64,000 nt of DNA from Taklimakanibacter albus (GTDB lineage Bacteria; Pseudomonadota; Alphaproteobacteria; Rhizobiales; Aestuariivirgaceae). Below are positions 1 to 64,000 of this stretch, in pieces (the stretch's first letter is position 1; every line of letters starts with the position of its first letter). The translations under genes were made by a program, and so were the position numbers. Where the stretch lies: contig NZ_JAENHL010000008.1 of NCBI RefSeq assembly GCF_016595235.1, positions 540,390-604,389 on the forward strand, read 5' to 3'. The notes below the pieces were generated by a model. It worked only from the letters and a program-made list of their open reading frames with translations, made no database searches and was not told where the DNA came from.

Positions 1-631
1 TGAGGCCCGGCGTCGCGACGATGCTGCGGGCCACTGCAAGAGCTTCATCGCGCGTGCGGGCCCCCGTGCGGCCGCCGGTGAAACCGATCTCGACCAGGAC
101 ACGCAGCGGATTGGAGGCGGGCGGCGGCAGACGGCGCGCGCCATCGGCCAGCAAAGCGAGGCCGGCAGGACCGTCGGCGAGGCAATAGAGCTCGAAATCC
201 CGATCCGCCCGCAGCATGGTGAAACAGGCATCGACCGCCTGGCGCCCGACCGGCTGATTGGCGAGCAGCACACGTTTGACGCCGAAGCGGCGGCAGACCT
301 CGACTTGCTGCAAGGTAGCGGTGGTGATCGCCCAGGACCCGTCGGCGACCTGCAGATCGAAGAGATAGGGCGCCATGGTCGTCTTGCCATGCGGCGCCAG
401 GAACAGGCCGTTGGTTTCGATGAAGGCGCTCATCCATTTGCTGTTGGCGGTCAGGATGTCGTCGCGGATAACGGCCGCCGGCAAAGGCACATCGCCCTTC
501 AAGAGATTCCAGCCCTTCCTGCCGACGTCCCCAACGGTCAGAGCCGCCGCCTCATAAGGCAGGCCCTTGGTTGAAGGGTCGAGCGGCAAAATGTCGAGTG
601 CGGCCATATCGAGACGGGGGATCAGGGTCAT
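1..631 (-). CDS. DSD1-like PLP enzyme (D-threonine aldolase / amino acid deaminase family), C-terminus cut off by window edge
   Basis: The minus strand reads open from an ATG at 629-631 to the window edge, giving about 210 N-terminal residues. The segment APHGKTTMAP (residues 79-88) carries the lysine (K83) that binds pyridoxal phosphate in the alanine racemase N-terminal fold shared by D-threonine aldolase and eukaryotic-type D-serine dehydratase (DSD1). Such enzymes act on D-amino acids or 3-hydroxy amino acids in the cytoplasm. The C-terminal metal-binding domain of DSD1 proteins, if present, lies outside the window. It is divergent from the M81 gene, and the 74-bp gap probably holds both promoters. 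The fold assignment is firm; dehydratase, aldolase or racemase activity cannot be separated. Confidence 0.82.
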   Translation of the reverse strand, partial: MTLIPRLDMAALDILPLDPSTKGLPYEAAALTVGDVGRKGWNLLKGDVPLPAAVIRDDILTANSKWMSAFIETNGLFLAPHGKTTMAPYLFDLQVADGSWAITTATLQQVEVCRRFGVKRVLLANQPVGRQAVDACFTMLRADRDFELYCLADGPAGLALLADGARRLPPPASNPLRVLVEIGFTGGRTGARTRDEALAVARSIVATPGL

Positions 632-705
632 GGGAGCTCCGTTCCTCTTGTTCTTCCTCATCTAGATCATAGAGTGAGAGGCCGCAAAGTTGTAAGTGGG
701 ACAGA

Positions 706-2193
706 ATGAGAAAGCGACGCATCCTCCTCGCCGGCCTCTTCCACGAGACGCATAGCTTCACCGAAGACGTCACAAGCATGGCCGATTTCGCCGTCCGCAC
801 CGGCGATGACGTCCTGGCGCGGCGCGGCGATGGATCGACGGTCGATGGCTTCCTCGACGTCGCCGAGCGGGAAGGATGGGAAGTTGTGCCGGCGGCGGAT
901 TACACCGCACTCCCCTCCGGCATCGTGGCGCATGAGGTGTTCGAGGCCTTCTGGGCCGATCTCACAAAGACACTCGAAGCGGGCCTCGCTCAAGGCCTCG
1001 ACGGCATATGGCTCGCCTTGCATGGCGCCATGGTGACGACCGAGTGCCTCGATCCCGAAGGCGAGCTTCTCTCCCGCCTGCGCGGCATAAAGGGCGCCGA
1101 ACATCTGCCGGTCTTCGCCGTCTTCGATCTCCATGCCAATTTTACAGCCGCCATGGTGCGTTATGCCAATGGCCTCGTCGCCTATCGCGAAAATCCGCAT
1201 GTCGATGCGCGCGATGCGGCGGTGCGCTCGGCCGAGCTGCTGGCGCGCAGTCTCGCTGAGAAGCGACAGCCCCAAATGCGCGCGCGCCATGCGCCGATCC
1301 TGTGGGCGCCGACCGGCACCGGCACGGCGGACCGGCCGATGCGTGATCTCGAGGCGCTGGCGCGGCGGATCGAGGCGGAGGATCCGGACATCTGGGTCGC
1401 GAATGTGATCGGCGGCTATTCCTTCTCCGACGTGCCGGAAGCGGGCGTCGCCTTCTCGCTGGTCACCACGGGACCGGCGGCCAAGGCCGAAGCGGCGCTC
1501 GACCGGCTCGAGCAACTGGCGATCGAGCTGCGGCACTTCGGACAACCGCAGGAATGGGAGCTCGATGCCGCACTGCGCGAGATCAAGGGCAAATCCGGCG
1601 GGCCCTATCTCATCGTCGAGCCCGCCGACAATATCGGCGGCGGCGCGCCCGGCGACGACACGGCGGTGCTGCGCGGCTTCCTCGCCCATGGCTTCACGAA
1701 TGCAGCGGTGGCGATCGCCGATGCCGAGGCCGTGGCGGCGCTCGCCAGCGCAGGGATTGGCGACACACGCCGCCTCAGCATCGGTGGCAAAGGCAGCCGC
1801 CTCGGCGCCGGACCCGTTACGGCCGACGCCGTTCTGGTGAGCCGGAGCGACGGTCAATTCACGCTCGAGGACCGCAACAGCCATCTCGCCGCCTCGCAAG
1901 GCATCCATTTCAGCATGGGGCCTTCGGCGGTGGTGCGCATCGACGGTGTGACCGTGCTTCTCACGAGCCGCAAGACGCCGCCTTTCGATCTCGGCCAATT
2001 GCGCTCGCAAGGCATCGTCCCGGAAAAGCTCTTCGCCATCGGCGTCAAAGCGGCGGTGGCGCATCGGCGCGCCTACGACCCGATCGCGCAAGGCAGCTAT
2101 ACGGTGGCGACGCCCGGCCCGTGCAGCAGCGTGCTCGGCACATTTCCCTATCGCAGGCTGCGCCGCCCGGTGTTTCCACTCGACCCGATCTGA
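706..2193 (+). CDS. M81 family metalloprotein (MlrC / microcystinase C-like)
   Basis: A 495-residue protein beginning ILLAGLFHETHSF, the usual start of the M81 family (DUF1485 plus MlrC C-terminal domain). The zinc ligands known from MlrC match D141 and H143 (FDLHANF) and H165 (NPHVD). LALHGAMV (residues 103-110) is another family signature. MlrC cleaves linearised microcystin in sphingomonads, but most family members sit in transporter and amino-acid catabolic clusters and have no known substrate. The gene is divergent from the DSD1-like gene, a pairing that suggests a shared pathway for a modified amino acid or small peptide (inference). A second M81 gene lies at 15392-16888. Confidence 0.88.
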   Translation: MRKRRILLAGLFHETHSFTEDVTSMADFAVRTGDDVLARRGDGSTVDGFLDVAEREGWEVVPAADYTALPSGIVAHEVFEAFWADLTKTLEAGLAQGLDGIWLALHGAMVTTECLDPEGELLSRLRGIKGAEHLPVFAVFDLHANFTAAMVRYANGLVAYRENPHVDARDAAVRSAELLARSLAEKRQPQMRARHAPILWAPTGTGTADRPMRDLEALARRIEAEDPDIWVANVIGGYSFSDVPEAGVAFSLVTTGPAAKAEAALDRLEQLAIELRHFGQPQEWELDAALREIKGKSGGPYLIVEPADNIGGGAPGDDTAVLRGFLAHGFTNAAVAIADAEAVAALASAGIGDTRRLSIGGKGSRLGAGPVTADAVLVSRSDGQFTLEDRNSHLAASQGIHFSMGPSAVVRIDGVTVLLTSRKTPPFDLGQLRSQGIVPEKLFAIGVKAAVAHRRAYDPIAQGSYTVATPGPCSSVLGTFPYRRLRRPVFPLDPI

Positions 2194-2197
2194 AAGA

Positions 2198-2959
2198 TCA
2201 GTCCGGCGGCGACCAACTGTTCTGGATCGCCAATATGCCGCCGTCGATGACCAGCATATGGCCGGTGATGTAGCGCGCCGCATCTGAAGCTAGGAACACC
2301 ACCGCCTCGCCGACATCGGCGGGCTGGCCGACGCGGCCCAATGGTATCTTGCCGTCGAGCATCGCGCGGGTGCCCGGCCGCTCGAGCCCTGGAAGGGTGA
2401 GCGGCGTCTCGATGATGCCGGGAGCGATGCCGTTGACCCGTACGCCCCGCGGCGCCAGCGACACCGCCAAGGACTTGATGAGCATGAGAACCGCGCCCTT
2501 GGACGCATCATAAACAACGCTGCCAGGCTCGGCGCTCACCGAATTGGTCGAGCCGGTGCAGATGATGCTGGCGCCCTGCTGGCCGGGGGTGAGCTTTTGC
2601 ACAAAGGCCTGCGCGGCGAAGAGATAGGCCTTCACATTCAGATTGAAGGTGCGGTCGAAGATCTCCTCGGTCAGCTTGTCGAAGGGCACATCGAGAAAGG
2701 TGCCGGCATTGTTGACCAGCGTGTCGAGCCGGCCGAGCTTGCGATGCGCCGCATCGATCAGATTGCGGGCGCCGCCCGGGGTGGACAGATCGGCCTGGAC
2801 GAAATGGCATTCGGTGAGCGCCGACAGGCGCGCCAGCGCCCCATTGTCCGGCAGATGGGAATTGATGACGAGACGGGCGCCGCGCCGGGCGAAGGCCTCG
2901 GCAATGGCTAAGCCAATGCCATGGGTAGATCCGGTCACGCAAATGCAAGGCATCGTCAT
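2198..2959 (-). CDS. SDR family NAD(P)-dependent oxidoreductase
   Basis: A classical short-chain dehydrogenase of 253 residues. The cofactor motif TGSTHGIG is at residues 9-16, NNAG at 83-86, and the catalytic set is a serine in the CTGSTNS segment (about 137), Y150 and K154 (YDASK). The C-terminal IDGG followed by a short tail is typical. I chose the ATG at 2957-2959 because a GGGGGAAG Shine-Dalgarno sits just upstream; a TTG at 2960-2962 is possible but less likely. It is convergent with the M81 gene (4 bp between stops) and divergent from the nagA remnant. The substrate is unknown; FabG-like or sugar or polyol dehydrogenase are both possible. Confidence 0.88.
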   Translation of the reverse strand: MTMPCICVTGSTHGIGLAIAEAFARRGARLVINSHLPDNGALARLSALTECHFVQADLSTPGGARNLIDAAHRKLGRLDTLVNNAGTFLDVPFDKLTEEIFDRTFNLNVKAYLFAAQAFVQKLTPGQQGASIICTGSTNSVSAEPGSVVYDASKGAVLMLIKSLAVSLAPRGVRVNGIAPGIIETPLTLPGLERPGTRAMLDGKIPLGRVGQPADVGEAVVFLASDAARYITGHMLVIDGGILAIQNSWSPPD

Positions 2960-3038
2960 CAAGCTTCCCCCAACCGCTATTTTATCTTACGCCTTGATAG
3001 CAAGATCAGATGCGACGCGCCACGTGGGAGCCGCCGAG

Positions 3039-4198
3039 ATGAAGAAGAGATGGTCGAATGTGACGGTGGTCGGGCCTGAGGCACATAGTGCGAGCGACCT
3101 CCTGATCGATGGCGACCGTTTCGCCGGCCTCGTCGCCCGCGACGCACCTATCGGCGACAATTGGGAGCCGGTCGACGGCAAACGCGCCGTCCTCTATCCC
3201 GGCATGATCGATCTCCTGCAGCATGGCTTCGGCCAGCATCTCTATAATGACACCACGCCAGGCGCCGTCGCTGAGAACTCCCTGATGCTGGCGCGCCATG
3301 GCGTCACCGGCTTCCTGCCCTCGATCAGCTGCCTGCCGCCCAGCCAGATGGAAGGGGTGTTGAGCCGTCTCGCGGCGCAATGTGAGGAAGCCAAAGGCGC
3401 CAAGGCGCTCGGCGTTCACAGCGAAGGTCCCTGCTTCGGCTCACCCGGCGCGCATAATCCTGAAAATATCGTGGCGCCGAGCCTCGCTCTCGCCGAGCGC
3501 ATGCTCGCGGCCACGGATGGCCGGCTCAAGGCGGTCACGCTGGCGCCCGAACGCCCGGGCGCGGAAGAATTCATCGCGCACCTCAAACAGGCCGGCGTAT
3601 CGATCCATCTCGGTCACAGCCGGGCCAAGGCCTCAGACATCCCGCGTTACGTGTCCTGGGGCATCGACGCCGTGACGCATATGTACAATGTCATGCCGAC
3701 CGAGCCGCCCGGCACGATGGGTGTCCATGTCGTATCGCTCACCGATGCGCTCCTCGCCGAGAAGGACCTGGCGCTCGGCCTCATCTGCGACGGCATCCAT
3801 GTCGATCCGCAATTGATCAAGCTTCTGGGCAGCTGCCGCGCGAGCGCGTGTTCCTCGAGACCGATGCCATGAAATATGCCGGAACCCCCGGCATGGCGTT
3901 CGAGTTCTATCCCGGCTACCGGGTGATGAGCGCGCCCGGCAAGGCGGTCAGGGACGAGAATGGCGGCCTGTGCGGCTCATCGCTCACCTCCGATGAGGCG
4001 ATGCGCAATTATCTCGTCTATTCCGGCCAGGATCTCGTGCGGATGGCGCAGGCGACGAGCCTCGTTCCCGCCCGCGTGCTGGGCATGGAGGCCGAGATCG
4101 GCAGCATCGCGGCCGGCAAACGCGCCGACTTCATTCTGCTTGACCGCTCGACCTTGCAGGTCAAGGCCACTTATGTGGACGGTACTCTCTCGAGCTAA
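3039..4198 (+). pseudogene. nagA: N-acetylglucosamine-6-phosphate deacetylase, interrupted by a -1 frameshift near 3829
   Basis: Two overlapping reading frames together encode a full-length NagA-like amidohydrolase of about 386 residues. The first frame (ATG 3039, GGGAG upstream) carries GMIDLLQHG, the metal-ligand segment HSEGP, the HLGHS and THMYNVM motifs and the DGIHVDP segment. It breaks down after LIKLLG. The second frame resumes with FLETDAM and runs through the C-terminal IAAGKRADFIL segment. Adding one base in the GGGC run at 3827-3830 restores a continuous protein (KLLG then QLPRERVFLETDAM). NagA deacetylates GlcNAc-6-phosphate in amino-sugar recycling. This is either a recent pseudogene or a sequencing error in a short homopolymer. 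No nagB or nagE lies beside it. Confidence 0.85.
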
Positions 4199-4797
4199 GG
4201 CCTTAAGAGCCCCGGCAGCGACGACAGAATCTGCGCGACCGGATCCGATGAACGGGCGGGGCCTAGCGGCAGCTTGCAGTCGAGCATGAGCGTCGCCGTG
4301 CCATGGACCAGCGCCCAGACGGCGGCCGCCTTGGCGTTGACTTCATCCTTGCGCTTCGGCCCGAGCACCGCGGCCACGGCATCACTCAATTGCTGCCAGG
4401 CTGCCGTCGCCGCCGTCTTAAGACGCGGCGACTGCAAGGGATTGGCGCCGCCGCGGAACATGAGGCCATAGACGGCCGGATTAGCGAGCGCGAAGGCGAC
4501 ATAGGCGCGTCCCATCGCGGCGAGGCGCGCCATGGCAGTCCCCTCCGTTTCATCCGCCGCCTCGCCCAGCGCCGCGACGAAGCGTTCGAAGCCGCGCGCC
4601 GCGATCTCGGCGAGGAGGTCGGCGGCGCTCGCGAAATGATGGGCGGGTGCCGCATGCGACACGCCGGCGCGCCTGGCGCATTCGCGCAAGGTGAAGCTCG
4701 ACAGTCCCTTCTCTTTCAGAAGCTCGATTGCCGCCAGGACGAGGGCCTCGCGCAGATCGCCATGGTGATAGGTCTTGGATTGCTTGCGCACCGCCAT
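4195..4797 (-). CDS. TetR/AcrR family transcriptional repressor
   Basis: A 200-residue TetR protein. The helix-turn-helix spans about residues 33-54 (FTLRECARRAGVSHAAPAHHF) and the C-terminal part is a helical ligand-binding domain. The ATG at 4795-4797 is preceded by AGGAAGG. A longer frame reaching 4884 would start inside an operator and is unlikely. The gene is divergent from the two membrane-protein genes at 4899 and 5350, and twin palindromes lie in the gap, so it most likely represses both directions. Its 3' end overlaps the nagA remnant by 4 bp in convergent orientation. The inducer is unknown. Confidence 0.9.
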   Translation of the reverse strand: MAVRKQSKTYHHGDLREALVLAAIELLKEKGLSSFTLRECARRAGVSHAAPAHHFASAADLLAEIAARGFERFVAALGEAADETEGTAMARLAAMGRAYVAFALANPAVYGLMFRGGANPLQSPRLKTAATAAWQQLSDAVAAVLGPKRKDEVNAKAAAVWALVHGTATLMLDCKLPLGPARSSDPVAQILSSLPGLLRP

Positions 4798-4839
4798 GCG
4801 GACCTTCCTACCTTGCGATCCAGGCACTGTCAAAATCAG

Positions 4840-4856
4840 TCTTGACAGTGACAAGA
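4840..4856. promoter_or_regulatory. probable TetR operator O1
   Basis: TCTTGACAGTGACAAGA is an imperfect 17-bp palindrome with the pattern TCTTGnCAnTGnCAAGA, repeated at 4869-4887 with a centre-to-centre distance of 30 bp (about three helical turns). It covers the -35 box of the rightward promoter. Confidence 0.7.
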
Positions 4857-4870
4857 TATCAGCTTCTAAT
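4842..4870 (+). promoter_or_regulatory. sigma-70 type promoter of the ABA4-like operon
   Basis: TTGACA (4842-4847), a 17-bp spacer and TCTAAT (4865-4870) make a near-consensus housekeeping promoter reading toward 4899. The -35 box lies inside the first TetR palindrome and the -10 box touches the second, so bound repressor would block RNA polymerase. Confidence 0.7.
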
Positions 4871-4887
4871 CTTGCCACTGTCAAGAT
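4869..4887. promoter_or_regulatory. probable TetR operator O2
   Basis: ATCTTGCCACTGTCAAGAT matches the O1 pattern TCTTGnCAnTGnCAAGA and is extended by one base on each arm. It lies between the -10 box and the start codon at 4899. Confidence 0.7.
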
Positions 4888-4898
4888 AGGAGCCGGAC

Positions 4899-5339
4899 AT
4901 GACGCCCGAATGGATGTTCTCGCTGGCGAGTTTCACCGCCATGGCCGGATGGATCCTCCTGGCGGCCGGCGTCGCCTTAAATAATGCGCTGCTGCGCGAT
5001 CTCGTTGCCGGGCGGATCGTTCCCGCGCTCCTCGCCGCGGCCTATGCCGGGCTCATCACCCTCTTCTGGGCGGGTTCCGCCGGCGGCTTCGACAGCCTCG
5101 ACAATGTTGCCCGCCTGTTCGCCAATCCCTGGCTGCTGCTCGCCGGCTGGATACATTACCTCGCCTTCGACCTCGCGATCGGGGCGATCATCGCGCGCCG
5201 GACCTTTGACGAAGGATTGCCGCGCCTTGCTCTCATCCCCATCCTGCCGCTGACTTTCCTGTTCGGGCCTGTCGGCTGGCTCGCCTTCGAAATGTTGCGT
5301 GCGCTGGCGCGCAAATCCCGGTCCACGGCAACTGCGTAA
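4899..5339 (+). CDS. ABA4-like family integral membrane protein
   Basis: A 146-residue, very hydrophobic protein with about four membrane helices (roughly residues 6-26, 38-58, 76-98 and 110-133). The segments NPWLLLAGWIHYLAFDL and FGPVGWLAF resemble the ABA4/DUF4281 family, named after a plant plastid protein needed for neoxanthin synthesis; the bacterial members have no defined role. Start ATG 4899 follows TAGGAG. It is the first gene after the TetR operators and is probably co-transcribed with the membrane gene at 5350. Confidence 0.75.
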   Translation: MTPEWMFSLASFTAMAGWILLAAGVALNNALLRDLVAGRIVPALLAAAYAGLITLFWAGSAGGFDSLDNVARLFANPWLLLAGWIHYLAFDLAIGAIIARRTFDEGLPRLALIPILPLTFLFGPVGWLAFEMLRALARKSRSTATA

Positions 5340-5349
5340 GGGATCCGTC

Positions 5350-6165
5350 ATGGCCATATCCGCCTCGATCGCTCTGCCACGCGTCTCGCAGCTGGGCAGC
5401 AACGGCTCACCGCTCCTCTGGCGCACCGCTCTCGTCTTCCTGGCTTTCTTCGTTCTCCTTTATGCCGGCACCTTCATCGACGATCGTCTCTTCAACGGCG
5501 TCAGCGTGTGGGAGAAACCGGCGAAGTTCTTCCTCTCCTTGAGTCTTCAGCTGGCGACGCTCGCCTGGGGCCTCGCTTTGCTTCCGGCGCAGGAGCGACG
5601 GGCACCCGCGATCCGGATATCGAGCCTCATCATTGTCGCCGCCGCAATCGGCGAGCTGATCTATATCGCCTTCAGGGCATCGCGCGGTGAAGCGTCCCAC
5701 TTCAATCAGACGACGATGGTCGCCACGGTTTTCTACATGCTGATGGGCGCGGGCGCCGTAACCCTCGCGGCGCTGACGAGCTTTCTGGGCTGGCGCATTC
5801 TGAAGAAATCGCCGCCCTCGCCCCTCACTTTCGCGACGGCACTGGGCTTCATGCTCGCCGGCCTGCTCGCCTTCGTGACCGGCGCCTATGTCAGCAGCCA
5901 GACCGGACATTGGGTCGGCGGCGATCAGACCGATGCGACAGGTCTCCCCTTTTTCCACTGGTCGACCACCGGCGGCGATCTCAGGGTCGGGCATTTCTTC
6001 GGGCTTCACATCATGCAGGCCCTGCCGGTCCTCGGCTTCCTGTTTCGCGACTTTCCTCCGCTGCAGGCCCGCGGACTTATCGCGCTTGGCGCGGTCATCT
6101 GGACAGGACTCACCGCCCTTACCTTCTTCCAGGCGCTTGCCGGCAGGCCGTTCATCGCATTCTGA
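5350..6165 (+). CDS. uncharacterised multi-pass membrane protein with a conserved DLR-x2-HF-x-G-x-H-x2-Q motif
   Basis: A protein of 271 residues with about seven hydrophobic helices. I do not recognise an experimentally defined family. The C-terminal third holds a polar, histidine-rich stretch: FHWSTTGGDLR, then VGHFFGLHIMQ at the head of a helix, which could bind metal or haem (inference). I chose ATG 5350, 10 bp after the ABA4-like stop, over an in-frame start at 5299 inside that gene. It is likely co-transcribed with the ABA4-like gene under TetR control, so both may act together in the membrane. Confidence 0.7.
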   Translation: MAISASIALPRVSQLGSNGSPLLWRTALVFLAFFVLLYAGTFIDDRLFNGVSVWEKPAKFFLSLSLQLATLAWGLALLPAQERRAPAIRISSLIIVAAAIGELIYIAFRASRGEASHFNQTTMVATVFYMLMGAGAVTLAALTSFLGWRILKKSPPSPLTFATALGFMLAGLLAFVTGAYVSSQTGHWVGGDQTDATGLPFFHWSTTGGDLRVGHFFGLHIMQALPVLGFLFRDFPPLQARGLIALGAVIWTGLTALTFFQALAGRPFIAF

Positions 6166-6264
6166 GGGCCACTTAAGACCCTGATTCACATCGGCTTTGA
6201 GACTTCCCGTCGATAAATTTCAACGGGCCTCTTGACGATCTGACGGTTTTGTAACACGCTTTAC

Positions 6265-6276
6265 TAAAGCGCTTTA
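6265..6276. promoter_or_regulatory. LacI-family operator upstream of the lacI-type gene
   Basis: TAAAGCGCTTTA is a perfect 12-bp palindrome with the central CG typical of LacI/GalR operators, 17 bp before the regulator start codon. It is flanked by outer arms TTTGTAA (6248-6254) and TTACAAA (6274-6280), and a half-like CGCTTTA copy precedes it at 6258-6264. This suggests autoregulation. Confidence 0.65.
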
Positions 6277-6293
6277 CAAAGAGCTGTCTGCAG

Positions 6294-7328
6294 ATGACCA
6301 GGAAGGCCACGATCGGAGATGTCGCAAAGCGGGCGAAGGTTTCGCCCACCGCCGTCTCGCGCTGGCTGAATGGCGGGCTCGAATTGCCGGAGACGACCGG
6401 TGAGCGCATCCGCACCGCTGTCCGCGAGCTCGACTACCAGCCGCATGCCCAGGCCCGCCGCCTCTCCAAAGGCAAGGCCGAGGCGATCGGCATCGTGGTG
6501 CCGGACATCTCCAACGCCTTCTTCGCCCTTCTCGCTGGGGAAGCTGAACGTGTGGCCGTCGCCTCCGGCCATGATGTGATGATCTGGTCATCGCGCAACC
6601 GCATCGAGCGCGAGCTCGCCTGCTTCGACCGCCTGCGGGCGGGTTATATCGACGGGCTCCTGCTCATCACCAATCACGAAGACGACGGCCGCCTCGCCGA
6701 ACGAATCCGTTCCATGCCGGGCCGCGTCGTCATCATCGACGAGGATGTCGTGGGCGGCGACAGCGCACCGCGTTTCTTCGTCGAGAACGAGACCGGCGGC
6801 TATGAAGCGACCAAACATCTCCTTGCTCATGGCCATCGCCGCATCGCCCATATCGGCGGCCCCAAAGGCGTGATGAGCGCCATCGAGCGCGCGCAAGGCT
6901 GGCGCCGCGCCATGACGGAAGCCGGCATCACGCCCGATCCCGCCTGGCATATCCGCACCGAATATGAAGTCGAGCCCGCCACCCGCGACGCCGAGCAGCT
7001 TTTCGCGCTCGATCCGCTGCCCACCGCGATCTTCGCGGGCAGCGACGCGGTCGCCTTGGGCGTCATGACCACGGCGCGCCGCAAGGGCGTCAGTATTCCA
7101 CACGATATCTCGCTCGTCGGCTTCGACGGTATGCCGATCAACGATCTGTTCGGGCCGCCACTCACCTCGATCGCGCAGCCGATCGACGATCTCGGCCGGC
7201 TCGGCGCCCTGCGCCTCATCGCCATGATCAATGGAGAAAAATTCGACGGCACGCCGACCAGGCTGCCGGTGCAACTGGTGGCGCGCGGCTCGGTCGCCGC
7301 GCCTCTGAAGAATAAAGTTTCGGGTTAA
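6294..7328 (+). CDS. LacI family transcriptional regulator
   Basis: A protein of 344 residues. The N-terminal LacI helix-turn-helix is at about residues 6-26 (IGDVAKRAKVSPTAVSRWLN), followed by the hinge helix and a periplasmic-binding-protein-like effector domain starting at GIVVPDISNAFFALL. It lies directly upstream of, and in the same direction as, a ribose-type ABC importer, so its effector is probably the imported sugar or its phosphate. A LacI-type palindrome precedes its own start. Confidence 0.93.
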   Translation: MTRKATIGDVAKRAKVSPTAVSRWLNGGLELPETTGERIRTAVRELDYQPHAQARRLSKGKAEAIGIVVPDISNAFFALLAGEAERVAVASGHDVMIWSSRNRIERELACFDRLRAGYIDGLLLITNHEDDGRLAERIRSMPGRVVIIDEDVVGGDSAPRFFVENETGGYEATKHLLAHGHRRIAHIGGPKGVMSAIERAQGWRRAMTEAGITPDPAWHIRTEYEVEPATRDAEQLFALDPLPTAIFAGSDAVALGVMTTARRKGVSIPHDISLVGFDGMPINDLFGPPLTSIAQPIDDLGRLGALRLIAMINGEKFDGTPTRLPVQLVARGSVAAPLKNKVSG

Positions 7329-7349
7329 CGCCCGCACAGCCATCGACGA

Positions 7350-7369
7350 GCATGGGCCGTCGCCCATGC
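7350..7369 (+). terminator. perfect stem-loop between lacI-type gene and binding-protein gene
   Basis: GCATGGGC and GCCCATGC form an 8-bp stem around the loop CGTC. There is no U-tract, so it is more likely an mRNA 5'-end protector or partial attenuator ahead of the binding-protein gene than a full terminator. Confidence 0.5.
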
Positions 7370-7391
7370 CGCGATCACAGGGAGAGTAAGT

Positions 7392-8336
7392 ATGATGAGC
7401 ATAACTCGCAGAAAAATCATGCTGTCGGCTGCCGGCGCCGCTTTGGCGCTGTCGATCGGCACCGCCCAGGCCCAGGAAAAGACCATCGCACTGGTGCAGA
7501 TCAACCAGCAGGCGCTGTTCTTCACGCAGATGAATGAAGGCGCCCAGAAGGCCGCCGACGCGGCCGGTGTAAAGCTGGTGATCTTCAACGCCAATAACGA
7601 CCCGGCGGCGCAGAACAACGCCATCGAGACCTATATCCAGCAGAAGGTAGACGGCATCGTCGTCGTCGCCATCGACACCAACGGCATCATGCCGGCGGTC
7701 AATGCCGCCGCCACGGCGGGCATTCCGGTCACCGCCGTCGACGCGGTGTTGCCGGCCGGTCCGCAGAAGGCGCAGATCGGCGTCGACAATGAAGGCGCCG
7801 GCAAAGCGATGGGCGAGTTCTTCAACAAATATGTGACCGACAGCATGGGCGGCAAAGCCAAGCTCGGCATCGTCGGCGCGCTCAACTCCACCATCCAGAA
7901 TATCCGTCAGAAGGGTTTCGAGGATGTGGTGAAGACCAATGCCGGTGTCGCCAATGCCGGTGTGGTCGACGGCCGCAACGTGCAGGACTCGGCCCTCTCC
8001 GCCGCCGAAAGCCTGATCACCGCCAATCCCGATCTCAACGCCATCTATGCGACGGGTGAGCCGGCACTTCTCGGCGCCGTCGCCGCGGTCGAGAGCCAGG
8101 GCAAGCAGGACCAGATCAAGGTGTTCGGCTGGGATCTGACGGCGCAGGCGATCAAGGGCATCGATGCCGGTTATGTGGTCGGCGTGGTGCAGCAGGATCC
8201 AGCCGGCATGGGTGCCGCCGCCGTCGATGCACTGGTGAAGATCACCAAGGGCGATACGGTGCCGGCCACCATTCCGGTGCCGATCACCATCGTCACCAAG
8301 GACAATGTCGAGCCCTATCGCGCCGTCTTCAAATGA
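7392..8336 (+). CDS. sugar ABC transporter periplasmic binding protein (RbsB type)
   Basis: A 314-residue protein with a signal peptide (basic MSITRRK, hydrophobic core, cleavage near TAQAQ about residue 28). The mature part has the two-lobed peripBP_4 pattern, including a PAAQNNAIETYI-like segment and VDGIVVVAIDTNG. This family binds ribose, xylose, allose, autoinducer-2 or polyols in the periplasm. A GGGAGAG ribosome site precedes the start; a second ATG follows immediately. Its stop overlaps the ATPase start by 4 bp. Confidence 0.92.
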   Translation: MMSITRRKIMLSAAGAALALSIGTAQAQEKTIALVQINQQALFFTQMNEGAQKAADAAGVKLVIFNANNDPAAQNNAIETYIQQKVDGIVVVAIDTNGIMPAVNAAATAGIPVTAVDAVLPAGPQKAQIGVDNEGAGKAMGEFFNKYVTDSMGGKAKLGIVGALNSTIQNIRQKGFEDVVKTNAGVANAGVVDGRNVQDSALSAAESLITANPDLNAIYATGEPALLGAVAAVESQGKQDQIKVFGWDLTAQAIKGIDAGYVVGVVQQDPAGMGAAAVDALVKITKGDTVPATIPVPITIVTKDNVEPYRAVFK

Positions 8337-9118
8337 ACGCCAATCAAACACAGGGAGCGGCCGCGGCCGCTCCCATTCCCCGCATCGCGCTCAGCGGCAT
8401 CAAGAAACGCTTCGGCAGCGTCGAAGCGATCCGCGGTGTCGACCTCGCCCTTTACCCGGGTGAATGCGTCGGCCTCGTCGGCGATAATGCCGCCGGCAAG
8501 TCGACACTGACCAAAATCATTTCCGGCACCTATGTGCCCGATGAAGGCACGATCTCGATCAATGGTGAGCCGGTGCGCTTCGCCACCCCGGCGGATGCGC
8601 GCAAGCACCATATCGAGATGGTCTATCAGGATCTTTCGCTCTGCGACACGATCGATGTCGCCGGCAATCTCTATCTCGGCCGCGAGCCGATGAACGGAAT
8701 TTTCCTCGACCGCAAGGCGATGCGCGACGGGGCGCGCGCCATGCTCGAGCGGCTCGAGATCAAGATCCCCAATCTCGATGCGCTCGTCGCGCAATTGTCG
8801 GGCGGCCAGCGCCAGTCGATCGCCATCGCACGCGCCGCCGCCTTCGACCCGCAAGTCCTCATCATGGACGAGCCGACCTCGGCGCTGGCGGTGAAGGAAG
8901 TCGAGGCCGTCCTCGATCTCATCAACCGGGTCAAGGCCAAGGGCGTCACCGTGGTGCTGATCACCCATCGCCTGCAGGACCTGTTCAATGTCTGCGACCG
9001 CATCACCGTCATGTATGAAGGACTGAAAGTGGCCGAGCGCAAGATCGCCGACACCGACCTCACCGATCTGGTCAGCCTGATCGTCGGCAAGGGCCATGGG
9101 ATGGGAGGTCACGCATGA
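8333..9118 (+). CDS. sugar ABC transporter ATP-binding protein, single NBD (FrcA type)
   Basis: A 261-residue ATPase. Walker A is GDNAAGKST (50-58), the signature LSGGQ is at 155-159 and Walker B LIMDEP at 176-181. Unlike RbsA it has one nucleotide-binding domain, as in FrcA-type fructose/ribose importers, so it should act as a homodimer. ATGA overlaps couple it to the binding-protein gene and to the permease gene. Confidence 0.93.
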   Translation: MNANQTQGAAAAAPIPRIALSGIKKRFGSVEAIRGVDLALYPGECVGLVGDNAAGKSTLTKIISGTYVPDEGTISINGEPVRFATPADARKHHIEMVYQDLSLCDTIDVAGNLYLGREPMNGIFLDRKAMRDGARAMLERLEIKIPNLDALVAQLSGGQRQSIAIARAAAFDPQVLIMDEPTSALAVKEVEAVLDLINRVKAKGVTVVLITHRLQDLFNVCDRITVMYEGLKVAERKIADTDLTDLVSLIVGKGHGMGGHA

Positions 9119-10119
9119 CCAGCGCCTATACCTCGCGCCCGCAAGGCTCGCGCCTCGCCGACCTGCTCGCCGCCCATGCGCAGCTTCTGTCGATCGCCGG
9201 CTTCTTCCTGATCATGGTGGTGATCTTCTCGATCGCCAGCCCGGTCTTCCTGTCGACCGGCAATATTCTCAACCTGGTGCGCCAGATCGCGCCGATCCTG
9301 ATCGTCGCCGTCGCCATGACCTTCGTCATCACCACCGGCGGCATCGACCTGTCGGTCGGCTCGGTGGTGGCCCTCATCAACGCATCGGCCGCCATCGTCC
9401 TGCAGATGGGGCTCCCCTGGCCCATCGCGGTGATCGGGCTCCTGCTGCTCGGCGCCGCCATCGGCGCGATCCAAGGCTGGTTCATCGCCTATCAGGGCAT
9501 CCAGGCCTTTATCGTCACCTTGGCCGGGCTCTCGGCGCTGCGCGGCATCGCGCTTCTCATGACCGAAGGCTTTTCGATCCCGATCTCCACCGATCTCGGC
9601 TTTGTCGCCATCGGACGCGAATGGCTTCTGGGCGTGCCGGTGCCGACCTGGATCGCCTTCCTCATCGTGGCGGCGGGCTTCCTTACCTTCTGGGGCACGC
9701 GCTTCGGGCGTTATGTCACCGCCATCGGCGCCAATCAGGAAGCGGCACGCCGTTCCGGCATCTCGACCAAGCAGATCCTGCTCTGGGTCTATGTGCTGAC
9801 CGGCCTCGCTTCGGCGCTCGCCGGCATCATCATCGCGGCGCGGCTTGGTTCGGGCAGCTCGAATGCGGCCGTCGGCTTCGAGCTCGAGGTGATCGCCGCC
9901 GTGGTGCTGGGCGGCACGTCGCTGATGGGCGGGCGCGGCTCGATCGCCGGCACCGTGCTGGGCGCCCTCACCATCGGCGTGATCGGCAACGGGCTGATCC
10001 TCTCGCATGTGTCGCCCTTCTTCACCCAGATCGTGACCGGCTCGATCATCCTGCTCGCCGTGTGGCTCAATGCGCGGGTCTTCTCGCGCCTCGCCAGCGG
10101 CGCGCGCCGCAAGACTTGA
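9115..10119 (+). CDS. sugar ABC transporter permease (RbsC type)
   Basis: A 334-residue BPD_transp_2 permease with eight to ten membrane helices. The family segment TTGGIDLSVGSVVAL (about residues 76-90) and the EAA-like loop GANQEAARRSGI are present, as is the late VLGGTSLMGGRGSIAGTVLGA stretch. It is the only permease of this system and should form a homodimer with the FrcA-type ATPase. Confidence 0.93.
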   Translation: MTSAYTSRPQGSRLADLLAAHAQLLSIAGFFLIMVVIFSIASPVFLSTGNILNLVRQIAPILIVAVAMTFVITTGGIDLSVGSVVALINASAAIVLQMGLPWPIAVIGLLLLGAAIGAIQGWFIAYQGIQAFIVTLAGLSALRGIALLMTEGFSIPISTDLGFVAIGREWLLGVPVPTWIAFLIVAAGFLTFWGTRFGRYVTAIGANQEAARRSGISTKQILLWVYVLTGLASALAGIIIAARLGSGSSNAAVGFELEVIAAVVLGGTSLMGGRGSIAGTVLGALTIGVIGNGLILSHVSPFFTQIVTGSIILLAVWLNARVFSRLASGARRKT

Positions 10120-10129
10120 GGCAAGGACC

Positions 10130-11191
10130 ATGACGGAACTTTCGCAAGCCCATACCGGCTCCGGCCTGGTGATGACGGTAAACGGACCCATCAAGGCGGC
10201 GGAGATGGGCGTGACCCTGATGCACGAGCATCTCCTCAATGATTGCCGCTGCTGGTGGAACCCACCCAAGGAGCCGGAGCGCGCGCATCTCGGCACCTCA
10301 CCCGTCCATGCCGGCATCATCGGCGAGCTCAGGATGGATCCCTTCGTCAATCTGCATAATTGCGGGCTCGACGATCATCGGCTCACCATCGCCGAGCTGG
10401 CGCCGTTCCGGAAAGCGGGCGGACGCACGGTGGTCGATCCGACCTGCCGTGGCATCGGCCGCAATCCAAGCAAGCTGCGCGAGATCGCGGCCGGCTCCGG
10501 CCTCCATATCGTGATGGGCTCGGGCTATTATCTGCAGGCCTCGCATCCCCCCGTGCTCAAAGGCATGAGCAAGAAGGACGTGGCGGACGAGATCGTGCGC
10601 GACGCGCTCGAAGGTGTCGATGGCAGCGATGCCAAGATCGGCCTCATCGGCGAGATCGGCGTCTCGGGCGATTTCACCGCGGATGAGGAGAAGTCGCTGC
10701 GCGGCGCGGCACAAGCCCAGGCGCGCACCAGGCTGCCGATCATGGTGCATCTCCCTGCCTGGTACCGCCATGGCGGCAAGGTGCTCGACATTGTCGCGGA
10801 GGAAGGCGGCGATCTCAACCATACGATCCTTTGCCACATGAATCCGTCCGGCGAGGATGTCGATTATCAAGTCGCCTGCGCCAGGCGTGGCGCCTTCATC
10901 GAATATGACATGATCGGCATGGACTACTGGTATGCCGACCAGCAGGTGCAATGCCCGTCGGACGAGGACAATGCCCGCGCCATCAAGCGGCTGATCGATC
11001 TGGGCCACCTCGAGAAGATCCTACTGTCGCAGGATGTGTTCCTCAAGATGATGCTCAGCCATTATGGCGGCTTCGGCTATGCCTATGTCGTGACCCATTT
11101 CGCCGAGCGCCTGAAGCGTCACGGCGTCAGCGACAAACAGATTTCAACCATGCTTATCGACAATCCAAGGCGCGTTTTCGCCGCCGCATAA
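10130..11191 (+). CDS. phosphotriesterase (PTE)-like amidohydrolase family protein
   Basis: A protein of 353 residues from ATG 10130, which follows an AAGGA site; a longer frame would overlap the permease gene. The binuclear metal ligands of the PTE/Php family can be placed at H32 and H34 (MHEHLLND), E175 (GEIG, in place of the carboxylated lysine), H207 (MVHLPAW), H236 (LCHMN) and D302 (SQDVF). Homologues hydrolyse lactones, sugar lactone phosphates or phosphoesters. With the sugar importer and the PfkB kinase it may open a sugar lactone or a glycosylated nitrogen compound (inference). Confidence 0.88.
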   Translation: MTELSQAHTGSGLVMTVNGPIKAAEMGVTLMHEHLLNDCRCWWNPPKEPERAHLGTSPVHAGIIGELRMDPFVNLHNCGLDDHRLTIAELAPFRKAGGRTVVDPTCRGIGRNPSKLREIAAGSGLHIVMGSGYYLQASHPPVLKGMSKKDVADEIVRDALEGVDGSDAKIGLIGEIGVSGDFTADEEKSLRGAAQAQARTRLPIMVHLPAWYRHGGKVLDIVAEEGGDLNHTILCHMNPSGEDVDYQVACARRGAFIEYDMIGMDYWYADQQVQCPSDEDNARAIKRLIDLGHLEKILLSQDVFLKMMLSHYGGFGYAYVVTHFAERLKRHGVSDKQISTMLIDNPRRVFAAA

Positions 11192-11204
11192 AAAGGAGAC
11201 TGCA

Positions 11205-11969
11205 ATGACCAAGAAGAATGTGCTGCTCGTCGGCGAAAGCTGGGTGAGCTCGGCGAACCATTACAAAGGCTGGGATACGTTTTCGAGCGTGACCTTCCAT
11301 CTCGGCGCCGAGCCGCTGGTCAAGGCGCTCAAGGACAGCGAGTTCAACCTCACCTACATGCCGGCGCATGAGGCGGCGGAAGGCCTGCCCTTCACGATGG
11401 ACGGCCTCGCCAAATACGAAGCCATCATCATCTCCGATATCGGCGCCAACACTTTGCTGCTGCCGCCCGATGTGTGGCTGCATGGCAAGACGGTGCCGAA
11501 CCGCCTGAAGCTCCTGCGCGACTGGACCCAGCAGGGCGGCGGTCTCATGATGATCGGCGGCTATTTCTCCTTCCAGGGCATCGATGGCCGCGCCCGCTGG
11601 CGCCGCACGCCGGTCGAAGAAGCGCTGCCCGTGACCTGTCTTCCCTATGACGATCGTGTCGAGGCGCCGGAAGGCATCGTCGCCGAAGTGCTGAAGCCCG
11701 ATCATCCGATCGTCGCGGGTCTCAAAGGCCCGTGGCCGGCGCTGCTCGGCATCAATGAGGTCGAGGTCAAGAAGGGCTCGGAAATCATCGCCCGTCTGCC
11801 CGAGGATCAGGGCGGCCATCCGCTGCTCGTCACCGGCTCGTTCGGCAAAGGCCGCACCATGGCCTGGACCTCCGATATCGGCCCGCACTGGCTGACGAAC
11901 GACTTCGTGAACTGGCCGGGCTACGCCAAATTGTGGCGCCAGTCGCTGGCCTGGCTCACCAGCAAATAA
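11205..11969 (+). CDS. GATase1-like family protein (DUF1355 type)
   Basis: A protein of 254 residues preceded by AAGGAG. The start KKNVLLVGESWVSS and the segment TQQGGGLMMIGGYFSFQG match the glutamine-amidotransferase-like (PF07090) group. The nucleophile-elbow position reads GGYFSF, so the catalytic cysteine of true class I amidotransferases is missing; a binding or non-amidotransferase role is more likely. It lies 13 bp after the PTE-like gene and 11 bp before the PfkB kinase, clearly in the same operon. The molecular role is unknown. Confidence 0.8.
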   Translation: MTKKNVLLVGESWVSSANHYKGWDTFSSVTFHLGAEPLVKALKDSEFNLTYMPAHEAAEGLPFTMDGLAKYEAIIISDIGANTLLLPPDVWLHGKTVPNRLKLLRDWTQQGGGLMMIGGYFSFQGIDGRARWRRTPVEEALPVTCLPYDDRVEAPEGIVAEVLKPDHPIVAGLKGPWPALLGINEVEVKKGSEIIARLPEDQGGHPLLVTGSFGKGRTMAWTSDIGPHWLTNDFVNWPGYAKLWRQSLAWLTSK

Positions 11970-11980
11970 CGCCCGTGCCC

Positions 11981-12874
11981 ATGCGCAAGGATCGTCCGCG
12001 TCTCGTGGTGATCGGCAATGCCTGTCTCGATGTGACCTATCATCTGGACAGGCTGCCCAAACCCGGCGAGACGATCAATGCGCGACGGGTGGTCACCGAT
12101 CTCGGCGGCAAAGGCCTCAACCAGGCCATTGCCGCCGAACGCGCGGGTGCGGAAGTCCATCTCATCGCCGCCATTGGCCAGGATACGACAGCCGAAAGAA
12201 TCCGCGCTGCCCTTAGCACCGAGGGCATGACCGAAAGCGGTCTCATCCAGCATGAAGGGGCGAGCGACGACTCGATTCTCCTTCTCGATGCCCAAGGCGA
12301 AAATGTCATCGTCAGCAATACACTCCAGGCCGAGTCTCTGACTCCTGCCGAGGCTGACGTCCGATTGAAGGCGGCCTTGGACCGAGCAGCGCTTCTGCTG
12401 CTGCAGGGCAATCTGCGGCATGACACGACGGTTCAAGCGATGGCTCTCGCCCGGCAAGCCGGTGTCGTGATCGCCTTCAATCCGTCACCGCTTCAGCCCT
12501 GGTTCGGCGATCTGCCGGAAGCCGATATCGTCATCGCCAATCAGGTGGAGGCGGAGGCGCTCGACGGCCGCACCGGCAAGAAGCTCACCGTCATCACGCT
12601 CGGCGCCAAGGGCTGCCGGCTCGAGCGTCCCGGGCAAGCCGATGTGGCAGTACCCGCCCCACAAGTCGCGGCCATCGCGGCGGGCGGCGCCGGAGACGTC
12701 TTCGCCGGTACGTTCATCGCCGAATGGCTCATATCCGGCGATGCCGCACGTGCCGCGCAGCTGGGTGTCAAAGCCGCGAGCGACAAGGCGACACGGCACG
12801 GCACGCTCTCCGCCTTCCCGACCGAAGCCGCGCTGGCGGGCTTCCGCCAAGATTTGATTTCCCTCTCAGTTTGA
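11981..12874 (+). CDS. PfkB family carbohydrate kinase (ribokinase-like)
   Basis: A protein of 297 residues from ATG 11981; GTG 11975 is an alternative. GGKGLNQA (42-49) is the N-terminal substrate signature of ribokinases, and GGAGDVFAGTF (235-245) holds the catalytic base D239 and the anion hole. The usual DTTGAGD reads AAGGAGD. It should phosphorylate the imported sugar, or the sugar released by the PTE-like or DUF1688 step. It follows the GATase1-like gene by 11 bp. Confidence 0.9.
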   Translation: MRKDRPRLVVIGNACLDVTYHLDRLPKPGETINARRVVTDLGGKGLNQAIAAERAGAEVHLIAAIGQDTTAERIRAALSTEGMTESGLIQHEGASDDSILLLDAQGENVIVSNTLQAESLTPAEADVRLKAALDRAALLLLQGNLRHDTTVQAMALARQAGVVIAFNPSPLQPWFGDLPEADIVIANQVEAEALDGRTGKKLTVITLGAKGCRLERPGQADVAVPAPQVAAIAAGGAGDVFAGTFIAEWLISGDAARAAQLGVKAASDKATRHGTLSAFPTEAALAGFRQDLISLSV

Positions 12875-12884
12875 AAGACCGATC

Positions 12885-14111
12885 ATGACCGATGCTTCTC
12901 CCCTTCTCTCTTCCACAGCGGTGCGCGAGGCGGCGCAGCGCACGCTGGCGGACGGGCTCGCGGGCAAGCTCGCGCACTGGTCCGTCGATCTCGACCAGTT
13001 GCCGAAGACCGCGCGCTTCGTTGCGCAAGTGACGCGTGAGAATTACCCGTCGCTGTCGGTGCCTTTCCATTCGCGCTGGCGGCATTTCGAGGCGGGCGGC
13101 ATCGACCGCTGGAAGCAGGTTCTGGCGCAACGTGCTTGGCCCAGCAAAGAAGCGCAAGCCCGCGCCGCGCTCGATCTCGCCATCGTCTCGGTGCTGCTCG
13201 ACGCCGGCAGCGGCGGGCGCTGGTCCTACACCGAGCCCAGCACCGGAAAACGCTTCTCCTCCTCCGAGGGATTGGGCGTCGCGAGCTTCGACCTCGTGGC
13301 CAGCGGCGCACTTTCGAACGATCCCAAAGATCCCTGGCGCGCCGACGCCGAGCGCCTCAAACGCTTCAGCAAGGCCGATCTCGAAAAGGCTTTCCAGGTC
13401 AGTGCCGACAATCCGCTGGCCGGCGTCGAGGGCCGGGTCGCCCTGCTCAACCGTCTGGGCGAGGCCTGCCAGGCCCAGACCTCTCATTTCGCCATCAGCG
13501 ATGCGCCGCGACCGGGGGGCATTGCCGACAGTCTCGCCGGCAGATCAGTGGCGGGACGGATCGAGGCGGCGCAGATCCTGCGCTGCCTCCTCGATACGCT
13601 GGGCGGCATCTGGCCGAGCCGGCTAACGCTCGGCGCGACGCCGCTCGGCGACACCTGGCGCTATGAGCGCTGGCAGAAACCGGGAGATGCGCTGTCAGGC
13701 CTCGTTCCTTTCCATAAGCTGTCGCAGTGGCTGACCTATTCGCTGATCGAGCCTTTGATCGTGCGCGGTCTGAAGGTCGGCGCCATCGACGGGCTCACCG
13801 GCCTCGCCGAATACCGCAATGGCGGCCTCTTCATCGACACGGAGATGCTGCGCCTCAAGCATCCGGCTGAGGCCGTCAAGCCGCAGGAAGTGAGCTCGGC
13901 CCTGATCGTCGAATGGCGCGCCTTGACCATTGCTCTGCTCGACCGGCTTCTGTCGCCGGTGCGCGACGAGCTCGGCATCAGCGCCGACCGTTTCCCGATC
14001 GCCTCGATGCTGGAGGGCGGCAGCTGGGCGGCGGGACGGCGCATCGCGCGCGAGAAGCGCTCCGATGGATCGCCGCCGCTCAATATCGTGAGCGACGGCA
14101 CGACGTTCTGA
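12885..14111 (+). CDS. DUF1688 family protein (Urc4/Urg3-like)
   Basis: A protein of 408 residues that matches the DUF1688 family over its full length, for example RENYPSLSVPFHSRWRHFE, the GAGSGGRW-like LDAGSGGRWSYTE segment and the GLTGLAEYRNGGLF stretch near the C-terminus. In yeasts URC4/URG3 is needed for the alternative (URC) uracil degradation route that runs through ribosylurea; the biochemical step is not settled. The usual partners, a URC1-like GTP cyclohydrolase II homologue and uracil phosphoribosyltransferase, are not in this window. Here it ends the LacI operon, 10 bp after the kinase, and suggests an N-ribosyl substrate (inference). Confidence 0.82.
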   Translation: MTDASPLLSSTAVREAAQRTLADGLAGKLAHWSVDLDQLPKTARFVAQVTRENYPSLSVPFHSRWRHFEAGGIDRWKQVLAQRAWPSKEAQARAALDLAIVSVLLDAGSGGRWSYTEPSTGKRFSSSEGLGVASFDLVASGALSNDPKDPWRADAERLKRFSKADLEKAFQVSADNPLAGVEGRVALLNRLGEACQAQTSHFAISDAPRPGGIADSLAGRSVAGRIEAAQILRCLLDTLGGIWPSRLTLGATPLGDTWRYERWQKPGDALSGLVPFHKLSQWLTYSLIEPLIVRGLKVGAIDGLTGLAEYRNGGLFIDTEMLRLKHPAEAVKPQEVSSALIVEWRALTIALLDRLLSPVRDELGISADRFPIASMLEGGSWAAGRRIAREKRSDGSPPLNIVSDGTTF

Positions 14112-14120
14112 TGACTCCGA

Positions 14121-15356
14121 TCAGACGATGACGGCGAGGTCATGCGGTATCGCCGACAGCATGGCGGCGCCGTCGGTATGGAAGGCCAGCGTGTCGATAA
14201 TGCAGCTCAGTCCCGACATGCGCGGCAGGAAGAAGATGCTTTCGAAATTCACCGCGGTGCCCGGGCTGAAGACAGCGTCGGTCTCGACCTCATATTCATA
14301 GACGAAGTTACCGACCCAGTCGGGCGGAAAGGCGATGCCCATCTCGTAACCGCCAATCCATGACTGCTCGCCCCACAGGCCGCATTCCTCGTAATATGCC
14401 TTCAAGGTCCGGGTCAGTTCCATGATCGGCAGGTTGGGCCTCAGGAGGTCGCGGCAGATGGCCATGGATTTCGCAGATTTGTCGAAGGCCTGGAGGACTT
14501 CGCGTGGCGGCTCGCCCACATAATAGGTGCGCCCGATGTTGGCGTGATAGCGGTGATAGACCCCGCTCAGATCGACATTCACCTGCTCGCCCGGCATGAT
14601 CTTCTTGCGCGAGGCGAGCGGATGGTTGCAATTGGCCTTGGGACCGGAGGCCACAGGCTGGGTTATCCCTGGATTCTCGCTGCCCGCCGCCGCCATCGCC
14701 CGGATGATCTCGCCATAGACCTCGAGCTCGGTGACACCCGGTCTAATCGCGGCGCGAGCCGCCTTGTGGCCGACATCGGCGAAATGCGCGGCCTGCGCGA
14801 TACAGGCCATTTCCTGCGGCGACTTCAGCCAGCGCACCTCGCGCAGGATGTCGCTGCCATCCATCACCTTCAGTCCGGCATTCTCGAAGGCCTGGACGAA
14901 GCGGCGGCTGACGGCCGGATTGGGGCGATAGGAATGGAATTCGAGTCCGACGCTGCCGGTGAGCCAGCCCGCCGCCCGCAACTCCTCGATGATGAAAGGC
15001 GTGCCGTCGCGGCGCTGGTGCATAGGGAAAATCCGCGTGTCGCGCGCCACGGTGACGTATCGGATCATCACCTGCTCGCTCAGCGTGTCGAACATGATGA
15101 AGTCGTCATGATCGACATGGACCGCTATGCCGCTGGTCGGCGGCCAGGCCTTGGGGCTCTGCGCCTGGTACCATTCCGCCTGATAGCCGCTGACATAACA
15201 TAGGCTTTCCGGCGCGGTCAGATAGAGGAGATCGATCTTGTCCTTGGCCATGCGCTGGCGGATGCGGACAAGGCGATCCCGGTATTCGCCGAGCGAGAAG
15301 CCGAGCTCGAGCGGCGGCGTGATCTGATGAAGCGCGATATCGCGGTTGATGCCCAT
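14121..15356 (-). CDS. M24 family protein without canonical metal ligands (creatinase / ectoine-hydrolase-like), paralogue 1
   Basis: A protein of 411 residues from ATG 15356, with an N-terminal creatinase domain (about 20-165) and a C-terminal pita-bread domain (about 175-411). Of the five ligands of true M24 aminopeptidases, the first Asp is kept (D262), the second is Asn (N273 in YHANIGRTY), the His is Tyr (Y337 in GGYEMGIAFPPDWVG), the first Glu is kept (E372) and the last Glu site reads D388. This resembles metal-free creatinase and ectoine hydrolase, which cleave non-peptide C-N bonds. It is the last gene of the minus-strand operon headed at 21087 and is convergent with the DUF1688 gene. 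Confidence 0.85.
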   Translation of the reverse strand: MGINRDIALHQITPPLELGFSLGEYRDRLVRIRQRMAKDKIDLLYLTAPESLCYVSGYQAEWYQAQSPKAWPPTSGIAVHVDHDDFIMFDTLSEQVMIRYVTVARDTRIFPMHQRRDGTPFIIEELRAAGWLTGSVGLEFHSYRPNPAVSRRFVQAFENAGLKVMDGSDILREVRWLKSPQEMACIAQAAHFADVGHKAARAAIRPGVTELEVYGEIIRAMAAAGSENPGITQPVASGPKANCNHPLASRKKIMPGEQVNVDLSGVYHRYHANIGRTYYVGEPPREVLQAFDKSAKSMAICRDLLRPNLPIMELTRTLKAYYEECGLWGEQSWIGGYEMGIAFPPDWVGNFVYEYEVETDAVFSPGTAVNFESIFFLPRMSGLSCIIDTLAFHTDGAAMLSAIPHDLAVIV

Positions 15357-15391
15357 TCGGGTCTCCTCTCCTATAGTGCGGGACTGTCCGA

Positions 15392-16888
15392 TCAGGCGGC
15401 GGTTTCGGGCTCGAGCGGAAAGATCGGCCGGCGCACCTTGGTGAAGGACAGCTGCGAATAGTCGGAGGTGCAGACCCCGACACCGGCACATTCGACGATC
15501 GCCTTGGCGAGCTTCTGGAAGCCGGCGCGATAGTGGATGCGGCTCTTGAGCATCACGAAACGTTTGCGCAACGGATCGATGCCGAGGCACAGCAGGCTCT
15601 CGATGTCGAAAGGCTCGACCTGGCGGGAAATGACGACGATCTCGACCTTGCCCGTGTCGATGATGACCGTGTTGCCCATATCGTGAAGCACGCCCCGCTC
15701 CATCGGACCGCGATTGCGGTATTTGCCGTCGCTGATCAGCTTCACCTTGCCGGTGACGGTCATTGGCTTGCCCTTGCGGTTGATGGAGGGCATATCGGCC
15801 TTGCCGCCGAGATTCAGCGTCACCGTCGCACCGATGCCGGCGGCGATCGCCTGCTTCACCGCCGCCTCGTCATAGATGGCGAAGACCGCCACATTGTCGA
15901 GCCCGGCGCGGAGAATGCCGTCCAGCACCATGATCGTGTCCATCGTGCCGCCCGAGGCGCAGTTGTCATAGTGGTCGAGCAGGATCACCGGTCCGTCACC
16001 GGGCTCGGCGGCGAGCTTTGCGGCGCGCTCAAGCGAGGCCTCAAGGGCTTCCAGCCGGTAGACGAAGGCCCGGCGCTCGGCCCAGGCCATGTCGAGCAAC
16101 TCGTCGCACAGCGCCCGCGCCTTGGCCGGATCGTTGTCCGTCACCACCACCGCGCTCAGGCCGGCATTGCTGACATCGGCATGCGGGAAGCCGGTAAAAA
16201 CAGTGGCGATGAGCGCCTCGCCCGATTCCTCCATCTGCCGGGCCCGCGCCTGGATCTCGCGGTTGGGCGAATCGCCGGTTCCCTGACGCATCACATGCGG
16301 CAGCATAGGCCGGTTGCCCCAGGCCATGGTCGGCGTGATCTCGCCCTTGATGCCCTTCAGCAGCGTGCGGCCGGCGCGCAGGCCGGTTTCGTAGTGGTCG
16401 ACATGAGGATAGGTCTGGTAGCCCGCGATCACCGTCGCATTGTCGACCATCGCCGGAAAGAGATTGGTGTGCATGTCGAGCGCCACAGCGATCGGGGTCG
16501 TCGGGGCGATCCGGCGCAGGCGCGCCAGCAGGCTCCCTTCGCCGTCCTCGCTGGTCTCGGTGACCATTGCGCCATGCAGGTCGAGCAGGATCGCATCGCA
16601 GCCCTGGCTGACCGCGGCGCAGATCCGATTGGCAATGTGCTCGAAAGCCTCCTTGGCCACCGGCCCGCTCGGATTGGCATTGGCGGCAATCGGCGTCACG
16701 ATCTCGGCCCCCTCCTTCTCGGCGAGATCGAGAAAAGCGGCGAGCGCCGAGCCCGTCCCCTTATAGGCGTCATAGGCGGCGCGCCCTTCATAAGGCTGGT
16801 CGGAACCGACCGCGAAACGCGCCAAAGGTGTGGGCACTGGCGAAAACGTATTGGTCTCGTGCTTCATGAGCGCCGCGACGATGCGCAT
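15392..16888 (-). CDS. M81 family metalloprotein (MlrC-like), second copy
   Basis: A protein of 498 residues from ATG 16888, with AGGAAAGGA upstream. The zinc ligands are predicted at D138 and H140 (LDMHTNL) and H162 (YPHVD). LLDLHGAMV at 101-109 is the family signature, and LLDHYDNCASGGTMD lies mid-protein. Unlike the flanking M24 proteins its metal site looks intact. It lies 35 bp upstream of M24 paralogue 1 and downstream of M24 paralogue 2, so it should act on the same imported compound or a breakdown product. Confidence 0.88.
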   Translation of the reverse strand: MRIVAALMKHETNTFSPVPTPLARFAVGSDQPYEGRAAYDAYKGTGSALAAFLDLAEKEGAEIVTPIAANANPSGPVAKEAFEHIANRICAAVSQGCDAILLDLHGAMVTETSEDGEGSLLARLRRIAPTTPIAVALDMHTNLFPAMVDNATVIAGYQTYPHVDHYETGLRAGRTLLKGIKGEITPTMAWGNRPMLPHVMRQGTGDSPNREIQARARQMEESGEALIATVFTGFPHADVSNAGLSAVVVTDNDPAKARALCDELLDMAWAERRAFVYRLEALEASLERAAKLAAEPGDGPVILLDHYDNCASGGTMDTIMVLDGILRAGLDNVAVFAIYDEAAVKQAIAAGIGATVTLNLGGKADMPSINRKGKPMTVTGKVKLISDGKYRNRGPMERGVLHDMGNTVIIDTGKVEIVVISRQVEPFDIESLLCLGIDPLRKRFVMLKSRIHYRAGFQKLAKAIVECAGVGVCTSDYSQLSFTKVRRPIFPLEPETAA

Positions 16889-16931
16889 AAGGGAGTTCCT
16901 TTCCTGCAAGTGGGCAATATTCGTCCGTGAC

Positions 16932-16953
16932 CGCCGCCCGGTGTCAGGCGGCG
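16932..16953 (-). terminator. intra-operon stem-loop between M24 and M81 genes
   Basis: CGCCGCC (16932-16938) and GGCGGCG (16947-16953) form a 7-bp GC stem with an 8-base loop in a 96-bp gap. There is no following U-tract in the minus direction. It may attenuate or protect the message; a true terminator is doubtful. Confidence 0.35.
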
Positions 16954-16984
16954 ACCTGTTCTCGATGAACCGACGCGGATTGGA

Positions 16985-18235
16985 TCAGGCCGGAAGCGTC
17001 AGGAGCTTTCTCGGCGTGCGTACGGGATTCTCAACTCCATCCTTCTTCCAGATCAGCGTGTCGATCAGAGCGGTGCTGAAGAGGATTTCAAGGTTGGTCA
17101 CCATGCCCGGCTCGAAGACCCGATCGAGGTAATCGGTGTCGAGCATGTTGAAATAGAAGTCGCCGACCCAGTCCGGCGGCAGGCTCAAGCCCAGCTCGTA
17201 GCCAAGCACCCAGCCCTCTTCATCGATGAGGCCGGAACGCTCGCAATAGGCCTTCAGCGAAGCGTTGACCTGGCGGACGGTCATGCCGCCGCTGAGCTCC
17301 TTGTCGGCATGATCGAAGGCGCCGGCTGCCTTCTCATAGAGATCGACCAGCTTGGCCGGCGGGTCGCCCAGATAATAGCCGCGCAGGATGTTGCCGTGAT
17401 AGCGATGCTTCACGCCGCACAGATCGGCGGAGAGAACCTGGCCGGCCTCGAGCTTGCGGGTCGTCGGCATCGAATGGCCGCTCGCCGCAACGCGGTCGCC
17501 CACCAACGGGCGTACATTGAAGACATGGATCAGCGCCGGCAGCTCGCCGCCTTCCGCCATCATGGCCCTCGTGACTTCGCCCATCACCTCGAGCTCGGTC
17601 TTGCCGACACGCGCATGTTCGAGAATTGCGTCATGGCCGATATCGCAGATGCGGAGCGCTTCCTTGACGACCGCTATCTCGGCGGGCGACTTGACTCGCC
17701 TCACCTCGCGGGTGATGGCGCTCGCATCGACGATGTCGCAGCCGCGCTCGCGGAAAGCGTCCTCGATCATGTGGCTGATGGCTCGGTTCGGCAGGTAGCT
17801 CCAGAACTCCATGCCGATCCTGCCCTTGAGCAGGCCCTCGCGCTGCAACTCGTCCATGATGAAGCGCAGGTTTATCTTACCCTCACGGTGCGGGTAGTAG
17901 CGGTTATCGGTGCTGATCGACATCTCATGAAGCAGCGGCAGCTCGGTCGGATGATCGAAATGGATCATCTTGTCGCTATGGGCGTGAATTGCCGTGCCAT
18001 AGACTTGCGGATAGCGCATCGGACCATTGGCCTTGTACCAGCCGCAATAGAAGCCATGCAGATAGGCGACGACTTCCGGCGTCGTCACATACAGAAGATC
18101 GATGCCTTCGCGGCGCATGAGCTTGCGCAAGCGCTCCTGGCGATCGCGATATTCGGCTTCGGTGAAGGCCAGCTGCTTGCCGGCATTCGGGTCCATCACA
18201 CCCGGGGTCATCCCTTTTGGCGCTATGTAGGACAT
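16985..18235 (-). CDS. M24 family protein without canonical metal ligands (creatinase / ectoine-hydrolase-like), paralogue 2
   Basis: A 416-residue protein with the same two-domain plan as the gene at 14121. The metal-site pattern is D271 kept, N282 for the second Asp (HGNILRGYY), Y346 for His (GYELGLSLPPDWVGD), E383 kept and D392 at the last Glu site. The shared N-terminal pattern LLYVTTPE, then GFYCGWY, then an AIHAHSDKMIHFD segment links the three paralogues and separates them from DoeA. It follows the second permease of the Pot-type importer by 34 bp and is probably in that operon. Confidence 0.85.
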   Translation of the reverse strand: MSYIAPKGMTPGVMDPNAGKQLAFTEAEYRDRQERLRKLMRREGIDLLYVTTPEVVAYLHGFYCGWYKANGPMRYPQVYGTAIHAHSDKMIHFDHPTELPLLHEMSISTDNRYYPHREGKINLRFIMDELQREGLLKGRIGMEFWSYLPNRAISHMIEDAFRERGCDIVDASAITREVRRVKSPAEIAVVKEALRICDIGHDAILEHARVGKTELEVMGEVTRAMMAEGGELPALIHVFNVRPLVGDRVAASGHSMPTTRKLEAGQVLSADLCGVKHRYHGNILRGYYLGDPPAKLVDLYEKAAGAFDHADKELSGGMTVRQVNASLKAYCERSGLIDEEGWVLGYELGLSLPPDWVGDFYFNMLDTDYLDRVFEPGMVTNLEILFSTALIDTLIWKKDGVENPVRTPRKLLTLPA

Positions 18236-18269
18236 GTCGAGCGTCTCTCCCTATTTTGATGTGAATACG

Positions 18270-19067
18270 TCAGTGAGGCTGGCGTCTGCGGACGAAAGCG
18301 AGGCAGCCCAGCAGGCAGATGGATATGACGATGAACAAGGTCGAGATGGCGGCGACAGTCGGATCGACCGCGTCGCGCAAGGAGACGAACATCTTGCGCG
18401 TGAGCAGCGTGTTGCCGCCGCCGGCGACGAACAGGCCGATAACGACCTCGTCCAGCGAGATGATGAAGGCGAACAGCGCCGCTGAGATCACCGAGATGCG
18501 CAGTTGCGGCAGGGTCACCACCAGGAAGGCGTTGAGGCGAGGGGCGCCGAGGCTCATCGCCGCCTGCTCCTGGCGGAAATCGAAGGTGCGGAAAGCCGCC
18601 TGCATCATGAGGACGACGAAGGGCAACGCCAGCAAAGTATGGGCAAGGACGATGCCGAACATCGTATTCACGATCTTGAGCCGGATATAGATATAGAACA
18701 CACCGATGGCGATTAGGATGCCGGGTACCAGCATCGGCAGGATCAGCACCAGCTGGATCCAGGGGGTCATGCGCGAGCGCATCGAATGAAGGCCATAGGC
18801 CGCCGCTATGCCGAGCGGCGTCGCCACCAGGACGGTGAGGATGGCCGCGGTGAGCGAGGCTCGGGTAGCCGCCAGCCACTCGGGGGAATTCCAATAATTC
18901 TCAAACCAACGGAGCGAATAGGCCTCGGGCGGAAAACGGAGATATTTCGAATCGGAGAAGGATACCGGAATGACGATGAAGATCGGCACGATCAGAAACA
19001 GGATGACCGCCGCCGTCACAACGAAGAGCCACCATCTTCTCCACATGGGCAGGTCGGCGCGGACCAT
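18270..19067 (-). CDS. ABC transporter permease, PotC type
   Basis: A protein of 265 residues starting at ATG 19067, one base after the stop of the preceding permease; a longer frame to 19172 would sit inside that gene. It has six membrane helices and the EAA-loop segment EQAAMSLGAPRLNAFLVVTLP. The family moves spermidine, putrescine or other small cationic or amine solutes, but many members have different substrates. Its ATPase partner is probably the gene at 22137. Confidence 0.9.
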   Translation of the reverse strand: MVRADLPMWRRWWLFVVTAAVILFLIVPIFIVIPVSFSDSKYLRFPPEAYSLRWFENYWNSPEWLAATRASLTAAILTVLVATPLGIAAAYGLHSMRSRMTPWIQLVLILPMLVPGILIAIGVFYIYIRLKIVNTMFGIVLAHTLLALPFVVLMMQAAFRTFDFRQEQAAMSLGAPRLNAFLVVTLPQLRISVISAALFAFIISLDEVVIGLFVAGGGNTLLTRKMFVSLRDAVDPTVAAISTLFIVISICLLGCLAFVRRRQPH

Positions 19068-19068
19068 C

Positions 19069-19992
19069 TCAGCGCACTCCCAGAAGGCGGTCGAGGTCGA
19101 AGAGACGATGACCGATATAGAGGATGGACAGCACGCAGAAGAGCAGCACGATGCCGAGCGCGCTCGCCGCACCCCAATCGAAATATTGCTGGACGTTGGA
19201 GGCGATCTTCATCGACACCATGGTGACCTTGCCGCCGCCGAGCACGGCCGGCGTCACGAAGAAGCCCAGGCACTGAACGAAGACGAGCACCGCGCCGGCC
19301 AGCACGCCCGGCAGCGACAGCGGCAGGAAAACGCGCAGGAAAGCCGACACCGGCGGCGCGCCGAGGCTCGAAGCGGCCTCGAGCAGGCGCCAGTCGAAGG
19401 AGCGGATCACCGCATAGACGGGCAGGATGAAGAACGGCAGCATGATATGGACCATGCCGATGATGCTGCCGGTCTCGTTGAACAAAAGACTCACCGGCTG
19501 GTCGACGAGGCCGAGCCACATCAGCGTCTGATTGACCGGGCCGGCATCTGTGAGGAGCACGAGCCAGGCATAAGAGCGCACGAGAACCGACGTCCAGAAG
19601 GGAATGATGATCAGGGCGATGAAGGCCATTGCCAGCCGGCCGGGAAGCTGGGCGATGAGATAGGCGACGGGATAGCCGAGCACCGCGCAGATCACCGTCA
19701 CGATGCCGCTGATCTTCAGCGTCGTGAACAGGATCTTGGAATAGGACGAGTAGGTGATCATCCGTTCGTAATGACCGAGGCCGAACTGTCCCTTCTCGAC
19801 GAAGGAGAGGGCGAAGAGCCAGATGACCGGCAGGACGACGAACACGAAAGTCAAGGAGAAGGCCGGAAAGGTCAGGAGCGCCAGATTGCGCGCCTCGCGC
19901 CGCGCATTGCCTGCCAGTGCCTCGCGGTTGAGCGATGTCGCCGAGACGTCACCGCTCGGATAATCGAGGCTCTGAGGCGTTGCGAGAGACAT
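19069..19992 (-). CDS. ABC transporter permease, PotB type
   Basis: A protein of 307 residues from ATG 19992 (AGGA upstream), with a cytoplasmic N-terminus and six helices. The EAA loop is near LLEAASSLGAPPVSAFLRVF. It pairs with the PotC-type permease as a heterodimer. A strong stem-loop lies between it and the binding-protein gene upstream. Confidence 0.9.
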   Translation of the reverse strand: MSLATPQSLDYPSGDVSATSLNREALAGNARREARNLALLTFPAFSLTFVFVVLPVIWLFALSFVEKGQFGLGHYERMITYSSYSKILFTTLKISGIVTVICAVLGYPVAYLIAQLPGRLAMAFIALIIIPFWTSVLVRSYAWLVLLTDAGPVNQTLMWLGLVDQPVSLLFNETGSIIGMVHIMLPFFILPVYAVIRSFDWRLLEAASSLGAPPVSAFLRVFLPLSLPGVLAGAVLVFVQCLGFFVTPAVLGGGKVTMVSMKIASNVQQYFDWGAASALGIVLLFCVLSILYIGHRLFDLDRLLGVR

Positions 19993-20020
19993 GGGTCGTC
20001 CTGAGCGCTTGTGGCCGGAA

Positions 20021-20045
20021 GCCGGCGCCCCGATGGAGCGCCGGC
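20021..20045 (-). terminator. stem-loop after the binding-protein gene
   Basis: GCCGGCGC (20021-20028) and GCGCCGGC (20038-20045) form a perfect 8-bp GC stem with a 9-base loop between the binding-protein stop and the permease start. Such structures commonly let the binding protein be made in excess over the membrane parts. Confidence 0.55.
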
Positions 20046-20058
20046 CTGTCATGTTCAG

Positions 20059-21087
20059 TTATTCGGCCAGGAACTGGTCGAAGCGTTCCTTCGCTTCGGC
20101 ACCGTGCTTCGCCCACCATTCGGCACTGGTGACGATCTGCTTGGGATAGTTCTCGGCGGAAGTCGGCAGCAGTGGCGCCAGATCGGCCGGGATCTTGCCG
20201 GTCTCCTCGATCTTGGTATTCGCGGCGCCGTAATTCGACAGGAGCGTCATGTCGGCTTGGTGCTCCTTCTTGACGAATTCGGCCAGGACCTTCATCACCA
20301 GATCCTTCTTCGGCGTGCCCTTCACGATCGACCAGCAGCCGAAGTCGATGAGCCCTTCATTGAAGGTATAGGCGAGCGACCCGCCGTCCGAAATGACCGA
20401 CTGGGCACGGGCGTTGAACATGCCGATCATGTCGATACCGCCCTCGCGAACGAGCTGTTGCGACTCAGCGCCCGATGCCCACCACGCCTTGATATGGGGC
20501 TTGATCTTGGCGAGGCTGGCAAAGGCCCGATCGAGATCGAGAGGATAGAGCTTGTCCTTCGGCACACCGTCGGCGAGGAGCGCCGCTTCGAGCACGTAGA
20601 AGGCATTGCGATACAGCGAGCGGGTACCGGGGAATTTTTCGACATTCCAGAAATCAGCCCAGTTCTGGGGCGGATTGGGAACCTTCTTCGGATTCCAGGC
20701 GATCACCATCGAATAAATGGTGCTGCCGACGTAATAGTCGCTGAAGGTGCCCGGGGCGAGCTCGGAATTGTCGATGACCGAATAATCGAGCTTCTCATAG
20801 AGCCCTTCGGCACCGCCGAGCGCGCAGGTGGAGGCGCCGAATTCGACGAGGTCGGTGGTCACGGCACCGGACTGAACCTGGACCCTGACCGGCGTGTCGA
20901 CGTCGTTCGTCTCGACACTCCACTTGATACCGAGCTGCTTGCCAACCGGGTCCAGATAAGCCTTCTGGATGTTCTCGAGATAGATACCGCCGGCGGTGAT
21001 GTAATTGATGGTTTCCTCGGCCTGGGCCCGTAGCGTAAGGCTTGTAGAGACCAGCACGGCCGCAACCAGGGTGCAAAGGCGCTTCAT
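20059..21087 (-). CDS. ABC transporter periplasmic binding protein, PotD/PotF-like
   Basis: A protein of 342 residues with an Sec-type signal peptide (MKRLCTLVAAVLVSTSLTL, cleavage near AQAEE about residue 23). The fold is SBP_bac_8-like: LVEFGASTCALGGAEGLYEKLDYSVID resembles polyamine-type binding proteins, and KVPNPPQNWADFWNVEKFPGTRSL is a typical middle segment. It is the first gene of the minus operon and sits behind the IclR palindrome. The ligand is unknown, but the neighbouring DAO oxidase and creatinase-like proteins favour a small amine, guanidino or cyclic amino compound (inference). Confidence 0.9.
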   Translation of the reverse strand: MKRLCTLVAAVLVSTSLTLRAQAEETINYITAGGIYLENIQKAYLDPVGKQLGIKWSVETNDVDTPVRVQVQSGAVTTDLVEFGASTCALGGAEGLYEKLDYSVIDNSELAPGTFSDYYVGSTIYSMVIAWNPKKVPNPPQNWADFWNVEKFPGTRSLYRNAFYVLEAALLADGVPKDKLYPLDLDRAFASLAKIKPHIKAWWASGAESQQLVREGGIDMIGMFNARAQSVISDGGSLAYTFNEGLIDFGCWSIVKGTPKKDLVMKVLAEFVKKEHQADMTLLSNYGAANTKIEETGKIPADLAPLLPTSAENYPKQIVTSAEWWAKHGAEAKERFDQFLAE

Positions 21088-21144
21088 GAGAATTCACTCC
21101 CCTACATGGACGTTTATTCGTTTAGCTTGCACTTGCCATTTTTT

Positions 21145-21172
21145 CGCTATGCGAATATTAATTCGCAAAGCG
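21145..21172. promoter_or_regulatory. probable IclR operator in the divergent gap
   Basis: A 28-bp inverted repeat with arms CGCTATGCGAAT (21145-21156) and ATTCGCAAAGCG (21161-21172), one mismatch, separated by ATTA. The left part TTCGCTATGCGAA (21143-21155) recurs exactly, in reverse complement, before the oxidase gene at 25810-25822. It lies between the IclR gene and the binding-protein gene, placed to control both. Confidence 0.72.
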
Positions 21173-21200
21173 CAAATGAGACTAACAAGAGGATCCGGGC

Positions 21201-21971
21201 ATGTCTAGTGGGGGTGGACGGGACGAACGGGTGAATTCACTCGTCCGCGGGCTGGAGGTGCTGAAAGCCTTCGGCCGCTATCACGAGCCCATGACCATCT
21301 CGGAAGTCGCAACCGAAACCGGCCTGACGCCGGCCTCGGCACGCCGGATGCTGCTGACGCTCACCGATCTCGGCTATGTCGAATTGCGCGGAAAGCGATT
21401 CCGGGTGGGCCCGAAAGTGCTCGACCTCGGCTACTCCTACATGTCCTCGATGCCGATCTGGCAGATCGTCCAGCCGACCGTCGAGCGCATCAGCGAGAAA
21501 TTCAGCGTGTCGAGCAGCGCTTCGGTGCTCGACGGCTGCGACATCGTCTATGCGGTGCGCGCCAACAACCGTCAGGCCAGCTCTGTGCTGGTCAGCACCG
21601 GGACGCGGCAGCCCGCCCATGTGACGTCGATGGGCCGGGTCCTGCTCGCCTTCACCGAGCCTGAGCGGCGCGAAACCATCCTGTCGCAGATCCATTTCAG
21701 CGCCTACACGTCGCATTCGGTGATGGATATCGATCAACTGCGCCTGATCCTCGAGCAGGTGCGCGGCCAGAACTTTTCCATCGTCGATGAGGAAATGGAA
21801 TTCGGCCTGCGCGCCATCGCGGTGCCGATCCGCAACAAGCGCGGCGAAGTGGTGGCCGCCATCAATGCGGCCGGCTCCAACCGAGCGCTCGACCTCGATT
21901 ATCTGAAGAACACGGTGCTGCCGGCGATGTTCGAAGCCGCGAACATGATCAAGGCCAATCTGCCCGCCTAG
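21201..21971 (+). CDS. IclR family transcriptional regulator
   Basis: A protein of 256 residues. An N-terminal winged helix (about 10-70; LKAFGRYHEPMTISEVATET, then LTPASARRMLLTLTDLGYV) is followed by the IclR effector domain, with GRVLLAF and the C-terminal VPIRNKRGEVVAAINAAG segment. It resembles PcaR/PobR-type regulators of aromatic or amine catabolism. It is divergent from the Pot-type operon and convergent with the second operon, and the shared palindrome indicates control of both. Its effector is probably a catabolic intermediate. Confidence 0.92.
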   Translation: MSSGGGRDERVNSLVRGLEVLKAFGRYHEPMTISEVATETGLTPASARRMLLTLTDLGYVELRGKRFRVGPKVLDLGYSYMSSMPIWQIVQPTVERISEKFSVSSSASVLDGCDIVYAVRANNRQASSVLVSTGTRQPAHVTSMGRVLLAFTEPERRETILSQIHFSAYTSHSVMDIDQLRLILEQVRGQNFSIVDEEMEFGLRAIAVPIRNKRGEVVAAINAAGSNRALDLDYLKNTVLPAMFEAANMIKANLPA

Positions 21972-22018
21972 CGCGTGATCAGGAAAAGTGGATTCCGGTT
22001 TTCCGTCCGATCACGCGC
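21971..22018. repeat. Rhizobiales-type intergenic palindrome
   Basis: Outer arms GCGCGTGATC (21971-21980) and GATCACGCGC (22009-22018) enclose inner arms GGAAAA and TTTTCC. This layout resembles a palindrome widespread between genes in rhizobial genomes. It overlaps the last base of the IclR stop codon and may act as a terminator for IclR. Confidence 0.65.
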
Positions 22019-22033
22019 TAAATATGAGATTTC

Positions 22034-22081
22034 GATCACGTTTATCACCTTAGGTCGACACGACCTAAAGTGATCGTGATC
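22034..22081. terminator. bidirectional stem-loop between convergent iclR-type and potA-type genes
   Basis: The arm beginning GATCACG (22034) pairs with the arm ending CGTGATC (22081). TTAGGTCG and CGACCTAA form the inner stem around the loop ACA, with a short bulge. It lies between convergent genes and probably stops transcription from both sides. Confidence 0.55.
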
Positions 22082-22101
22082 TAGGCGCAACGCTAGCAAG
22101 C

Positions 22102-22114
22102 CCTCATGCTGAGG
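22102..22114. repeat. fragment of the CCTCA-type intergenic repeat
   Basis: CCTCATGCTGAGG is a 13-base palindromic block nearly identical to the left end of the larger repeat at 63265-63375. It looks like a remnant of the same repeat family. Confidence 0.45.
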
Positions 22115-22136
22115 GGCCGACCTCATCGCCCTGAAG

Positions 22137-23213
22137 TCAGGCAGCGCCCTTCACCACGATCGTGTCGGCCGGATGAATGCCGAGCGAGATGTGCTCGCCG
22201 GCGACGGGCAGATGCCGGCGGCTGCCCTCGTTGGTGGCGCGCCGGATCGAGACCGTCTCGCCTGTCGGCAAGGCCACCAGAACCAGCACATTCTCGCCCT
22301 GATAGACGACATCCTTCACCTGGCCGCTGATGACATTCAGCTCCGAAGATTTCGGCACATCGCGCACGATCTCGAATTTTTCCGGCCGCAGAACCAGAAA
22401 GCCCTCGCCCGCGCCGGCGCCCGGGGCTTTACGCAAACGGATCGTCGTATCGCCCATGCGCGCCGTGCTGTCACCTACCATGTCGACGCGCAGCAATTGC
22501 GAATCGCCCAGGAAGCTCGCGACGAAAAGGTTGCCCGGCTCCTCATATATCTGCGCCGGCGTTCCGATCTGCTGGATGGCGCCATTATTCATGACGGCGA
22601 TTCGGTCGGACATGGTGAGAGCCTCGCGCTGATCATGCGTGACATAGATCGTCGTCATGCCGAGGCGCCGCTGCAATTCACGGATCTCGATCTGCATCTG
22701 CTCGCGCAGCTTCTTGTCGAGGGCCGAAAGTGGCTCATCCATGAGGAGGATGCGCGGATTGAAGACGAGGGCGCGGGCAAGCGCGACCCGCTGCTTCTGG
22801 CCACCCGACAATTCGTCGATGCGGCGGCTCTCATAACCGTTGAGGCGAACGAGATCGAGCGCTCCCGCCACCTTTCTCCTCGTCTCGCTCTTGTCGGCCT
22901 TGCGGTAACGCAAGGGGAAGCCGACATTGCTGGCCACCGTCATATGCGGGAACAGCGCGTAGTTCTGGAAGACCAGCCCGATGTCGCGCTTATAGGGCGG
23001 CATGGTGATGACCTCGCGTCCGGTGAAACGGATGCTGCCGTGATCGGGCTGCACGAAGCCCGCGAGTATCATCAGAAGCGTCGTCTTGCCCGAGCCGGAC
23101 GGCCCCAGGATAGACACGAACTCCCCGGCGCCGACATCCAGATTGATGCGATCCAACGCCACCACGGGGCCGTAGGTCTTCCTGATTTCCTGGATCGTGA
23201 TCGTTTCAGCCAT
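22137..23213 (-). CDS. ABC transporter ATP-binding protein, PotA type
   Basis: A protein of 358 residues from ATG 23213 (GGGGAGA upstream). Walker A GPSGSGKTT is at 37-45, followed by the Q-loop VFQNYALFPHM, the signature LSGGQKQR and Walker B LLMDEP, then a C-terminal TOBE/OB domain with LRPEKFEI. It is the only unpaired PotA-type ATPase near the binding protein and permeases at 18270-21087, and the shared IclR palindrome supports that it energises them although it lies in another operon. It follows M24 paralogue 3 by 12 bp. Confidence 0.92.
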   Translation of the reverse strand: MAETITIQEIRKTYGPVVALDRINLDVGAGEFVSILGPSGSGKTTLLMILAGFVQPDHGSIRFTGREVITMPPYKRDIGLVFQNYALFPHMTVASNVGFPLRYRKADKSETRRKVAGALDLVRLNGYESRRIDELSGGQKQRVALARALVFNPRILLMDEPLSALDKKLREQMQIEIRELQRRLGMTTIYVTHDQREALTMSDRIAVMNNGAIQQIGTPAQIYEEPGNLFVASFLGDSQLLRVDMVGDSTARMGDTTIRLRKAPGAGAGEGFLVLRPEKFEIVRDVPKSSELNVISGQVKDVVYQGENVLVLVALPTGETVSIRRATNEGSRRHLPVAGEHISLGIHPADTIVVKGAA

Positions 23214-23225
23214 GTCTCTCCCCAC

Positions 23226-24476
23226 TCACACTATCGTTATACCGCGATCGAGCCTGGACAATATCCGCAAGCCCCCCTCCTCCATCACCAGCGTGTCCAC
23301 ATTCTGCGTCCCGAAGCCTCCCGGCCAGCCCTCCGGCACGTCCAGCACATTCTCGAAATTGACCACGGTGCCCACCGCGAAGTCGGCGCGCTCGAAGCAG
23401 CGGCCATTGAGATAGGTATGCCCGACCCAGTCGGGCGGAATGGCGATGCCCAGATCGTAGCCGCCGATGAACCAGCCGTAACGGGTGAGCCCGGCCGAAT
23501 CCAGATACTGCATCGCGACTTCCGCTGCCTTCTCCATCGGATCGCCCGGCCTGACCGCGGCGACCACATGATCAAAGCTCACGGCAGCGCGCGTCACGAG
23601 ATCGCGCCAGCGCGGATCGGGTTCGCCGGCCGAAAATGTACGCGCGATATTGGCATGGTAGCGATAGAAGGACCCGCACAGATCGACAGTGAAGAGATCT
23701 CCCTTGCCGATCTTGCGCCGGGTCGGCAGCGGATGCTGGACGCGCGTATTCGGTCCGGAAATGACCGACGTCCGGATGGCCGGCTCCTCACCGTCGAGCC
23801 GGCTCATCGCATAATGCGCGATCCCCTGGACCTCAATCTCCGACATGCCGGGCTGGAAGTCTCGCGAAATCGCCGCCAGAGCGGCGTCGGCGATGAAGGC
23901 TGCGTTATCGAGCCGGGCGATCTCGGCCGGCGACTTCACCAGCCTGACGCGGTCGACAAGCCATGAGCCGTCAATAGTCCGCGCTCCCGCGGCGGTCATG
24001 CGCTCATCGATGTAGCGCAAAGGAATACCGCCCGGCGCCGTCGACCAATGCTCTAGGCCCGCCGAGCCGCGCAACCACCCTTCCTCACGCAGCGTATCGA
24101 TGACATCGTCGGCGGAGTTGCGGAATATCCATCCGTCTCTCTCGACATCGCGAAAGCGCCGAAAGAAGGCAGCCTCGCCGACTTGCGCATGATGCGCGGA
24201 AACAAGGGTGCGATGGGTGATGTCGTCGAAGAAGATGAGCCGGTCGCTGGCCGCATGCACGGCCACGCCGGTGGGCGTCGACCTCCTATACCAGCGGCTG
24301 TCATACCCGGTGAGATAAGTGATGTTCGGTGGCGAGGTGACATAAAGCATGTCCAGGTCCGCGCGCTGCATCTCGGCACGTACACGCCTCGCCCGTTCGT
24401 GATATTCCGCGAGATCGAAGGCCAATGGCCAATCCCGCGGCGGCCCGAAGGCCAACTCTGTCGCCAGCACCGCCAT
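23226..24476 (-). CDS. M24 family protein without canonical metal ligands (creatinase / ectoine-hydrolase-like), paralogue 3
   Basis: A 416-residue protein with the same altered site as the other two copies: D265 kept, N276 for the second Asp (YHANIARTF), Y340 for His (GGYDLGIAIPPDWVG), E375 kept and D394 at the last Glu site. It lies between the DAO-type oxidase and the PotA-type ATPase with gaps of 5 and 12 bp, so all three form one operon. That each IclR-controlled operon carries its own copies suggests successive hydrolytic steps or a hetero-oligomer (inference). Confidence 0.85.
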   Translation of the reverse strand: MAVLATELAFGPPRDWPLAFDLAEYHERARRVRAEMQRADLDMLYVTSPPNITYLTGYDSRWYRRSTPTGVAVHAASDRLIFFDDITHRTLVSAHHAQVGEAAFFRRFRDVERDGWIFRNSADDVIDTLREEGWLRGSAGLEHWSTAPGGIPLRYIDERMTAAGARTIDGSWLVDRVRLVKSPAEIARLDNAAFIADAALAAISRDFQPGMSEIEVQGIAHYAMSRLDGEEPAIRTSVISGPNTRVQHPLPTRRKIGKGDLFTVDLCGSFYRYHANIARTFSAGEPDPRWRDLVTRAAVSFDHVVAAVRPGDPMEKAAEVAMQYLDSAGLTRYGWFIGGYDLGIAIPPDWVGHTYLNGRCFERADFAVGTVVNFENVLDVPEGWPGGFGTQNVDTLVMEEGGLRILSRLDRGITIV

Positions 24477-24481
24477 GCCGG

Positions 24482-25795
24482 TCAGGCGAGACCGCGCAGG
24501 CGGTCCATGGCCAGTTCCTGCAGCGTGCGCAGCCCGACCACCGGCTTCCAGAATGCGTGGAAACGGAATGGTTTTATGGTGGAGACCGGGAGCTCGAGCG
24601 TATCTTCGGCGGCGCCGAGGAGCCGCCGCGCCACGATGCGGCCCATCATCGTCGCCATGGCGATGCCGCGGCCATTATAACCCAGCGCCGCGACGAGGCC
24701 GGGCGCCGGCTCGTGCAGATGGGGAAAATGATCTTCGGTGACCGCCACCTGACCGTTCCAGAAATAGCTCCAGCCAATACCGCGCAGATCGGGATAAAGC
24801 GCTTCGGCGCAGCGGATCAGATATCGGAAGGTCGACTTGTCGCTACCGTCCCGCTGCCGGAGCCCGGGGCCGCCCATCAGCAAGCGATTCTCCCGGTCGA
24901 GACGAAAATAGAGAACGCGCCACGAGCTCTCATAGGCGACGTGGCGGCCGGGCAGAATCCGCCGCGCCATGGCTTCCGGCAGCGGATCGGTCGCGGCGAT
25001 GGCGCTGTAGATCGGGACCACGCTCTCGCGGAGATGCGGCCACAGGCCGTCAGTATAACCATTGGTGGCAAGCACGACCTTGCGGGCGCGGACCGTGCCG
25101 GATCCGGCGACGAAGCGCCAGAAGTCCCCTTCCCGTTTCAATCCGGAAACGGGTGAGCTCGAGAAGATTTGCCCCTTCGACTTCACCACCGCGGCGGCGA
25201 GGCCGCGGGCATAGGCCAGCGGATTGAGCATGCCGCCGCGCGGATCGAGAAGCCCCGAGGGATAGCGGTCGGTGCCCAGGAGATCGGCAAGCTTGGCGCG
25301 GTCGAGATAATCGAGGCGAATGCCGCGTGCCGACCAGTCGGTGATCGCCGTGTCGATGACGGGTCTTTCGGCATCCGTGCGCACGACCCGGATCGATCCC
25401 GTTTGGGCGGCGTCGCAGTCGATGTCATGACGGCGGACGAGGTCGAACACATATTGCGGTGCCTCTCCCGACAGGCGCGCCAGGCGCTCGCCCCGCTCGG
25501 CACCGAAGTAACCTGCGACATCGGCCGGTTCGCGTTTGAGGCCCGGATTGACCTGCCCGCCATTACGACCCGAAGCACCCCAGCCGGGTTCATGCGCATC
25601 GAAAACCGCGACTTCGGCCCCGTCTTCGAGAAGATGGAGGGCGCTGGACAGGCCGGTAAAGCCGGCGCCGATCACGGCTATGTCGACGTCAAGCTCGGTG
25701 GTGAGGGCCGGATAGCGGACTTCCGGCGTGACTGCTCGATAGAGGCTGCGCGGCAATGCGGATGAGGAATTGTCGGGCAGTGTATTTAGGGTCAT
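24482..25795 (-). CDS. FAD-dependent oxidoreductase, DAO family (PuuB/OrdL-like)
   Basis: A protein of 437 residues from ATG 25795; longer frames start inside the operator. The dinucleotide-binding motif VIGAGFTGLS is at 41-50 and GWGASGRNGGQ at 71-81, the latter typical of gamma-glutamylputrescine oxidase (PuuB)-like flavoproteins. GYNGRGIAMATMMG is the C-terminal FAD segment. These enzymes oxidise secondary or primary amines such as sarcosine, gamma-glutamylputrescine or N-methyl amino acids, giving an aldehyde or imine and hydrogen peroxide. It heads the operon with M24 paralogue 3 and the PotA-type ATPase. Confidence 0.9.
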   Translation of the reverse strand: MTLNTLPDNSSSALPRSLYRAVTPEVRYPALTTELDVDIAVIGAGFTGLSSALHLLEDGAEVAVFDAHEPGWGASGRNGGQVNPGLKREPADVAGYFGAERGERLARLSGEAPQYVFDLVRRHDIDCDAAQTGSIRVVRTDAERPVIDTAITDWSARGIRLDYLDRAKLADLLGTDRYPSGLLDPRGGMLNPLAYARGLAAAVVKSKGQIFSSSPVSGLKREGDFWRFVAGSGTVRARKVVLATNGYTDGLWPHLRESVVPIYSAIAATDPLPEAMARRILPGRHVAYESSWRVLYFRLDRENRLLMGGPGLRQRDGSDKSTFRYLIRCAEALYPDLRGIGWSYFWNGQVAVTEDHFPHLHEPAPGLVAALGYNGRGIAMATMMGRIVARRLLGAAEDTLELPVSTIKPFRFHAFWKPVVGLRTLQELAMDRLRGLA

Positions 25796-25804
25796 CTTCA
25801 TTCC

Positions 25805-25827
25805 AATAATTCGCATAGCGAATAATT
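25805..25827. promoter_or_regulatory. second IclR-type operator, before the DAO oxidase operon
   Basis: A palindrome centred on TTCGCATAGCGAA (25810-25822), flanked by AATAA and TAATT. The core is the exact reverse complement of TTCGCTATGCGAA at 21143-21155. A weaker related element, TTCCGCAATACGAA, follows at 25828-25841. It lies 10 bp upstream of the oxidase start codon. Confidence 0.72.
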
Positions 25828-25966
25828 TTCCGCAATACGAAGATAAATATGTAAGCCAATGATTGTCAATGAAGTCGTCGGCCTGGGCGAAGCAGGGCGA
25901 AAGCCTTCCACACATTTATATAGGCCGCGGTCGATGTCGCTTGACCCCCAAGCTTTTCCTCCATAT

Positions 25967-25981
25967 TGGTTATAACAACCA
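25967..25981. promoter_or_regulatory. palindrome upstream of the second sugar importer
   Basis: TGGTT (25967-25971) and AACCA (25977-25981) flank ATAAC, about 50 bp before the binding-protein start. It could be the operator for the GntR/UTRA regulator of this cluster; TTGGTnATA is shared with the site before that regulator, but the similarity is weak. The rest of the 25828-26032 gap shows nothing else I can assign. Confidence 0.35.
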
Positions 25982-26032
25982 TACCACAGGCGGTACGGAA
26001 GCCGCCGGATGGCCCACACAGGGAGGAAAGAT

Positions 26033-27247
26033 ATGTCTCTAAGTCCAATCCGTGCCTTCAGAATCGCCATTCTGGCCGGCGCTCTCTCGGTCTTTGCCGG
26101 CGCCGCTCTGGCGCAGAACGCCTGTCTCACCAACCAGCCCGGTGCTCTGCCTGCGGACTCCAAGGCGCTGCTCGAAAAAGAGCTCCCGGCCGACGCGCAA
26201 GCGGGCTTCGAAGGCTATGGCAGCCCGGTGGTGGCGAGCCCCTTCGCGACCTTCAAGCCGGCGCATGAGAAGCCCTTCGTCATCGGCTACAACAATTCAT
26301 TCTCCGGCAATGCCTGGCGCGCCGCGGCGCTGGCGCAGCTCGAAAGCGACGTCGAGAAATACAAGAAGCTCGGCCTCGTCAAAGACCTGATCGTCACCGA
26401 CTCGAATGGCGACATCTCGACCCAGATCCAGCAGATGCGTTCGATGATCCAGCGCGGCGTCGATCTCATCATCTCGATCCCGGGCTCGCCCACCGCGATG
26501 AACGGCGTCATCGACGAAGCCTTCGCCGCCGGCATTCCGGTGATCACACTCGCCGCTCCGGTGACGACCGCCAATGCGATCAATGTCGACACCAATGGCT
26601 ATCTGATCGGCAAGACGATGGCGCTGGGCCTTGTCCAGAAGCTCAACGGCAAGGGCAATATCCTCACCATCCAGGGCATTCCCGGCACGTCCGGCAGCGA
26701 GCTCATCAAGGCCGGCGGCGCGGCGGTGTTCAACAACTGCCCGGACATCAAGATCGTCGCCGATCTCGTCGGCCAGTGGTCGAACTCGACGGCACAGACC
26801 GCGGTGCTGCAGCAGCTCTCCACCAATCCAACCGAGATCGCCGGCATCTGGCAGCAGGGCTCGATGTTCATGGGCACGATCAACGCGCTCGAGCAGGCCG
26901 GCCGTCCGATCATCCCGGTGACCGTCGGCAATCCCGACCAGAACGCGCTCGCCTACTGGCATGACAATCTCGACAAAGGCTTCAGCACGGTTGGCTCGTC
27001 CAACGCGCCGGGCGCCGGCATGGATGTCGTCTTCCGCACCGGCATGCGCGTGCTTTTGGGCCAGGGCCTCAAAGTGAGCAATGTCGTGGTGCGCCCGCCG
27101 CTCATCACCGCCGAGACGCTGAAGGACTGGTACAAGCCGGACTTCACCATCAATTCGACCGGCGTCGGCGAACCGCCTTCGGGCACCTGGATGCCGGACA
27201 GCATCCTCGATGGCTATTTCACCAGCCCGGCGGCTTTGCCACAGTAA
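26033..27247 (+). CDS. sugar ABC transporter periplasmic binding protein (peripBP_4 type)
   Basis: A protein of 404 residues from ATG 26033, with a strong GGGAGGAAAG ribosome site; a start at 26009 is unlikely. The signal peptide ends near AALAQ (about residue 27). The mature protein has FVIGYNNSFSGNAWR and a RGVDLIISIPGSPTAMN segment typical of the sugar-binding group. It is longer than RbsB (about 300), as in binding proteins for larger or modified sugars. It heads a six-gene cluster with SIS, FAD oxidoreductase, ATPase and two permeases. Confidence 0.9.
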   Translation: MSLSPIRAFRIAILAGALSVFAGAALAQNACLTNQPGALPADSKALLEKELPADAQAGFEGYGSPVVASPFATFKPAHEKPFVIGYNNSFSGNAWRAAALAQLESDVEKYKKLGLVKDLIVTDSNGDISTQIQQMRSMIQRGVDLIISIPGSPTAMNGVIDEAFAAGIPVITLAAPVTTANAINVDTNGYLIGKTMALGLVQKLNGKGNILTIQGIPGTSGSELIKAGGAAVFNNCPDIKIVADLVGQWSNSTAQTAVLQQLSTNPTEIAGIWQQGSMFMGTINALEQAGRPIIPVTVGNPDQNALAYWHDNLDKGFSTVGSSNAPGAGMDVVFRTGMRVLLGQGLKVSNVVVRPPLITAETLKDWYKPDFTINSTGVGEPPSGTWMPDSILDGYFTSPAALPQ

Positions 27248-27293
27248 GGCGCCTTACTTTGCCTCTTCGCGCGGTGGCGGCATCCCTGCCGCC
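27244..27293 (+). terminator. palindrome and stem-loop after the binding-protein gene
   Basis: GTAAGGCGCCTTAC (27244-27257) is a perfect palindrome over the stop codon, and GGCGGC/GCCGCC (27276-27281 and 27288-27293) forms a second GC stem with a 6-base loop. Both lie before the SIS gene and may reduce expression downstream of the binding protein. Confidence 0.5.
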
Positions 27294-27321
27294 GCGCCTT
27301 CCCTCTTGCACGGATGACGCC

Positions 27322-28119
27322 ATGCCGAACACTTATCTCGCCAAAGCCATCGCTCTCCTCCAGGAAGTGGAGGCGACGCAAACCACCCAGATCGCCACGG
27401 GCGCACAATGGATCGCCGATGCGATCGCAGCCGACGGCATGGCGCATTTCTTCGGCGCCGGCCATTCGCATATGGCGCTCGAGGAAGTGTTTCCCCGCAA
27501 TGGCGGGCTGATCGGCCTGCATCCGCTCTCCGAGCTGGCGCTCTCCTATTACACACCGGTGGTCGGCAATTCCGGTATCTATCAGATGCGCTTCTTCCAG
27601 TCGGTCGAGGGCCTGGGCGAGATCATCTGGAAGAACTACCGCTTCAAGAAGACCGACTGCTTCGTCGTCTACACCAATACCGGCGTCACCAAGGTCGCGC
27701 TCGACATCGCCACCTTCGCCAAGGCGGAAGGCATGCGTGTCATCGCCGTCACCTCGCTCAAACATGCGGCCGCCACCGGCACCGAGCACAAGGGCGGCAA
27801 GCGCCTGCATGAGATCGCCGATCTCGTCATCGACAATTGCTCGGTGGTGGGCGACGCCATGGTCGAGATCCCCGGTCTCGAGGACAAAGCGGGTGCGGGG
27901 TCGAGCATCACCAGCATCGCCATCACCAATGCGCTCGCGACCGAGGCGGCGCTCGAGCTTTCGCGACGTGGATTGAAACCCATGGTGCTGCCCAGCCCCT
28001 ACTTCGAAGGCACGCCCGAGGGCAAGGCCAGGCGGGCGCGCGCCGAGAAGCGCTGGGACGAATGCATGGACGAATATTCGCGCCGTTATGCCGGCATGTT
28101 CCTGCGCGGCAAGGCCTGA
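27322..28119 (+). CDS. SIS domain protein (phosphosugar-binding, UPF0309-like)
   Basis: A protein of 265 residues from ATG 27322. It has the SIS fold signals FFGAGHSHMALEE and VVYTNTGVTKVALD, with a later VIAVTSLKHA strand. SIS domains bind sugar phosphates and often isomerise amino-sugar or keto-sugar phosphates. It lies 9 bp before the FAD oxidoreductase and inside a sugar importer operon, so it may isomerise the phosphorylated product of the FGGY kinase at 33670 (inference). Confidence 0.85.
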   Translation: MPNTYLAKAIALLQEVEATQTTQIATGAQWIADAIAADGMAHFFGAGHSHMALEEVFPRNGGLIGLHPLSELALSYYTPVVGNSGIYQMRFFQSVEGLGEIIWKNYRFKKTDCFVVYTNTGVTKVALDIATFAKAEGMRVIAVTSLKHAAATGTEHKGGKRLHEIADLVIDNCSVVGDAMVEIPGLEDKAGAGSSITSIAITNALATEAALELSRRGLKPMVLPSPYFEGTPEGKARRARAEKRWDECMDEYSRRYAGMFLRGKA

Positions 28120-28128
28120 GGAGAACCC

Positions 28129-29427
28129 ATGGACTATCAAGCAGATGTGGTGGTGGCGGGCGCCGGCAGCGCCGGCATGGTGGCGGCGATCGCCGCCGCT
28201 CGCAACGGCGCCCGGACGATCCTCATCGAGCGCGGCGGATTTCTCGGCGGCATCAGCACCGCGGTGCTCGACACGATGTATGCCTTTTATGCGCCGGGCG
28301 ACGCGCAGGAGAAGGTGGTCTCAGGTCTTCCCGACGAAGTGGTGGACCGCATCGAGAAATACGATGTGGTGCTGCGCCGGCCCAATACGTTCGGCTCCGG
28401 AACCGGCATCACCTATAATCCCGAAACGCTGAAGCGGGTGTGGGACGACCTCGCCGAGGAAGCAGGCGTGAAAATACTGTTGCACAGTTTCATCACCGGC
28501 GCGGTGACGGAAGGATCGAAGGTCACCGGGATTCGTTTCGTCAACAAGGCCGGCAGCCACAAAGTGACGGCCAAGGCTGTCATCGACGCGTCGGGCGATG
28601 CCGATTTGGTTGCCGATGCCGGCGGCGATTTCGAGCTGGCGGGCCGCGACGGCGCCCAGCAGACGCTCTCCACCACCTTTCGGATCGGCAATGTCGGCGA
28701 GCGGGCGCTCGGCGTGAAGAAGGATGAGCTGCACGCCTTGATGCGCGAGGCCAATAAAAGCGGGCGCTTCGTGCTGCCGCGCGAGGAAGGCAGCGTCCAC
28801 CGCACACCCGACAAAGGCATCATGGCGACGATCATGACGCGCGTGCCCGGCACCGCGCCCGACGATATCGAGGGCATCTCGCGCGCCGAAGCGCAAGGTC
28901 GCGCCCAGGCGCAGGAATATTTCCGCTTCCTGAAGGAGATGGTGCCCGGCTATGAAAATTCGGTGCTGATCGGCACCTCGCCGTGGATCGGCGTGCGTGA
29001 AACGCGACGCATTCTCGGCGATTATCAGCTCAATGGCGAGGACGTGCTGGCGGCGCGGCGCTTCGAGGACGGCATCGCCCGCTGCGGCGCCCCGATCGAA
29101 GATCATCATGCCGGGCGCGATACACGCTGGGCCTATATCCCCAATTCCGGCACCTATACGATTCCGTTCCGCGCTTTGCTGCCGCGCAATCTGGACGGCA
29201 TCCTGGTGGCGGGACGTTGCCTCTCCTCGACCCATGACGCGCATGCGAGTGCCCGCTCGATCGGCACCTGCATGGCGATGGGCCAGGCCGCCGGCAGCGC
29301 CGCCGCCTTGGCCGCCGACAAAGGTATCACGCCGCGCCAGGTGCCGACCGACACGTTGCTCGCTCTGCTCGACCGGCAAGGCGCCGATCTCGGCCGGCGC
29401 GGCAAAGCGGCCTCAGATGCCGCATGA
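28129..29427 (+). CDS. FAD-dependent oxidoreductase (FAD_oxidored family)
   Basis: A 432-residue flavoprotein. GAGSAG (11-16) begins the Rossmann motif, and ERGGFLGGISTAVLD carries the GG segment after the FAD ribose acid. VIDASGDADLVADAGGDFE and VAGRCLSSTHDAHASARSIG are characteristic of the PF12831 group. Members oxidise or dehydrate diverse small molecules, including sugar derivatives. It overlaps the ABC ATPase start by 4 bp, tying it to the importer. A role in oxidising a sugar or polyol is inferred from context only. Confidence 0.88.
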   Translation: MDYQADVVVAGAGSAGMVAAIAAARNGARTILIERGGFLGGISTAVLDTMYAFYAPGDAQEKVVSGLPDEVVDRIEKYDVVLRRPNTFGSGTGITYNPETLKRVWDDLAEEAGVKILLHSFITGAVTEGSKVTGIRFVNKAGSHKVTAKAVIDASGDADLVADAGGDFELAGRDGAQQTLSTTFRIGNVGERALGVKKDELHALMREANKSGRFVLPREEGSVHRTPDKGIMATIMTRVPGTAPDDIEGISRAEAQGRAQAQEYFRFLKEMVPGYENSVLIGTSPWIGVRETRRILGDYQLNGEDVLAARRFEDGIARCGAPIEDHHAGRDTRWAYIPNSGTYTIPFRALLPRNLDGILVAGRCLSSTHDAHASARSIGTCMAMGQAAGSAAALAADKGITPRQVPTDTLLALLDRQGADLGRRGKAASDAA

Positions 29428-30947
29428 GCGCCAGAGCCGCCCCATCATCGCGCACTGACGAGCTTCTCCTCGAGGCGACAGGGCTGGCCAAGGCCTATGG
29501 GGAGACGCGGGCGCTCAGCCGAGGTGATCTCGCGATCAGATCCGGCAGCGTGCATGCGATCATCGGCGAGAATGGCAGCGGCAAGTCGACACTCGTCAAG
29601 CTGCTCACCGGTGTGGTCGGCCCGGATGCGGGAGACATCACGCTTGCCGGCAAGGACCTTCGGCTCACCTCGCCCCGCGATGCACGCGCCGCCGGCATCG
29701 CCACCACCTTCCAGGAAGTGCTGGTGCTCGAGGAACTGAGCGTCCTCGACAATCTGTGGCTCGGCCAGGACGGGTTGTTCCGCTTCCATGTCGCGCGCGA
29801 ACGCAAGCGGAGCGAAGCCGCAGCGCTTCTTGCCGAGCTGATCGGTGATGCCGTTCCAGAGCTCGAGGCGAAAGTGAGCGACATCGATCTTGGCACAAGG
29901 CAAGCCATCGTCATCGCCCGCTCGCTGCTGCTGAAGCCCCGTCTCCTCATCCTCGATGAAGCGACGGCGGCGCTCGACATCTCGGTGCGCGACCGACTCT
30001 TCGCGGGCTTGCGCCGTCGCGTTGCGGCCGGCTTGTCGGTCCTGTTCATCACGCACAAGATGGACGAGATCGCCGCCCTTGCCGATGAGGTGACGGTGCT
30101 CCGCTCCGGCGAGACCGTGGCGCATCTGCCGATCGACGCGGCGACACCGGCCCGCATGCTGGAGCTGATGTCAGGGCGGAGCGAAACCCGGTCGATCGTA
30201 TCCACCCGCGCCGCAACGCGCGAAACACGGCTCACGCTCAGACAGGTGCAGCTCGGAATAGGCGGCCGCCCCTTCGATCTCGATATCCAGGCAGGCGAAA
30301 TTCTCGGCCTCGCCGGGCTCGAAGGTCATGGCGCCGATCTCGCCACGCAGATACTCGGTGGCGTGCGTTCGCCGATCGCCGGATCGATCGCGACAGCCGA
30401 GAAGCGGGAGCTCCACGGCCAGGCCGCTTTCGTGCGCGAGGGCATTGCCTATGTACCGCGCGACCGCAAGAGCGAAGGCATTTTCGCACCCTTGTCGATC
30501 GCCGACAACTTTGCGCTGACGACGCTTCCTGCTCATACGAGGTTCGGCCTCATCGACACGGCCCAGGTCGCAGCGGCGCGTAAACCGCTCTTCGACCGGC
30601 TCGGCGTCAAATATGGCGCGCTGAAGGAGGCCATCACCAGCCTTAGCGGCGGCAACCAGCAGAAAGTCATCCTGGCGCGCATGCTGGCGCTCGAGCCGAA
30701 GATGCTGGTGCTCAACGATCCGACGCGCGGCGTCGACCTCGCCACCAAGCAGGATATCTATGCGCTGCTGGCCGAGCTCGCCCAGGCCGGCGTCGCCGTG
30801 GTGATCCATTCGACCGAGATCGAGGAATTGCTGGTGCTCTGCCACCGGGTGGCAGTCTTTCATGACCGGACCCTGTTCCAGGCCGTCGACCATGCCGGGC
30901 TCACCCGCGAGCGGCTGATCGCCGGGCTGTTCGGACGCCAGCCATGA
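29424..30947 (+). CDS. sugar ABC transporter ATP-binding protein, duplicated NBDs (RbsA/MglA type)
   Basis: A 507-residue protein with two nucleotide-binding domains. The first has Walker A GENGSGKST (48-56), but its signature region reads DIDLGTRQ (about 153-160) instead of a LSGGQ-like motif, and Walker B ends LDEA (177-180). The second has a degenerate Walker A region, which is usual for the family, but an intact LSGGNQQK signature and VLNDPTRG Walker B. One ATP site therefore appears weakened, as in other sugar importers of this class. ATGA overlaps link it to both neighbours. Confidence 0.92.
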   Translation: MSARAAPSSRTDELLLEATGLAKAYGETRALSRGDLAIRSGSVHAIIGENGSGKSTLVKLLTGVVGPDAGDITLAGKDLRLTSPRDARAAGIATTFQEVLVLEELSVLDNLWLGQDGLFRFHVARERKRSEAAALLAELIGDAVPELEAKVSDIDLGTRQAIVIARSLLLKPRLLILDEATAALDISVRDRLFAGLRRRVAAGLSVLFITHKMDEIAALADEVTVLRSGETVAHLPIDAATPARMLELMSGRSETRSIVSTRAATRETRLTLRQVQLGIGGRPFDLDIQAGEILGLAGLEGHGADLATQILGGVRSPIAGSIATAEKRELHGQAAFVREGIAYVPRDRKSEGIFAPLSIADNFALTTLPAHTRFGLIDTAQVAAARKPLFDRLGVKYGALKEAITSLSGGNQQKVILARMLALEPKMLVLNDPTRGVDLATKQDIYALLAELAQAGVAVVIHSTEIEELLVLCHRVAVFHDRTLFQAVDHAGLTRERLIAGLFGRQP

Positions 30948-31912
30948 AGCCGTCCCGCAGCACATTGCGCGACCCGACAGCGCTCGCCGCGCTCCTGTTC
31001 CTGGTCCTCGTCGCGCTCAGCATCCTCCGGGATCCGATCCTGCTGTCGCCCCGCTTCCTGACCGGCGCGCTCAGCGTCGCCGTGCCGCTCATTCTGGGCG
31101 CCATGGCGGTGACGCCGGCGATCCTGTCGGGCAATGGCGGCATGGACCTATCGATCGGTCCTCTGATGGGTTTCATCAATGTGCTGGTGGTCACGTTGCT
31201 GATGCCGGCGGATCTCGGCGACTGGTGGCTCGCAGTGCCGATCCTGCTGATTGTCGGCTTCGCCGCCGGCGCGCTCAATGGCGTGCTCGTCGCGGTCGTT
31301 CGCCTGCAGCCCATCGTCGCGACGCTCGGCACGTATCTGATCCTCGGCGGCATCAATCTGTGGCTGCTGCCCAGCCCGATCGGCCCGGTGCCACCCTGGT
31401 TCGGCACACTGTCGCGCCTCATCGGCGTCTTTCCGGGGCCTCTCGTCTTCCTGATCGGCCCGGCGCTCATCTGGTTCCTGCTCGGTTTCACGCCCTTCCG
31501 GAAAGTCCTGCTGGCCGTCGGTGGCGATGACCGCGTCGCTTATTCGGCCGGCATCGACGTCACACTGGTCCGTATTCTCGCTTACGCGCTGGGCGGCCTC
31601 TTCGCCGCTTTCGCCGGACTGGCGCTCACCTCGCTCATCCAGTCGGCCGACGCCACGATCGGGCCACCCTTCACCTTGCAGGTCATCACCGCGGCGGCGC
31701 TCGGCGGCATCAATCTCGCCGGTGGGCGCGGCACCATGTGGGGAAGCGCCTTCGGCGCGCTGTCGCTGTTCCTGATCCAGAATCTGCTGACCAATTACGG
31801 GGTTTCGGTCTTCTGGCAGCAGGTCGTGTTCGGGCTGACGCTGATCGGCGCGCTCATCCTCAATGCCGGTCTCGCCCAGAGCTTCTTCTCCTTCAGAGGA
31901 CGCCGCAGATGA
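30944..31912 (+). CDS. sugar ABC transporter permease 1 (RbsC type)
   Basis: A 322-residue BPD_transp_2 permease with about nine helices. The family segment reads SGNGGMDLSIGPLMGF (about 62-77), and ALGGINLAGGRGTMWGSAFGA is the conserved late loop. It overlaps the second permease by 4 bp; the pair should form a heterodimer. Confidence 0.92.
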   Translation: MKPSRSTLRDPTALAALLFLVLVALSILRDPILLSPRFLTGALSVAVPLILGAMAVTPAILSGNGGMDLSIGPLMGFINVLVVTLLMPADLGDWWLAVPILLIVGFAAGALNGVLVAVVRLQPIVATLGTYLILGGINLWLLPSPIGPVPPWFGTLSRLIGVFPGPLVFLIGPALIWFLLGFTPFRKVLLAVGGDDRVAYSAGIDVTLVRILAYALGGLFAAFAGLALTSLIQSADATIGPPFTLQVITAAALGGINLAGGRGTMWGSAFGALSLFLIQNLLTNYGVSVFWQQVVFGLTLIGALILNAGLAQSFFSFRGRRR

Positions 31913-32871
31913 TTCGCTTCTGGCAGTCGCTCAAGCAGACCATATGGCCGCAGCTCGTCGCGCTCGCCGCCCTCTATCTCATCGGCATGGCGACGATCGG
32001 CGGCTTCGGCAGCTGGCGCAGCATCCTGGCGGTGCTGGTGCTCGCCTCCTTCATCGGCATCGCCGCATCGGGCCAGACCATCGTGGCGCTTCTGGGCGGT
32101 ATCGATCTCGCCATTCCGGGTCTCATCGCCTTCGCCAATATCGCGACGGCCGAGCTCACCGGACGCGGCTGGCCTTTCGCCCTGGTGGTGCTGTTCATCT
32201 TAAGCGTGGCCGCGCTCATCGGCGCCTGGAACGGCTTCGTCTCACGCGCCTTGAGGCTCAATCCGTTGATCGTCACGCTCGGCGTCAGCTCGGTCATCAT
32301 GGGCGCCATATTGGTGTGGACCGGCGGGCAGCCGACCGGCTTCGCGCCGAAATGGCTGAGCCAGTTCGTGGCGCCGTCCGGCAAGATCTTCGGGCTTCCG
32401 ATCCCGCCGATTCTGGTGTTCTGGCTGGTGATCGCGCTCGGCCTCATCACGCTGCTGCGCGCCACGCCCTTCGGCCGGCAGGTCTATGCCGCGGGCGCCA
32501 GCCTTCCCGCGGCACGGCTTGCGCTGGTGCCGACGACGCGCATCTGGACCTGCGCCTTCGCCTTGAGCGCGGTGATGGCGGCCGTCACCGGCATATTGCT
32601 GGCGGGCTTCAGCGCGCAAGGCGATGCGCGCATCGCATCGCCCTATCTCTTCAACACCATCGCCAGCGTCGTCATCGGCGGCACCTCGCTTGTCGGCGCG
32701 CGCGGCAGCTATGGCCGCACCGTGCTCGGCGCCATCATTCTGACGCTCATCACCACCGTGCTGGTCGCCAATAACTTCAGCGCCGCCATGCAGCAGGCCT
32801 TGCTCGGCGTGGTCATTCTCATCGTGGTGGCGACCTATGGCCGCGAGGCGAAAGTGGCGGCGCGGCTATGA
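31909..32871 (+). CDS. sugar ABC transporter permease 2 (RbsC type)
   Basis: A protein of 320 residues from ATG 31909 (ATGA overlap with permease 1); a frame extending back to 31738 is a shadow inside that gene. LLGGIDLAIPGLIAFANI and VIGGTSLVGARGSYGRTVLGA are the family segments. It is the last gene of the forward block and is convergent with the GntR gene, with 8 bp between stops. Confidence 0.92.
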   Translation: MIRFWQSLKQTIWPQLVALAALYLIGMATIGGFGSWRSILAVLVLASFIGIAASGQTIVALLGGIDLAIPGLIAFANIATAELTGRGWPFALVVLFILSVAALIGAWNGFVSRALRLNPLIVTLGVSSVIMGAILVWTGGQPTGFAPKWLSQFVAPSGKIFGLPIPPILVFWLVIALGLITLLRATPFGRQVYAAGASLPAARLALVPTTRIWTCAFALSAVMAAVTGILLAGFSAQGDARIASPYLFNTIASVVIGGTSLVGARGSYGRTVLGAIILTLITTVLVANNFSAAMQQALLGVVILIVVATYGREAKVAARL

Positions 32872-32879
32872 GAAAGGCT

Positions 32880-33614
32880 TCATCCTGCGCTGCTGCGCTG
32901 ATCCGCCCACAATTCGAAGAGCAGCTGGCAACGGTCGCCGCGGATCAACGCCATCGCCGCTTCCGCTGCCACATTGTCGCGATCATAGGTGGTGCGCGAC
33001 AGGCGCAGCGCCGGCTGGTCGATCCGAACCTGCAGCAATTCCGCCTGCTCGGCCGTCAACATGACCGGCGCCAGCGTCTCGCGCGCCCGCACGAGTTGCG
33101 TGCCATATTCGCGTGCCAGCACGTCATAGAGAGAGCGCGCGCCGAAATCGAAGCGGCCGAGATTGGGAAAACGCTCCGCCGCCATGGCCGAGGTTTCGAG
33201 CGCATAAGGCTCGCCATCGACGAAGCGCAGACGCGTGAGACGAAACACCCTGGCGTTGCCGGCACTCTGGAGAGCGACCGCCTCATCCGCCGCGGGCGCC
33301 GTCAGCTCGGCGCTGATCACCCGCGTCGACACCAGCTTGCCATCCGCCTTCAACGCTTCCGAAATACTGAAGAAGCCAAGCAGCGAAGATTCGATGCGCG
33401 ACTTGGCGACGAAAGTGCCTTGCCCCTGATTGCGTACCACAAGCTTGCGCTGCGCCAGCTCCGCCAGCGCCTGACGCGCCGTGATGCGGCTGACGCCGAA
33501 CAATTCACAAAGCTCGCGCTCGGGGGGCAGACGATGGCCAGGCGGGTAGTCGCCCGACTGGATCTTCGCCTCCAGCAACCGGACGATGCGCTTGTAGTTG
33601 GGTTCGCTCGACAT
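32880..33614 (-). CDS. GntR family regulator with UTRA domain (HutC subfamily)
   Basis: A protein of 244 residues. The winged helix is at about 5-75 (LPPERELCELFGVSRITARQAL, a HutC-type recognition helix), followed by GTFVAKSR and a UTRA ligand-binding domain. Members sense sugar phosphates or histidine intermediates. It is divergent from the FGGY kinase gene, with a palindrome in the 55-bp gap, and convergent with the importer genes, so it probably controls the whole 26-36 kb cluster. Confidence 0.92.
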   Translation of the reverse strand: MSSEPNYKRIVRLLEAKIQSGDYPPGHRLPPERELCELFGVSRITARQALAELAQRKLVVRNQGQGTFVAKSRIESSLLGFFSISEALKADGKLVSTRVISAELTAPAADEAVALQSAGNARVFRLTRLRFVDGEPYALETSAMAAERFPNLGRFDFGARSLYDVLAREYGTQLVRARETLAPVMLTAEQAELLQVRIDQPALRLSRTTYDRDNVAAEAAMALIRGDRCQLLFELWADQRSSAG

Positions 33615-33617
33615 TTG

Positions 33618-33633
33618 GTCATATCATTATGAC
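33618..33633. promoter_or_regulatory. probable GntR/UTRA operator
   Basis: GTCATATCATTATGAC has arms GTCATA and TATGAC around a 4-bp centre, 4 bp upstream of the GntR start and 37 bp before the kinase start. It is placed to control both. Confidence 0.62.
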
Positions 33634-33669
33634 AAATGAATCAACAATGCCAGCGGGAAGGACATTGTC

Positions 33670-35199
33670 ATGAGCGACCGTAAAGCAGTTATCGGCATCG
33701 ATCTCGGCACGCAATCGACCAAGGCGGCGCTGGTTGCGCTCGATGGCCAGCCCATCGGCTCACATTCGGTCGCCGTCGAATTCGAACGGCCGCAGCCCGG
33801 CTGGGGCGAGCAATCGCCCGACATTCTTGTGCAGTCGACGCTCGCGTGTCTCAGCGCGCTCACCGGCAAGTTTCCCGATGTCGAAATCGTCGGTCTCGGC
33901 ATCGCCGCGCAAATGGGCGGCGCCATCGGGATCGACAAAAACTTCGAGGCCGTGACACCGCATGAAATGTGGCTCGACACCCGCGCCGATGAAGATCGCC
34001 AGGAACTGCTCGGCCTTTATGGTCCGGAGATCCTGGCGAAGAACGGCATCATTCCCTTCGTGGCGCCACGGGTAAGGCGGTGGTTGCGCCTCGATCCGGC
34101 TTTCGCACAACGTCTCGCCATCGTCGTGGCGCCGGCCGGCTATCTCGCCGGACGCCTCACCGGTGCTGAGGCCAAAGACGCCGTCTGCGACCGCACCCAG
34201 GCCAATCTCTATGGCTGCTTCGATGTGGCGCGCAACCAATGGGACGATGATCTCGCCCGGCGTTGCGGCCTGCCGCCCGAACTCCTGCCGCGCATCGCCG
34301 ATCCCTTCGACATCGCCGGCCGGCTCTCCGCCGAGATGGCCGCGCGTTGCGGCCTCACTGCCGGCATTCCCGTTGCCGCCGGCATGGGCGACGGCACCGG
34401 CGGCTGGTTCGCGGCGGGCGGGATAGAGCCCGGCGTCTCGATCGACACCAGCGGCTCCTCGGCGCATTTCGCCGTCACCGTCGACCGCTTCATCACCGAT
34501 CCTTCCGGGCTCCTCGCCTGCATGCCCTCGGCGGCGCCGGGGCGCTTCTATCTCCTGGGCTTCACCACCAGCACCGGCCTCGCCCATCGCTGGCTCAGCC
34601 GGACTTTCGGCAAGAGCTATCAGGAGCTCGAGGCGTTGAGCATCACCGTGCCGCCGGGCAGCAACGGCATTCTCGCGGTGCCGCATCTCAATGGCCGGGT
34701 CAGCCCCTTCGAGGCCTCGATGAAAGGCGGCTTTCTCGGCTTCGACGACAAAAGCGGGCCGGGCGAGCTCTATCGCGCGCTGCTCGAGGCAAGCGCCTAT
34801 GAGCTCAATGGCTGGCTCGAGGCGGCGCTGAAGCTCGCGCCCGGCCTTACTCTGTCGAATGTCGTCAATGTCGGCGGCGGCGCCCAGAGCGCCTTGTGGA
34901 ACCAGATCAAGGCGGATGTGACGGGCCTCAGCCTTCATATCGCTTCGCCTGAGATCAACGCGGCGCGCGGCGCCGCCCTGGCCGCCGGCATCGCCGCCGG
35001 CGCCATCGACCGCGCCAGCCGCGACTGGTTCGCCGCCGATTATCTCGAAGCCCAGACCTTCACACCCGATGCCGTCCGGCACCGGCTCTATGCGCCCTAT
35101 CGCGACAGCTACGCCCGCCTCACCGACCAGCTGCTGCCGGTCTACCGGACCTTGCAGCAGCTGCGCCAGAACCAACGACAAGAGAAAGACACGCCATGA
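33670..35199 (+). CDS. FGGY family carbohydrate kinase (xylulokinase-like)
   Basis: A protein of 509 residues. The first phosphate-binding loop is IGIDLGTQSTKAAL (8-21), followed by the PGWGEQSPD segment, and the C-terminal ATPase half has NVVNVGGGAQSALWNQIKAD. The size and motifs are close to xylulokinases, but the family also phosphorylates ribulose, glycerol, erythritol and other polyols. It overlaps the creatininase-family gene by 4 bp. It should phosphorylate the sugar imported by the 26-33 kb transporter. Confidence 0.92.
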   Translation: MSDRKAVIGIDLGTQSTKAALVALDGQPIGSHSVAVEFERPQPGWGEQSPDILVQSTLACLSALTGKFPDVEIVGLGIAAQMGGAIGIDKNFEAVTPHEMWLDTRADEDRQELLGLYGPEILAKNGIIPFVAPRVRRWLRLDPAFAQRLAIVVAPAGYLAGRLTGAEAKDAVCDRTQANLYGCFDVARNQWDDDLARRCGLPPELLPRIADPFDIAGRLSAEMAARCGLTAGIPVAAGMGDGTGGWFAAGGIEPGVSIDTSGSSAHFAVTVDRFITDPSGLLACMPSAAPGRFYLLGFTTSTGLAHRWLSRTFGKSYQELEALSITVPPGSNGILAVPHLNGRVSPFEASMKGGFLGFDDKSGPGELYRALLEASAYELNGWLEAALKLAPGLTLSNVVNVGGGAQSALWNQIKADVTGLSLHIASPEINAARGAALAAGIAAGAIDRASRDWFAADYLEAQTFTPDAVRHRLYAPYRDSYARLTDQLLPVYRTLQQLRQNQRQEKDTP

Positions 35200-35879
35200 T
35201 CGAATGGAGCAAGCTCACCGACCCCGAAATCGACGCGCTCGACCGCAATCTGCCGGTCATCCTGCCGGTCGGCCTCATCGAGGCGCATGGCGCGCATCTG
35301 GAAAGCGGCTTCGACAGCTATTCGGCCGACTGGTTCGCGCGGCGGCTGTGCGCGGAGGCGGGCGCGATCCTGCTGCCGGTCATCCCCTATGGCTTCGCCG
35401 ATACCAACTGGGAATATGCGAGCACGCTCGGCGTCAAGGCCGAGACGCTGGGCATGATCATCGGCGATCTCTGCATCCTGCTCGCCCGCCACGGCTTCAA
35501 GAAGATCATCGTGCTGTCGGGCCATGGCGGCAACGGCATCGGTGCGACGCTCGGTTTCCAGCGCGCCTTCGAGGTGTTCCCCGATCTTCAGCCCGCCCAT
35601 TGGTGCTACTTCCTCACCGGCGGCGTGCCGATGAGCCACGCCGATGAAAAGGAGACCTCGCTCGCCATCGCGATCGGCGGCGTCGTGCATATGGACCGCG
35701 CCGAGGACTTCGTCCTGAAGAAGCCCTGGCACGAGGTCTATTCGCGCAAGTCGATCGCTCCCAAGGCCGGCGGCATGAACGGCAAGGCGACACTCGCGAC
35801 GCGGGAAATGGGCGAGGACATCCTCAACCGCATCCTGCCCGTCCTGGTCGACAAGCTGAAAGCGATCATAAAAGAGTGA
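35196..35879 (+). CDS. creatininase family hydrolase
   Basis: A protein of 227 residues. The metal-site segments are E29, H31 and H34 (LIEAHGAHLE), D40 or D45, H110 (LSGHGGNG) and E153 (HADEKETS), as in creatininase and related MftE and 3-dehydro-scyllo-inosose hydrolase-like proteins. It is translationally coupled to the FGGY kinase, which makes a sugar-derived ring or lactone-like amide a likelier substrate than creatinine (inference). Confidence 0.86.
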   Translation: MIEWSKLTDPEIDALDRNLPVILPVGLIEAHGAHLESGFDSYSADWFARRLCAEAGAILLPVIPYGFADTNWEYASTLGVKAETLGMIIGDLCILLARHGFKKIIVLSGHGGNGIGATLGFQRAFEVFPDLQPAHWCYFLTGGVPMSHADEKETSLAIAIGGVVHMDRAEDFVLKKPWHEVYSRKSIAPKAGGMNGKATLATREMGEDILNRILPVLVDKLKAIIKE

Positions 35880-35919
35880 GTCGAACCAAACGCTTAGAGG
35901 GCAGCGCTGATATTCTGAT

Positions 35920-36861
35920 TCAGCTTCTCCAGCGCGCGGTCTGCCGCGGCATCAGGCGCGACACATAGGCGATCACGCCTTCGCGGAAGAACAGCACGAC
36001 CAGGAGCGCGACGCCGGTGATGATGACGAGCGTGTATTCGGCGCCGAAGCCGCGCACGAAATATTCGATCGAGCGGATGATCACGACACCGATCAGCGGG
36101 CCATAGCGATAACCAAGCCCGCCGATGACGGCCATGGCGACGACATAACCCATCTCGCCCATGGACAGCATCGAGGGGGCGAGCACGCCGACATAGTTCG
36201 CATAGAAGCTGCCGGCCAGACCGGCGATGGCGGCGGTGATCATGAAGGCCGCGATCTTCACCCGGAAGATGCCGACGCCCATGCCATGGGCGATGTCCTC
36301 ATTGTCCCTGATCGCCTGCATCAGGAGGCCGAGCTTCCCGTCGATCATCCAGTTCTGAACGATGAAGAAGAGGCCGGCCAGGATGCCGCCGAGGACGAGA
36401 TAGAGTGACCGGTCGAAGCCCGGCACCAGCTTGGGCAGCTGCAGGCCCATCGACCCGTTGGTGATGTCGGACGCGGCGGCGAGGAACACCGCAAAGGCGC
36501 CGGCGAAGGCGAAGGTGATCAACGGCAACTGCACGCCGCGCACCCGCAAGGCGACGAGGCCAAGCCCGCCGCCGAGCAGCGCCACGGCTACCGGCATGAT
36601 CACCAGTGCCGCCCATCCCGAAAGTCCGCCGCCAATGACGAGCGCCGCCGTGCCATAGGCGCCAGCGGTGGCGAGGCCGATATGGGCGAAGGAATATTGG
36701 CCGGCAAAGCCCGCGAGCAGGTTCCACGACCCGGCGAGGAGCAGGTAATAGACCGACAGGATCAGAAGATCGGCGACGACCGGACGCAGGCCGATGAGGG
36801 ATAGCCCCAACCCCGCGGCCACGAACAACAGCGGGACCAGATGATGCGTGAGCTTCGTCAT
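35920..36861 (-). CDS. livM: branched-chain amino acid type ABC permease LivM
   Basis: A 313-residue permease with about nine helices. SYAHIGLATAGAYG-like segment (YSFAHIGLATAGAYGTAAL) and AVIGGLGYRYGPLIGVVI are LivM signatures. It is the last gene of the operon, after livF, an unusual order since livM normally follows livH. The family moves branched-chain amino acids but also urea, short amides and aromatic acids. Confidence 0.9.
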   Translation of the reverse strand: MTKLTHHLVPLLFVAAGLGLSLIGLRPVVADLLILSVYYLLLAGSWNLLAGFAGQYSFAHIGLATAGAYGTAALVIGGGLSGWAALVIMPVAVALLGGGLGLVALRVRGVQLPLITFAFAGAFAVFLAAASDITNGSMGLQLPKLVPGFDRSLYLVLGGILAGLFFIVQNWMIDGKLGLLMQAIRDNEDIAHGMGVGIFRVKIAAFMITAAIAGLAGSFYANYVGVLAPSMLSMGEMGYVVAMAVIGGLGYRYGPLIGVVIIRSIEYFVRGFGAEYTLVIITGVALLVVLFFREGVIAYVSRLMPRQTARWRS

Positions 36862-37604
36862 GACGCCATCCCCGATCCTTCCCGCGACATCCAGTTGCGT
36901 ACGATGCCGTCGAGCCGTCCGGCGATTTCGGCCGCCGGCCCGTCGGTGTCGTTCTGGCCCATGGCGAGGACATAGACATGGTCGGCGACGGCCAAAGCCT
37001 CGCGCACATTCTGCTCGACCAGGAGCACGGTGACCGACCGGCTTTCCTTGAGGCGCGCGATCTCGCGATAGACCTCGCGCACCATGACCGGGCTCAAGCC
37101 GGCGGTGGGCTCGTCGAGCAAAAGCAGCCGCGGCTCGCCGACAAGGCCGCGGGCGATCTCGACCAGCTTCTGCTGGCCGCCCGACAGATCCCCCGCCCGG
37201 CGTTCCAGATGCGGCTTAATGGAGTGGAACAGGTCGCCGCAGAAGGCGATGCGGCGTTCGAGCCAGGCCTTATCCTTGCGTCGATGCCAGCCGCCGAGCC
37301 GAAGATTTTCGAGGACGGTCATCTGCCCGAAGACCGAGGCTTCCTGCGGCACGAAGGAGACGCCCGCGCCCACACGCTGGGCGGGGTTGAGCGCCTCGAT
37401 GCGCTGCCCGCCCAGATGGATCTCGCCACCGGTCACCGGCGCCACGCCGGCGACGCCTTTGAGCAAGGTCGACTTGCCGGCGCCGTTCGGGCCGATGATG
37501 GCGGTCAGCGTATTGGCGCCCCCCAGCATGTCGATGCCGCGCAGGATCTCGATGTCGCTCTCATAGGCGACCCTCAGGCCCTTGATGGTGATCGCTTCAC
37601 TCAT
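36858..37604 (-). CDS. livF: ABC transporter ATP-binding protein LivF
   Basis: A 248-residue ATPase with Walker A GPNGAGKST, signature LSGGQQK and Walker B LLLDEPTAGLSP. VEQNVREALAVADHVYVL is typical of LivF. Four-base overlaps join it to livG and livM. Confidence 0.92.
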   Translation of the reverse strand: MSEAITIKGLRVAYESDIEILRGIDMLGGANTLTAIIGPNGAGKSTLLKGVAGVAPVTGGEIHLGGQRIEALNPAQRVGAGVSFVPQEASVFGQMTVLENLRLGGWHRRKDKAWLERRIAFCGDLFHSIKPHLERRAGDLSGGQQKLVEIARGLVGEPRLLLLDEPTAGLSPVMVREVYREIARLKESRSVTVLLVEQNVREALAVADHVYVLAMGQNDTDGPAAEIAGRLDGIVRNWMSREGSGMAS

Positions 37605-38314
37605 GCCAGATACGCCTCGCGTACCGCCGGGTCGGCGGAGACTTCATCGGGACTTCCGGCCGCCAGGACGCGGCCCGAGGCCAGGACCACGACGCGCTGG
37701 CACAGGCCGAAGACCCAGGGCAGATCGTGGCTGATGACGGCGAAACCGACACCCTTGTCCCGCATCTCGGCGATGATCGCCCGCATGACCTCCATGATCG
37801 CCGGATTGACGCCGGCGGTCGGCTCATCGAGCAGCGCCACCTCCGGCTTGGCGAGCAACAGACGCGCGAAATCGATGAGCTTGCGCTGGCCGCCGGAAAG
37901 GTGATCGGCCGGCCAGTCGGCGACGGGCGACAGGCCGACCCGCGCCAGCGCCTTGCCGGCTTCACTTTCCGCCTCGCGCCGGCCAAGCCCGCGCACCATG
38001 CCGGCCAAGGCGACATTCTGGATGGCGCTCAACCGCCCGAAAGCGCCGCCATTCTGGAAGCTGCGGAAGAGCCCGCGCCGCGCCGGCACATTCGGCGCCA
38101 GCTGCGTGACATCGGCCCCCGCCAGCTGGATGGTTCCGGCATTGGGGCGGAACTGGCCGGCGATGAGATTGAGAAAGGACGTCTTGCCGGCGCCATTCGG
38201 CCCGACAATGGCGACGAGCTCGCCGGCGGCCAGGCGGAAGTCGATGCCGTCGATGACCTGATTGCCACCGAAGGCTTTGCGCAGGCCTTGGGTTTCGAGA
38301 ACGATGCGCGTCAT
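37601..38314 (-). CDS. livG: ABC transporter ATP-binding protein LivG
   Basis: A protein of 237 residues from ATG 38314, overlapping the livH stop; a much longer frame to 39214 is a livH shadow. Walker A is GPNGAGKTS, the signature LSGGQRK and Walker B LLDEPTAGVNP. FRSFQNGGAFGRLSAIQN is the LivG Q-loop region, although the usual RTFQ reads RSFQ. Confidence 0.92.
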   Translation of the reverse strand: MTRIVLETQGLRKAFGGNQVIDGIDFRLAAGELVAIVGPNGAGKTSFLNLIAGQFRPNAGTIQLAGADVTQLAPNVPARRGLFRSFQNGGAFGRLSAIQNVALAGMVRGLGRREAESEAGKALARVGLSPVADWPADHLSGGQRKLIDFARLLLAKPEVALLDEPTAGVNPAIMEVMRAIIAEMRDKGVGFAVISHDLPWVFGLCQRVVVLASGRVLAAGSPDEVSADPAVREAYLA

Positions 38315-39198
38315 ACGGTCCGCCCCGTCCGTCCGAAGAGGCCCTGAGGCCGGAACAGCAGGACCGCGATCATCAGCGCGAAGCCATAGGCGTCGGTATA
38401 GCCGGTATCGATATAGACGGTGCCCATCACCTCGACGACGCCGAGGAGCAGACCGGCGAACAGCGTTCCCCTGATCGAGCCGAGGCCGCCGATGATCACG
38501 ACGATGAAGGCCTTGACCAGTGCGATCACGCCCGAGGCCGGGAACACGAACATCAAGGGCGCCAGCAGCGCCGCCGCGAGCCCGGCGAAGGCGCCCGAAG
38601 CGAGGAAGGCAAGATTGGCATACCGGTTGACGTCGATGCCGACCACCGCGGCGCCCAGCGGATTCTGCGTCAGCGCCCGCCAGGCACGGCCGATATCGGT
38701 GCGATAGACGATGAAGAACAGGAGAGCGATCATGGCGATCGCGGCGACGAAAGCGACGATGCGGTTGCCGGAGAGATAGATGTAATCGAAGACCGCCAGA
38801 TTCTGGTCCCAGAGGCCCGGCAGCTTGCGATAGGTCGTGCCGAAGGACAAAGTCGCGGCGGCGATCAGGAACTGGCTCAGCAGGAAGGTGGCGATGATGG
38901 TGTATTCGCCCTTCTGTCGCATGCGCGACAGATAGATGGGCCTCAGCACGAGGATGTTGGTCGCATAGGCGATGGCGGCGCCGGCAACCGCCGCCGCGAT
39001 CAGCCCCGTCCAGACCGGCAGGCCCAGCATGCCGACGACGAAGACGGCGGCGAAGCTGCCGAGCATGGCGAATTCGCCATGCGCGAAATTGACGACCCGC
39101 AGGATGCCGAACACCAGCGACAGTCCGACCGCCAGCAAGGCGTAAAGCCCGCCTTGCAGCAGTCCGAGCAGCAATGATTGAACGAAAAGCTGGGTCAT
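38311..39198 (-). CDS. livH: branched-chain amino acid type ABC permease LivH
   Basis: A protein of 295 residues from ATG 39198. LLQGGLYALLAVGLSLVFG and VNFAHGEFAMLG near the start are the standard LivH signatures, and VVIIGGLGSIRGTLFAGLLLG lies late. It follows the binding protein after a stem-loop gap of 58 bp. Confidence 0.93.
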   Translation of the reverse strand: MTQLFVQSLLLGLLQGGLYALLAVGLSLVFGILRVVNFAHGEFAMLGSFAAVFVVGMLGLPVWTGLIAAAVAGAAIAYATNILVLRPIYLSRMRQKGEYTIIATFLLSQFLIAAATLSFGTTYRKLPGLWDQNLAVFDYIYLSGNRIVAFVAAIAMIALLFFIVYRTDIGRAWRALTQNPLGAAVVGIDVNRYANLAFLASGAFAGLAAALLAPLMFVFPASGVIALVKAFIVVIIGGLGSIRGTLFAGLLLGVVEVMGTVYIDTGYTDAYGFALMIAVLLFRPQGLFGRTGRTV

Positions 39199-39217
39199 CG
39201 AAATGTCCTGGCACACG

Positions 39218-39241
39218 GGCCGGCCCTCCTCCGGACCGGCC
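39218..39241 (-). terminator. stem-loop after the Liv-type binding-protein gene
   Basis: GGCCGGCCC (39218-39226) and GGACCGGCC (39233-39241) form a 9-bp stem with one mismatch and a 6-base loop, between the binding-protein stop and the livH start. Similar hairpins follow other binding-protein genes in this window. Confidence 0.5.
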
Positions 39242-39256
39242 ACGTGAGTATCGGTG

Positions 39257-40447
39257 CTACTTGGCGACCTGCACGAGCTCGGCTTCCTTCTCGCCGTCGC
39301 CGACCTTGTTCAGCTTCTTGAAGAACATGGCGAACTTGTCCCACTGGTGGAAATTCACCGTGCCGGCCTCATTGCGGAAGAAGACCGGGCCGATGGTTCC
39401 CTCGAAGGTCACGCCGGGCAAGGTCTCGACCAGCTTGGCGGGCTCCGACGAGCCGCTCTTCTCGATCGCGGCTTTGACGGCGTTGAAATTGTCCCACAGA
39501 TAATACTGGAAGATCGCCGGTTCATGCCCATAGGCCGTCTTGTACGCCTCGACGAAGGTCTTGCCGGTCGCGGTGACATTGAGGGAGGGATCGGAGAAGG
39601 TCGGATAGACGACGCCTATACCCGCCTCGCCGACAGTCGACCAGAAATCGGGCAGCAGCGGCCAGTCCCAGCCGGTGATGATGTCGGCCTTGAGCCCCAC
39701 TTCGCGGCCCTGCTTGATCGACAGATTGGTGGCCGAGAAGACCGTCTGCACGATGACGGCATCGGGCTTCGACGCCGCGACCTTCGACATGACGGCGGTG
39801 AGATCCTGGGTCTGGGCCTGGAACTGCACCACCTCGACCGCGACATCCGGCGCTGCCTTCACCGCTTCCTCGAAGGCCTTGGCGAAACCCAGCCCATAGG
39901 CGGTGTCCTCGGCCAGCACGACGACCTTCTTGTAGCCGCGGTCCTTGACGAAGGGCACCATCTGCGCCGCAATCTGGCTGTTATAGGGACCGATGCGGAA
40001 CACCTGCGGATAGTTCTTGGCGGTGATGTCGTCCGACCATGAATAGAAGGCCATCAGCGGGACATTGTAGCCCTTGGCCACTTCCATCTGCGCCAGCGCG
40101 ACCGAGGACGACCAGATGCCGAGGATCGCCGAGGCATTGGCCTCGGTGATGGCGCGCTCCATCGCCGAAGCACCGACCTCGACCTTGCCCTGATCATCGA
40201 ATACGGCGAGCTTCACCTGCCGGCCGCCAATGCCGCCGGCCTCGTTGATGAGCTTCACCCAGAGATCGGCGGTCTTCTTGATGGCGTCGCCTGAGCGCGC
40301 GTCACCCGGCTCGGACAAAGGCGATACCAGGCCCAGCGTGATATCCTCGGCGGCGTATGCGCTGCCTGGTCCGGCGAGCAGCAGGCCCGCCGTGGTCATC
40401 GAGGCGAGCAGCGCGCGCCGGGAAATCCTGCCGATATTATTGATCAT
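39257..40447 (-). CDS. ABC transporter substrate-binding protein, LivK type
   Basis: A protein of 396 residues with a twin-arginine-like leader (ISRRALLASMTTAG, cleavage near AYAAE about residue 33), so Tat export is possible. The mature domain is Peripla_BP_6: DITLGLVSPLSEPGDARSG, NEAGGIGGRQVKLAVFDDQGK and VVLAEDTAYGLGFAKAFEE. It is preceded by a GGGAG ribosome site and lies 32 bp after the Ldh-family gene. The ligand is unknown. Confidence 0.9.
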   Translation of the reverse strand: MINNIGRISRRALLASMTTAGLLLAGPGSAYAAEDITLGLVSPLSEPGDARSGDAIKKTADLWVKLINEAGGIGGRQVKLAVFDDQGKVEVGASAMERAITEANASAILGIWSSSVALAQMEVAKGYNVPLMAFYSWSDDITAKNYPQVFRIGPYNSQIAAQMVPFVKDRGYKKVVVLAEDTAYGLGFAKAFEEAVKAAPDVAVEVVQFQAQTQDLTAVMSKVAASKPDAVIVQTVFSATNLSIKQGREVGLKADIITGWDWPLLPDFWSTVGEAGIGVVYPTFSDPSLNVTATGKTFVEAYKTAYGHEPAIFQYYLWDNFNAVKAAIEKSGSSEPAKLVETLPGVTFEGTIGPVFFRNEAGTVNFHQWDKFAMFFKKLNKVGDGEKEAELVQVAK

Positions 40448-40479
40448 TATTCTACTCCCTGTTGATTTGATGATTTGGA

Positions 40480-41490
40480 TTAACGACTACGGATCGCCTC
40501 GATGCGCGCCAGCAATTCACTCGGCACCGCAATGCCTTCACTTTCAGCGGCGTGCCGTGCAGCGGCGCGGCGTGCGCCCTGCAGGCGTGCGCCCGGCTGA
40601 TCGCCGATCGCCGCGGCAAGCGCTTCCACGCGGTCGGCGAAGATGCCGCCCGAGGTCGCCTGTGCGTCGATGGCGATGAAGAACTGACCGGTGCGCGGCG
40701 GCCCACCGGCCGTGCCGGCAAACGGGCTCGCTTCCGTCGACGGCAATGCGCCCGCCGCCGCCGAGGCGAGAAGCTCGACCATCAGCCCTATGCCGAACCC
40801 CTTGTAACCACCGGATGGCGCCATGGTGCCCTTGAGCGCCAGGTCGGGATCGGTGGTCGGCTCGCCGTCCGGCCCGAAGGCCCAGTCGGGCGGAATGCTC
40901 TTGCCTTCCCGCTTGCGTTTGCCGATCTCGCTCTTGGCGACGACGCTGGCGCTCTGATCGATCGACAGAACGATACGGCCGTCCTTGCCGGCGGCGGCAA
41001 TGGCGAAGGGGTTGGTGCCGATCACGGCGCGACGCCCGCCGACCGGCGCGATCGAGGCCGGCGCATGGGTGTAGCCGAGCGCTAACAGCCCGACGGCGGC
41101 GAGACGATCGGTGTGATAGCCGAGGACACCGCAATTGTAGGAATTGCGCACCGCGAGCGCCGCGATCCCCATCTTGCGGGCGAGCGGCACCAGCTGCGCG
41201 AAGCCTTGGTCGATGGCCGGATGCGCGAAGCCAGTTCCCGCATCGACCACGATTGCCGCGGGAGATGGCTGCGTGACACGTGGAACCGCGGCGCCGTCTA
41301 CCTTGCCGCAGGTCAGATGCTCGCAATAGACCGGCACATAGGCCAGGCCGTGTGAGGCAATGCCTTCGGCCTCGGCGGCGGCGACCGCCTTGGCGAGGGG
41401 CCTTGCGGCATCGGCCCGCGCTCCCGATGCCGACAGAGCGTCAAAGGCCAGGGTTTCGATCTCTGAGATAGTGAGGCGGCGATGCGTCAT
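40480..41490 (-). CDS. Ldh family oxidoreductase (malate/L-lactate/ureidoglycolate dehydrogenase type)
   Basis: A protein of 336 residues from ATG 41490; ATG 41502 is possible. LTISEIETLAFDALSASG, the EAEGIASHGLAYVPVY segment with the catalytic histidine (SHG), GTNPFAIA and the PSGGYKGFGIGLMVELL loop define the family. These NAD(P)-dependent enzymes oxidise 2-hydroxy acids or reduce delta-1-piperideine or pyrroline carboxylates. The gene lies 4 bp or less after the 806-residue protein and before the Liv importer, in one operon. Confidence 0.88.
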   Translation of the reverse strand: MTHRRLTISEIETLAFDALSASGARADAARPLAKAVAAAEAEGIASHGLAYVPVYCEHLTCGKVDGAAVPRVTQPSPAAIVVDAGTGFAHPAIDQGFAQLVPLARKMGIAALAVRNSYNCGVLGYHTDRLAAVGLLALGYTHAPASIAPVGGRRAVIGTNPFAIAAAGKDGRIVLSIDQSASVVAKSEIGKRKREGKSIPPDWAFGPDGEPTTDPDLALKGTMAPSGGYKGFGIGLMVELLASAAAGALPSTEASPFAGTAGGPPRTGQFFIAIDAQATSGGIFADRVEALAAAIGDQPGARLQGARRAAARHAAESEGIAVPSELLARIEAIRSR

Positions 41491-41494
41491 GGGT

Positions 41495-43915
41495 TCAATC
41501 ATTGTCGCTGAGGCCGGCGCCGGCACCGGCGAGGCGCGAATGCTCGGAGGCCGGGACATAAGTGAGCGCGGCGAGCGCCGTAAAACGGCGCCAGAGTTCA
41601 TCGGGAATGGTGACCCCGCCGGTTTTCGGCGGAGACGCCTGATCGAGCCCGCGTGGCAATGCGGATATGAGAATGGTATCGACGGTGCGCGGCTCCGCGA
41701 GTGCCGCAAGGGCCGGAGCAATATCCCGGCCGACCACGACTTCGTGTCCGTCGAGCTGCAGCCGAAGCGGCCGCCGCAGACGTTCCGCCACGCTTGTCAG
41801 CATGGGAACGAGGAGACGAGGCTCAGCCACTTTTGCCGAGATGGTGAGCGTATCTTCGGCGATCTCGGCACTGCGATCGGCAATCGCCGAAGCGAGCACG
41901 AGCGGGCTCAAAGGACGATCCTCTGTGGCGCGTATCCCGGACCGGTCAGAGATGAGACCTGTCGCGTGACGGCCACTCTTGAGCTCATCCAGTGCATCCG
42001 CCAGCATCGCAAGTTGCCGTGTGTGCGCCAGAAGCCGCGCGATACGGCCGACATCCTCGGCGAGGCCCCAGCTCAGCCCTGTCCCCCGCGCCGCCTTGCG
42101 CGCTTCCGCCTCGATCTCGTTGAGCGAATAACCTTCGGGCTCAGCCGGACTCGAGGGTGTGATATCTCCGGTCGACGGCGCCTTCGCCGCCGCGCTCCGC
42201 GTGGCGCGGCCCAGCGGCGGGATGGCCCAGTCGTCGGACGCGATGTCGTGAAGCTCGTCCGGGAACGGCGCGTGACGAAACAGCGCCACCCGGACCCAGC
42301 GATCCGAGCGCGGGTCGAAATCCGTGGCGCCGAAGAAAGAGAGCTTGCAGCGGAGGATATCGATCGGACGCAGTTCGGCGCCGGTCAGGTTGTCCCGCAC
42401 CTCGGCATAGTGGCAGCGCGCCGACAGCTGCACACGACGGACGGCATGGCGGCATTCAGGATGCGCGGCGAGGAATTCGGCGATCGTCAGGTCGGACGGA
42501 ACGCCGGTGAGCAGGCGATGAAGGGCGGCCACATCGCGCGCCACCGTCAACGGCAGCTCGCGCTCGGCGCCCTCTTCAAGCGCCCGCTCGCCGAGTCGGG
42601 GCTCGAGCTTCTCTTCCGAAACATACCAGAAACGCGCCTGTGCCCGCGGCACAGTGAAGTCTTCGGCCAGCGCAAATCCATAAGTCGCTTCGATCCCGGT
42701 CCGCAGGTCGGCAAGGGTTGCAGTGCCGTCGATGACAAAATCCGGCGTCTCGTCACCGCCCATGGCGGCGCTCAGATCATCGACGAGCGCACCATGAGGC
42801 TCGAGCAGCAAGGTCACCAGGAGCTCCTGCGCTTCCAGCCCCAATTGCGCTTCGGCAAAGGCGCACAATCTGCGCCAGACGAAAGGAAGCTCGAAATCGA
42901 TCGTCTCGACTTCGGCCGCGAGACGATCGAGGTCGCGTACCAGTTCCGCGATCCGGGCCATTTGCAGGGCATCATCGACGCGCCAGGCGGCCATCTGGCG
43001 CCAGGCGCGGGCGAGCCGGTCGCGAAACACCGCGACCTGCGCGGCGCCCGCATGTTCAAGCGTGAGCACACGGCTCAAGGCGGTCTCGCGCGCATTGATC
43101 CAGCGGTGGAACAATCCTGGATGATTGACCACGAAGGGCGCCATGCCGAGCCCGGTCGAGTTGCCGACGCCCAGCCTGCGACGCAGATCGCGATCGAGCC
43201 GCACGGCCGTGTCGGGCGACCGGACGGTCGCCAGATGCTCGACCAGATCGGTGGTGAAGGCGCGGATCAGCCAGACGGTGAGCATCTCGGCGGCAAAGGG
43301 GCCGGAAAGCACCGGGCGCTCGGCGATCCTGTCGCGATCGGCAAGCCCGAACTTGCCGTTGCCGTAGACGGCGGTGGTGCGCATCAGATAACCGACCGCA
43401 TCGAGATCGGCGGCGGCGGGCTGACGGCCTTGCGCCAGCTCGGAGACGACATGGTCGAACAGCCGGACGCTGCGATTGGCGCGCGACATCACCAGCTCGG
43501 CTGCGCTGCAACGTCCAGCCTCCTGGCGCGGCACGTTGCGGGCCAGGCGCTCTATATCGGCGCGTGTCGCGACACCGTCATGAAGGACAAAGGTCGCGTC
43601 CCATTCCTCGGCGATCACACGGTCGGTGCGTTTCTCCGGATCGAGCTCATGACCGAAGGCGATCAGCGAATAGACCCAGCCGTCGCCCCGCGCCTCATAG
43701 ACGGCGACGCCGGCGCCCTTGGCGTCGATCTCCCACAGGCTGCGCTCGATCTGCCAGTTCCGGCGCGCCAGATGCCGCAGCAGCACGCGCATGAAGCTCA
43801 ACCGCGTCTGATGGAAGCTGCCCATCCTGGCGAGGCGCAGCACCTGTTCCGGCGCGCGCAAGGTCGCGATCGGGGCTTGCCCGCCGGACGAGACCCTGGC
43901 AGCCGCGGCCATCAT
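41495..43915 (-). CDS. uncharacterised 806-residue protein in a Liv/M19/ALDH operon
   Basis: From ATG 43915, which overlaps the M19 stop (ATGA), the product has 806 residues. I do not recognise a family. There is no signal peptide or membrane helix, so it should be cytoplasmic. The first 300 residues look mostly helical and hold polar, glycine-rich motifs that seem built for a binding site: YGNGKFGLADRDR (184-196), RPVLSGPFAAEM and GVGNSTGLGMAPFVVNHP (249-266), followed by RWINARETAL. A low-complexity Ser/Pro/Ala linker lies at about 580-600, and the last 200 residues are a second helical block. Four-base coupling to M19 and tight spacing to the Ldh gene indicate an enzyme or scaffold of the same pathway. 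Confidence 0.85.
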   Translation of the reverse strand: MMAAAARVSSGGQAPIATLRAPEQVLRLARMGSFHQTRLSFMRVLLRHLARRNWQIERSLWEIDAKGAGVAVYEARGDGWVYSLIAFGHELDPEKRTDRVIAEEWDATFVLHDGVATRADIERLARNVPRQEAGRCSAAELVMSRANRSVRLFDHVVSELAQGRQPAAADLDAVGYLMRTTAVYGNGKFGLADRDRIAERPVLSGPFAAEMLTVWLIRAFTTDLVEHLATVRSPDTAVRLDRDLRRRLGVGNSTGLGMAPFVVNHPGLFHRWINARETALSRVLTLEHAGAAQVAVFRDRLARAWRQMAAWRVDDALQMARIAELVRDLDRLAAEVETIDFELPFVWRRLCAFAEAQLGLEAQELLVTLLLEPHGALVDDLSAAMGGDETPDFVIDGTATLADLRTGIEATYGFALAEDFTVPRAQARFWYVSEEKLEPRLGERALEEGAERELPLTVARDVAALHRLLTGVPSDLTIAEFLAAHPECRHAVRRVQLSARCHYAEVRDNLTGAELRPIDILRCKLSFFGATDFDPRSDRWVRVALFRHAPFPDELHDIASDDWAIPPLGRATRSAAAKAPSTGDITPSSPAEPEGYSLNEIEAEARKAARGTGLSWGLAEDVGRIARLLAHTRQLAMLADALDELKSGRHATGLISDRSGIRATEDRPLSPLVLASAIADRSAEIAEDTLTISAKVAEPRLLVPMLTSVAERLRRPLRLQLDGHEVVVGRDIAPALAALAEPRTVDTILISALPRGLDQASPPKTGGVTIPDELWRRFTALAALTYVPASEHSRLAGAGAGLSDND

Positions 43916-44910
43916 CCCTTGGCGCCTCCAAAAGAAGCCTCGAAGAAACGCAGCCAGTTCCCGCCCATGATGCCGTCGATCTCGGCCGGTGAGAAGCCGA
44001 CTTTCGCAAGTCCTGTCGCGATATTCGGGAAGTCGCGGTTGCTCGCGAACCAGGCGGGCTGTGGCGGAAACACCACCGGATTGGCCGGGTCGAGCGGCTC
44101 CTTCGTCCAGGTGCCGCGGCGCATCCATTGGACGACCTCTTTTGGCTGACCGTGGCAAAGATCAGAGCCTATGCCGAGACGAGCGACGCCCATCAGATCG
44201 GCCGTGCGCGCCACCATCTCGCAGAACTCGGTGAGCGCGCAGCTGCTGCCGTTCTTCAGATGATGCGGATAGAGGCTGAAGCCCAGCATGCCGCCAGAAG
44301 CCGCGAGCGCCTTGAGCACGGTATCCGCCTTGTTACGCACCACCTTGTGCCAGCTCAAGGGATTGGCATGCGTCACCGCGATCGGCCGGCGCGACAGCTC
44401 GATCGCTTCGAGCGTCGAGCGCTCGCCCGAATGCGACATGTCGATCACCATGCCGAGGCGGTTCATCTCGGCGATCACCTCGCGTCCCATGCGGGTAATG
44501 CCGGCATCCTCGCTCTCATAGCAACCCGAGGCCAGCAGGCTCTGGTTATTGTAGGACAGCTGCATGAAACGCACGCCGAGCGTGTGGCAGATCTCGACGA
44601 GACCGATATCGTCCTCGATGGGCGAGCAATTTTGCAGGCCGAAGAAGACGGCGATGCGGCCTTCCGCCTTCGCCCGGCGGACATCGGCACCGGTCTTGCC
44701 GTGTAAGACCAGATCACCATGGGCTGCAAAGAGCTCGTTCCAACGGATGATATTGGCGACGGTTTCCTGGAAGTCCTCATGGTAAGCGATCGTCGTGTGA
44801 ATGGCATCGACGCCGCCCGCTTTGAGATCGCGGAAGACTGCTTCCGAATATTTGCAGTATTGCAGGCAGTCGATCACGACGCCGCTCAGTTTTTCCGGCC
44901 TGTCGGTCAT
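43912..44910 (-). CDS. M19 (membrane dipeptidase-like) family protein with altered metal site
   Basis: A 332-residue protein whose overall pattern matches M19 renal-type dipeptidases: KAGGVDAIHTT, the LGVRFMQLSYNNQSLLASGC segment, VIDMSHSGE, THANPLSW (H181) and GIGSDLCHG (D250). The first metal site is not canonical. The expected DGHxD reads DCLQY (14-18), so His and Asp are L16 and Y18, and the bridging Glu in the G-x-EGG segment is Q93 (GLQN). No signal peptide is present, so it is probably cytoplasmic. It overlaps the aldehyde dehydrogenase and the 806-residue gene by 4 bp each. Confidence 0.85.
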   Translation of the reverse strand: MTDRPEKLSGVVIDCLQYCKYSEAVFRDLKAGGVDAIHTTIAYHEDFQETVANIIRWNELFAAHGDLVLHGKTGADVRRAKAEGRIAVFFGLQNCSPIEDDIGLVEICHTLGVRFMQLSYNNQSLLASGCYESEDAGITRMGREVIAEMNRLGMVIDMSHSGERSTLEAIELSRRPIAVTHANPLSWHKVVRNKADTVLKALAASGGMLGFSLYPHHLKNGSSCALTEFCEMVARTADLMGVARLGIGSDLCHGQPKEVVQWMRRGTWTKEPLDPANPVVFPPQPAWFASNRDFPNIATGLAKVGFSPAEIDGIMGGNWLRFFEASFGGAKG

Positions 44911-46358
44911 GCGGCCCTGCCTGCATTGATATAGCTGGTCTTGACGGCGGTGTAGAATTCGGCGGCGGCGCGCCCCTGCTCGCGCGGTCCGTGCGATGAA
45001 TGTTTGCGCCCGCCGAAAGGCACATGATAGTCGGTGCCGGCGGTCGGCAGGTTGACCATCACGCAGCCGGTCCTGACGTCGCGGCGGAAGGCGCTGGCGC
45101 GCGCCAGAGATTGCGTGATGATGCCGGCGGTCAGCCCGAATTCGGTATCATTGACGATCGTCACGGCGTGATCATAGTCCTCCGCCTTGATCACACAGGC
45201 GATCGGCACGAACATCTCTTCACGGTTGATCTTCATGTCATTGCTTGTGCCCGTGAACACGGTGGGGCTGAAATAATAACCCTCGGTACGCGCCTCGGCG
45301 CGTGCGCCGCCACAGCTGAGCTCCGCACCGGCGGTCTTGCCCAGAGCGACGTAACCTTCGGCGGCGGCGAGCTGCGTCGCATCGGCGACCGGTCCGATCT
45401 GGGTTCCTTCATCGAGCGCATGGCCGACCTTCAGAGCGGTCGCCGCCATGACGAAACGGTCGACGAAGGCGTCGTGAAGCTTGCGGTCGACGATGATGCG
45501 CGAGGAGGCCGTGCATTTCTGTCCCGATCCGAAGAAGGCGCCATTGACCGCGTGGGCGACGGCGAGGTCGAGATCGGCGTCATCCATCACCGCGAGCGCG
45601 TTCTTGGAGCCCATTTCGAGCTGCAGCTTGGTAAGATTTGGCGCACAGGCGATCGCCACGACACGTCCGGTCTCGCGCGAGCCGGTGAGCGTGATCGCGT
45701 CGATATCGGGGCTCGCCACCAAGGCGCTGCCGATCACGGCACCGGAGCCCATCATGAGGTTGAAGGTGCCGGGCGGCAGGTTCTGGCGCGAGATGATCTC
45801 GGCCAGGGCCCAGGCCGATGCCGGCGTCAGATTGGAGGGTTTCCAGATGACCGCATTGCCGTAGGCCAGCGCCGGCGCGATTTTCCAGCTGGCGGTCGCC
45901 ATGGGAAAGTTCCAGGGTGAGATCACCGCGACGACGCCGACCGGCTCGCGGCGGACATCGACATCGATGCCGGGCCTGACGCTTTCGGCGTTCTCGCCAT
46001 ATTGGCGATGGCATTCGGCGGCGTAGAATTCGAAGAACTGTCCGGCCCGATAGACCTCGCCGACACCTTCGGCGCGCGGCTTGCCTTCCTCGCGCGACAA
46101 GAGCTCGCCGAGCTCGGCCGACCGCGTGATCAGCTCACGGCCGATCGCCATGAGCGCCTTGTAGCGTTGCTCGATCGGAGTGCGGCCCCAGGCTTCAGCG
46201 GCCCGGCGCGCCGCGGCGATGGCGCGCGCCAACTGATCGCCGTCACCTTGAGCATAATGGCCGATCACATCCGAAAGGTCGGACGGATTGATATTGGCGA
46301 CCGTCCGGGACGCCGCCACCCATTCTCCATCGATGAAATTCGCAAAGGCTGACTGCAC
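44907..46358 (-). CDS. aldehyde dehydrogenase family protein
   Basis: A protein of 483 residues with a GTG start at 46358 (CAGGAG upstream). Catalytic residues are N150 (SPWNFP), K173 (WKPSN), E248 (LQLEMGSKN) and C282 (GQKCTASSR). The sequence is closest in feel to 2,5-dioxovalerate (alpha-ketoglutarate semialdehyde) and succinate-semialdehyde-type enzymes. It is the first gene of the operon ALDH, M19, 806-residue protein, Ldh, Liv importer, and divergent from the LysR gene. It probably oxidises the aldehyde made in this pathway. Confidence 0.92.
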   Translation of the reverse strand: MQSAFANFIDGEWVAASRTVANINPSDLSDVIGHYAQGDGDQLARAIAAARRAAEAWGRTPIEQRYKALMAIGRELITRSAELGELLSREEGKPRAEGVGEVYRAGQFFEFYAAECHRQYGENAESVRPGIDVDVRREPVGVVAVISPWNFPMATASWKIAPALAYGNAVIWKPSNLTPASAWALAEIISRQNLPPGTFNLMMGSGAVIGSALVASPDIDAITLTGSRETGRVVAIACAPNLTKLQLEMGSKNALAVMDDADLDLAVAHAVNGAFFGSGQKCTASSRIIVDRKLHDAFVDRFVMAATALKVGHALDEGTQIGPVADATQLAAAEGYVALGKTAGAELSCGGARAEARTEGYYFSPTVFTGTSNDMKINREEMFVPIACVIKAEDYDHAVTIVNDTEFGLTAGIITQSLARASAFRRDVRTGCVMVNLPTAGTDYHVPFGGRKHSSHGPREQGRAAAEFYTAVKTSYINAGRAA

Positions 46359-46415
46359 GGCTCGACTCCTGGAAACCCCCTTGGCATGGCCCCTTGCGCT
46401 ACTTCAGTCAATTTG

Positions 46416-46429
46416 GAATAACTCTATTC
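46416..46429. promoter_or_regulatory. probable LysR box in the ALDH/LysR divergent gap
   Basis: GAATAACTCTATTC has arms GAATA and TATTC around a 4-bp centre, with an outer TTG (46414-46416) and CAA (46434-46436) extending the dyad. It lies between the divergent start codons, the usual place for LysR autoregulatory binding. Confidence 0.5.
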
Positions 46430-46459
46430 TATTTCAAGAAAACCGAAATGGAAATTCCC

Positions 46460-47377
46460 ATGCGATTCTCGGTCGGTACGCTCAAAGCCTTCATCGCCGT
46501 CGCCGAAATGGGCAGCATCACGGAGGCCGGCGACAAGCTCGGGCGCACGCCGTCGACGATATCGATGACGCTCAAGGCGCTCGAGGTGGATGTCGGCGCG
46601 CCCCTCTTCGAGACCGACCGCAAGAACCGCCTCTCCAAGGCCGGTACCTTCGTCCTCGCCCAGGCGCGCGAGCTTCTGTCGCATCATGAGCGCTCGGTCG
46701 CGGCGATCAAGGCCTTCGCCGGCAACCAGGCCGGGCGGGTGGATCTCGCCTGCGTGCCCTCGATCGCCACGTCGATCGTTCCGGGGGTTCTGCTGCGCTA
46801 TCGCGAGAGCCACCCCGGCGTCGAGATCAATGTCCGCGATGCCGACTCCCCGTCGGTCGCCGAGGCGGTCGAAAGCGGCAAGGTGGCGCTCGGCGTCGCG
46901 AGCCTGCGGCGGGCGCGGCCCGACCTCCATTTCGAGGCGCTGTTCGAAGAGAAGCTCGGCATCATCTGCCGCGCCGACGATCCCTTGGCGCGGACGAAGT
47001 CGCCGATCGACTGGGCGGATCTCCATGACCGCACATTCCTCGGCAACGGCATCAGCAGCATGACGGAGACGGCTGAGCTCGCCGGGCTCAATTCGGGCGC
47101 GCCCATCGTCGTCTATAATGTGCTTTCGCTGCTGGCGCTGGTGCGTGCCGGCATTGGCATCACCATCCTGCCGCGCCTCTCCATCGCCGCCTGGCGCGAC
47201 GGCCTCGCTTTCGTACCGCTGCGCGACCGCAAGGCGTCACGCACCGTCGGCCTCATCACCCGGTCCATCGAGCGGCATTCGCCGGCGGAAGAAGCCTTCG
47301 TGGCCCAGCTACGCCTTACCTTGAAAGATAAGGCCACCGAGCTCGGCATTCAGATGCTCGGCCGCCCGAAGCGTTGA
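46460..47377 (+). CDS. LysR family transcriptional regulator
   Basis: A protein of 305 residues from ATG 46460; ATG 46448 and an upstream start at 46394 are alternatives. The helix-turn-helix is at about 3-62 (FIAVAEMGSITEAGDKLGRT, then PSTISMTLKALE), followed by a LysR substrate domain with ERSVAAIKAFAGNQAGRVDLA. It should activate the divergent ALDH-M19-Liv operon in response to the imported compound. Its stop abuts the stop of the convergent DUF1989 gene. Confidence 0.92.
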   Translation: MRFSVGTLKAFIAVAEMGSITEAGDKLGRTPSTISMTLKALEVDVGAPLFETDRKNRLSKAGTFVLAQARELLSHHERSVAAIKAFAGNQAGRVDLACVPSIATSIVPGVLLRYRESHPGVEINVRDADSPSVAEAVESGKVALGVASLRRARPDLHFEALFEEKLGIICRADDPLARTKSPIDWADLHDRTFLGNGISSMTETAELAGLNSGAPIVVYNVLSLLALVRAGIGITILPRLSIAAWRDGLAFVPLRDRKASRTVGLITRSIERHSPAEEAFVAQLRLTLKDKATELGIQMLGRPKR

Positions 47378-47983
47378 TCAGCGTGTGATCTCGATGACGA
47401 CATCGCGCGGACTGCCGTCGCCGCCATTGGTCGGATAACAGTCATCCGGGCACGCCGAGACGATGATGGTGGCATCGACAAGCATCCTCAGCGTGACGCG
47501 GCCATCGGGCAGATAAGGCGGGCGGGAATATTCGATTGAGCCGTCGGGCTTGACCGCGGCGCGCATGAACAGGTTCCACGGCGACGGCACGAAGGGAATG
47601 GCCAGCCCCGCCTCCTTCACGCCGGCCCAGAAATTGCCGGCACAGCTCGGATGGCCGTCGGGCCTGCCGAAGCGCCGGTACATTTCGGGATTGCAGGGCG
47701 CGATCAGGCTGTCATGCAAGCCGCCCGTCGTGTCGGCGACATAATCGAAGACCGGCTCGTAGCGGTCGCTGACCAGCACATCGCCCGGCGTGAAATAGAT
47801 CTTGTTCAGCACCTCGCGGCAATGCTCGAGCGAGAGATATTGCTGTGGCGATGATTTCGGCAGGCACCAGAAATCGACGACCTGGGTGCCGCTCACATTG
47901 ACGACGGTGACCTCATCGCCGGCGCGGACGGGGATTTGCGCCCCCTTCCCCGCCAGCACGGTGACTTTTTCCACGTTGCTCAT
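47378..47983 (-). CDS. DUF1989 / urea carboxylase-associated family protein
   Basis: A 201-residue protein. It starts with the typical VTVLAGKGAQIPVRAGDEVTV strand pattern, and the candidate metal or active-site residues are H90 and D91 (GGLHDSL), C97 (APCNPE) and C114 (PSCAGNF). The C-terminal ACPDDCYPTNG segment is also conserved in the family. Members sit next to urea carboxylase and guanidine or allophanate genes, but the biochemical role is not established in this context. It is the last gene of the minus operon that starts at 54948. Confidence 0.85.
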   Translation of the reverse strand: MSNVEKVTVLAGKGAQIPVRAGDEVTVVNVSGTQVVDFWCLPKSSPQQYLSLEHCREVLNKIYFTPGDVLVSDRYEPVFDYVADTTGGLHDSLIAPCNPEMYRRFGRPDGHPSCAGNFWAGVKEAGLAIPFVPSPWNLFMRAAVKPDGSIEYSRPPYLPDGRVTLRMLVDATIIVSACPDDCYPTNGGDGSPRDVVIEITR

Positions 47984-48013
47984 CCGCGCCTTCTACACGC
48001 GCGCGCCCTGAAA

Positions 48014-48841
48014 TTACAAGCCGGCGGCCAGACGGATGCTGCGGTGCTTGGCGAGCGGAATGAGGTTGCGTGCCCGTTCGATCGCTTCCGACTCGAGCGT
48101 CGCTTCGATGAGGCCGTCGCCGCTGCCACGCCGCGCCACCACCGTGCCCCACGGCTCGACGATCAGCGAATGGCCGTAATTGTGATAGGTCTTGCCGTCC
48201 TCGACATAGGCACCCTCCTGGCCGGGCGCCAGGACATAGCACTGAGTTTCGATGGCACGGGCACGCAGCAACGCCTCCCAATGCTCCTTGCCGGTTTGCA
48301 AGGTGAAGGCGGCAGGTGCCGCGATGACCTTGGCGCCCCTGTCGACGAGCGCGCGGAATAGCTCAGGGAAGCGCAGATCGTAGCAAATGGTGCAGCCGAC
48401 AGTGACGCCGTCGAGATCATAGGTGACGATGTCGGTGCCCGCCTCATAGAGCCAGCGTTCGTCATAGACGGTGCCGTCGGGCGCCGTGATCGAGAACATA
48501 TGGATCTTGCGGTAGCGCGCCACTTCCTTGCCCGAACGGTCGAAGACGATCGTCGTGTTGTGCACCTTGTTGCCGGCCTGCTCATTGAGCGAGCCGCCAT
48601 GGATGAAGACCTTATGGCGTGCCGCCCTCTCCTGCAGCATCTGGTAGGAGTCGCCGCCCGGACAGGCCTCGGCCGACGCCCGCTGCTCGTCGCGCGTGCC
48701 GCCGAAGAAGGTGAAGCTCTCCGGCAGCATGATGAGATCCGGCGCCTTGACCTCGCAGGCGCGGTCGATGAGGTCGGCGGCCTTGCGCAGATTGGCGGCC
48801 TTGTCGGTCCCCACATTCATCTGGATGACTACGGCTTTCAT
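48014..48841 (-). CDS. carbon-nitrogen hydrolase (nitrilase superfamily, Nit1/Nit2-like)
   Basis: A protein of 275 residues from ATG 48841. The catalytic triad is E41 (LPESF), K112 (YRKIHMF) and C153 (CYDLRFPE). The KIHMFSI-like and RFPELFR segments are typical of deaminated-glutathione and omega-amidases of branch 10, which remove ammonia from amides of dicarboxylic acids. It lies 30 bp before the DUF1989 gene and 23 bp after the aldolase gene in the same operon, so it may hydrolyse an amide intermediate. Confidence 0.9.
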   Translation of the reverse strand: MKAVVIQMNVGTDKAANLRKAADLIDRACEVKAPDLIMLPESFTFFGGTRDEQRASAEACPGGDSYQMLQERAARHKVFIHGGSLNEQAGNKVHNTTIVFDRSGKEVARYRKIHMFSITAPDGTVYDERWLYEAGTDIVTYDLDGVTVGCTICYDLRFPELFRALVDRGAKVIAAPAAFTLQTGKEHWEALLRARAIETQCYVLAPGQEGAYVEDGKTYHNYGHSLIVEPWGTVVARRGSGDGLIEATLESEAIERARNLIPLAKHRSIRLAAGL

Positions 48842-48864
48842 GATGATCTTCCCTGTTCCTCTGT

Positions 48865-49620
48865 TCAGTTCCGCCCGGCGGCGACCGCCTGGAAATCTTT
48901 GAGCGCGCTGGCGAGACCTGCCTGCAAGGCGCCCAGCTCCTCGCTGATGACGATCATGCCCGCCTCGCGCGCAAGGGCATCGCGCTGCTCGGCGAGGCTC
49001 CAGGCCGGCATGATCCATGGCTTGCCGGCGGCTTTCGCCGCGTCAATGACGCGTTTGAGATCGACCTTGTCCGCATCCGTATTGCGATAGGCGCCACGGC
49101 CGCGGCTCAAAGAGAGGTCGGTCGGCCCCATGAAGACACCATCGACGGTCGAAAGCGCCAGGATGGCCTCGATATCGGCCAGGGCTTCCGCCGTCTCGAC
49201 CATCGGATAGCAGCGCACCCGCTCATTCTCGGCCTCGTAATAGGCTTGCGTACCGCCCAGATAGGCGGAGGTGCGCGTGCCGGCGAAGCTGCGATTGCCT
49301 ATCGGGGGATATTTCGCCGCCGCCGTGACCTGGCGGGCATGCTCCAGCCCACCGATATGAGGAATGATCACACCTTCGCAGCCCATATCGAGCATCTGCT
49401 GGATCGCCGTGCCGTCGGGCGCAGCGACCTTGGCAAAGACCTTGAGACCCAGCGCCTTGGCGAAAGCGACGAGCCGGTCGGTGCGCTCGAGATCGAACAA
49501 CCCATGCTCGACATCGAGGACGAATTGCCGGTAGCCAATGTCACGGGCGATCTCGATGAACATGTGGTTCGGCGTCGACATCCACACGGCGGCCAGTTCG
49601 GCAGGCAGTTTATCGGTCAT
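48865..49620 (-). CDS. HpcH/HpaI aldolase family protein, first copy
   Basis: A protein of 251 residues from ATG 49620; a GTG at 49629 overlapping the ATPase stop is an alternative. The family catalytic histidine is H39 (LDVEHGLFD), the metal ligands are E142 (VETAEA) and D168 (GPTDLS), and the GSRSFA-like loop is GNRSFAGTR. The substrate arginine position reads lysine (K64 in VFAKVAAP). These class II aldolases cleave 4-hydroxy-2-oxo acids to pyruvate and an aldehyde. A second copy lies at 60721. Confidence 0.88.
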   Translation of the reverse strand: MTDKLPAELAAVWMSTPNHMFIEIARDIGYRQFVLDVEHGLFDLERTDRLVAFAKALGLKVFAKVAAPDGTAIQQMLDMGCEGVIIPHIGGLEHARQVTAAAKYPPIGNRSFAGTRTSAYLGGTQAYYEAENERVRCYPMVETAEALADIEAILALSTVDGVFMGPTDLSLSRGRGAYRNTDADKVDLKRVIDAAKAAGKPWIMPAWSLAEQRDALAREAGMIVISEELGALQAGLASALKDFQAVAAGRN

Positions 49621-49625
49621 CACAC

Positions 49626-50699
49626 TCACTCGGTCAGGATACGGATATCGGATTTGTGCACGGAGAGCCGGACACGTGCGCCCGGCTGAAGGACTTCGCG
49701 CCCGGCACCTGCCGAATTCTGGCTGCGCAGCACCACGCGCAGGCCTTCGGCGAGATCGAGGATGTAACGCAGGTCGGTACCGATATAGATCGTGTCCGCG
49801 ACCACCGCGTCGAAGCCGAGCCGGTCGGCGTGTTCTTCGCCGTCGTGAAACTTCACCGCCTCGGGACGGAAGGCGAGGACGGCCTTGTCGGCGTTGACGC
49901 CCGCCGGCAACGGAAAGGCCAGCCTTCCTGCCTCGATGAAATTCATCTCGCCGATGAAGTCGGCGCCGAATTTCGTGCTCGGCCGCTCATAGATATCGAC
50001 GGGGCTTCCTACTTGCAGCACGCGCCCCTTGTTCATGACCGCGATGCGGTCCGACATGGTCAGCGCCTCTTCCTGGTCGTGGGTCACGAAGATGAAGGTG
50101 ATGCCGAGCTGGCGCTGCATGTTCTTGATCTCGAGCTGCATCTCCTTGCGGAGTTTGAGATCGAGGGCGCCGAAAGGCTCATCGAGGAGCAGCACCGCCG
50201 GCCGGTTGACCAGCGCGCGGGCGATGCCGACACGCTGCTGCTGGCCACCCGACAATTCGGACGGACGTCTGTCCCCCATCTCCGACATGCGCACCAGCTC
50301 GAGCGCCTCGCCGGCGCGGCGGCGGATTTCGTCGCGCGCCACGCCTTTGACCTTGAGCCCGAAGGCGACATTGTCGAAGACCGACATATGCGGGAACAGT
50401 GCGTAGCTCTGGAACACGGTGTTCACCGGGCGCAGATGCGCCGGCACGCCGGCCAGCGCCTGCCCCGTGATGAAGATCTGGCCCAAAGTCGGCTGCTCGA
50501 AGCCCGCAATCATACGCAAGGTCGTCGTCTTGCCGCAGCCCGAGGGGCCGAGAAGGGTGAAGAACTCGCCGCGCCTGATGTCGAGATTGACATCGCGCAC
50601 CGCGAAGATCTTGCCCTCGTCCCCTGCACCCTCCTTGCGGGCGCGCGTCTCGAAGGACTTCTCGACATCCTTTAAGGCGACGGCGACTTCGCTGGTCAT
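49626..50699 (-). CDS. ABC transporter ATP-binding protein, PotA type
   Basis: A protein of 357 residues from ATG 50699. Walker [11 protein letters not shown]-loop [11 protein letters not shown], signature LSGGQQQR and Walker [12 protein letters not shown] are intact, and a TOBE domain with AFRPEAVKF follows. It is separated from its binding protein and permeases by the RraA-family gene only. Together they form the second PotABCD-type system of the window. Confidence 0.93.
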
Positions 50700-50715
50700 C
50701 GCTCCTGGCACCGTC

Positions 50716-51384
50716 TCAGTGCGAAGTGGCGTGGGCGGAGATGAGGGCATCGATGGCGGAGAGTTCCGACGGGAGCTTTCCGGCATTGAGCTGGTCGCGA
50801 TATTGCGCATCACCTTCCTCCTCGGCGGCAAACAGGTCATAGAGCTTCTCGGCCAGGGCCGGATTGAGAATGGCGACACCATTGTCGTCGGCGCAGACGA
50901 GATCGCCCGGCTGCACCACGACGCCGCCGCATTGGATCGGCTGGTTGATCGAGCCTTGGGAACCGCTGAGCTGGGTGGTGAGCGGGGTAAAACCCTTGCT
51001 GAAGACCGGCATCGGGCATTCGCGGATGAACTGGATGTCGGTGGCGAGGCCATCGAGAATGACGCCGGCGCAGCCGCGCAAATGCGCCGCGAGCGTCATC
51101 ATCTCACCCCAGCAGGCATACCGCATATCGCCACCGCGATCGATGACGAGCACATCGCCCGGCTGCAGCAGATCGATGACCTTGTGGACGATGGCGGAAT
51201 CACGGCCGAGGCACTGGACGGTGATCGCCGTACCGACGAAGGATATGCCGCCACGGGCCGGCTTGAGGGCGGAGCTGATGATGCCACTCTCGATGTGGTG
51301 GCCCATCGCGGCGGGTGTGATGGTTTTGTATTTCTGCAGAAGCTCGGGCTTGATCGAAGCCGGGCGCGGATTGATCGCCAGCAT
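50716..51384 (-). CDS. RraA family protein (HMG/CHA aldolase-like)
   Basis: A 222-residue protein. [21 protein letters not shown] and [11 protein letters not shown] are the two family signatures. In 4-hydroxy-4-methyl-2-oxoglutarate/4-carboxy-4-hydroxy-2-oxoadipate aldolases the second reads DGxxRD; here the arginine is T115 while D116 is kept, so classical aldolase activity is uncertain. A decarboxylase or other lyase role is possible. It lies between PotD and PotA genes of the GntR operon. Confidence 0.85.
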
Positions 51385-51420
51385 TTACGTCTCCACTGAA
51401 TGCAAATCTGAACAAGGGGC

Positions 51421-51449
51421 GTTCCCGGCCATGCGATGTGGCCGGGAAC
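51421..51449 (-). terminator. strong stem-loop after the PotD-type binding-protein gene
   Basis: GTTCCCGGCCA (51421-51431) and TGGCCGGGAAC (51439-51449) form a perfect 11-bp stem with a 7-base loop. It lies just after the binding-protein stop and before the RraA gene. No U-tract is seen, so read-through is likely. Confidence 0.6.
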
Positions 51450-51459
51450 ACGCAATCGG

Positions 51460-52524
51460 TCACTGGGCCGTCTTCACCTTGGTCCAGCCATCCTGGTAGA
51501 ATTTCATCGCATCCCCGGCATCGAGGATGAAGTCGGCCTTGGCCACCTGCTCCTTGGGCAGGAAGATCGCCGGATTGTTGGCGATCTCAGGCGGCAGCAA
51601 TTCACGCGACTTGCCGACGCAGGTGGCGATCTTGGACAGCTTCGTCACCTTGGCGGCGACCTCGGGCTTCAAGAGATAGTCGATGAAAATATAGGCGTTG
51701 TCGCGATTGGCGGCGCCCTTCGCCACCGAGAAGCCGTCGACCCACATGGTGCCGCCCTCTTGCGGGAGCACGTAACGGACCTTGGGATTCTCCGCCATCA
51801 CCTGGATGACCGTGCCGCTCCAGGCTTCGACAAGGCAGGCCTCGCCGGACGACACCAGGTCGGCGAAGTTGGTGCTGTTATAACCGGCGAGCAAAGGCTT
51901 CTGGGCGATGAGCGATTCCGTCGCCTTGGCGATCTCCGCCTCGTTGGTTGAGCTGGCGCGGAAGCCGTTCACCTGAAGGCCGGCAATATAGGCCGCCAGC
52001 ATATTGTCGAGCATATAGATGCGGCCCTTGTATTTCTCGTCCCACAAGGACTTCCAGCTCGTCACCTCCTCCTTCACGCAATCGGTGTTGTAAGCGAGGC
52101 CGGTCGAGCCGCTGAGATAGGGGATCTGATATTTGTTGCCCGAATCGTAGGAGACATTGCGGAACTCCTCCGAGATGTTGCCGATATTGGCGATCTTGCC
52201 GTGCTCGAGCTCTTCGATGAGGCCTTTCTTGGCCAGGATCTGGACCGCATATTGGGAAGGGTTGACGATGTCATAGCCCGTAGCGCCGGCTTCGAGCTTC
52301 GCCATCATCGTTTCATTGCTGTCGAATGTGTCGAAGGTGACCGTAATGCCGGTCTCCTTCTCGAAGTCGTCGACAATCTCCTGCGGCAGCTCGCCCGACC
52401 AGGCATAGATATGAAGCTCGCCTGCGGCATGAGCAGGCCCGCTCACGGCAAGACCGAAGACCAATCCAAACGCCACCGCGCCCAGCAGCACGCTCCTTCT
52501 ACCCCAAGACACGAAACTCGACAT
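51460..52524 (-). CDS. ABC transporter periplasmic binding protein, PotD type
   Basis: A protein of 354 residues from ATG 52524 with GGGAGGA upstream. The signal peptide ends near AHAAG (about residue 34). The mature start ELHIYAWSGELPQEIVDDFEKE is the classic PotD/PotF N-terminus, and YDIVNPSQYAV and GLAYNTD follow. The ligand may be a polyamine or another cationic amine; the catabolic genes beside it favour a compound that yields amide and hydroxy-oxo acid intermediates (inference). Confidence 0.92.
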   Translation of the reverse strand: MSSFVSWGRRSVLLGAVAFGLVFGLAVSGPAHAAGELHIYAWSGELPQEIVDDFEKETGITVTFDTFDSNETMMAKLEAGATGYDIVNPSQYAVQILAKKGLIEELEHGKIANIGNISEEFRNVSYDSGNKYQIPYLSGSTGLAYNTDCVKEEVTSWKSLWDEKYKGRIYMLDNMLAAYIAGLQVNGFRASSTNEAEIAKATESLIAQKPLLAGYNSTNFADLVSSGEACLVEAWSGTVIQVMAENPKVRYVLPQEGGTMWVDGFSVAKGAANRDNAYIFIDYLLKPEVAAKVTKLSKIATCVGKSRELLPPEIANNPAIFLPKEQVAKADFILDAGDAMKFYQDGWTKVKTAQ

Positions 52525-52553
52525 GCGTAGTCCTCCCTGTTGCTTTTTGGAAC

Positions 52554-53411
52554 TCACTGACTCAACCGCTGGCGACGGGCGCGCAGGCGGAACTGGTAGC
52601 CGATGACGGCGATGAGAACGGTCATATTGGCGATGACGAGCAAGGTGCCGAGCGCGTTGATCTGCGGCGTCAGGCCGGTCTTGAGCTGGGCATAGATATA
52701 GATGGGCAGCGTCGTGCTCCCGACCCCGGTGACGAAGGTCGACATCACGAAATTGTCGAAGGACAAGGTCGCCGCCATCAGGAAGGCCGAAAGGATGGCA
52801 GGCGCCAGCGCCGGCAAGGTCACGCGCAGGAATGTCTGCCACTCATTGGCGCCGAGATCTGCGGCGGCCTCCTCGAGACGCGGATCGAGGGCGACGGCGG
52901 CGGTGCGCATGATGAGTGTCGCGAAAGGCAACGTCACCAGCACATGGCCGATAATCATCGAAGTGAAACCGAGCGGCGCCTTCAGGGCCACCATGAAGAC
53001 GAGCAGCGCCACGGCGATGACGATCTCGGGCAGCACGATCGGGGCCAGAAGCGCCGTGGACAACATCTCTTTGCCGGGGAACTGACGCCGGACGATGGCG
53101 AGCGCCGTCAGGGTGCCGATCGCGGCGCTGAAGGCGCCGGCGAACAACGCGACGAAAGCGCTGTTCATCACCGCCTGGCGCAGGCGCCGATCGTCTAACA
53201 CGGCGGCATACCAGTCGAGCGTCAGCCCCTGCCAGACGACGGTCGAGCGCGAGGCGTTGAAGGAATAGGCGATCAGCACGAAGATCGGGATGAACAGGAA
53301 TGCCAGCGCCGCGAAGGTGAAGACCGGCGGTACCAGCCGTGCCAGACGCGTCGTCCACACGCTCGAGGCGCTCTCCGTGAGCAAGGCTGGAGCATCAGCG
53401 CGCATGGTCAT
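52554..53411 (-). CDS. ABC transporter permease, PotC type
   Basis: A 285-residue permease with six helices and the EAA loop LEEAAADLGANEWQTFLRVTLP. It begins in an ATGA overlap with the PotB-type gene; ATG 53405 is a possible alternative. It belongs to the GntR-headed operon. Confidence 0.92.
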   Translation of the reverse strand: MTMRADAPALLTESASSVWTTRLARLVPPVFTFAALAFLFIPIFVLIAYSFNASRSTVVWQGLTLDWYAAVLDDRRLRQAVMNSAFVALFAGAFSAAIGTLTALAIVRRQFPGKEMLSTALLAPIVLPEIVIAVALLVFMVALKAPLGFTSMIIGHVLVTLPFATLIMRTAAVALDPRLEEAAADLGANEWQTFLRVTLPALAPAILSAFLMAATLSFDNFVMSTFVTGVGSTTLPIYIYAQLKTGLTPQINALGTLLVIANMTVLIAVIGYQFRLRARRQRLSQ

Positions 53412-54268
53412 GAACGCGCCAGCTCGATCTTCCGCAGCGCCCGCATATAGAGAAGGATGCCGAGCGAGGACGCGAGGAGCAGGATGACCGAGACCGCGGC
53501 GCCCAAGGGGATGTTGCGGAATTCGAGGAACAGCTGGACGATCAGATTGCCGATGATGATCTCCTTGCCGCCGCCCAGGAGAACCGGGATGGCGAAGACA
53601 CCCATGGACGGCACGAAGACGAAGAGGACGGCCGCCATCACGCCCGAAAGCGAAAGCGGCAAGGTCACGCGTAAGAAGGACTGCAGCGGATTGGCGCCGA
53701 GATCATGGGCGGCCTCGAGCAGCGTGCGGTTGATCGGCTGCAAAGCGGCATAGATGGGCAGCACCGCCGAAGGCAGGAAGGCATAAAGCAGTCCCACCTG
53801 TACCGCGCCATAGGTGCCGAGCATGCGCACGGGCTCGTCGATGATGCCGAAAGCCTGCAGTGTGGCGTTGATCAGGCCGCCGCGCCCCAGAAGCACGATC
53901 CAGGCCGAGATGCGGATGAGGAAGTTGATCCAGAACGGCACCAGGATGAGGACGAGCAGCAAGGGCGCCCAGCGTCCGGCGCGAAAGGCGATGAAATAGG
54001 CAATGGGATAGCCAATCGCCAAAGCCAGGATGGTATTGATCGCGGCCAGCTCGAGCGAGCCCCACATGATCGGATGATAGATCGGATCGAGGAGCTGTGC
54101 GTAGTTGTTGAGAGTGAAGGCCGGCACCACACCGCCATAGGAGTCGCGCTCGGCGAAGCTGTAGGCGACGACGATCAGCAGCGGCACCAGCAGGAACACG
54201 CCGACGATGACGATGGACGGCGTCACCATCAACAGCGTCAGCAGGCGATTGCGGCCGAGCCCTCTCAT
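53408..54268 (-). CDS. ABC transporter permease, PotB type
   Basis: A 286-residue permease with six helices. WINFLIRISAWIVLLGRGGLIN and the EAA loop LLEAAHDLGANPLQSFLRVTLP are the PotB pattern. It starts 2 bp after the GntR stop, so regulator and transporter are co-transcribed. Confidence 0.92.
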   Translation of the reverse strand: MRGLGRNRLLTLLMVTPSIVIVGVFLLVPLLIVVAYSFAERDSYGGVVPAFTLNNYAQLLDPIYHPIMWGSLELAAINTILALAIGYPIAYFIAFRAGRWAPLLLVLILVPFWINFLIRISAWIVLLGRGGLINATLQAFGIIDEPVRMLGTYGAVQVGLLYAFLPSAVLPIYAALQPINRTLLEAAHDLGANPLQSFLRVTLPLSLSGVMAAVLFVFVPSMGVFAIPVLLGGGKEIIIGNLIVQLFLEFRNIPLGAAVSVILLLASSLGILLYMRALRKIELARS

Positions 54269-54270
54269 CG

Positions 54271-54948
54271 TCAGCCGGCCCGCGATTCAGCGACCACCGA
54301 CATGCCGGGGATCGTCGACAAGGGATGATCCATGAGATGCTGCATCATGGTCTTCTCGGCGAGATCGGCGTCGCGCCGCTTCAGCGCCTCGAGCAGCATG
54401 CGATAGGCGTCGATTTCGTCCGAAACCAGCGTCATATGCATGTTGGAGAGATAGGAGACGCGGATCGACAGCGCGTAGTGCCGGGCGATCGAGGAGAGGA
54501 GATAGGAATTGCCGGAGGCGCGGGCGAGCAGCAGATGCATGTGCTCGTCGACTTCGAGATTCCAGACGAGATCGGTATTGCCGGCCTTGATGCCTGCCTC
54601 GCCTTCGCGCAGCAATTCCTCGAACTCACGCAAATGCTCAGGACGCGCCCGCTCCGCAGCAAGCCTCGCCGACAGTCTTTCGAGAGTGCGGCGCACCTCG
54701 AAGATATGGATGACGTCGGCGGCCGAGGTGTCGGTCACGAAATAGCCGCGGCGCGGCACGTTGCGCACGAGATCGTCCTGGACCAGCCGCTGCAGCGCCT
54801 CGCGCAAGGGCGTGCGCCCGGCCTTCAGCCTTTCCATGACCACGGCTTCCTCGATCAGGCTGCCCGGCTTCATCTCGGTGCGGACGATGAGGCGGCGAAG
54901 CTCGCTGTAGATGCCGTCGCTTTGCAGGTTGGAAGAGGTCTTCGCCAC
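54271..54948 (-). CDS. GntR family regulator with FCD domain
   Basis: A protein of 225 residues with a GTG start at 54948. The winged helix is at about 10-75 (TPLREALQRLVQDDLVRNVPRRGYFV), followed by an FCD domain in which DEHMHLLLARASGN (about 135-150) carries metal-ligand positions. FadR/VanR-type members sense organic acids or amino acids. It is the first gene of the operon that runs to 47378, with a palindrome just upstream, so it is probably autoregulated. Confidence 0.92.
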   Translation of the reverse strand: MAKTSSNLQSDGIYSELRRLIVRTEMKPGSLIEEAVVMERLKAGRTPLREALQRLVQDDLVRNVPRRGYFVTDTSAADVIHIFEVRRTLERLSARLAAERARPEHLREFEELLREGEAGIKAGNTDLVWNLEVDEHMHLLLARASGNSYLLSSIARHYALSIRVSYLSNMHMTLVSDEIDAYRMLLEALKRRDADLAEKTMMQHLMDHPLSTIPGMSVVAESRAG

Positions 54949-54962
54949 GGATATCTCTGTCA

Positions 54963-54988
54963 GATATTTCTAATATATTGGTAATATC
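54963..54988. promoter_or_regulatory. probable GntR/FCD operator
   Basis: GATATT (54963-54968) and AATATC (54983-54988) bracket an AT-rich centre with TAATATATTG, 15 bp upstream of the GTG start. The dyad lies where the promoter of the GntR operon should be. The following 54989-55173 stretch shows nothing else assignable. Confidence 0.5.
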
Positions 54989-55173
54989 CTGGAAACACGG
55001 CATGAGTCAACCCGCTTCCGGCGCTGCATCAACAGATGAGTCACCAGAGGGAGCGATTGAGAAAAATCTTTTGATATTAATTGGTTATGCCAAAGGCTTA
55101 GCCAATCGGCAGCCGGCGTCACCGAGATCGAGCTTGAGGTCAGGCCGGAAAGACCGGCCCGCAAACCGGGGCT

Positions 55174-56172
55174 CTATTTGATCAGCCAGACGTTCTCGTT
55201 GCCGGTCGTGGCGACCGTCGGGCATTCGATGATGATGCGGATGTCATTGTAGTCACGGTCCGAACCACCGCCCTCGGGCGGGCGGTCCTCCCAACCGTAA
55301 TACATGAACTTGCCGGGCGCACAGGCGGCAGTGGCCTTCTGTGGTGTCCGGTTGGTGCCTTCGGGGATGACACCGCCCTCGCGTACGGGCTTGCAGGCGT
55401 TGCGGTTGGCGCACAACACCGTTTCGAGCAGGCTGACGCCGAGATTGTAGCTTTCGACGCCGGCCGTCATGACCGTGTCGGTGTAATATTCATAGAATTC
55501 GGCACGCGAGCTGTCCCATTTGGACTTCTGGGTACGGGCGTTGCGCACATTGTGCAGCCGATAGCTCATGGTCTCGCCAGCGGCACAGACTGGCATCGTG
55601 TAGTTGTAGGTCGTGCCGGCATTGTCGGCGATCGCCGTCATCTGGGTGCGGCCCTTGTCGGCCTTGTCCTTGTTCTTGGCATTGTAACAATAGACATAGA
55701 TGCGGTTGTAGTCGGCGGCGTCGGGATCGAGCTGCGAGACGACCGGCGGATTGTAGGTCAGAACCGGCTCACTGAACCGGGCCACGGCCTGCACGCTGAC
55801 ATTGATCTGCTTGGACAAGCCCGGAACCACAGCGAGGATGGTGACCGGAACACTGGCGCTGGCCGTCACGCTGAAATCGGTGGGCATGATCCAGCTGCCT
55901 GACGCGTTGAGGCTGGCGACTAGAGCCTTGTTCTCGAATCTCTGCTGCACATTGCTGCGCAGATTGTTCACCCAGGCCTGATCATTGCCCGAGGGGCCAC
56001 CCTTGGCGCCGGCGAGAGCCGCGGCATCGGCTTCGGCCTGGAGAAAGTTCCTGACCATGGAGGCCCTGGCATAATCGATGGCGATCCCGCCCGCCGCGCA
56101 AAGAGGGATGGCGAAGAGAGCGGTAAAAACGGCGACGTTTCCCGCCTGATTACGCAGAAACCCACGCCCCAT
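55174..56172 (-). CDS. TadE/TadG-like pilus-assembly-type protein with a GSDRDYND C-terminal motif
   Basis: A 332-residue protein. The N-terminus RNQAGNVAVFTALFAIPLCA (8-27) with one membrane helix to about residue 37 and the following DYARASMVRNFLQAEADAAALAGA are the TadG/TadE-type export and anchor region. The rest is extracytoplasmic. It lacks the long vWA domain of full TadG (over 400 residues). Near the C-terminus, GWEDRPPEGGGSDRDYNDI (293-311) resembles the calcium-binding-like motif of DUF4114 domains. No other tad or cpa gene is nearby, so it is either a stray surface protein or part of a distant tad locus. Confidence 0.78.
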   Translation of the reverse strand: MGRGFLRNQAGNVAVFTALFAIPLCAAGGIAIDYARASMVRNFLQAEADAAALAGAKGGPSGNDQAWVNNLRSNVQQRFENKALVASLNASGSWIMPTDFSVTASASVPVTILAVVPGLSKQINVSVQAVARFSEPVLTYNPPVVSQLDPDAADYNRIYVYCYNAKNKDKADKGRTQMTAIADNAGTTYNYTMPVCAAGETMSYRLHNVRNARTQKSKWDSSRAEFYEYYTDTVMTAGVESYNLGVSLLETVLCANRNACKPVREGGVIPEGTNRTPQKATAACAPGKFMYYGWEDRPPEGGGSDRDYNDIRIIIECPTVATTGNENVWLIK

Positions 56173-56244
56173 AGTCAGCCCTCCGCGCCGCCGGACATGT
56201 ATGCCCGAGCGTAAGAATGGGACATATCAGAAAGAACGGTCGCG

Positions 56245-56257
56245 ATATGAATCATAT
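56245..56257. promoter_or_regulatory. palindrome upstream of the TadG-like gene
   Basis: ATATGAATCATAT is a 13-bp palindrome with one central base, 73 bp before the TadG-like start in the 154-bp gap to the next gene. It may be a regulator site. No promoter consensus is clear. Confidence 0.3.
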
Positions 56258-56326
56258 GTGTCCCGATAGTTTACACAATCTCAACGGGTAAGATCGCCGG
56301 CCACCGTGCAGGATATGTGCCAATCT

Positions 56327-57634
56327 TCAGGCCGGATTCTCCAGCGAGAACATGTCGGTCTGCTCGTCATAGGCGAAATATTCCGCATAGCGGGCCCAGT
56401 TGGTCACCGTCTGCAGGGTCTCGCCGGCATCCCGCTCCGACATGTGATCCTCGAGCTCATCACGGAAGCGCCGCGCCGGCGCCATATGGGTCGGCCGCTC
56501 GCCCAGGATGCGGCGGATATGGGCCGCCAGCGGCACATAGGCCTGGAGCTGTTGGGCGAAGATGCGCTTCCTGTCATCGACACCGCCTTCGGCGAAGTGC
56601 CTTCCGGTCTGGGTCAGCTGGATGTCGCCGCCCGCCAGCTCGGCGAAACGCAGGAGCTGCAAGGTCTCAGCGACCGGGAACAGATCGTCGATCTCATGCT
56701 GGAGGCCCGCCGCCAAGGGCGGCAGGTCGGCGCGGCCATTATAGGGCGGTGCGGCAACCGCCTCGATGAGGCCCGACAGGAGGTTGGTGGAGATGCGGCG
56801 CAGTGTCAATGCGATGCCGGTGCCCGGGAAAAGGCCGCTCTGCCCCGGCGCCTGATCGCGCATCGTCATCTTCACATAGATCTTCTCGACCAGGTCGCGG
56901 AAGGCCGGATCGAGCCGGTTGCGCGGCTGCGGAAGATCGACGCGGATCTCGGCGATGACGCGGCCCGGATTGGACCCGAAAATGAGGATGCGGTCACACA
57001 TCAGCACCGCCTCCTCGATATTATGCGTGACCATCAGGATCGACTCGATCGGCATGCGGCCCTCGCACCACAAATCGAGCAGATCGGTACGCAGGGTCTC
57101 GGCGGTGAGCACGTCGAGCGCCGAAAAGGGCTCGTCCATCAGCAGTACTTTCGGACGGACGACCAGAGCGCGGGCGAGACCGACGCGCTGGCGCATGCCG
57201 CCCGACAATTCCTTGGGATAGGCGCTCTCAAAACCGTCGAGGCCGATGAGGTCGATGGCATCGAGGGCGCGTTTGCGCCGTTCCGCCGGAGCAACGCCCT
57301 GCGCCTCGAGGCCGAGTTCGACATTCTGCAGGACAGTGAGCCAGGGGAACAAAGCGAAACTCTGGAACACCATGGCGATCGCCGGCGACGGGCCTGTCAA
57401 AGCGCGGCCCTCGCAACTGATGGTCCCGCCCGACGGCTTGATGAGGCCGGCAATGGCGCGCAGCAAGGTGGATTTGCCGGAACCCGAGCGGCCGAGCAGG
57501 CCGACGATCTCGTTGCGTGCGAGTGTGACATCGACATTGTCGAGCACCACGAGCGTCCCCGAGGACGGCTTGGCGTAGGACTGGCATACATCCCTAGCGA
57601 TGATGAGGGCTTCCTTGGCGATGGCGTCGTTCAT
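56327..57634 (-). CDS. ABC transporter ATP-binding protein with AAA-associated C-terminal domain (NitT/TauT type)
   Basis: A 435-residue protein. The N-terminal 260 residues are an NrtD/SsuB/TauB-like ATPase with Walker A GRSGSGKST, Q-loop VFQSFALFPWL, signature LSGGMRQR and Walker B LLMDEPFSALD. The C-terminal 170 residues match the AAA-associated domain found on such ATPases, which probably regulates the transporter. It follows the tandem permease by 24 bp. No binding protein is present. Confidence 0.88.
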   Translation of the reverse strand: MNDAIAKEALIIARDVCQSYAKPSSGTLVVLDNVDVTLARNEIVGLLGRSGSGKSTLLRAIAGLIKPSGGTISCEGRALTGPSPAIAMVFQSFALFPWLTVLQNVELGLEAQGVAPAERRKRALDAIDLIGLDGFESAYPKELSGGMRQRVGLARALVVRPKVLLMDEPFSALDVLTAETLRTDLLDLWCEGRMPIESILMVTHNIEEAVLMCDRILIFGSNPGRVIAEIRVDLPQPRNRLDPAFRDLVEKIYVKMTMRDQAPGQSGLFPGTGIALTLRRISTNLLSGLIEAVAAPPYNGRADLPPLAAGLQHEIDDLFPVAETLQLLRFAELAGGDIQLTQTGRHFAEGGVDDRKRIFAQQLQAYVPLAAHIRRILGERPTHMAPARRFRDELEDHMSERDAGETLQTVTNWARYAEYFAYDEQTDMFSLENPA

Positions 57635-57658
57635 GGCAGGTCTCCCAGAAACAGACAG

Positions 57659-59413
57659 TCAGTCGAGGCGCAGGCGACGTTCGGCGAAGACGAAAAGCGG
57701 GCGCCACAAAGCGCGGTTGAAGAAGGTGACGAAGAGCGACATGACGGCGATGCCCAGAAGCACACGCGGGAAATCGCCGGCGGTGGTGGCGTTGGCGATA
57801 TAGGAGCCGAGCCCATAGGCTTCGAGCTTCGCATCGCCCCAGCTCGCCACTTCCGCGACGATGCTGGCGTTCCATGAACCACCGGAGGCGGTGATGGCGC
57901 CGGTGACATAATATGGAAAGACGGCAGGCAGAGCGACATAGCGCCACCAGGGCCAGGATCTGATCTGATAGACGGCGGCCGCCTCACGCAGATCGGTCGG
58001 GATGGCGCTGGCGCCGGCGATCACATTGAACAGAATGTACCATTGCGTGCCGAGGATCATGAGCGGCGACAGCCAGATATTGGCGCTGACGCCGGTCGCG
58101 ACGATGGCGAGGACCGCGACGGGAAACAGCACATTGGCGGGAAAGGCTGCCATGAACTGAGCCAGAGGCTGGACCCGCTCGGCGACTTTCGGACGGAGCC
58201 CGATCCACACGCCGATCGGCACCCAGATGAGGCTCGCCAGCGCGATGAGGATGACGACGCGCACCAATGTCGCGAGGCCTCGGCCCAAGGCGTCGAGGAC
58301 ATCGGTGAAACCCAAAGTCGTCTTGAGATAGTCGACGACAAGCACAGCGCCCCAGGCCGCCAGAGCCACGATCACAACGAGCCAGACATAATCCGCGAGA
58401 CGCGTGCTCTTTGTCGCGCCCACGGCCATGGAGCGCGACCCGACGCTGCCCAGACGCAGGAGGAACAGACGCTGCCAGACCCAGATGAAAGGCGCCGTGA
58501 CCGTCTTCATCACACGGGTGCGGCGGGCAAGCTCATAGACCCAGGAGCGCGGTTTTTCCTGGCTCGCCCCCTGTTCGGCGCGGAAGCGATCGGCCCAGGC
58601 GACGATCGGCCGGAACAGCAACTGGTCATAGAGCGCGATGACGATGGCCATGGCGAGCACGGCCCAGCCGATGGCGGCGAAGTCACGCGCGCTGATGGCG
58701 GTCGCCAGCCAGGAGCCGATGCCCGGCAGATCGACCGTTGTGTCGCCGACGGTGATCGCCTCGGAGGCGACCACGAAGAACCAGCCGCCGGACATCGACA
58801 TCATCATGTTCCAGATGAGACCCGGCGCGGCGAAAGGCGCCTCCAGGCGCCAGAAGCGCTGCCAGGCCGAGAGGCCGAAGCCGCGGCTCACCTCGTCGAG
58901 ATCGCGCGGCACGGTCTTCAGCGACTGATAGAAGGAGAAGGCCATATTCCAGGCCTGGCTGGTGAAGATGGCGAAGATCGCGGCGCCTTCGGCGCCGAGC
59001 TGCTGGCCCGGAAACAAGCCGGTGAAAAAGGTGACGGTGAAGGTCAGGAAGCCCAGGACCGGCACCGACTGGAGAATATCGAGCGCCGGGATGATGACCA
59101 TTTCGGCGCGCCGGCTCTTGGCGGCGAGCGTCGCCACGACGAAAGTGAAGAGGAGCGAGGCGAACATCGCCGCGAACATGCGCAAGGTGGTGCGCAGCGC
59201 ATATTCCGGCAGCCGCATCGGATCGAGCTCGATCGGATGGCGGGCGATCTGGTCGAGCGGCGCCCGCATCGCCAACCCGCCATGGATGAGCAGGACGATG
59301 GCGGTCATGATCAGGATGAAGGCGATGAGATCATAGCCATTGGGCAGAACCCGGACATGGCTCAGCACAGCAAGGGCGTTGCGGCGGTTACGATCGTTGA
59401 AGAACAGAGCCAT
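57659..59413 (-). CDS. ABC transporter permease, two fused permease domains (NitT/TauT type)
   Basis: A protein of 584 residues from ATG 59413. Two BPD_transp_1 units lie in tandem, each with an EAA loop: DLDEVSRGFGLSAWQRFWRLE in the first half and LREAAAVYQIRSWPWWRYV in the second. About twelve helices are expected. Fusion replaces the usual homodimer. The pair with the AAA-associated ATPase resembles transporters annotated for nitrate, sulfonate or taurine, but the absence of a binding protein leaves substrate and direction open. Confidence 0.86.
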   Translation of the reverse strand: MALFFNDRNRRNALAVLSHVRVLPNGYDLIAFILIMTAIVLLIHGGLAMRAPLDQIARHPIELDPMRLPEYALRTTLRMFAAMFASLLFTFVVATLAAKSRRAEMVIIPALDILQSVPVLGFLTFTVTFFTGLFPGQQLGAEGAAIFAIFTSQAWNMAFSFYQSLKTVPRDLDEVSRGFGLSAWQRFWRLEAPFAAPGLIWNMMMSMSGGWFFVVASEAITVGDTTVDLPGIGSWLATAISARDFAAIGWAVLAMAIVIALYDQLLFRPIVAWADRFRAEQGASQEKPRSWVYELARRTRVMKTVTAPFIWVWQRLFLLRLGSVGSRSMAVGATKSTRLADYVWLVVIVALAAWGAVLVVDYLKTTLGFTDVLDALGRGLATLVRVVILIALASLIWVPIGVWIGLRPKVAERVQPLAQFMAAFPANVLFPVAVLAIVATGVSANIWLSPLMILGTQWYILFNVIAGASAIPTDLREAAAVYQIRSWPWWRYVALPAVFPYYVTGAITASGGSWNASIVAEVASWGDAKLEAYGLGSYIANATTAGDFPRVLLGIAVMSLFVTFFNRALWRPLFVFAERRLRLD

Positions 59414-59747
59414 CTCATCCACCTCGCACCGATCCGTCACGGATCCGGAAGCGGATGGATTGACGCTAGACGCGCCCGGCCAAAACCCGCCCCGCGAGAT
59501 CCGACGGGGGATTTTTCATCGCTGTATCGAGTGTCCGATGCCCGAATGACGCCGGACACCAACTAGGGTCGTTATCCATGTCGCAATCTTGTGGTTGGGA
59601 ACAATGCACTGTCGGTCACGTGCGCCGCCTGCCTGAGCAAGTCAAGGTGCCGGAAGAAACCTGTACCAAAGATAATGTTATAGCCCGATGTTCACTTTAC
59701 CGATCCTCCATGTTCGGCCACCGGCCGTCTCGCTAGCAAGGGCATCC
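59414..59747. other. intergenic region (334 bp) with one hairpin
   Basis: Divergent spacer between the tandem permease and the deacylase gene. It contains GTGTCCG (59531-59537) and CGGACAC (59553-59559), an inverted repeat with a 15-base centre that could be a regulator site or stem-loop. A frame-compatible ATG at 59688 exists but lacks a ribosome site. I see no gene or RNA here. Confidence 0.45.
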
Positions 59748-60740
59748 ATGATCGTCTCACCGCATCATCTCGACCTTACCGTGACGGGCAAACAGCATCT
59801 CGACATCCATCTTGCCGATGGCCTGTCCCTGCCCTTGACCATTGTCCATCGCGGCCAGGGCCCTGCCGTGCTCGTGGCGGGCGGCACACATGGCGATGAA
59901 TTCGAAGGCCAGATCGCGCTGACGCGCCTCGCCCGCACCATCGCGGCGGACGACGTCCTGGGCACGCTTATCCTCATGCCGTTTCACAATGTGCCGGCCT
60001 GCCAGGCCGGCACGCGGCTCACGCCGGGCGATGGCTGCGATCTCAACCGGCTCTATGGCCGGCCCCACGGTTCAGGCCCGGCCCATCTCATTGCCCGATT
60101 CGTCGAGACTACCCTCCTGCCCCGTATCGACTGGGTCATCGATCTGCATTCCGGCGGCAAAGCGCATGAATTCGTGCTGAGCTCGAATGTCCAGGCGCGT
60201 TATCCATCGGCCGAATGTGATGCGATGCTGGCGCCGCTGCTCGCATTCGATGCGCCTTATGCCATCGTCTTCGACGAAGTCCCCGCCTCGCCTCATATGC
60301 CGCATGGCGGCACGCTGGAGGACGCTGCGCGCGCACTCGGCAAAAAGGCGATCTCTTCGGAATTGGGTGGCGCCGGGCGCGCCACGCCGCAGTCGCTCGC
60401 CGTCGCGGAGCGCGGCTTGCGCAATCTGTTGTCCCATATCGGCGTCGTTCCATCCGATGACGCGAGGCGTCCCGAACAGAGTCGGTCACGCCTGCTTTTT
60501 CTGGGACGACCAGAGCATCATGTGACGATCGCGACCACCGGCTGCTTCGCGCCTCTCGTCGAGCTCGGCACAGAGGTCCGCCGCGGCGATCTTCTCGGCC
60601 ATATCGAGAGCCGGGAAACCGCCGAAGCCATTCATGCACCGACGGCCGGCGTCGTGATCGCGGTGGCGAGCCGGGGACGGCAGCAGAAGGGTAATGCCGT
60701 CATCTACCTCGCCGACGACATCACTCCAGAAAAGACTTGA
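59748..60740 (+). CDS. succinylglutamate desuccinylase/aspartoacylase family protein (DoeB-like)
   Basis: A protein of 330 residues from ATG 59748. The zinc site is H48 and E51 (GGTHGDEFEG) and H134 (DLHSGG); DLNRLYG (98-104) binds substrate carboxylate in the family. The overall shape is like N2-acetyl-diaminobutyrate deacetylase (DoeB) of ectoine catabolism and other N-acyl amino acid deacylases, including the C-terminal barrel-like APTAGVVIAVA segment. Its end overlaps the convergent aldolase gene by 20 bp. The partners beside it are a polar amino acid importer, RidA and an aldolase, so an N-acyl amino acid substrate is plausible. Confidence 0.85.
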   Translation: MIVSPHHLDLTVTGKQHLDIHLADGLSLPLTIVHRGQGPAVLVAGGTHGDEFEGQIALTRLARTIAADDVLGTLILMPFHNVPACQAGTRLTPGDGCDLNRLYGRPHGSGPAHLIARFVETTLLPRIDWVIDLHSGGKAHEFVLSSNVQARYPSAECDAMLAPLLAFDAPYAIVFDEVPASPHMPHGGTLEDAARALGKKAISSELGGAGRATPQSLAVAERGLRNLLSHIGVVPSDDARRPEQSRSRLLFLGRPEHHVTIATTGCFAPLVELGTEVRRGDLLGHIESRETAEAIHAPTAGVVIAVASRGRQQKGNAVIYLADDITPEKT

Positions 60741-61425
60741 AACCGACCATCATCGCAGTGAGCTCATCACCCCCGGCGACGAAGCTGGCGCCCAGCCCGG
60801 CGGCCTGGCTGGCATAATTGCGCGTCGGCCCGGCGGCGGCGAAGCGCTTGCCGGCCTTGCGCGCAGTTTCGGCGACGAGTTTCAGATCGGCCGCATCTGC
60901 CGCCGTATCGGCGAAAAGACCACGGCCGCGGGTGAGCGACAGGTCGCCCGGTCCGATGAACAGGCCATCGACGCACGGCAGCGCGGCGATCTCCGCCATG
61001 GCGGCGAAGGCGCCCGGCGTCTCGATCATGGCGTAACAGAGCCGCTTGGCGTTCTCGGCCGCGATATAGTCCGCACCGACGCTGCCATACTTCATGGTCC
61101 GGCTGTAACCGATGCCGCGCGAGCCGAGCGGCGGATATTTGGAGAAGGCGGTGACCCGCGCCGCATGGTCGAGGCCCTCGATCTGCGGCAGGATGACGCC
61201 CGCCGCCCCCATATCGAGCGCCGCCTGGATCTGGATCCGGCTCGCTTCTCCCACCCGCACATAAGGCTCGAGGCCGATCCCGGCGCAGAAGGACACCAGC
61301 CGGTCGAGCGCCGTCACATCGAGGACGCCATGCTCGCCGTCGAACACCACCATGTCGTAGCCGGCCAGACGCGCGATCTCGCAGGCCTGCTGATTGGCCG
61401 TCTGCAGCCAAAAGGCTTGTTTCAT
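60721..61425 (-). CDS. HpcH/HpaI aldolase family protein, second copy
   Basis: A 234-residue protein. Catalytic H32 (FDGEHG), R63 (GEASRIQIQ) or R57 in the YVRVG segment for substrate, and metal ligands E135 (IETPG) and D161 (GPGDLS). It starts in a 4-bp overlap with the RidA stop, so it is translationally coupled to the importer operon. It may release pyruvate or a related oxo acid from the imported compound. Confidence 0.88.
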   Translation of the reverse strand: MKQAFWLQTANQQACEIARLAGYDMVVFDGEHGVLDVTALDRLVSFCAGIGLEPYVRVGEASRIQIQAALDMGAAGVILPQIEGLDHAARVTAFSKYPPLGSRGIGYSRTMKYGSVGADYIAAENAKRLCYAMIETPGAFAAMAEIAALPCVDGLFIGPGDLSLTRGRGLFADTAADAADLKLVAETARKAGKRFAAAGPTRNYASQAAGLGASFVAGGDELTAMMVGFKSFLE

Positions 61426-61796
61426 GAACTCACTCCCGCAATGACATCCACTTCGAGGCGGGCATCGATGGTCAGTCCCGCCACCATGGAGATACGCGCC
61501 GGCGGTGATTTGGGGAAGAGCTCGCGATAGGCGATATTGAAGGCGTCGAAATCCTCCGCATGGGTGAGGATGATGTTCACCTTGAGCGCGTCGGCGAGTG
61601 TGGCGCCGGCCTTTTCGAGGACACGTTCGATATTCCTGAAAGTCTGGCGGGTCTCGGCGGCGATGCCGCCTTTGACGATCTCACCCTTGTCGTCGAAGGC
61701 GACCATGCCCGATACGAAGATGATGTCGCCGAAGCGCACCGCGTCCGAAAGCGGCAGGCCCTCCGCATTGTCCAGGGTGATTGTTTCGCGCTTCAT
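61422..61796 (-). CDS. Rid family (RidA-like) enamine/imine deaminase
   Basis: A 124-residue protein with the family N-terminal DAVRFGDIIFVSGMVAFD, the QTFRNIERVLEKAGATLAD helix and the active-site arginine in PPARISMV, plus the C-terminal acid pattern LEVDVIA. RidA proteins hydrolyse reactive enamine intermediates made by PLP enzymes or oxidases. It overlaps the permease stop and the aldolase start by 4 bp each. Confidence 0.9.
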   Translation of the reverse strand: MKRETITLDNAEGLPLSDAVRFGDIIFVSGMVAFDDKGEIVKGGIAAETRQTFRNIERVLEKAGATLADALKVNIILTHAEDFDAFNIAYRELFPKSPPARISMVAGLTIDARLEVDVIAGVSS

Positions 61797-62509
61797 GCTT
61801 TTGCTTCCTTCAATGCGGCTTTGAGAAAAAGCCAGGGTGACAATCGGCGCTCCATATAACGCACGGCGGTGACGATCAGGAGCGCGAAGACGAGATAGAT
61901 CGCGCCCGCGACGAGGAGCGGCGTGATCGGATCGAAGGTGTTGAAATAGATCTGGTTGGCGGCGCCGATGAGGTCGGTGATGGTGATGAAATTGACGGCG
62001 GCGGTGCCCTTCAGCACGAAGACCAGCTCATTGCCGTAGGCCCTCATGCAGAGCCGCGCCGCTCCTGGAAGGGCGAAGCGCAGGAAAGTCTGGAACCGGC
62101 TGAAGCCGAATGCGCGGGCCGCCTCGATATCGCCCACCGCGACATTGCGCAAGGCGAGCGCGAAGATCTCGGCCAGGAAGCCGGCTGAATTGAGCGACAG
62201 CGCCAGGACCGCGATCGGCATCGGCCGCGCGATCAGGTGCCATAAGATGCTGTCCTTGATGCCGGGGATCTGCGGCAGGCCGTAATAGAGAAGGAAAAGC
62301 ACGGCCAGAATGGGCGCGCCCCGGAAGAAGAAGATGAAGCTCCGCGCGAAGGCACGTGCGGCGCGCGACGCCGAATTGCGCGCCAGCGCCACTGGCAGCG
62401 CGATCAGAAAGCCGAAGATGGTGACGAGCACGGTAAGCTCGATCGTGGTCACGGCTCCTTGCACCAGCAAGGGCACAAAGGTCAGGAAGGTCTCCCAATC
62501 GAGGATCAT
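61793..62509 (-). CDS. polar amino acid ABC transporter permease, HisM type
   Basis: A protein of 238 residues from ATG 62509, overlapping the HisQ stop by 4 bp; a longer frame to 62770 is a shadow. FFRGAPILAVLFLLYYGLP and the EAA-like GDIEAARAFGFSRFQTF loop mark the HisMQ family. Confidence 0.92.
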   Translation of the reverse strand: MILDWETFLTFVPLLVQGAVTTIELTVLVTIFGFLIALPVALARNSASRAARAFARSFIFFFRGAPILAVLFLLYYGLPQIPGIKDSILWHLIARPMPIAVLALSLNSAGFLAEIFALALRNVAVGDIEAARAFGFSRFQTFLRFALPGAARLCMRAYGNELVFVLKGTAAVNFITITDLIGAANQIYFNTFDPITPLLVAGAIYLVFALLIVTAVRYMERRLSPWLFLKAALKEAKA

Positions 62510-63222
62510 GCGGAAGGTCCGCGCCGCAAATGCGCGTAGAGATTGGTCTCGGCCCGCATCTGGAAAATCTGCATGAGTGCCGCGATGGCGAGATAGATGA
62601 CCAGCGACGCGATGAAGAACTGGAAATAGAGCTTGGTGTTCTGGCCGGCATCGCCGGCGGCGCGGATGAGGTCCTGCAAGCCGATGGCCGAGACGAGCGG
62701 CGTGTTCTTGAAGGTCGTCATCAAGAGATTGGCGAGCGCGCCGAGCGACAGGCGAAAGGCCACCGGCCACTTGATGCGCCGGAAGACCAGGAAGCGGCTC
62801 ATGCCGAAGGCGAGGCCCGCTTCGACCTGGCCCTTCGGTATGGCCTGGAAAGCGCCGCGGAAGACTTCGCTCGCATAGGCGGCATGGATGAGGCTCAAGG
62901 CCAGCGTGCCGGCCCAGAAGGGACTGACCTCGATGAAGCTGTCGATGCCGAAGGGCCGCAGCAGCGCCATGATGAGGAAGGAAAGGCCGTAATAGAGGAG
63001 CAGGATGACGAGCAGCTCTGGCACGCTGCGCATCACGACATTATAGGCGGCGAGGCCGTGGCTCAGGGCGCGGAAGCGGGATAGCTCGCCCAGTGCCGCC
63101 AGGAGCCCGAGCCCGGTACCGATGAGAACCGAGGCGAGGCCGAGCCTGAGCGTCAGCCACAGGCCGGCGGCGAGTTCATCGCCCCAGCCCGTGGCTCCCG
63201 GCAGAAAAAGCGACCAGTCCAT
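62506..63222 (-). CDS. polar amino acid ABC transporter permease, HisQ type
   Basis: A 238-residue permease. MRSVPELLVILLLYYGLSF and GQVEAGLAFGMSRFLVFRRI are the family loops. It forms a heterodimer with the HisM-type protein. A large intergenic repeat separates it from the binding-protein gene. No ATPase gene lies in the window. Confidence 0.92.
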   Translation of the reverse strand: MDWSLFLPGATGWGDELAAGLWLTLRLGLASVLIGTGLGLLAALGELSRFRALSHGLAAYNVVMRSVPELLVILLLYYGLSFLIMALLRPFGIDSFIEVSPFWAGTLALSLIHAAYASEVFRGAFQAIPKGQVEAGLAFGMSRFLVFRRIKWPVAFRLSLGALANLLMTTFKNTPLVSAIGLQDLIRAAGDAGQNTKLYFQFFIASLVIYLAIAALMQIFQMRAETNLYAHLRRGPSA

Positions 63223-63264
63223 GCTTCAATGCGCGACGACGGAGAAGATCATCTCTTGAAACAC

Positions 63265-63375
63265 CCTCACGCTGAGGTGGCCGCGCAGCGGCCCTCGAAG
63301 CGTCCATCAGGATAGAGCGAGACTGCTGCGACAGCCCCTTCGAGGCCCGCCTTCGGCAGGCACCTCAGGGTGAGG
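63265..63375. repeat. composite palindromic intergenic repeat (CCTCA type)
   Basis: Outer arms CCTCACGCTGAGGTG (63265-63279) and CACCTCAGGGTGAGG (63361-63375) pair with one mismatch; second arms CCTCGAAG (63293-63300) and CTTCGAGG (63338-63345) pair perfectly. The small hairpin GGCCGCGCAGCGGCC (63279-63293) lies inside the left half and GCCTTCGGC inside the right. Such multi-hairpin units resemble repeats common between genes in Hyphomicrobiales. It sits between binding-protein and permease genes. Confidence 0.65.
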
Positions 63376-63421
63376 ATCGTGCGGTGGATCAAGCTCATCA
63401 GAATACTCCCCCGGATCCGCC

Positions 63422-64000
63422 TCATTGCCAGAGCTTGTCGGCGCGGATGTCGGCGCCGGGCACCCATTTCTGCTCGATCTTGTCGAAGGTGCCGTCGGCA
63501 TAGATGGCGCGGATCGCCTCATCGACCTTGGCCTTCAGCGGATCACCTTTGGCGAACATGGCGCCGACGCCACGGCCCAGCACTTCCGGATTGTCGATGA
63601 CGGGACCGGCCACCTCGAAATCCTGGCCTGCCGGCGAGGCGAGGAACTCATTGGCCGGCATCTGCTCGCCGAAGGCAAGGTCGATGCGGCCATTGACCAG
63701 ATCGGCATGGATCTGATCGGCATTCTCATACCCGACCGGCTCGAGCTCGCCCGCATGATATTTGCGGACATACTGATCCTGCGTGGCGCCGGCATAGACG
63801 CCGACCCGTTTGCCCTTGATGTCCTGGGCGAAGTCCTTGAAGGCGCCCTTCTTGCCGTAGAAGACGAATTTGCCGGCGTAATAAGGAATGGAAAAATCGG
63901 CGACCTTCTCGCGCTCCGGCTTGATCGACATGGAGGAGAAAACCATGTTGTATTTGCGGGCGAGGAGTGCCGCGATCATGCCGTCGAAATCCTGCTTCAC
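63422..64000 (-). CDS. polar amino acid ABC transporter binding protein (SBP_bac_3 family), N-terminus cut off by window edge
   Basis: The C-terminal 192 residues of a HisJ/ArtJ-like binding protein. SSMSIKPEREKVADFSIPYY is the family motif (usually S-x-T-x-R-x2-V-x-FS-PY), here with the arginine kept as PERE. GVYAGATQDQYVRKY and GRIDLAFGEQMPANEFL follow. The ending VDEAIRAIYADGTFDKIEQKW is standard. Signal peptide and start are outside the window. Arginine, ornithine, octopine or ectoine-type ligands are all possible for the family. Confidence 0.88.
   Translation of the reverse strand: MKQDFDGMIAALLARKYNMVFSSMSIKPEREKVADFSIPYYAGKFVFYGKKGAFKDFAQDIKGKRVGVYAGATQDQYVRKYHAGELEPVGYENADQIHADLVNGRIDLAFGEQMPANEFLASPAGQDFEVAGPVIDNPEVLGRGVGAMFAKGDPLKAKVDEAIRAIYADGTFDKIEQKWVPGADIRADKLWQ

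Follow-up and report, generated by a model that had tools for sequence, protein, structure and literature searches.

Organization of the locus

The window analysed here, a stretch of 64,000 nucleotides of Taklimakanibacter albus DNA, carries a single IclR-family regulator gene (21201..21971, + strand; PF01614/PF09339) flanked by two operons with nine structural genes, which encode three M24 proteins, an M81 protein, a DAO-family oxidase and a full ABC importer. All ten genes, chosen in this GC-rich DNA with a codon-usage picker, are intact open reading frames with Pfam matches above the curated cut-offs, in agreement with the layout given in the preliminary description. The gene set is under joint control and probably serves to import and dismantle a nitrogen-containing small molecule.

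The operon facing away from the regulator gene on the - strand encodes a periplasmic binding protein (20059..21087; SBP_bac_8, PF13416), a PotB-like permease (19069..20052; PF00528; 190.7 bits with the PotB model, cut-off 348), a PotC-like permease (18270..19067; PF00528; 129.6 bits with the PotC model, cut-off 326), M24B (16985..18235; metal-less M24 of subclade B, Pfam), an M81 (MlrC-like) hydrolase (15392..16888; PF07364, 312.4 bits, and PF07171, 173.7 bits) and M24C (14121..15356; metal-less creatinase/DoeA-like M24 of subclade C; PF00557, 83.8 bits, with PF01321). M81 and M24C share the strand of their neighbours, with gaps of 96 and 35 bp. The second operon, also on the - strand, encodes the DAO-family FAD oxidase (24482..~25801; PF01266, 239 bits), M24A (23226..24476; metal-less M24 of subclade A, Pfam) and an ABC ATPase of the PotA subfamily (22137..23225; TIGR01187, 385.8 bits, cut-off 355.6). 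The start of the DAO gene had been placed at 25827 or 25915; since an operator (25810-25841) sits in front of the gene, the start lies nearer 25795-25801. Outside the two operons a gene with a sugar-isomerase domain is found at 27259-28119, and transporters of sugar type, recognised from their translations alone, lie on either side.

Shared operators and the IclR regulator

Upstream of both operons the palindrome TTCGYNNNRCGAA occurs twice, 19 bp apart. Operator 1 (21143..21174; TTCGCTATGCGAA n6 TTCGCAAAGCGCA, 19-bp period) is located between the binding protein and IclR genes, and operator 2 (25810..25841; TTCGCATAGCGAA n6 TCCGCAATACGAA, with the same period) lies in front of the DAO gene, just downstream of a sigma-70-like -35/-10 (25869-25840, - strand). 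A related genome (G072, locus L032) has the tandem at the two corresponding places as well, making four sites with one 19-bp period, each deviating at 0-1 of 20 positions. When up to 5 mismatches were allowed, no further match appeared in the rest of the window or of the L032 stretch, nor any in L033, L034, L036 and L040, where no gene carries the label of this IclR. With a Markov model, 0.03 sites per 64 kb were obtained at 2 mismatches and 0 with fewer (60 simulations). The same tandem operator thus stands at all promoters of the set, is conserved in a relative and occurs nowhere else in either stretch; therefore both operons belong to one regulon, as previously proposed.

The regulator scores 276.8 bits with the PcaR/PcaU/PobR model TIGR02431, just under the cut-off of 284.75. 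It presumably recognises the tandem TTCGYNNNRCGAA palindromes of the two promoters and would switch the operons together. IclR proteins act as repressors, and repression would be the mode of control here as well.

The M24 proteins form a metal-less subfamily

Creatinase and ectoine hydrolase are M24 proteins that cleave non-peptide C-N bonds. The five metal-ligand positions of the M24 fold, which read D,D,H,E,E in metal-dependent M24 metallopeptidases, read D,N,Y,E,I/V in M24A, M24B and M24C, and all three therefore lack the metallopeptidase pattern; the term metal-less used for them earlier is appropriate. Deduplication of 135 hits left 76 distinct M24 proteins, of which 75 entered the tree, one cut-off copy having been dropped. 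M24A, M24B and M24C, 34-38% identical in pairs, fall inside a single clade of 47 rows (support 100/99) with three subclades, subclade A comprising 10 rows (support 94/93) and subclade C 17 rows (support 96/98), so that their assignment to one subfamily is confirmed. In the clade D, Y, the first E and I/V are each found in 47/47 rows and N in 45/47, the second position keeping Asp in two, while nine metallo rows (seven of them from the same genome as the window) retain D (one H),D,H,E,E. A recent tandem triplication of one M24 was considered and is ruled out: the three subclades are separate and each is shared with other families.

The M24 and M81 groups are named peptidase families, and a plasmid-borne M81 relative adjoins two P1 peptidases and an ABC importer whose layout is of the peptide type. 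The regulon might accordingly scavenge small modified peptides, imported and then cleaved by M24 dipeptidases with unusual sites and by M81 or M20 peptidases. We consider this very improbable: the 47 rows depart from the metal-binding pattern at three of its five positions, bar the two that keep the second Asp, and the importer is Pot-type, not Dpp/Opp. Public plasmid records give distant metal-less relatives the name 'Xaa-Pro peptidase family protein', a function that is unlikely for them because the metal site is lost.

All three proteins contain PF01321 (Creatinase_N) and PF00557 (M24) above cut-off. An AF2 model of M24B (pLDDT 91.5), the only one of the three that was modelled, gave DoeA/EutD (6twj) as the first Foldseek match and creatinase (7yto) as the next, with TM (query) of 0.73-0.81 to 6twj, 7yto and 1chm and about 20% identity to creatinase. 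The domains, together with the pita-bread fold of the M24B model, place the proteins in the M24/creatinase fold superfamily. A passage in PMC3187862 describes DoeA as a creatinase-like M24 protein and the hydrolysis of creatine to sarcosine and urea by creatinase. The NCBIfam models nearest to all three M24 proteins are ectoine hydrolases, all below cut-off; the two DoeA models gave 151.8 (M24C), 103.1 and 96.9 bits (cut-off 575) and 103.2, 91.2 and 86.5 bits (cut-off 613), about a quarter or less of what is demanded.

His, Asp, Trp and Arg are invariant in the subfamily. The W, D and N marker residues of the subfamily are lacking in all 19 further metal-less rows of the alignment, and Glu replaces the invariant Asp, at the first ligand position, in the DoeA-annotated protein of L115 and 18 other metal-less rows; the L115 DoeA falls outside the 47-row clade (support 100/99). 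M24A, M24B and M24C thus belong to an uncharacterised subfamily apart from DoeA. The invariant His (248 in A, 254 in B, 247 in C) is likely the proton shuttle, an assignment that we take from creatinase work.

The regulon resembles the doe/eut clusters in that an importer, a metal-free pita-bread M24 hydrolase of nearest fold and an amide hydrolase are clustered, but its importer, regulator and redox enzyme differ, and DoeB and DoeD are absent from the ten genes. A variant ectoine-like pathway would have ectoine or a close cyclic amidine opened by the M24 proteins, with M81 or M20 acting for DoeB and the DAO for the transaminase. The nearest family models and the nearest fold (M24B model) agree with it, as does the order hydrolase DoeA, then deacylase DoeB in a passage of PMC5924519. 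Such a pathway is nonetheless improbable in view of M24 scores of 87-152 bits against cut-offs of 575-613, the Glu of the L115 DoeA and 18 other metal-less rows in place of the invariant Asp, and the lack of a Pfam hit to a DoeB-type deacetylase, an aminotransferase or an Ehu-type binding protein in the ten genes.

The importer, the M81 hydrolase and the DAO oxidase

The description of the importer as Pot-type holds for the ATPase, which passes the PotA subfamily model. The permeases are nearest to PotB and PotC but stay under the cut-offs of these models, and the binding protein has no NCBIfam hit. Its best PDB matches are 4i1d (9e-72) and MotA (5l9g, 3e-58), a binder of opine/Amadori compounds; it also matches the polyamine-named chain 4eq7 (4e-48), a GABA sensor (7e-47), the agropine binder 6hly (5e-35), the mannopine binder 5l9s (8e-33) and the spermidine/putrescine-binding chain 8jv1 (5e-26), whereas classical PotD (1pot) is reached only at 9e-4. 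Among the relatives whose ligand is named are binders of opines, GABA and polyamines, so that a guanidino compound may not be the cargo of the importer.

An ordinary polyamine importer feeding a gamma-glutamylputrescine- or acetylpolyamine-type route, with the DAO acting on the amine and the hydrolases removing acyl groups, would suit the PotA-type ATPase, the matches to 4eq7 and 8jv1 and the HDAC-type genes beside M24C relatives in L036, L038 and L040. The nearest binding-protein matches are others, Pfam finds no glutamyl-polyamine synthetase, aldehyde dehydrogenase or HDAC domain in the ten genes, and the polyamine routes described so far have no known place for two or three M24 proteins, all of which makes polyamine or acetylpolyamine catabolism a rather remote explanation.

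The M81 protein belongs to the M81 (MlrC) family, both Pfam domains being above cut-off. It aligns end to end with MlrC (7ylq, 4e-49) and keeps the DxH and PHxD stretches, which we take to be the metal ligands, but it scores far under the MlrC exception model (178.8 bits, cut-off 999). The DAO passes no NCBIfam cut-off and matched no solved structure at 1e-10; its nearest model, L-pipecolate oxidase AmaA (NF050086), gives 337.2 bits against a cut-off of 600, so that it does not qualify as AmaA.

DAO-family enzymes can have amadoriase activity. The importer could serve an opine-like compound or a fructosyl-amino acid, with the DAO as an amadoriase-type oxidase and the M24, M81 and M20 enzymes acting on lactam, lactone and amide bonds of the amino-acid part. 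This reading draws on MotA and the agropine and mannopine binders among the relatives of the binding protein, on the resemblance of the M20 enzyme of related clusters to carboxypeptidase G2 (1cg2, 6e-29) and on the sugar-type genes that flank the regulon (27259-28119 and the transporters, from translations only). It is unlikely, since neither the regulon itself nor the set of labelled genes in its L032 version contains a sugar gene, the DAO is nearest to L-pipecolate oxidase, and the Rieske, PhyH and agmatinase partners found elsewhere do not suit sugars.

Conservation of the regulon

The core, M24B-permeases-binding protein/IclR/ATPase-M24A-DAO, is syntenic in G072 (L032) at 56-74% identity (74% for the M24B and 67% for the M24A orthologue), and the cluster is thus not a product of chance. 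The L032 version has two M24 genes and an M20 amidohydrolase and lacks M24C and M81, which in the window occupy the slot of the M20 gene. In G158 and G122, of the same genus as G072, the order is ATPase-permeases-binding protein-M24B-DAO with a divergent GntR+M20 pair, and each cluster has one M24. The proposal of successive steps by three M24 enzymes is not borne out by these versions.

It is possible, if rather doubtful, that only one or two of the M24 proteins serve the pathway and that M24C and M81 entered the operon later as an unrelated insertion. L032 does without both, and the M81 relatives examined on plasmids and in G158 live elsewhere; against insertion, the two genes share the strand of the operon, are separated from their neighbours by 96 and 35 bp and fill the slot of M20, and M24C is a member of the M24A/M24B subfamily. 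M81 as a regular partner of M24 was rejected by the location of those relatives: the G158 protein (47%) has GntR and an importer of the branched-chain type beside it and no labelled M24 nearby.

The M20 of the relatives passes NF005678. M20-type relatives (3 in G072, 5 in G122 and 3 in G158) are not tied to M24; two that are 64% identical (L142, L143) have no labelled M24 nearby.

Three M24 genes in one cluster, regarded in the preliminary description as an unfamiliar layout, are indeed present here, but two per cluster have been seen already: paired M24 genes occur in L042, L101-L103 and L118, and a passage of PMC13188858 states that putative ectoine clusters usually have two eutD homologs. 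Co-occurrence of the three types was examined as suggested. Eight of 385 genomes of the class carry at least one type (limits 1e-70 for A, 1e-100 for B and 1e-120 for C), and five of these eight, the present genome included, carry all three; in the other four the types are on different contigs or far apart. On plasmids, M24A had no match at 1e-30 and M24B one record at 27.7% identity; a single-protein scan of named genome contigs gave 1 locus.

Partners of the subfamily in other genomes

Genes for GbcA-like Rieske oxygenases adjoin subfamily M24 genes (best 336 bits of 670 in L042, best 162 in L101), a PhyH dioxygenase lies beside M24B in 8/20 B-clade contexts, agmatinase shares an operon with M24C in L102 and L103 (190.5 and 190.7 bits; cut-off 174.3), and HDAC-type genes adjoin M24C relatives in L036, L038 and L040. 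A labelled DAO, Rieske or PhyH gene is at most four genes away in only 11/20 B-clade, 4/17 C-clade (5/17 with a 31-bit PhyH hit in L107) and 4/10 A-clade contexts, counts that are likely to miss cases because the labels came from few reference proteins.

Proximity of M24 loci to M20, M81 or HDAC genes was compared with random placement in the present genome (on its four contigs carrying hits) and in G122, leaving out M20 rows C7:1811015 (1/29, present genome) and C1:2071917 (1/25, G122), both short and beside a listed M20. In the present genome 4/18 loci had such a gene within 4 kb (random mean 1.0, P=0.016) and 5/18 within 8 kb (P=0.028), whereas G122 showed no enrichment (0/11 and 1/11); a general M24-deacylase linkage is weak.

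Putative pathway

The chances are about even that the regulon is catabolic and that its products take up, hydrolyse and oxidatively trim an amino compound, putatively of the N-alkyl, guanidino or acyl type. A full-text literature search, including combinations of M24, M81, Rieske and HDAC, found no papers describing such a system, and to that extent it is undescribed, as had been suggested. The amine-catabolic interpretation agrees with the importer, the hydrolases, the DAO oxidase and the metal-free creatinase/DoeA-like M24 proteins; three successive M24 steps are the part that was not supported.

The computed results cover the genes present, the lost metal ligands, the subfamily and its fold, the operators in common, the conserved core and the change of place between M20 and M81; on this basis the following order of steps may be proposed. 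The binding protein, permeases and ATPase would import a zwitterionic or cationic, amino acid-like nitrogen compound, N-alkylated, guanidino/amidino or N-acylated. Metal-free M24A and M24B (and here M24C) would hydrolyse non-peptide C-N bonds in the manner of creatinase and ectoine hydrolase, with the invariant His as the putative proton shuttle, and M81, or the M20 enzyme in relatives, would cut a further amide bond. The DAO would oxidise the resulting secondary amine to an imine, which would give an amine and an aldehyde or oxo acid. In creatine degradation a sarcosine oxidase step follows creatinase, so that there too a metal-free M24 C-N hydrolase precedes a DAO-family oxidase; the fold match to creatinase, the second fold-match group, shows about 20% identity, and unlike that pathway the regulon has three M24 proteins, an M81 protein and a Pot-type importer for its presumed substrate.

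More tentatively, M24A, M24B and M24C may represent a new class of metal-free D-N-Y-E-I/V C-N hydrolases that team up, in succession or as mixed dimers, on N-methylated guanidino or betaine-like compounds, with interchangeable partners for dealkylation (DAO, GbcA-like Rieske, PhyH) and for a second hydrolysis (M20, M81, HDAC-type, agmatinase). Such M24 proteins can be sorted and tested directly by means of the marker residues, the operator and the exchange of M20 for M81, and this would reveal on which nitrogen compound these bacteria live. Genomes of the class can hold many such M24 genes, and the number of unknown C-N hydrolases is therefore large: the present genome has 24 M24 matches at 1e-3, metallo-type included, and another genome of the class up to 42 loose first-look candidates.

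Gene organization of the cluster

Read on the minus strand of the window, the region 14121-25801 comprises two minus-strand operons with a single plus-strand IclR gene (21201..21971) between them. Operon 1 starts 5' of the binding protein gene (SBP, 20059..21087) and continues with PotB-like and PotC-like permeases, M24B (16985..18235), M81 (15392..16888) and M24C (14121..15356). Operon 2 starts 5' of the DAO oxidase gene (24482..25801), followed by M24A (23226..24476) and a PotA-like ATPase (22137..23225). Every ORF of the two operons and the IclR gene is intact, and a Pfam search of the window genes bore out all assignments of the preliminary description. Its proposal of a complete ABC importer split over both operons also holds: the full gene set is present, with SBP and permeases in operon 1 and the ATPase in operon 2. 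The gene layout is solidly established.

The gap separating the convergent IclR and ATPase genes (21972-22137) contains inverted repeats nested within one another, with GATCACG... arms; they resemble either a dispersed repeat or a terminator. Convergent with M24C, at 12885-14111 and upstream, a gene which we take to be URC4-like stands beside a PfkB-like kinase, recognised by reading its translation, and a phosphotriesterase-like gene; the annotated locus L110 contains the set URC4/urg3, GTP cyclohydrolase II and upp.

The M24 proteins lack the metal site and belong to one subfamily

The metal ligands D,D,H,E,E were compared with solved prolidases and in an alignment of 75 M24 proteins. At the five positions M24A carries D,N,Y,E,V, and both M24B and M24C carry D,N,Y,E,I, in agreement with the metal-less character proposed initially. 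Throughout a subfamily of 47 rows D, Y, the first E and a final I or V are kept (47/47 each), and the second position is N in 45 and D in the remaining two. At sequence level the predicted loss of the metal site is solid. The first ligand position is E in all 19 other metal-less rows, including the DoeA-annotated protein L115; none of these 19 has W62, D265 or N373 (M24A numbering), which are among the 24 invariant columns of the subfamily.

In a tree of the 75 rows (IQ-TREE) the subfamily forms a single clade (support 100/99), as expected from the earlier assignment of the three proteins to one subfamily. M24A, M24B and M24C fall into three subclades of 10, 20 and 17 rows, the first with support of 94/93, just under the starred level. 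Because each subclade also holds other families of the class, the three genes are old paralogues that came together, and a fresh triplication was rejected. No more than two columns reach 90% conservation inside each subclade and yet differ between subclades; the strictly kept residues are thus mostly common to all three. Structure matches to an AlphaFold2 model of M24B (26 sequences, pLDDT 91.5, pTM 0.90) are headed by DoeA/EutD (ranks 1-5), followed by creatinase (ranks 6-9 and 13); prolidases appear from rank 10 onward.

Tandem palindromes upstream of both operons

Between SBP and IclR, and again 5' of DAO, two 13-bp palindromes TTCGYNNNRCGAA stand in tandem; they start at 21143/21162 and 25810/25829, respectively, 19 bp apart in each pair. 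The syntenic stretch L032 from genome G072 has such pairs at both homologous places (13624/13643 and 18219/18238). That four places, in two genomes, share this spacing is hard to attribute to chance. A 32-bp pattern (up to 5 mismatches in 20 positions), whose numbers are flattering because it was derived from these four sites, matched twice in the window and twice in L032 and nowhere else in them, with 0-1 mismatches at each site; L033, L034, L036 and L040, in which no gene is labelled as this IclR, gave no match. In 60 simulations, simulated sequence gave 0.03 sites per 64 kb with two mismatches and none with fewer. The significant feature is the tandem form: individual palindromes, when one mismatch is allowed, were at the expected level in the window (7 versus 6.7), and the two exact matches both belong to the tandem sites. 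The postulated regulon over both operons is thus borne out by the same pair preceding both in the window and in L032, and as a sequence-based prediction it is solid. Just upstream of the putative operon 2 operator lies a sigma-70-like -35/-10 pair (25869-25840, 10/12 matches), a position that suits a repressor; promoter-like matches overall were at chance level (4 versus 3.4 expected).

Distribution of the cluster and exchange of M81 and M20

At limits of 1e-70 for M24A, 1e-100 for M24B and 1e-120 for M24C, 7, 5 and 7 of 385 genomes of the class were positive, respectively. At least one type occurs in eight genomes and all three in five, the own genome included. The expected co-occurrence stands in these five of eight positive genomes, but clustering only in the own among the five; in G360, G457, G533 and G577 the best matches are either on separate contigs or hundreds of kb from one another. 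The M24B search at 1e-60 was positive in 8 of 199 relatives, own genome included. Of the four other genus members searched, three gave no match and one a match of 40%; the distribution of the cluster is therefore patchy.

G072, of the same order, keeps the gene order with M24B (74%), both permeases, SBP, IclR, ATPase, M24A (67%) and DAO; its 20-kb stretch has neither M81 nor M24C, and the slot after M24B is occupied by an M20 hydrolase (8368-9411 of L032). This M20 is over the NF005678 cut-off, with carboxypeptidase G2 as the nearest solved structure. G158 and G122 carry ATPase-permeases-SBP-M24B-DAO (33-55% identity to the window proteins) with divergent GntR and M20 genes, the latter 60% identical to the G072 M20. 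Related M20s (50-52%) occur in L065, where the gene immediately precedes M24B, in L098, close to M24A, and in L059, where 7 kb separate it from M24B. At 1e-30, 6 of 11 genomes have relatives of the G072 M20 (three in G072, five in G122, three in G158), with none in the own genome, where the M20 family at large gives 29 matches. M81 keeps the DxH and PHxD stretches in an alignment with MlrC, and we take it to substitute for M20 as a different metal-dependent amide hydrolase. Neither M81 nor M20 is an obligate companion of M24, since for two of these M20 relatives (L142, L143) no neighbouring M24 is labelled and the M81 relatives inspected are located elsewhere. Seven M81 matches occur in the own genome, and besides the M81 of the cluster the window contains another (706-2193), with 34% identity between the two.

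Genomic partners and putative substrate

The cluster is a candidate system of creatinase/ectoine-hydrolase-like catabolism with its own M24 subfamily, importer and oxidase. Published work describes DoeA as an M24 protein similar to creatinase, which converts creatine to sarcosine and urea (PMC3187862), DoeA as acting before DoeB (PMC5924519), and usually two eutD homologs in putative ectoine clusters of Thermodesulfobacteriota (PMC13188858). Full-text searches of openly licensed literature found no published description of the cluster or the M24 subfamily.

M24B and its near kin in family f86 have a PhyH-type dioxygenase as neighbour in 8 of the 20 B-clade contexts inspected; acyl-CoA dehydrogenase and CoA transferase are also present in three of these 8. 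M24C relatives in L042 and L101 are accompanied by three Rieske oxygenases each, nearest to GbcA (glycine betaine monooxygenase) but far below the cut-off; L074 has Rieske copies too. An M24C-M24-agmatinase operon with two different metal-less M24s (L102:6592-10058, L103:9288-12758), whose agmatinase is over the TIGR01230 cut-off, likely has a guanidino product. M24C relatives in L036, L038 and L040 occur with HDAC-type genes. As these partner families act on N-methyl, guanidino or acyl-amine groups, the substrate would belong to N-alkyl, guanidino or acyl amino compounds. Speaking against this class are the binding protein matches, which point to opine-, GABA- or polyamine-like ligands, and the contexts that lack a gene labelled DAO, Rieske or PhyH at a distance of up to four genes: 9 of 20 for B (including the window and L032, whose DAO sits in the sister operon), 13 of 17 for C (12 if a 31-bit PhyH match in L107 is counted) and 6 of 10 for A. 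We infer this pathway class by reasoning and give it even chances.

In family f86 M24B and near kin occur in 12 of 16 genomes at 1e-100. Its genomes have up to 37 M24 first-look candidates each, and L070:4991-10718 and the matching places of L071 and L072 contain a conserved ADH / PhyH-M24B-acyl-CoA dehydrogenase-CoA transferase cluster. At L042:583-17517, L101:1-14502 and L074:59-9214, M24 proteins occur together with an amidase and several Rieske oxygenases of GbcA-like type; L042 and L101 also encode a Pot-type importer. These loci look like an uncharacterised N-methyl/betaine catabolic cluster. On pShin-02 of Shinella sp. HZN7 (L113:4074-13554) a more distant metal-less M24 lies in one gene run with a Pot-like importer, class II histone deacetylase, aldehyde dehydrogenase, FAD oxidoreductase and cupin. 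A paralogous locus in the own genome (L040:812-12197) and in the same genus (L036) contains a Pot-type importer, HDAC-family, enoyl-CoA hydratase, acyl-CoA synthetase-type, M24C-type and LysR genes.
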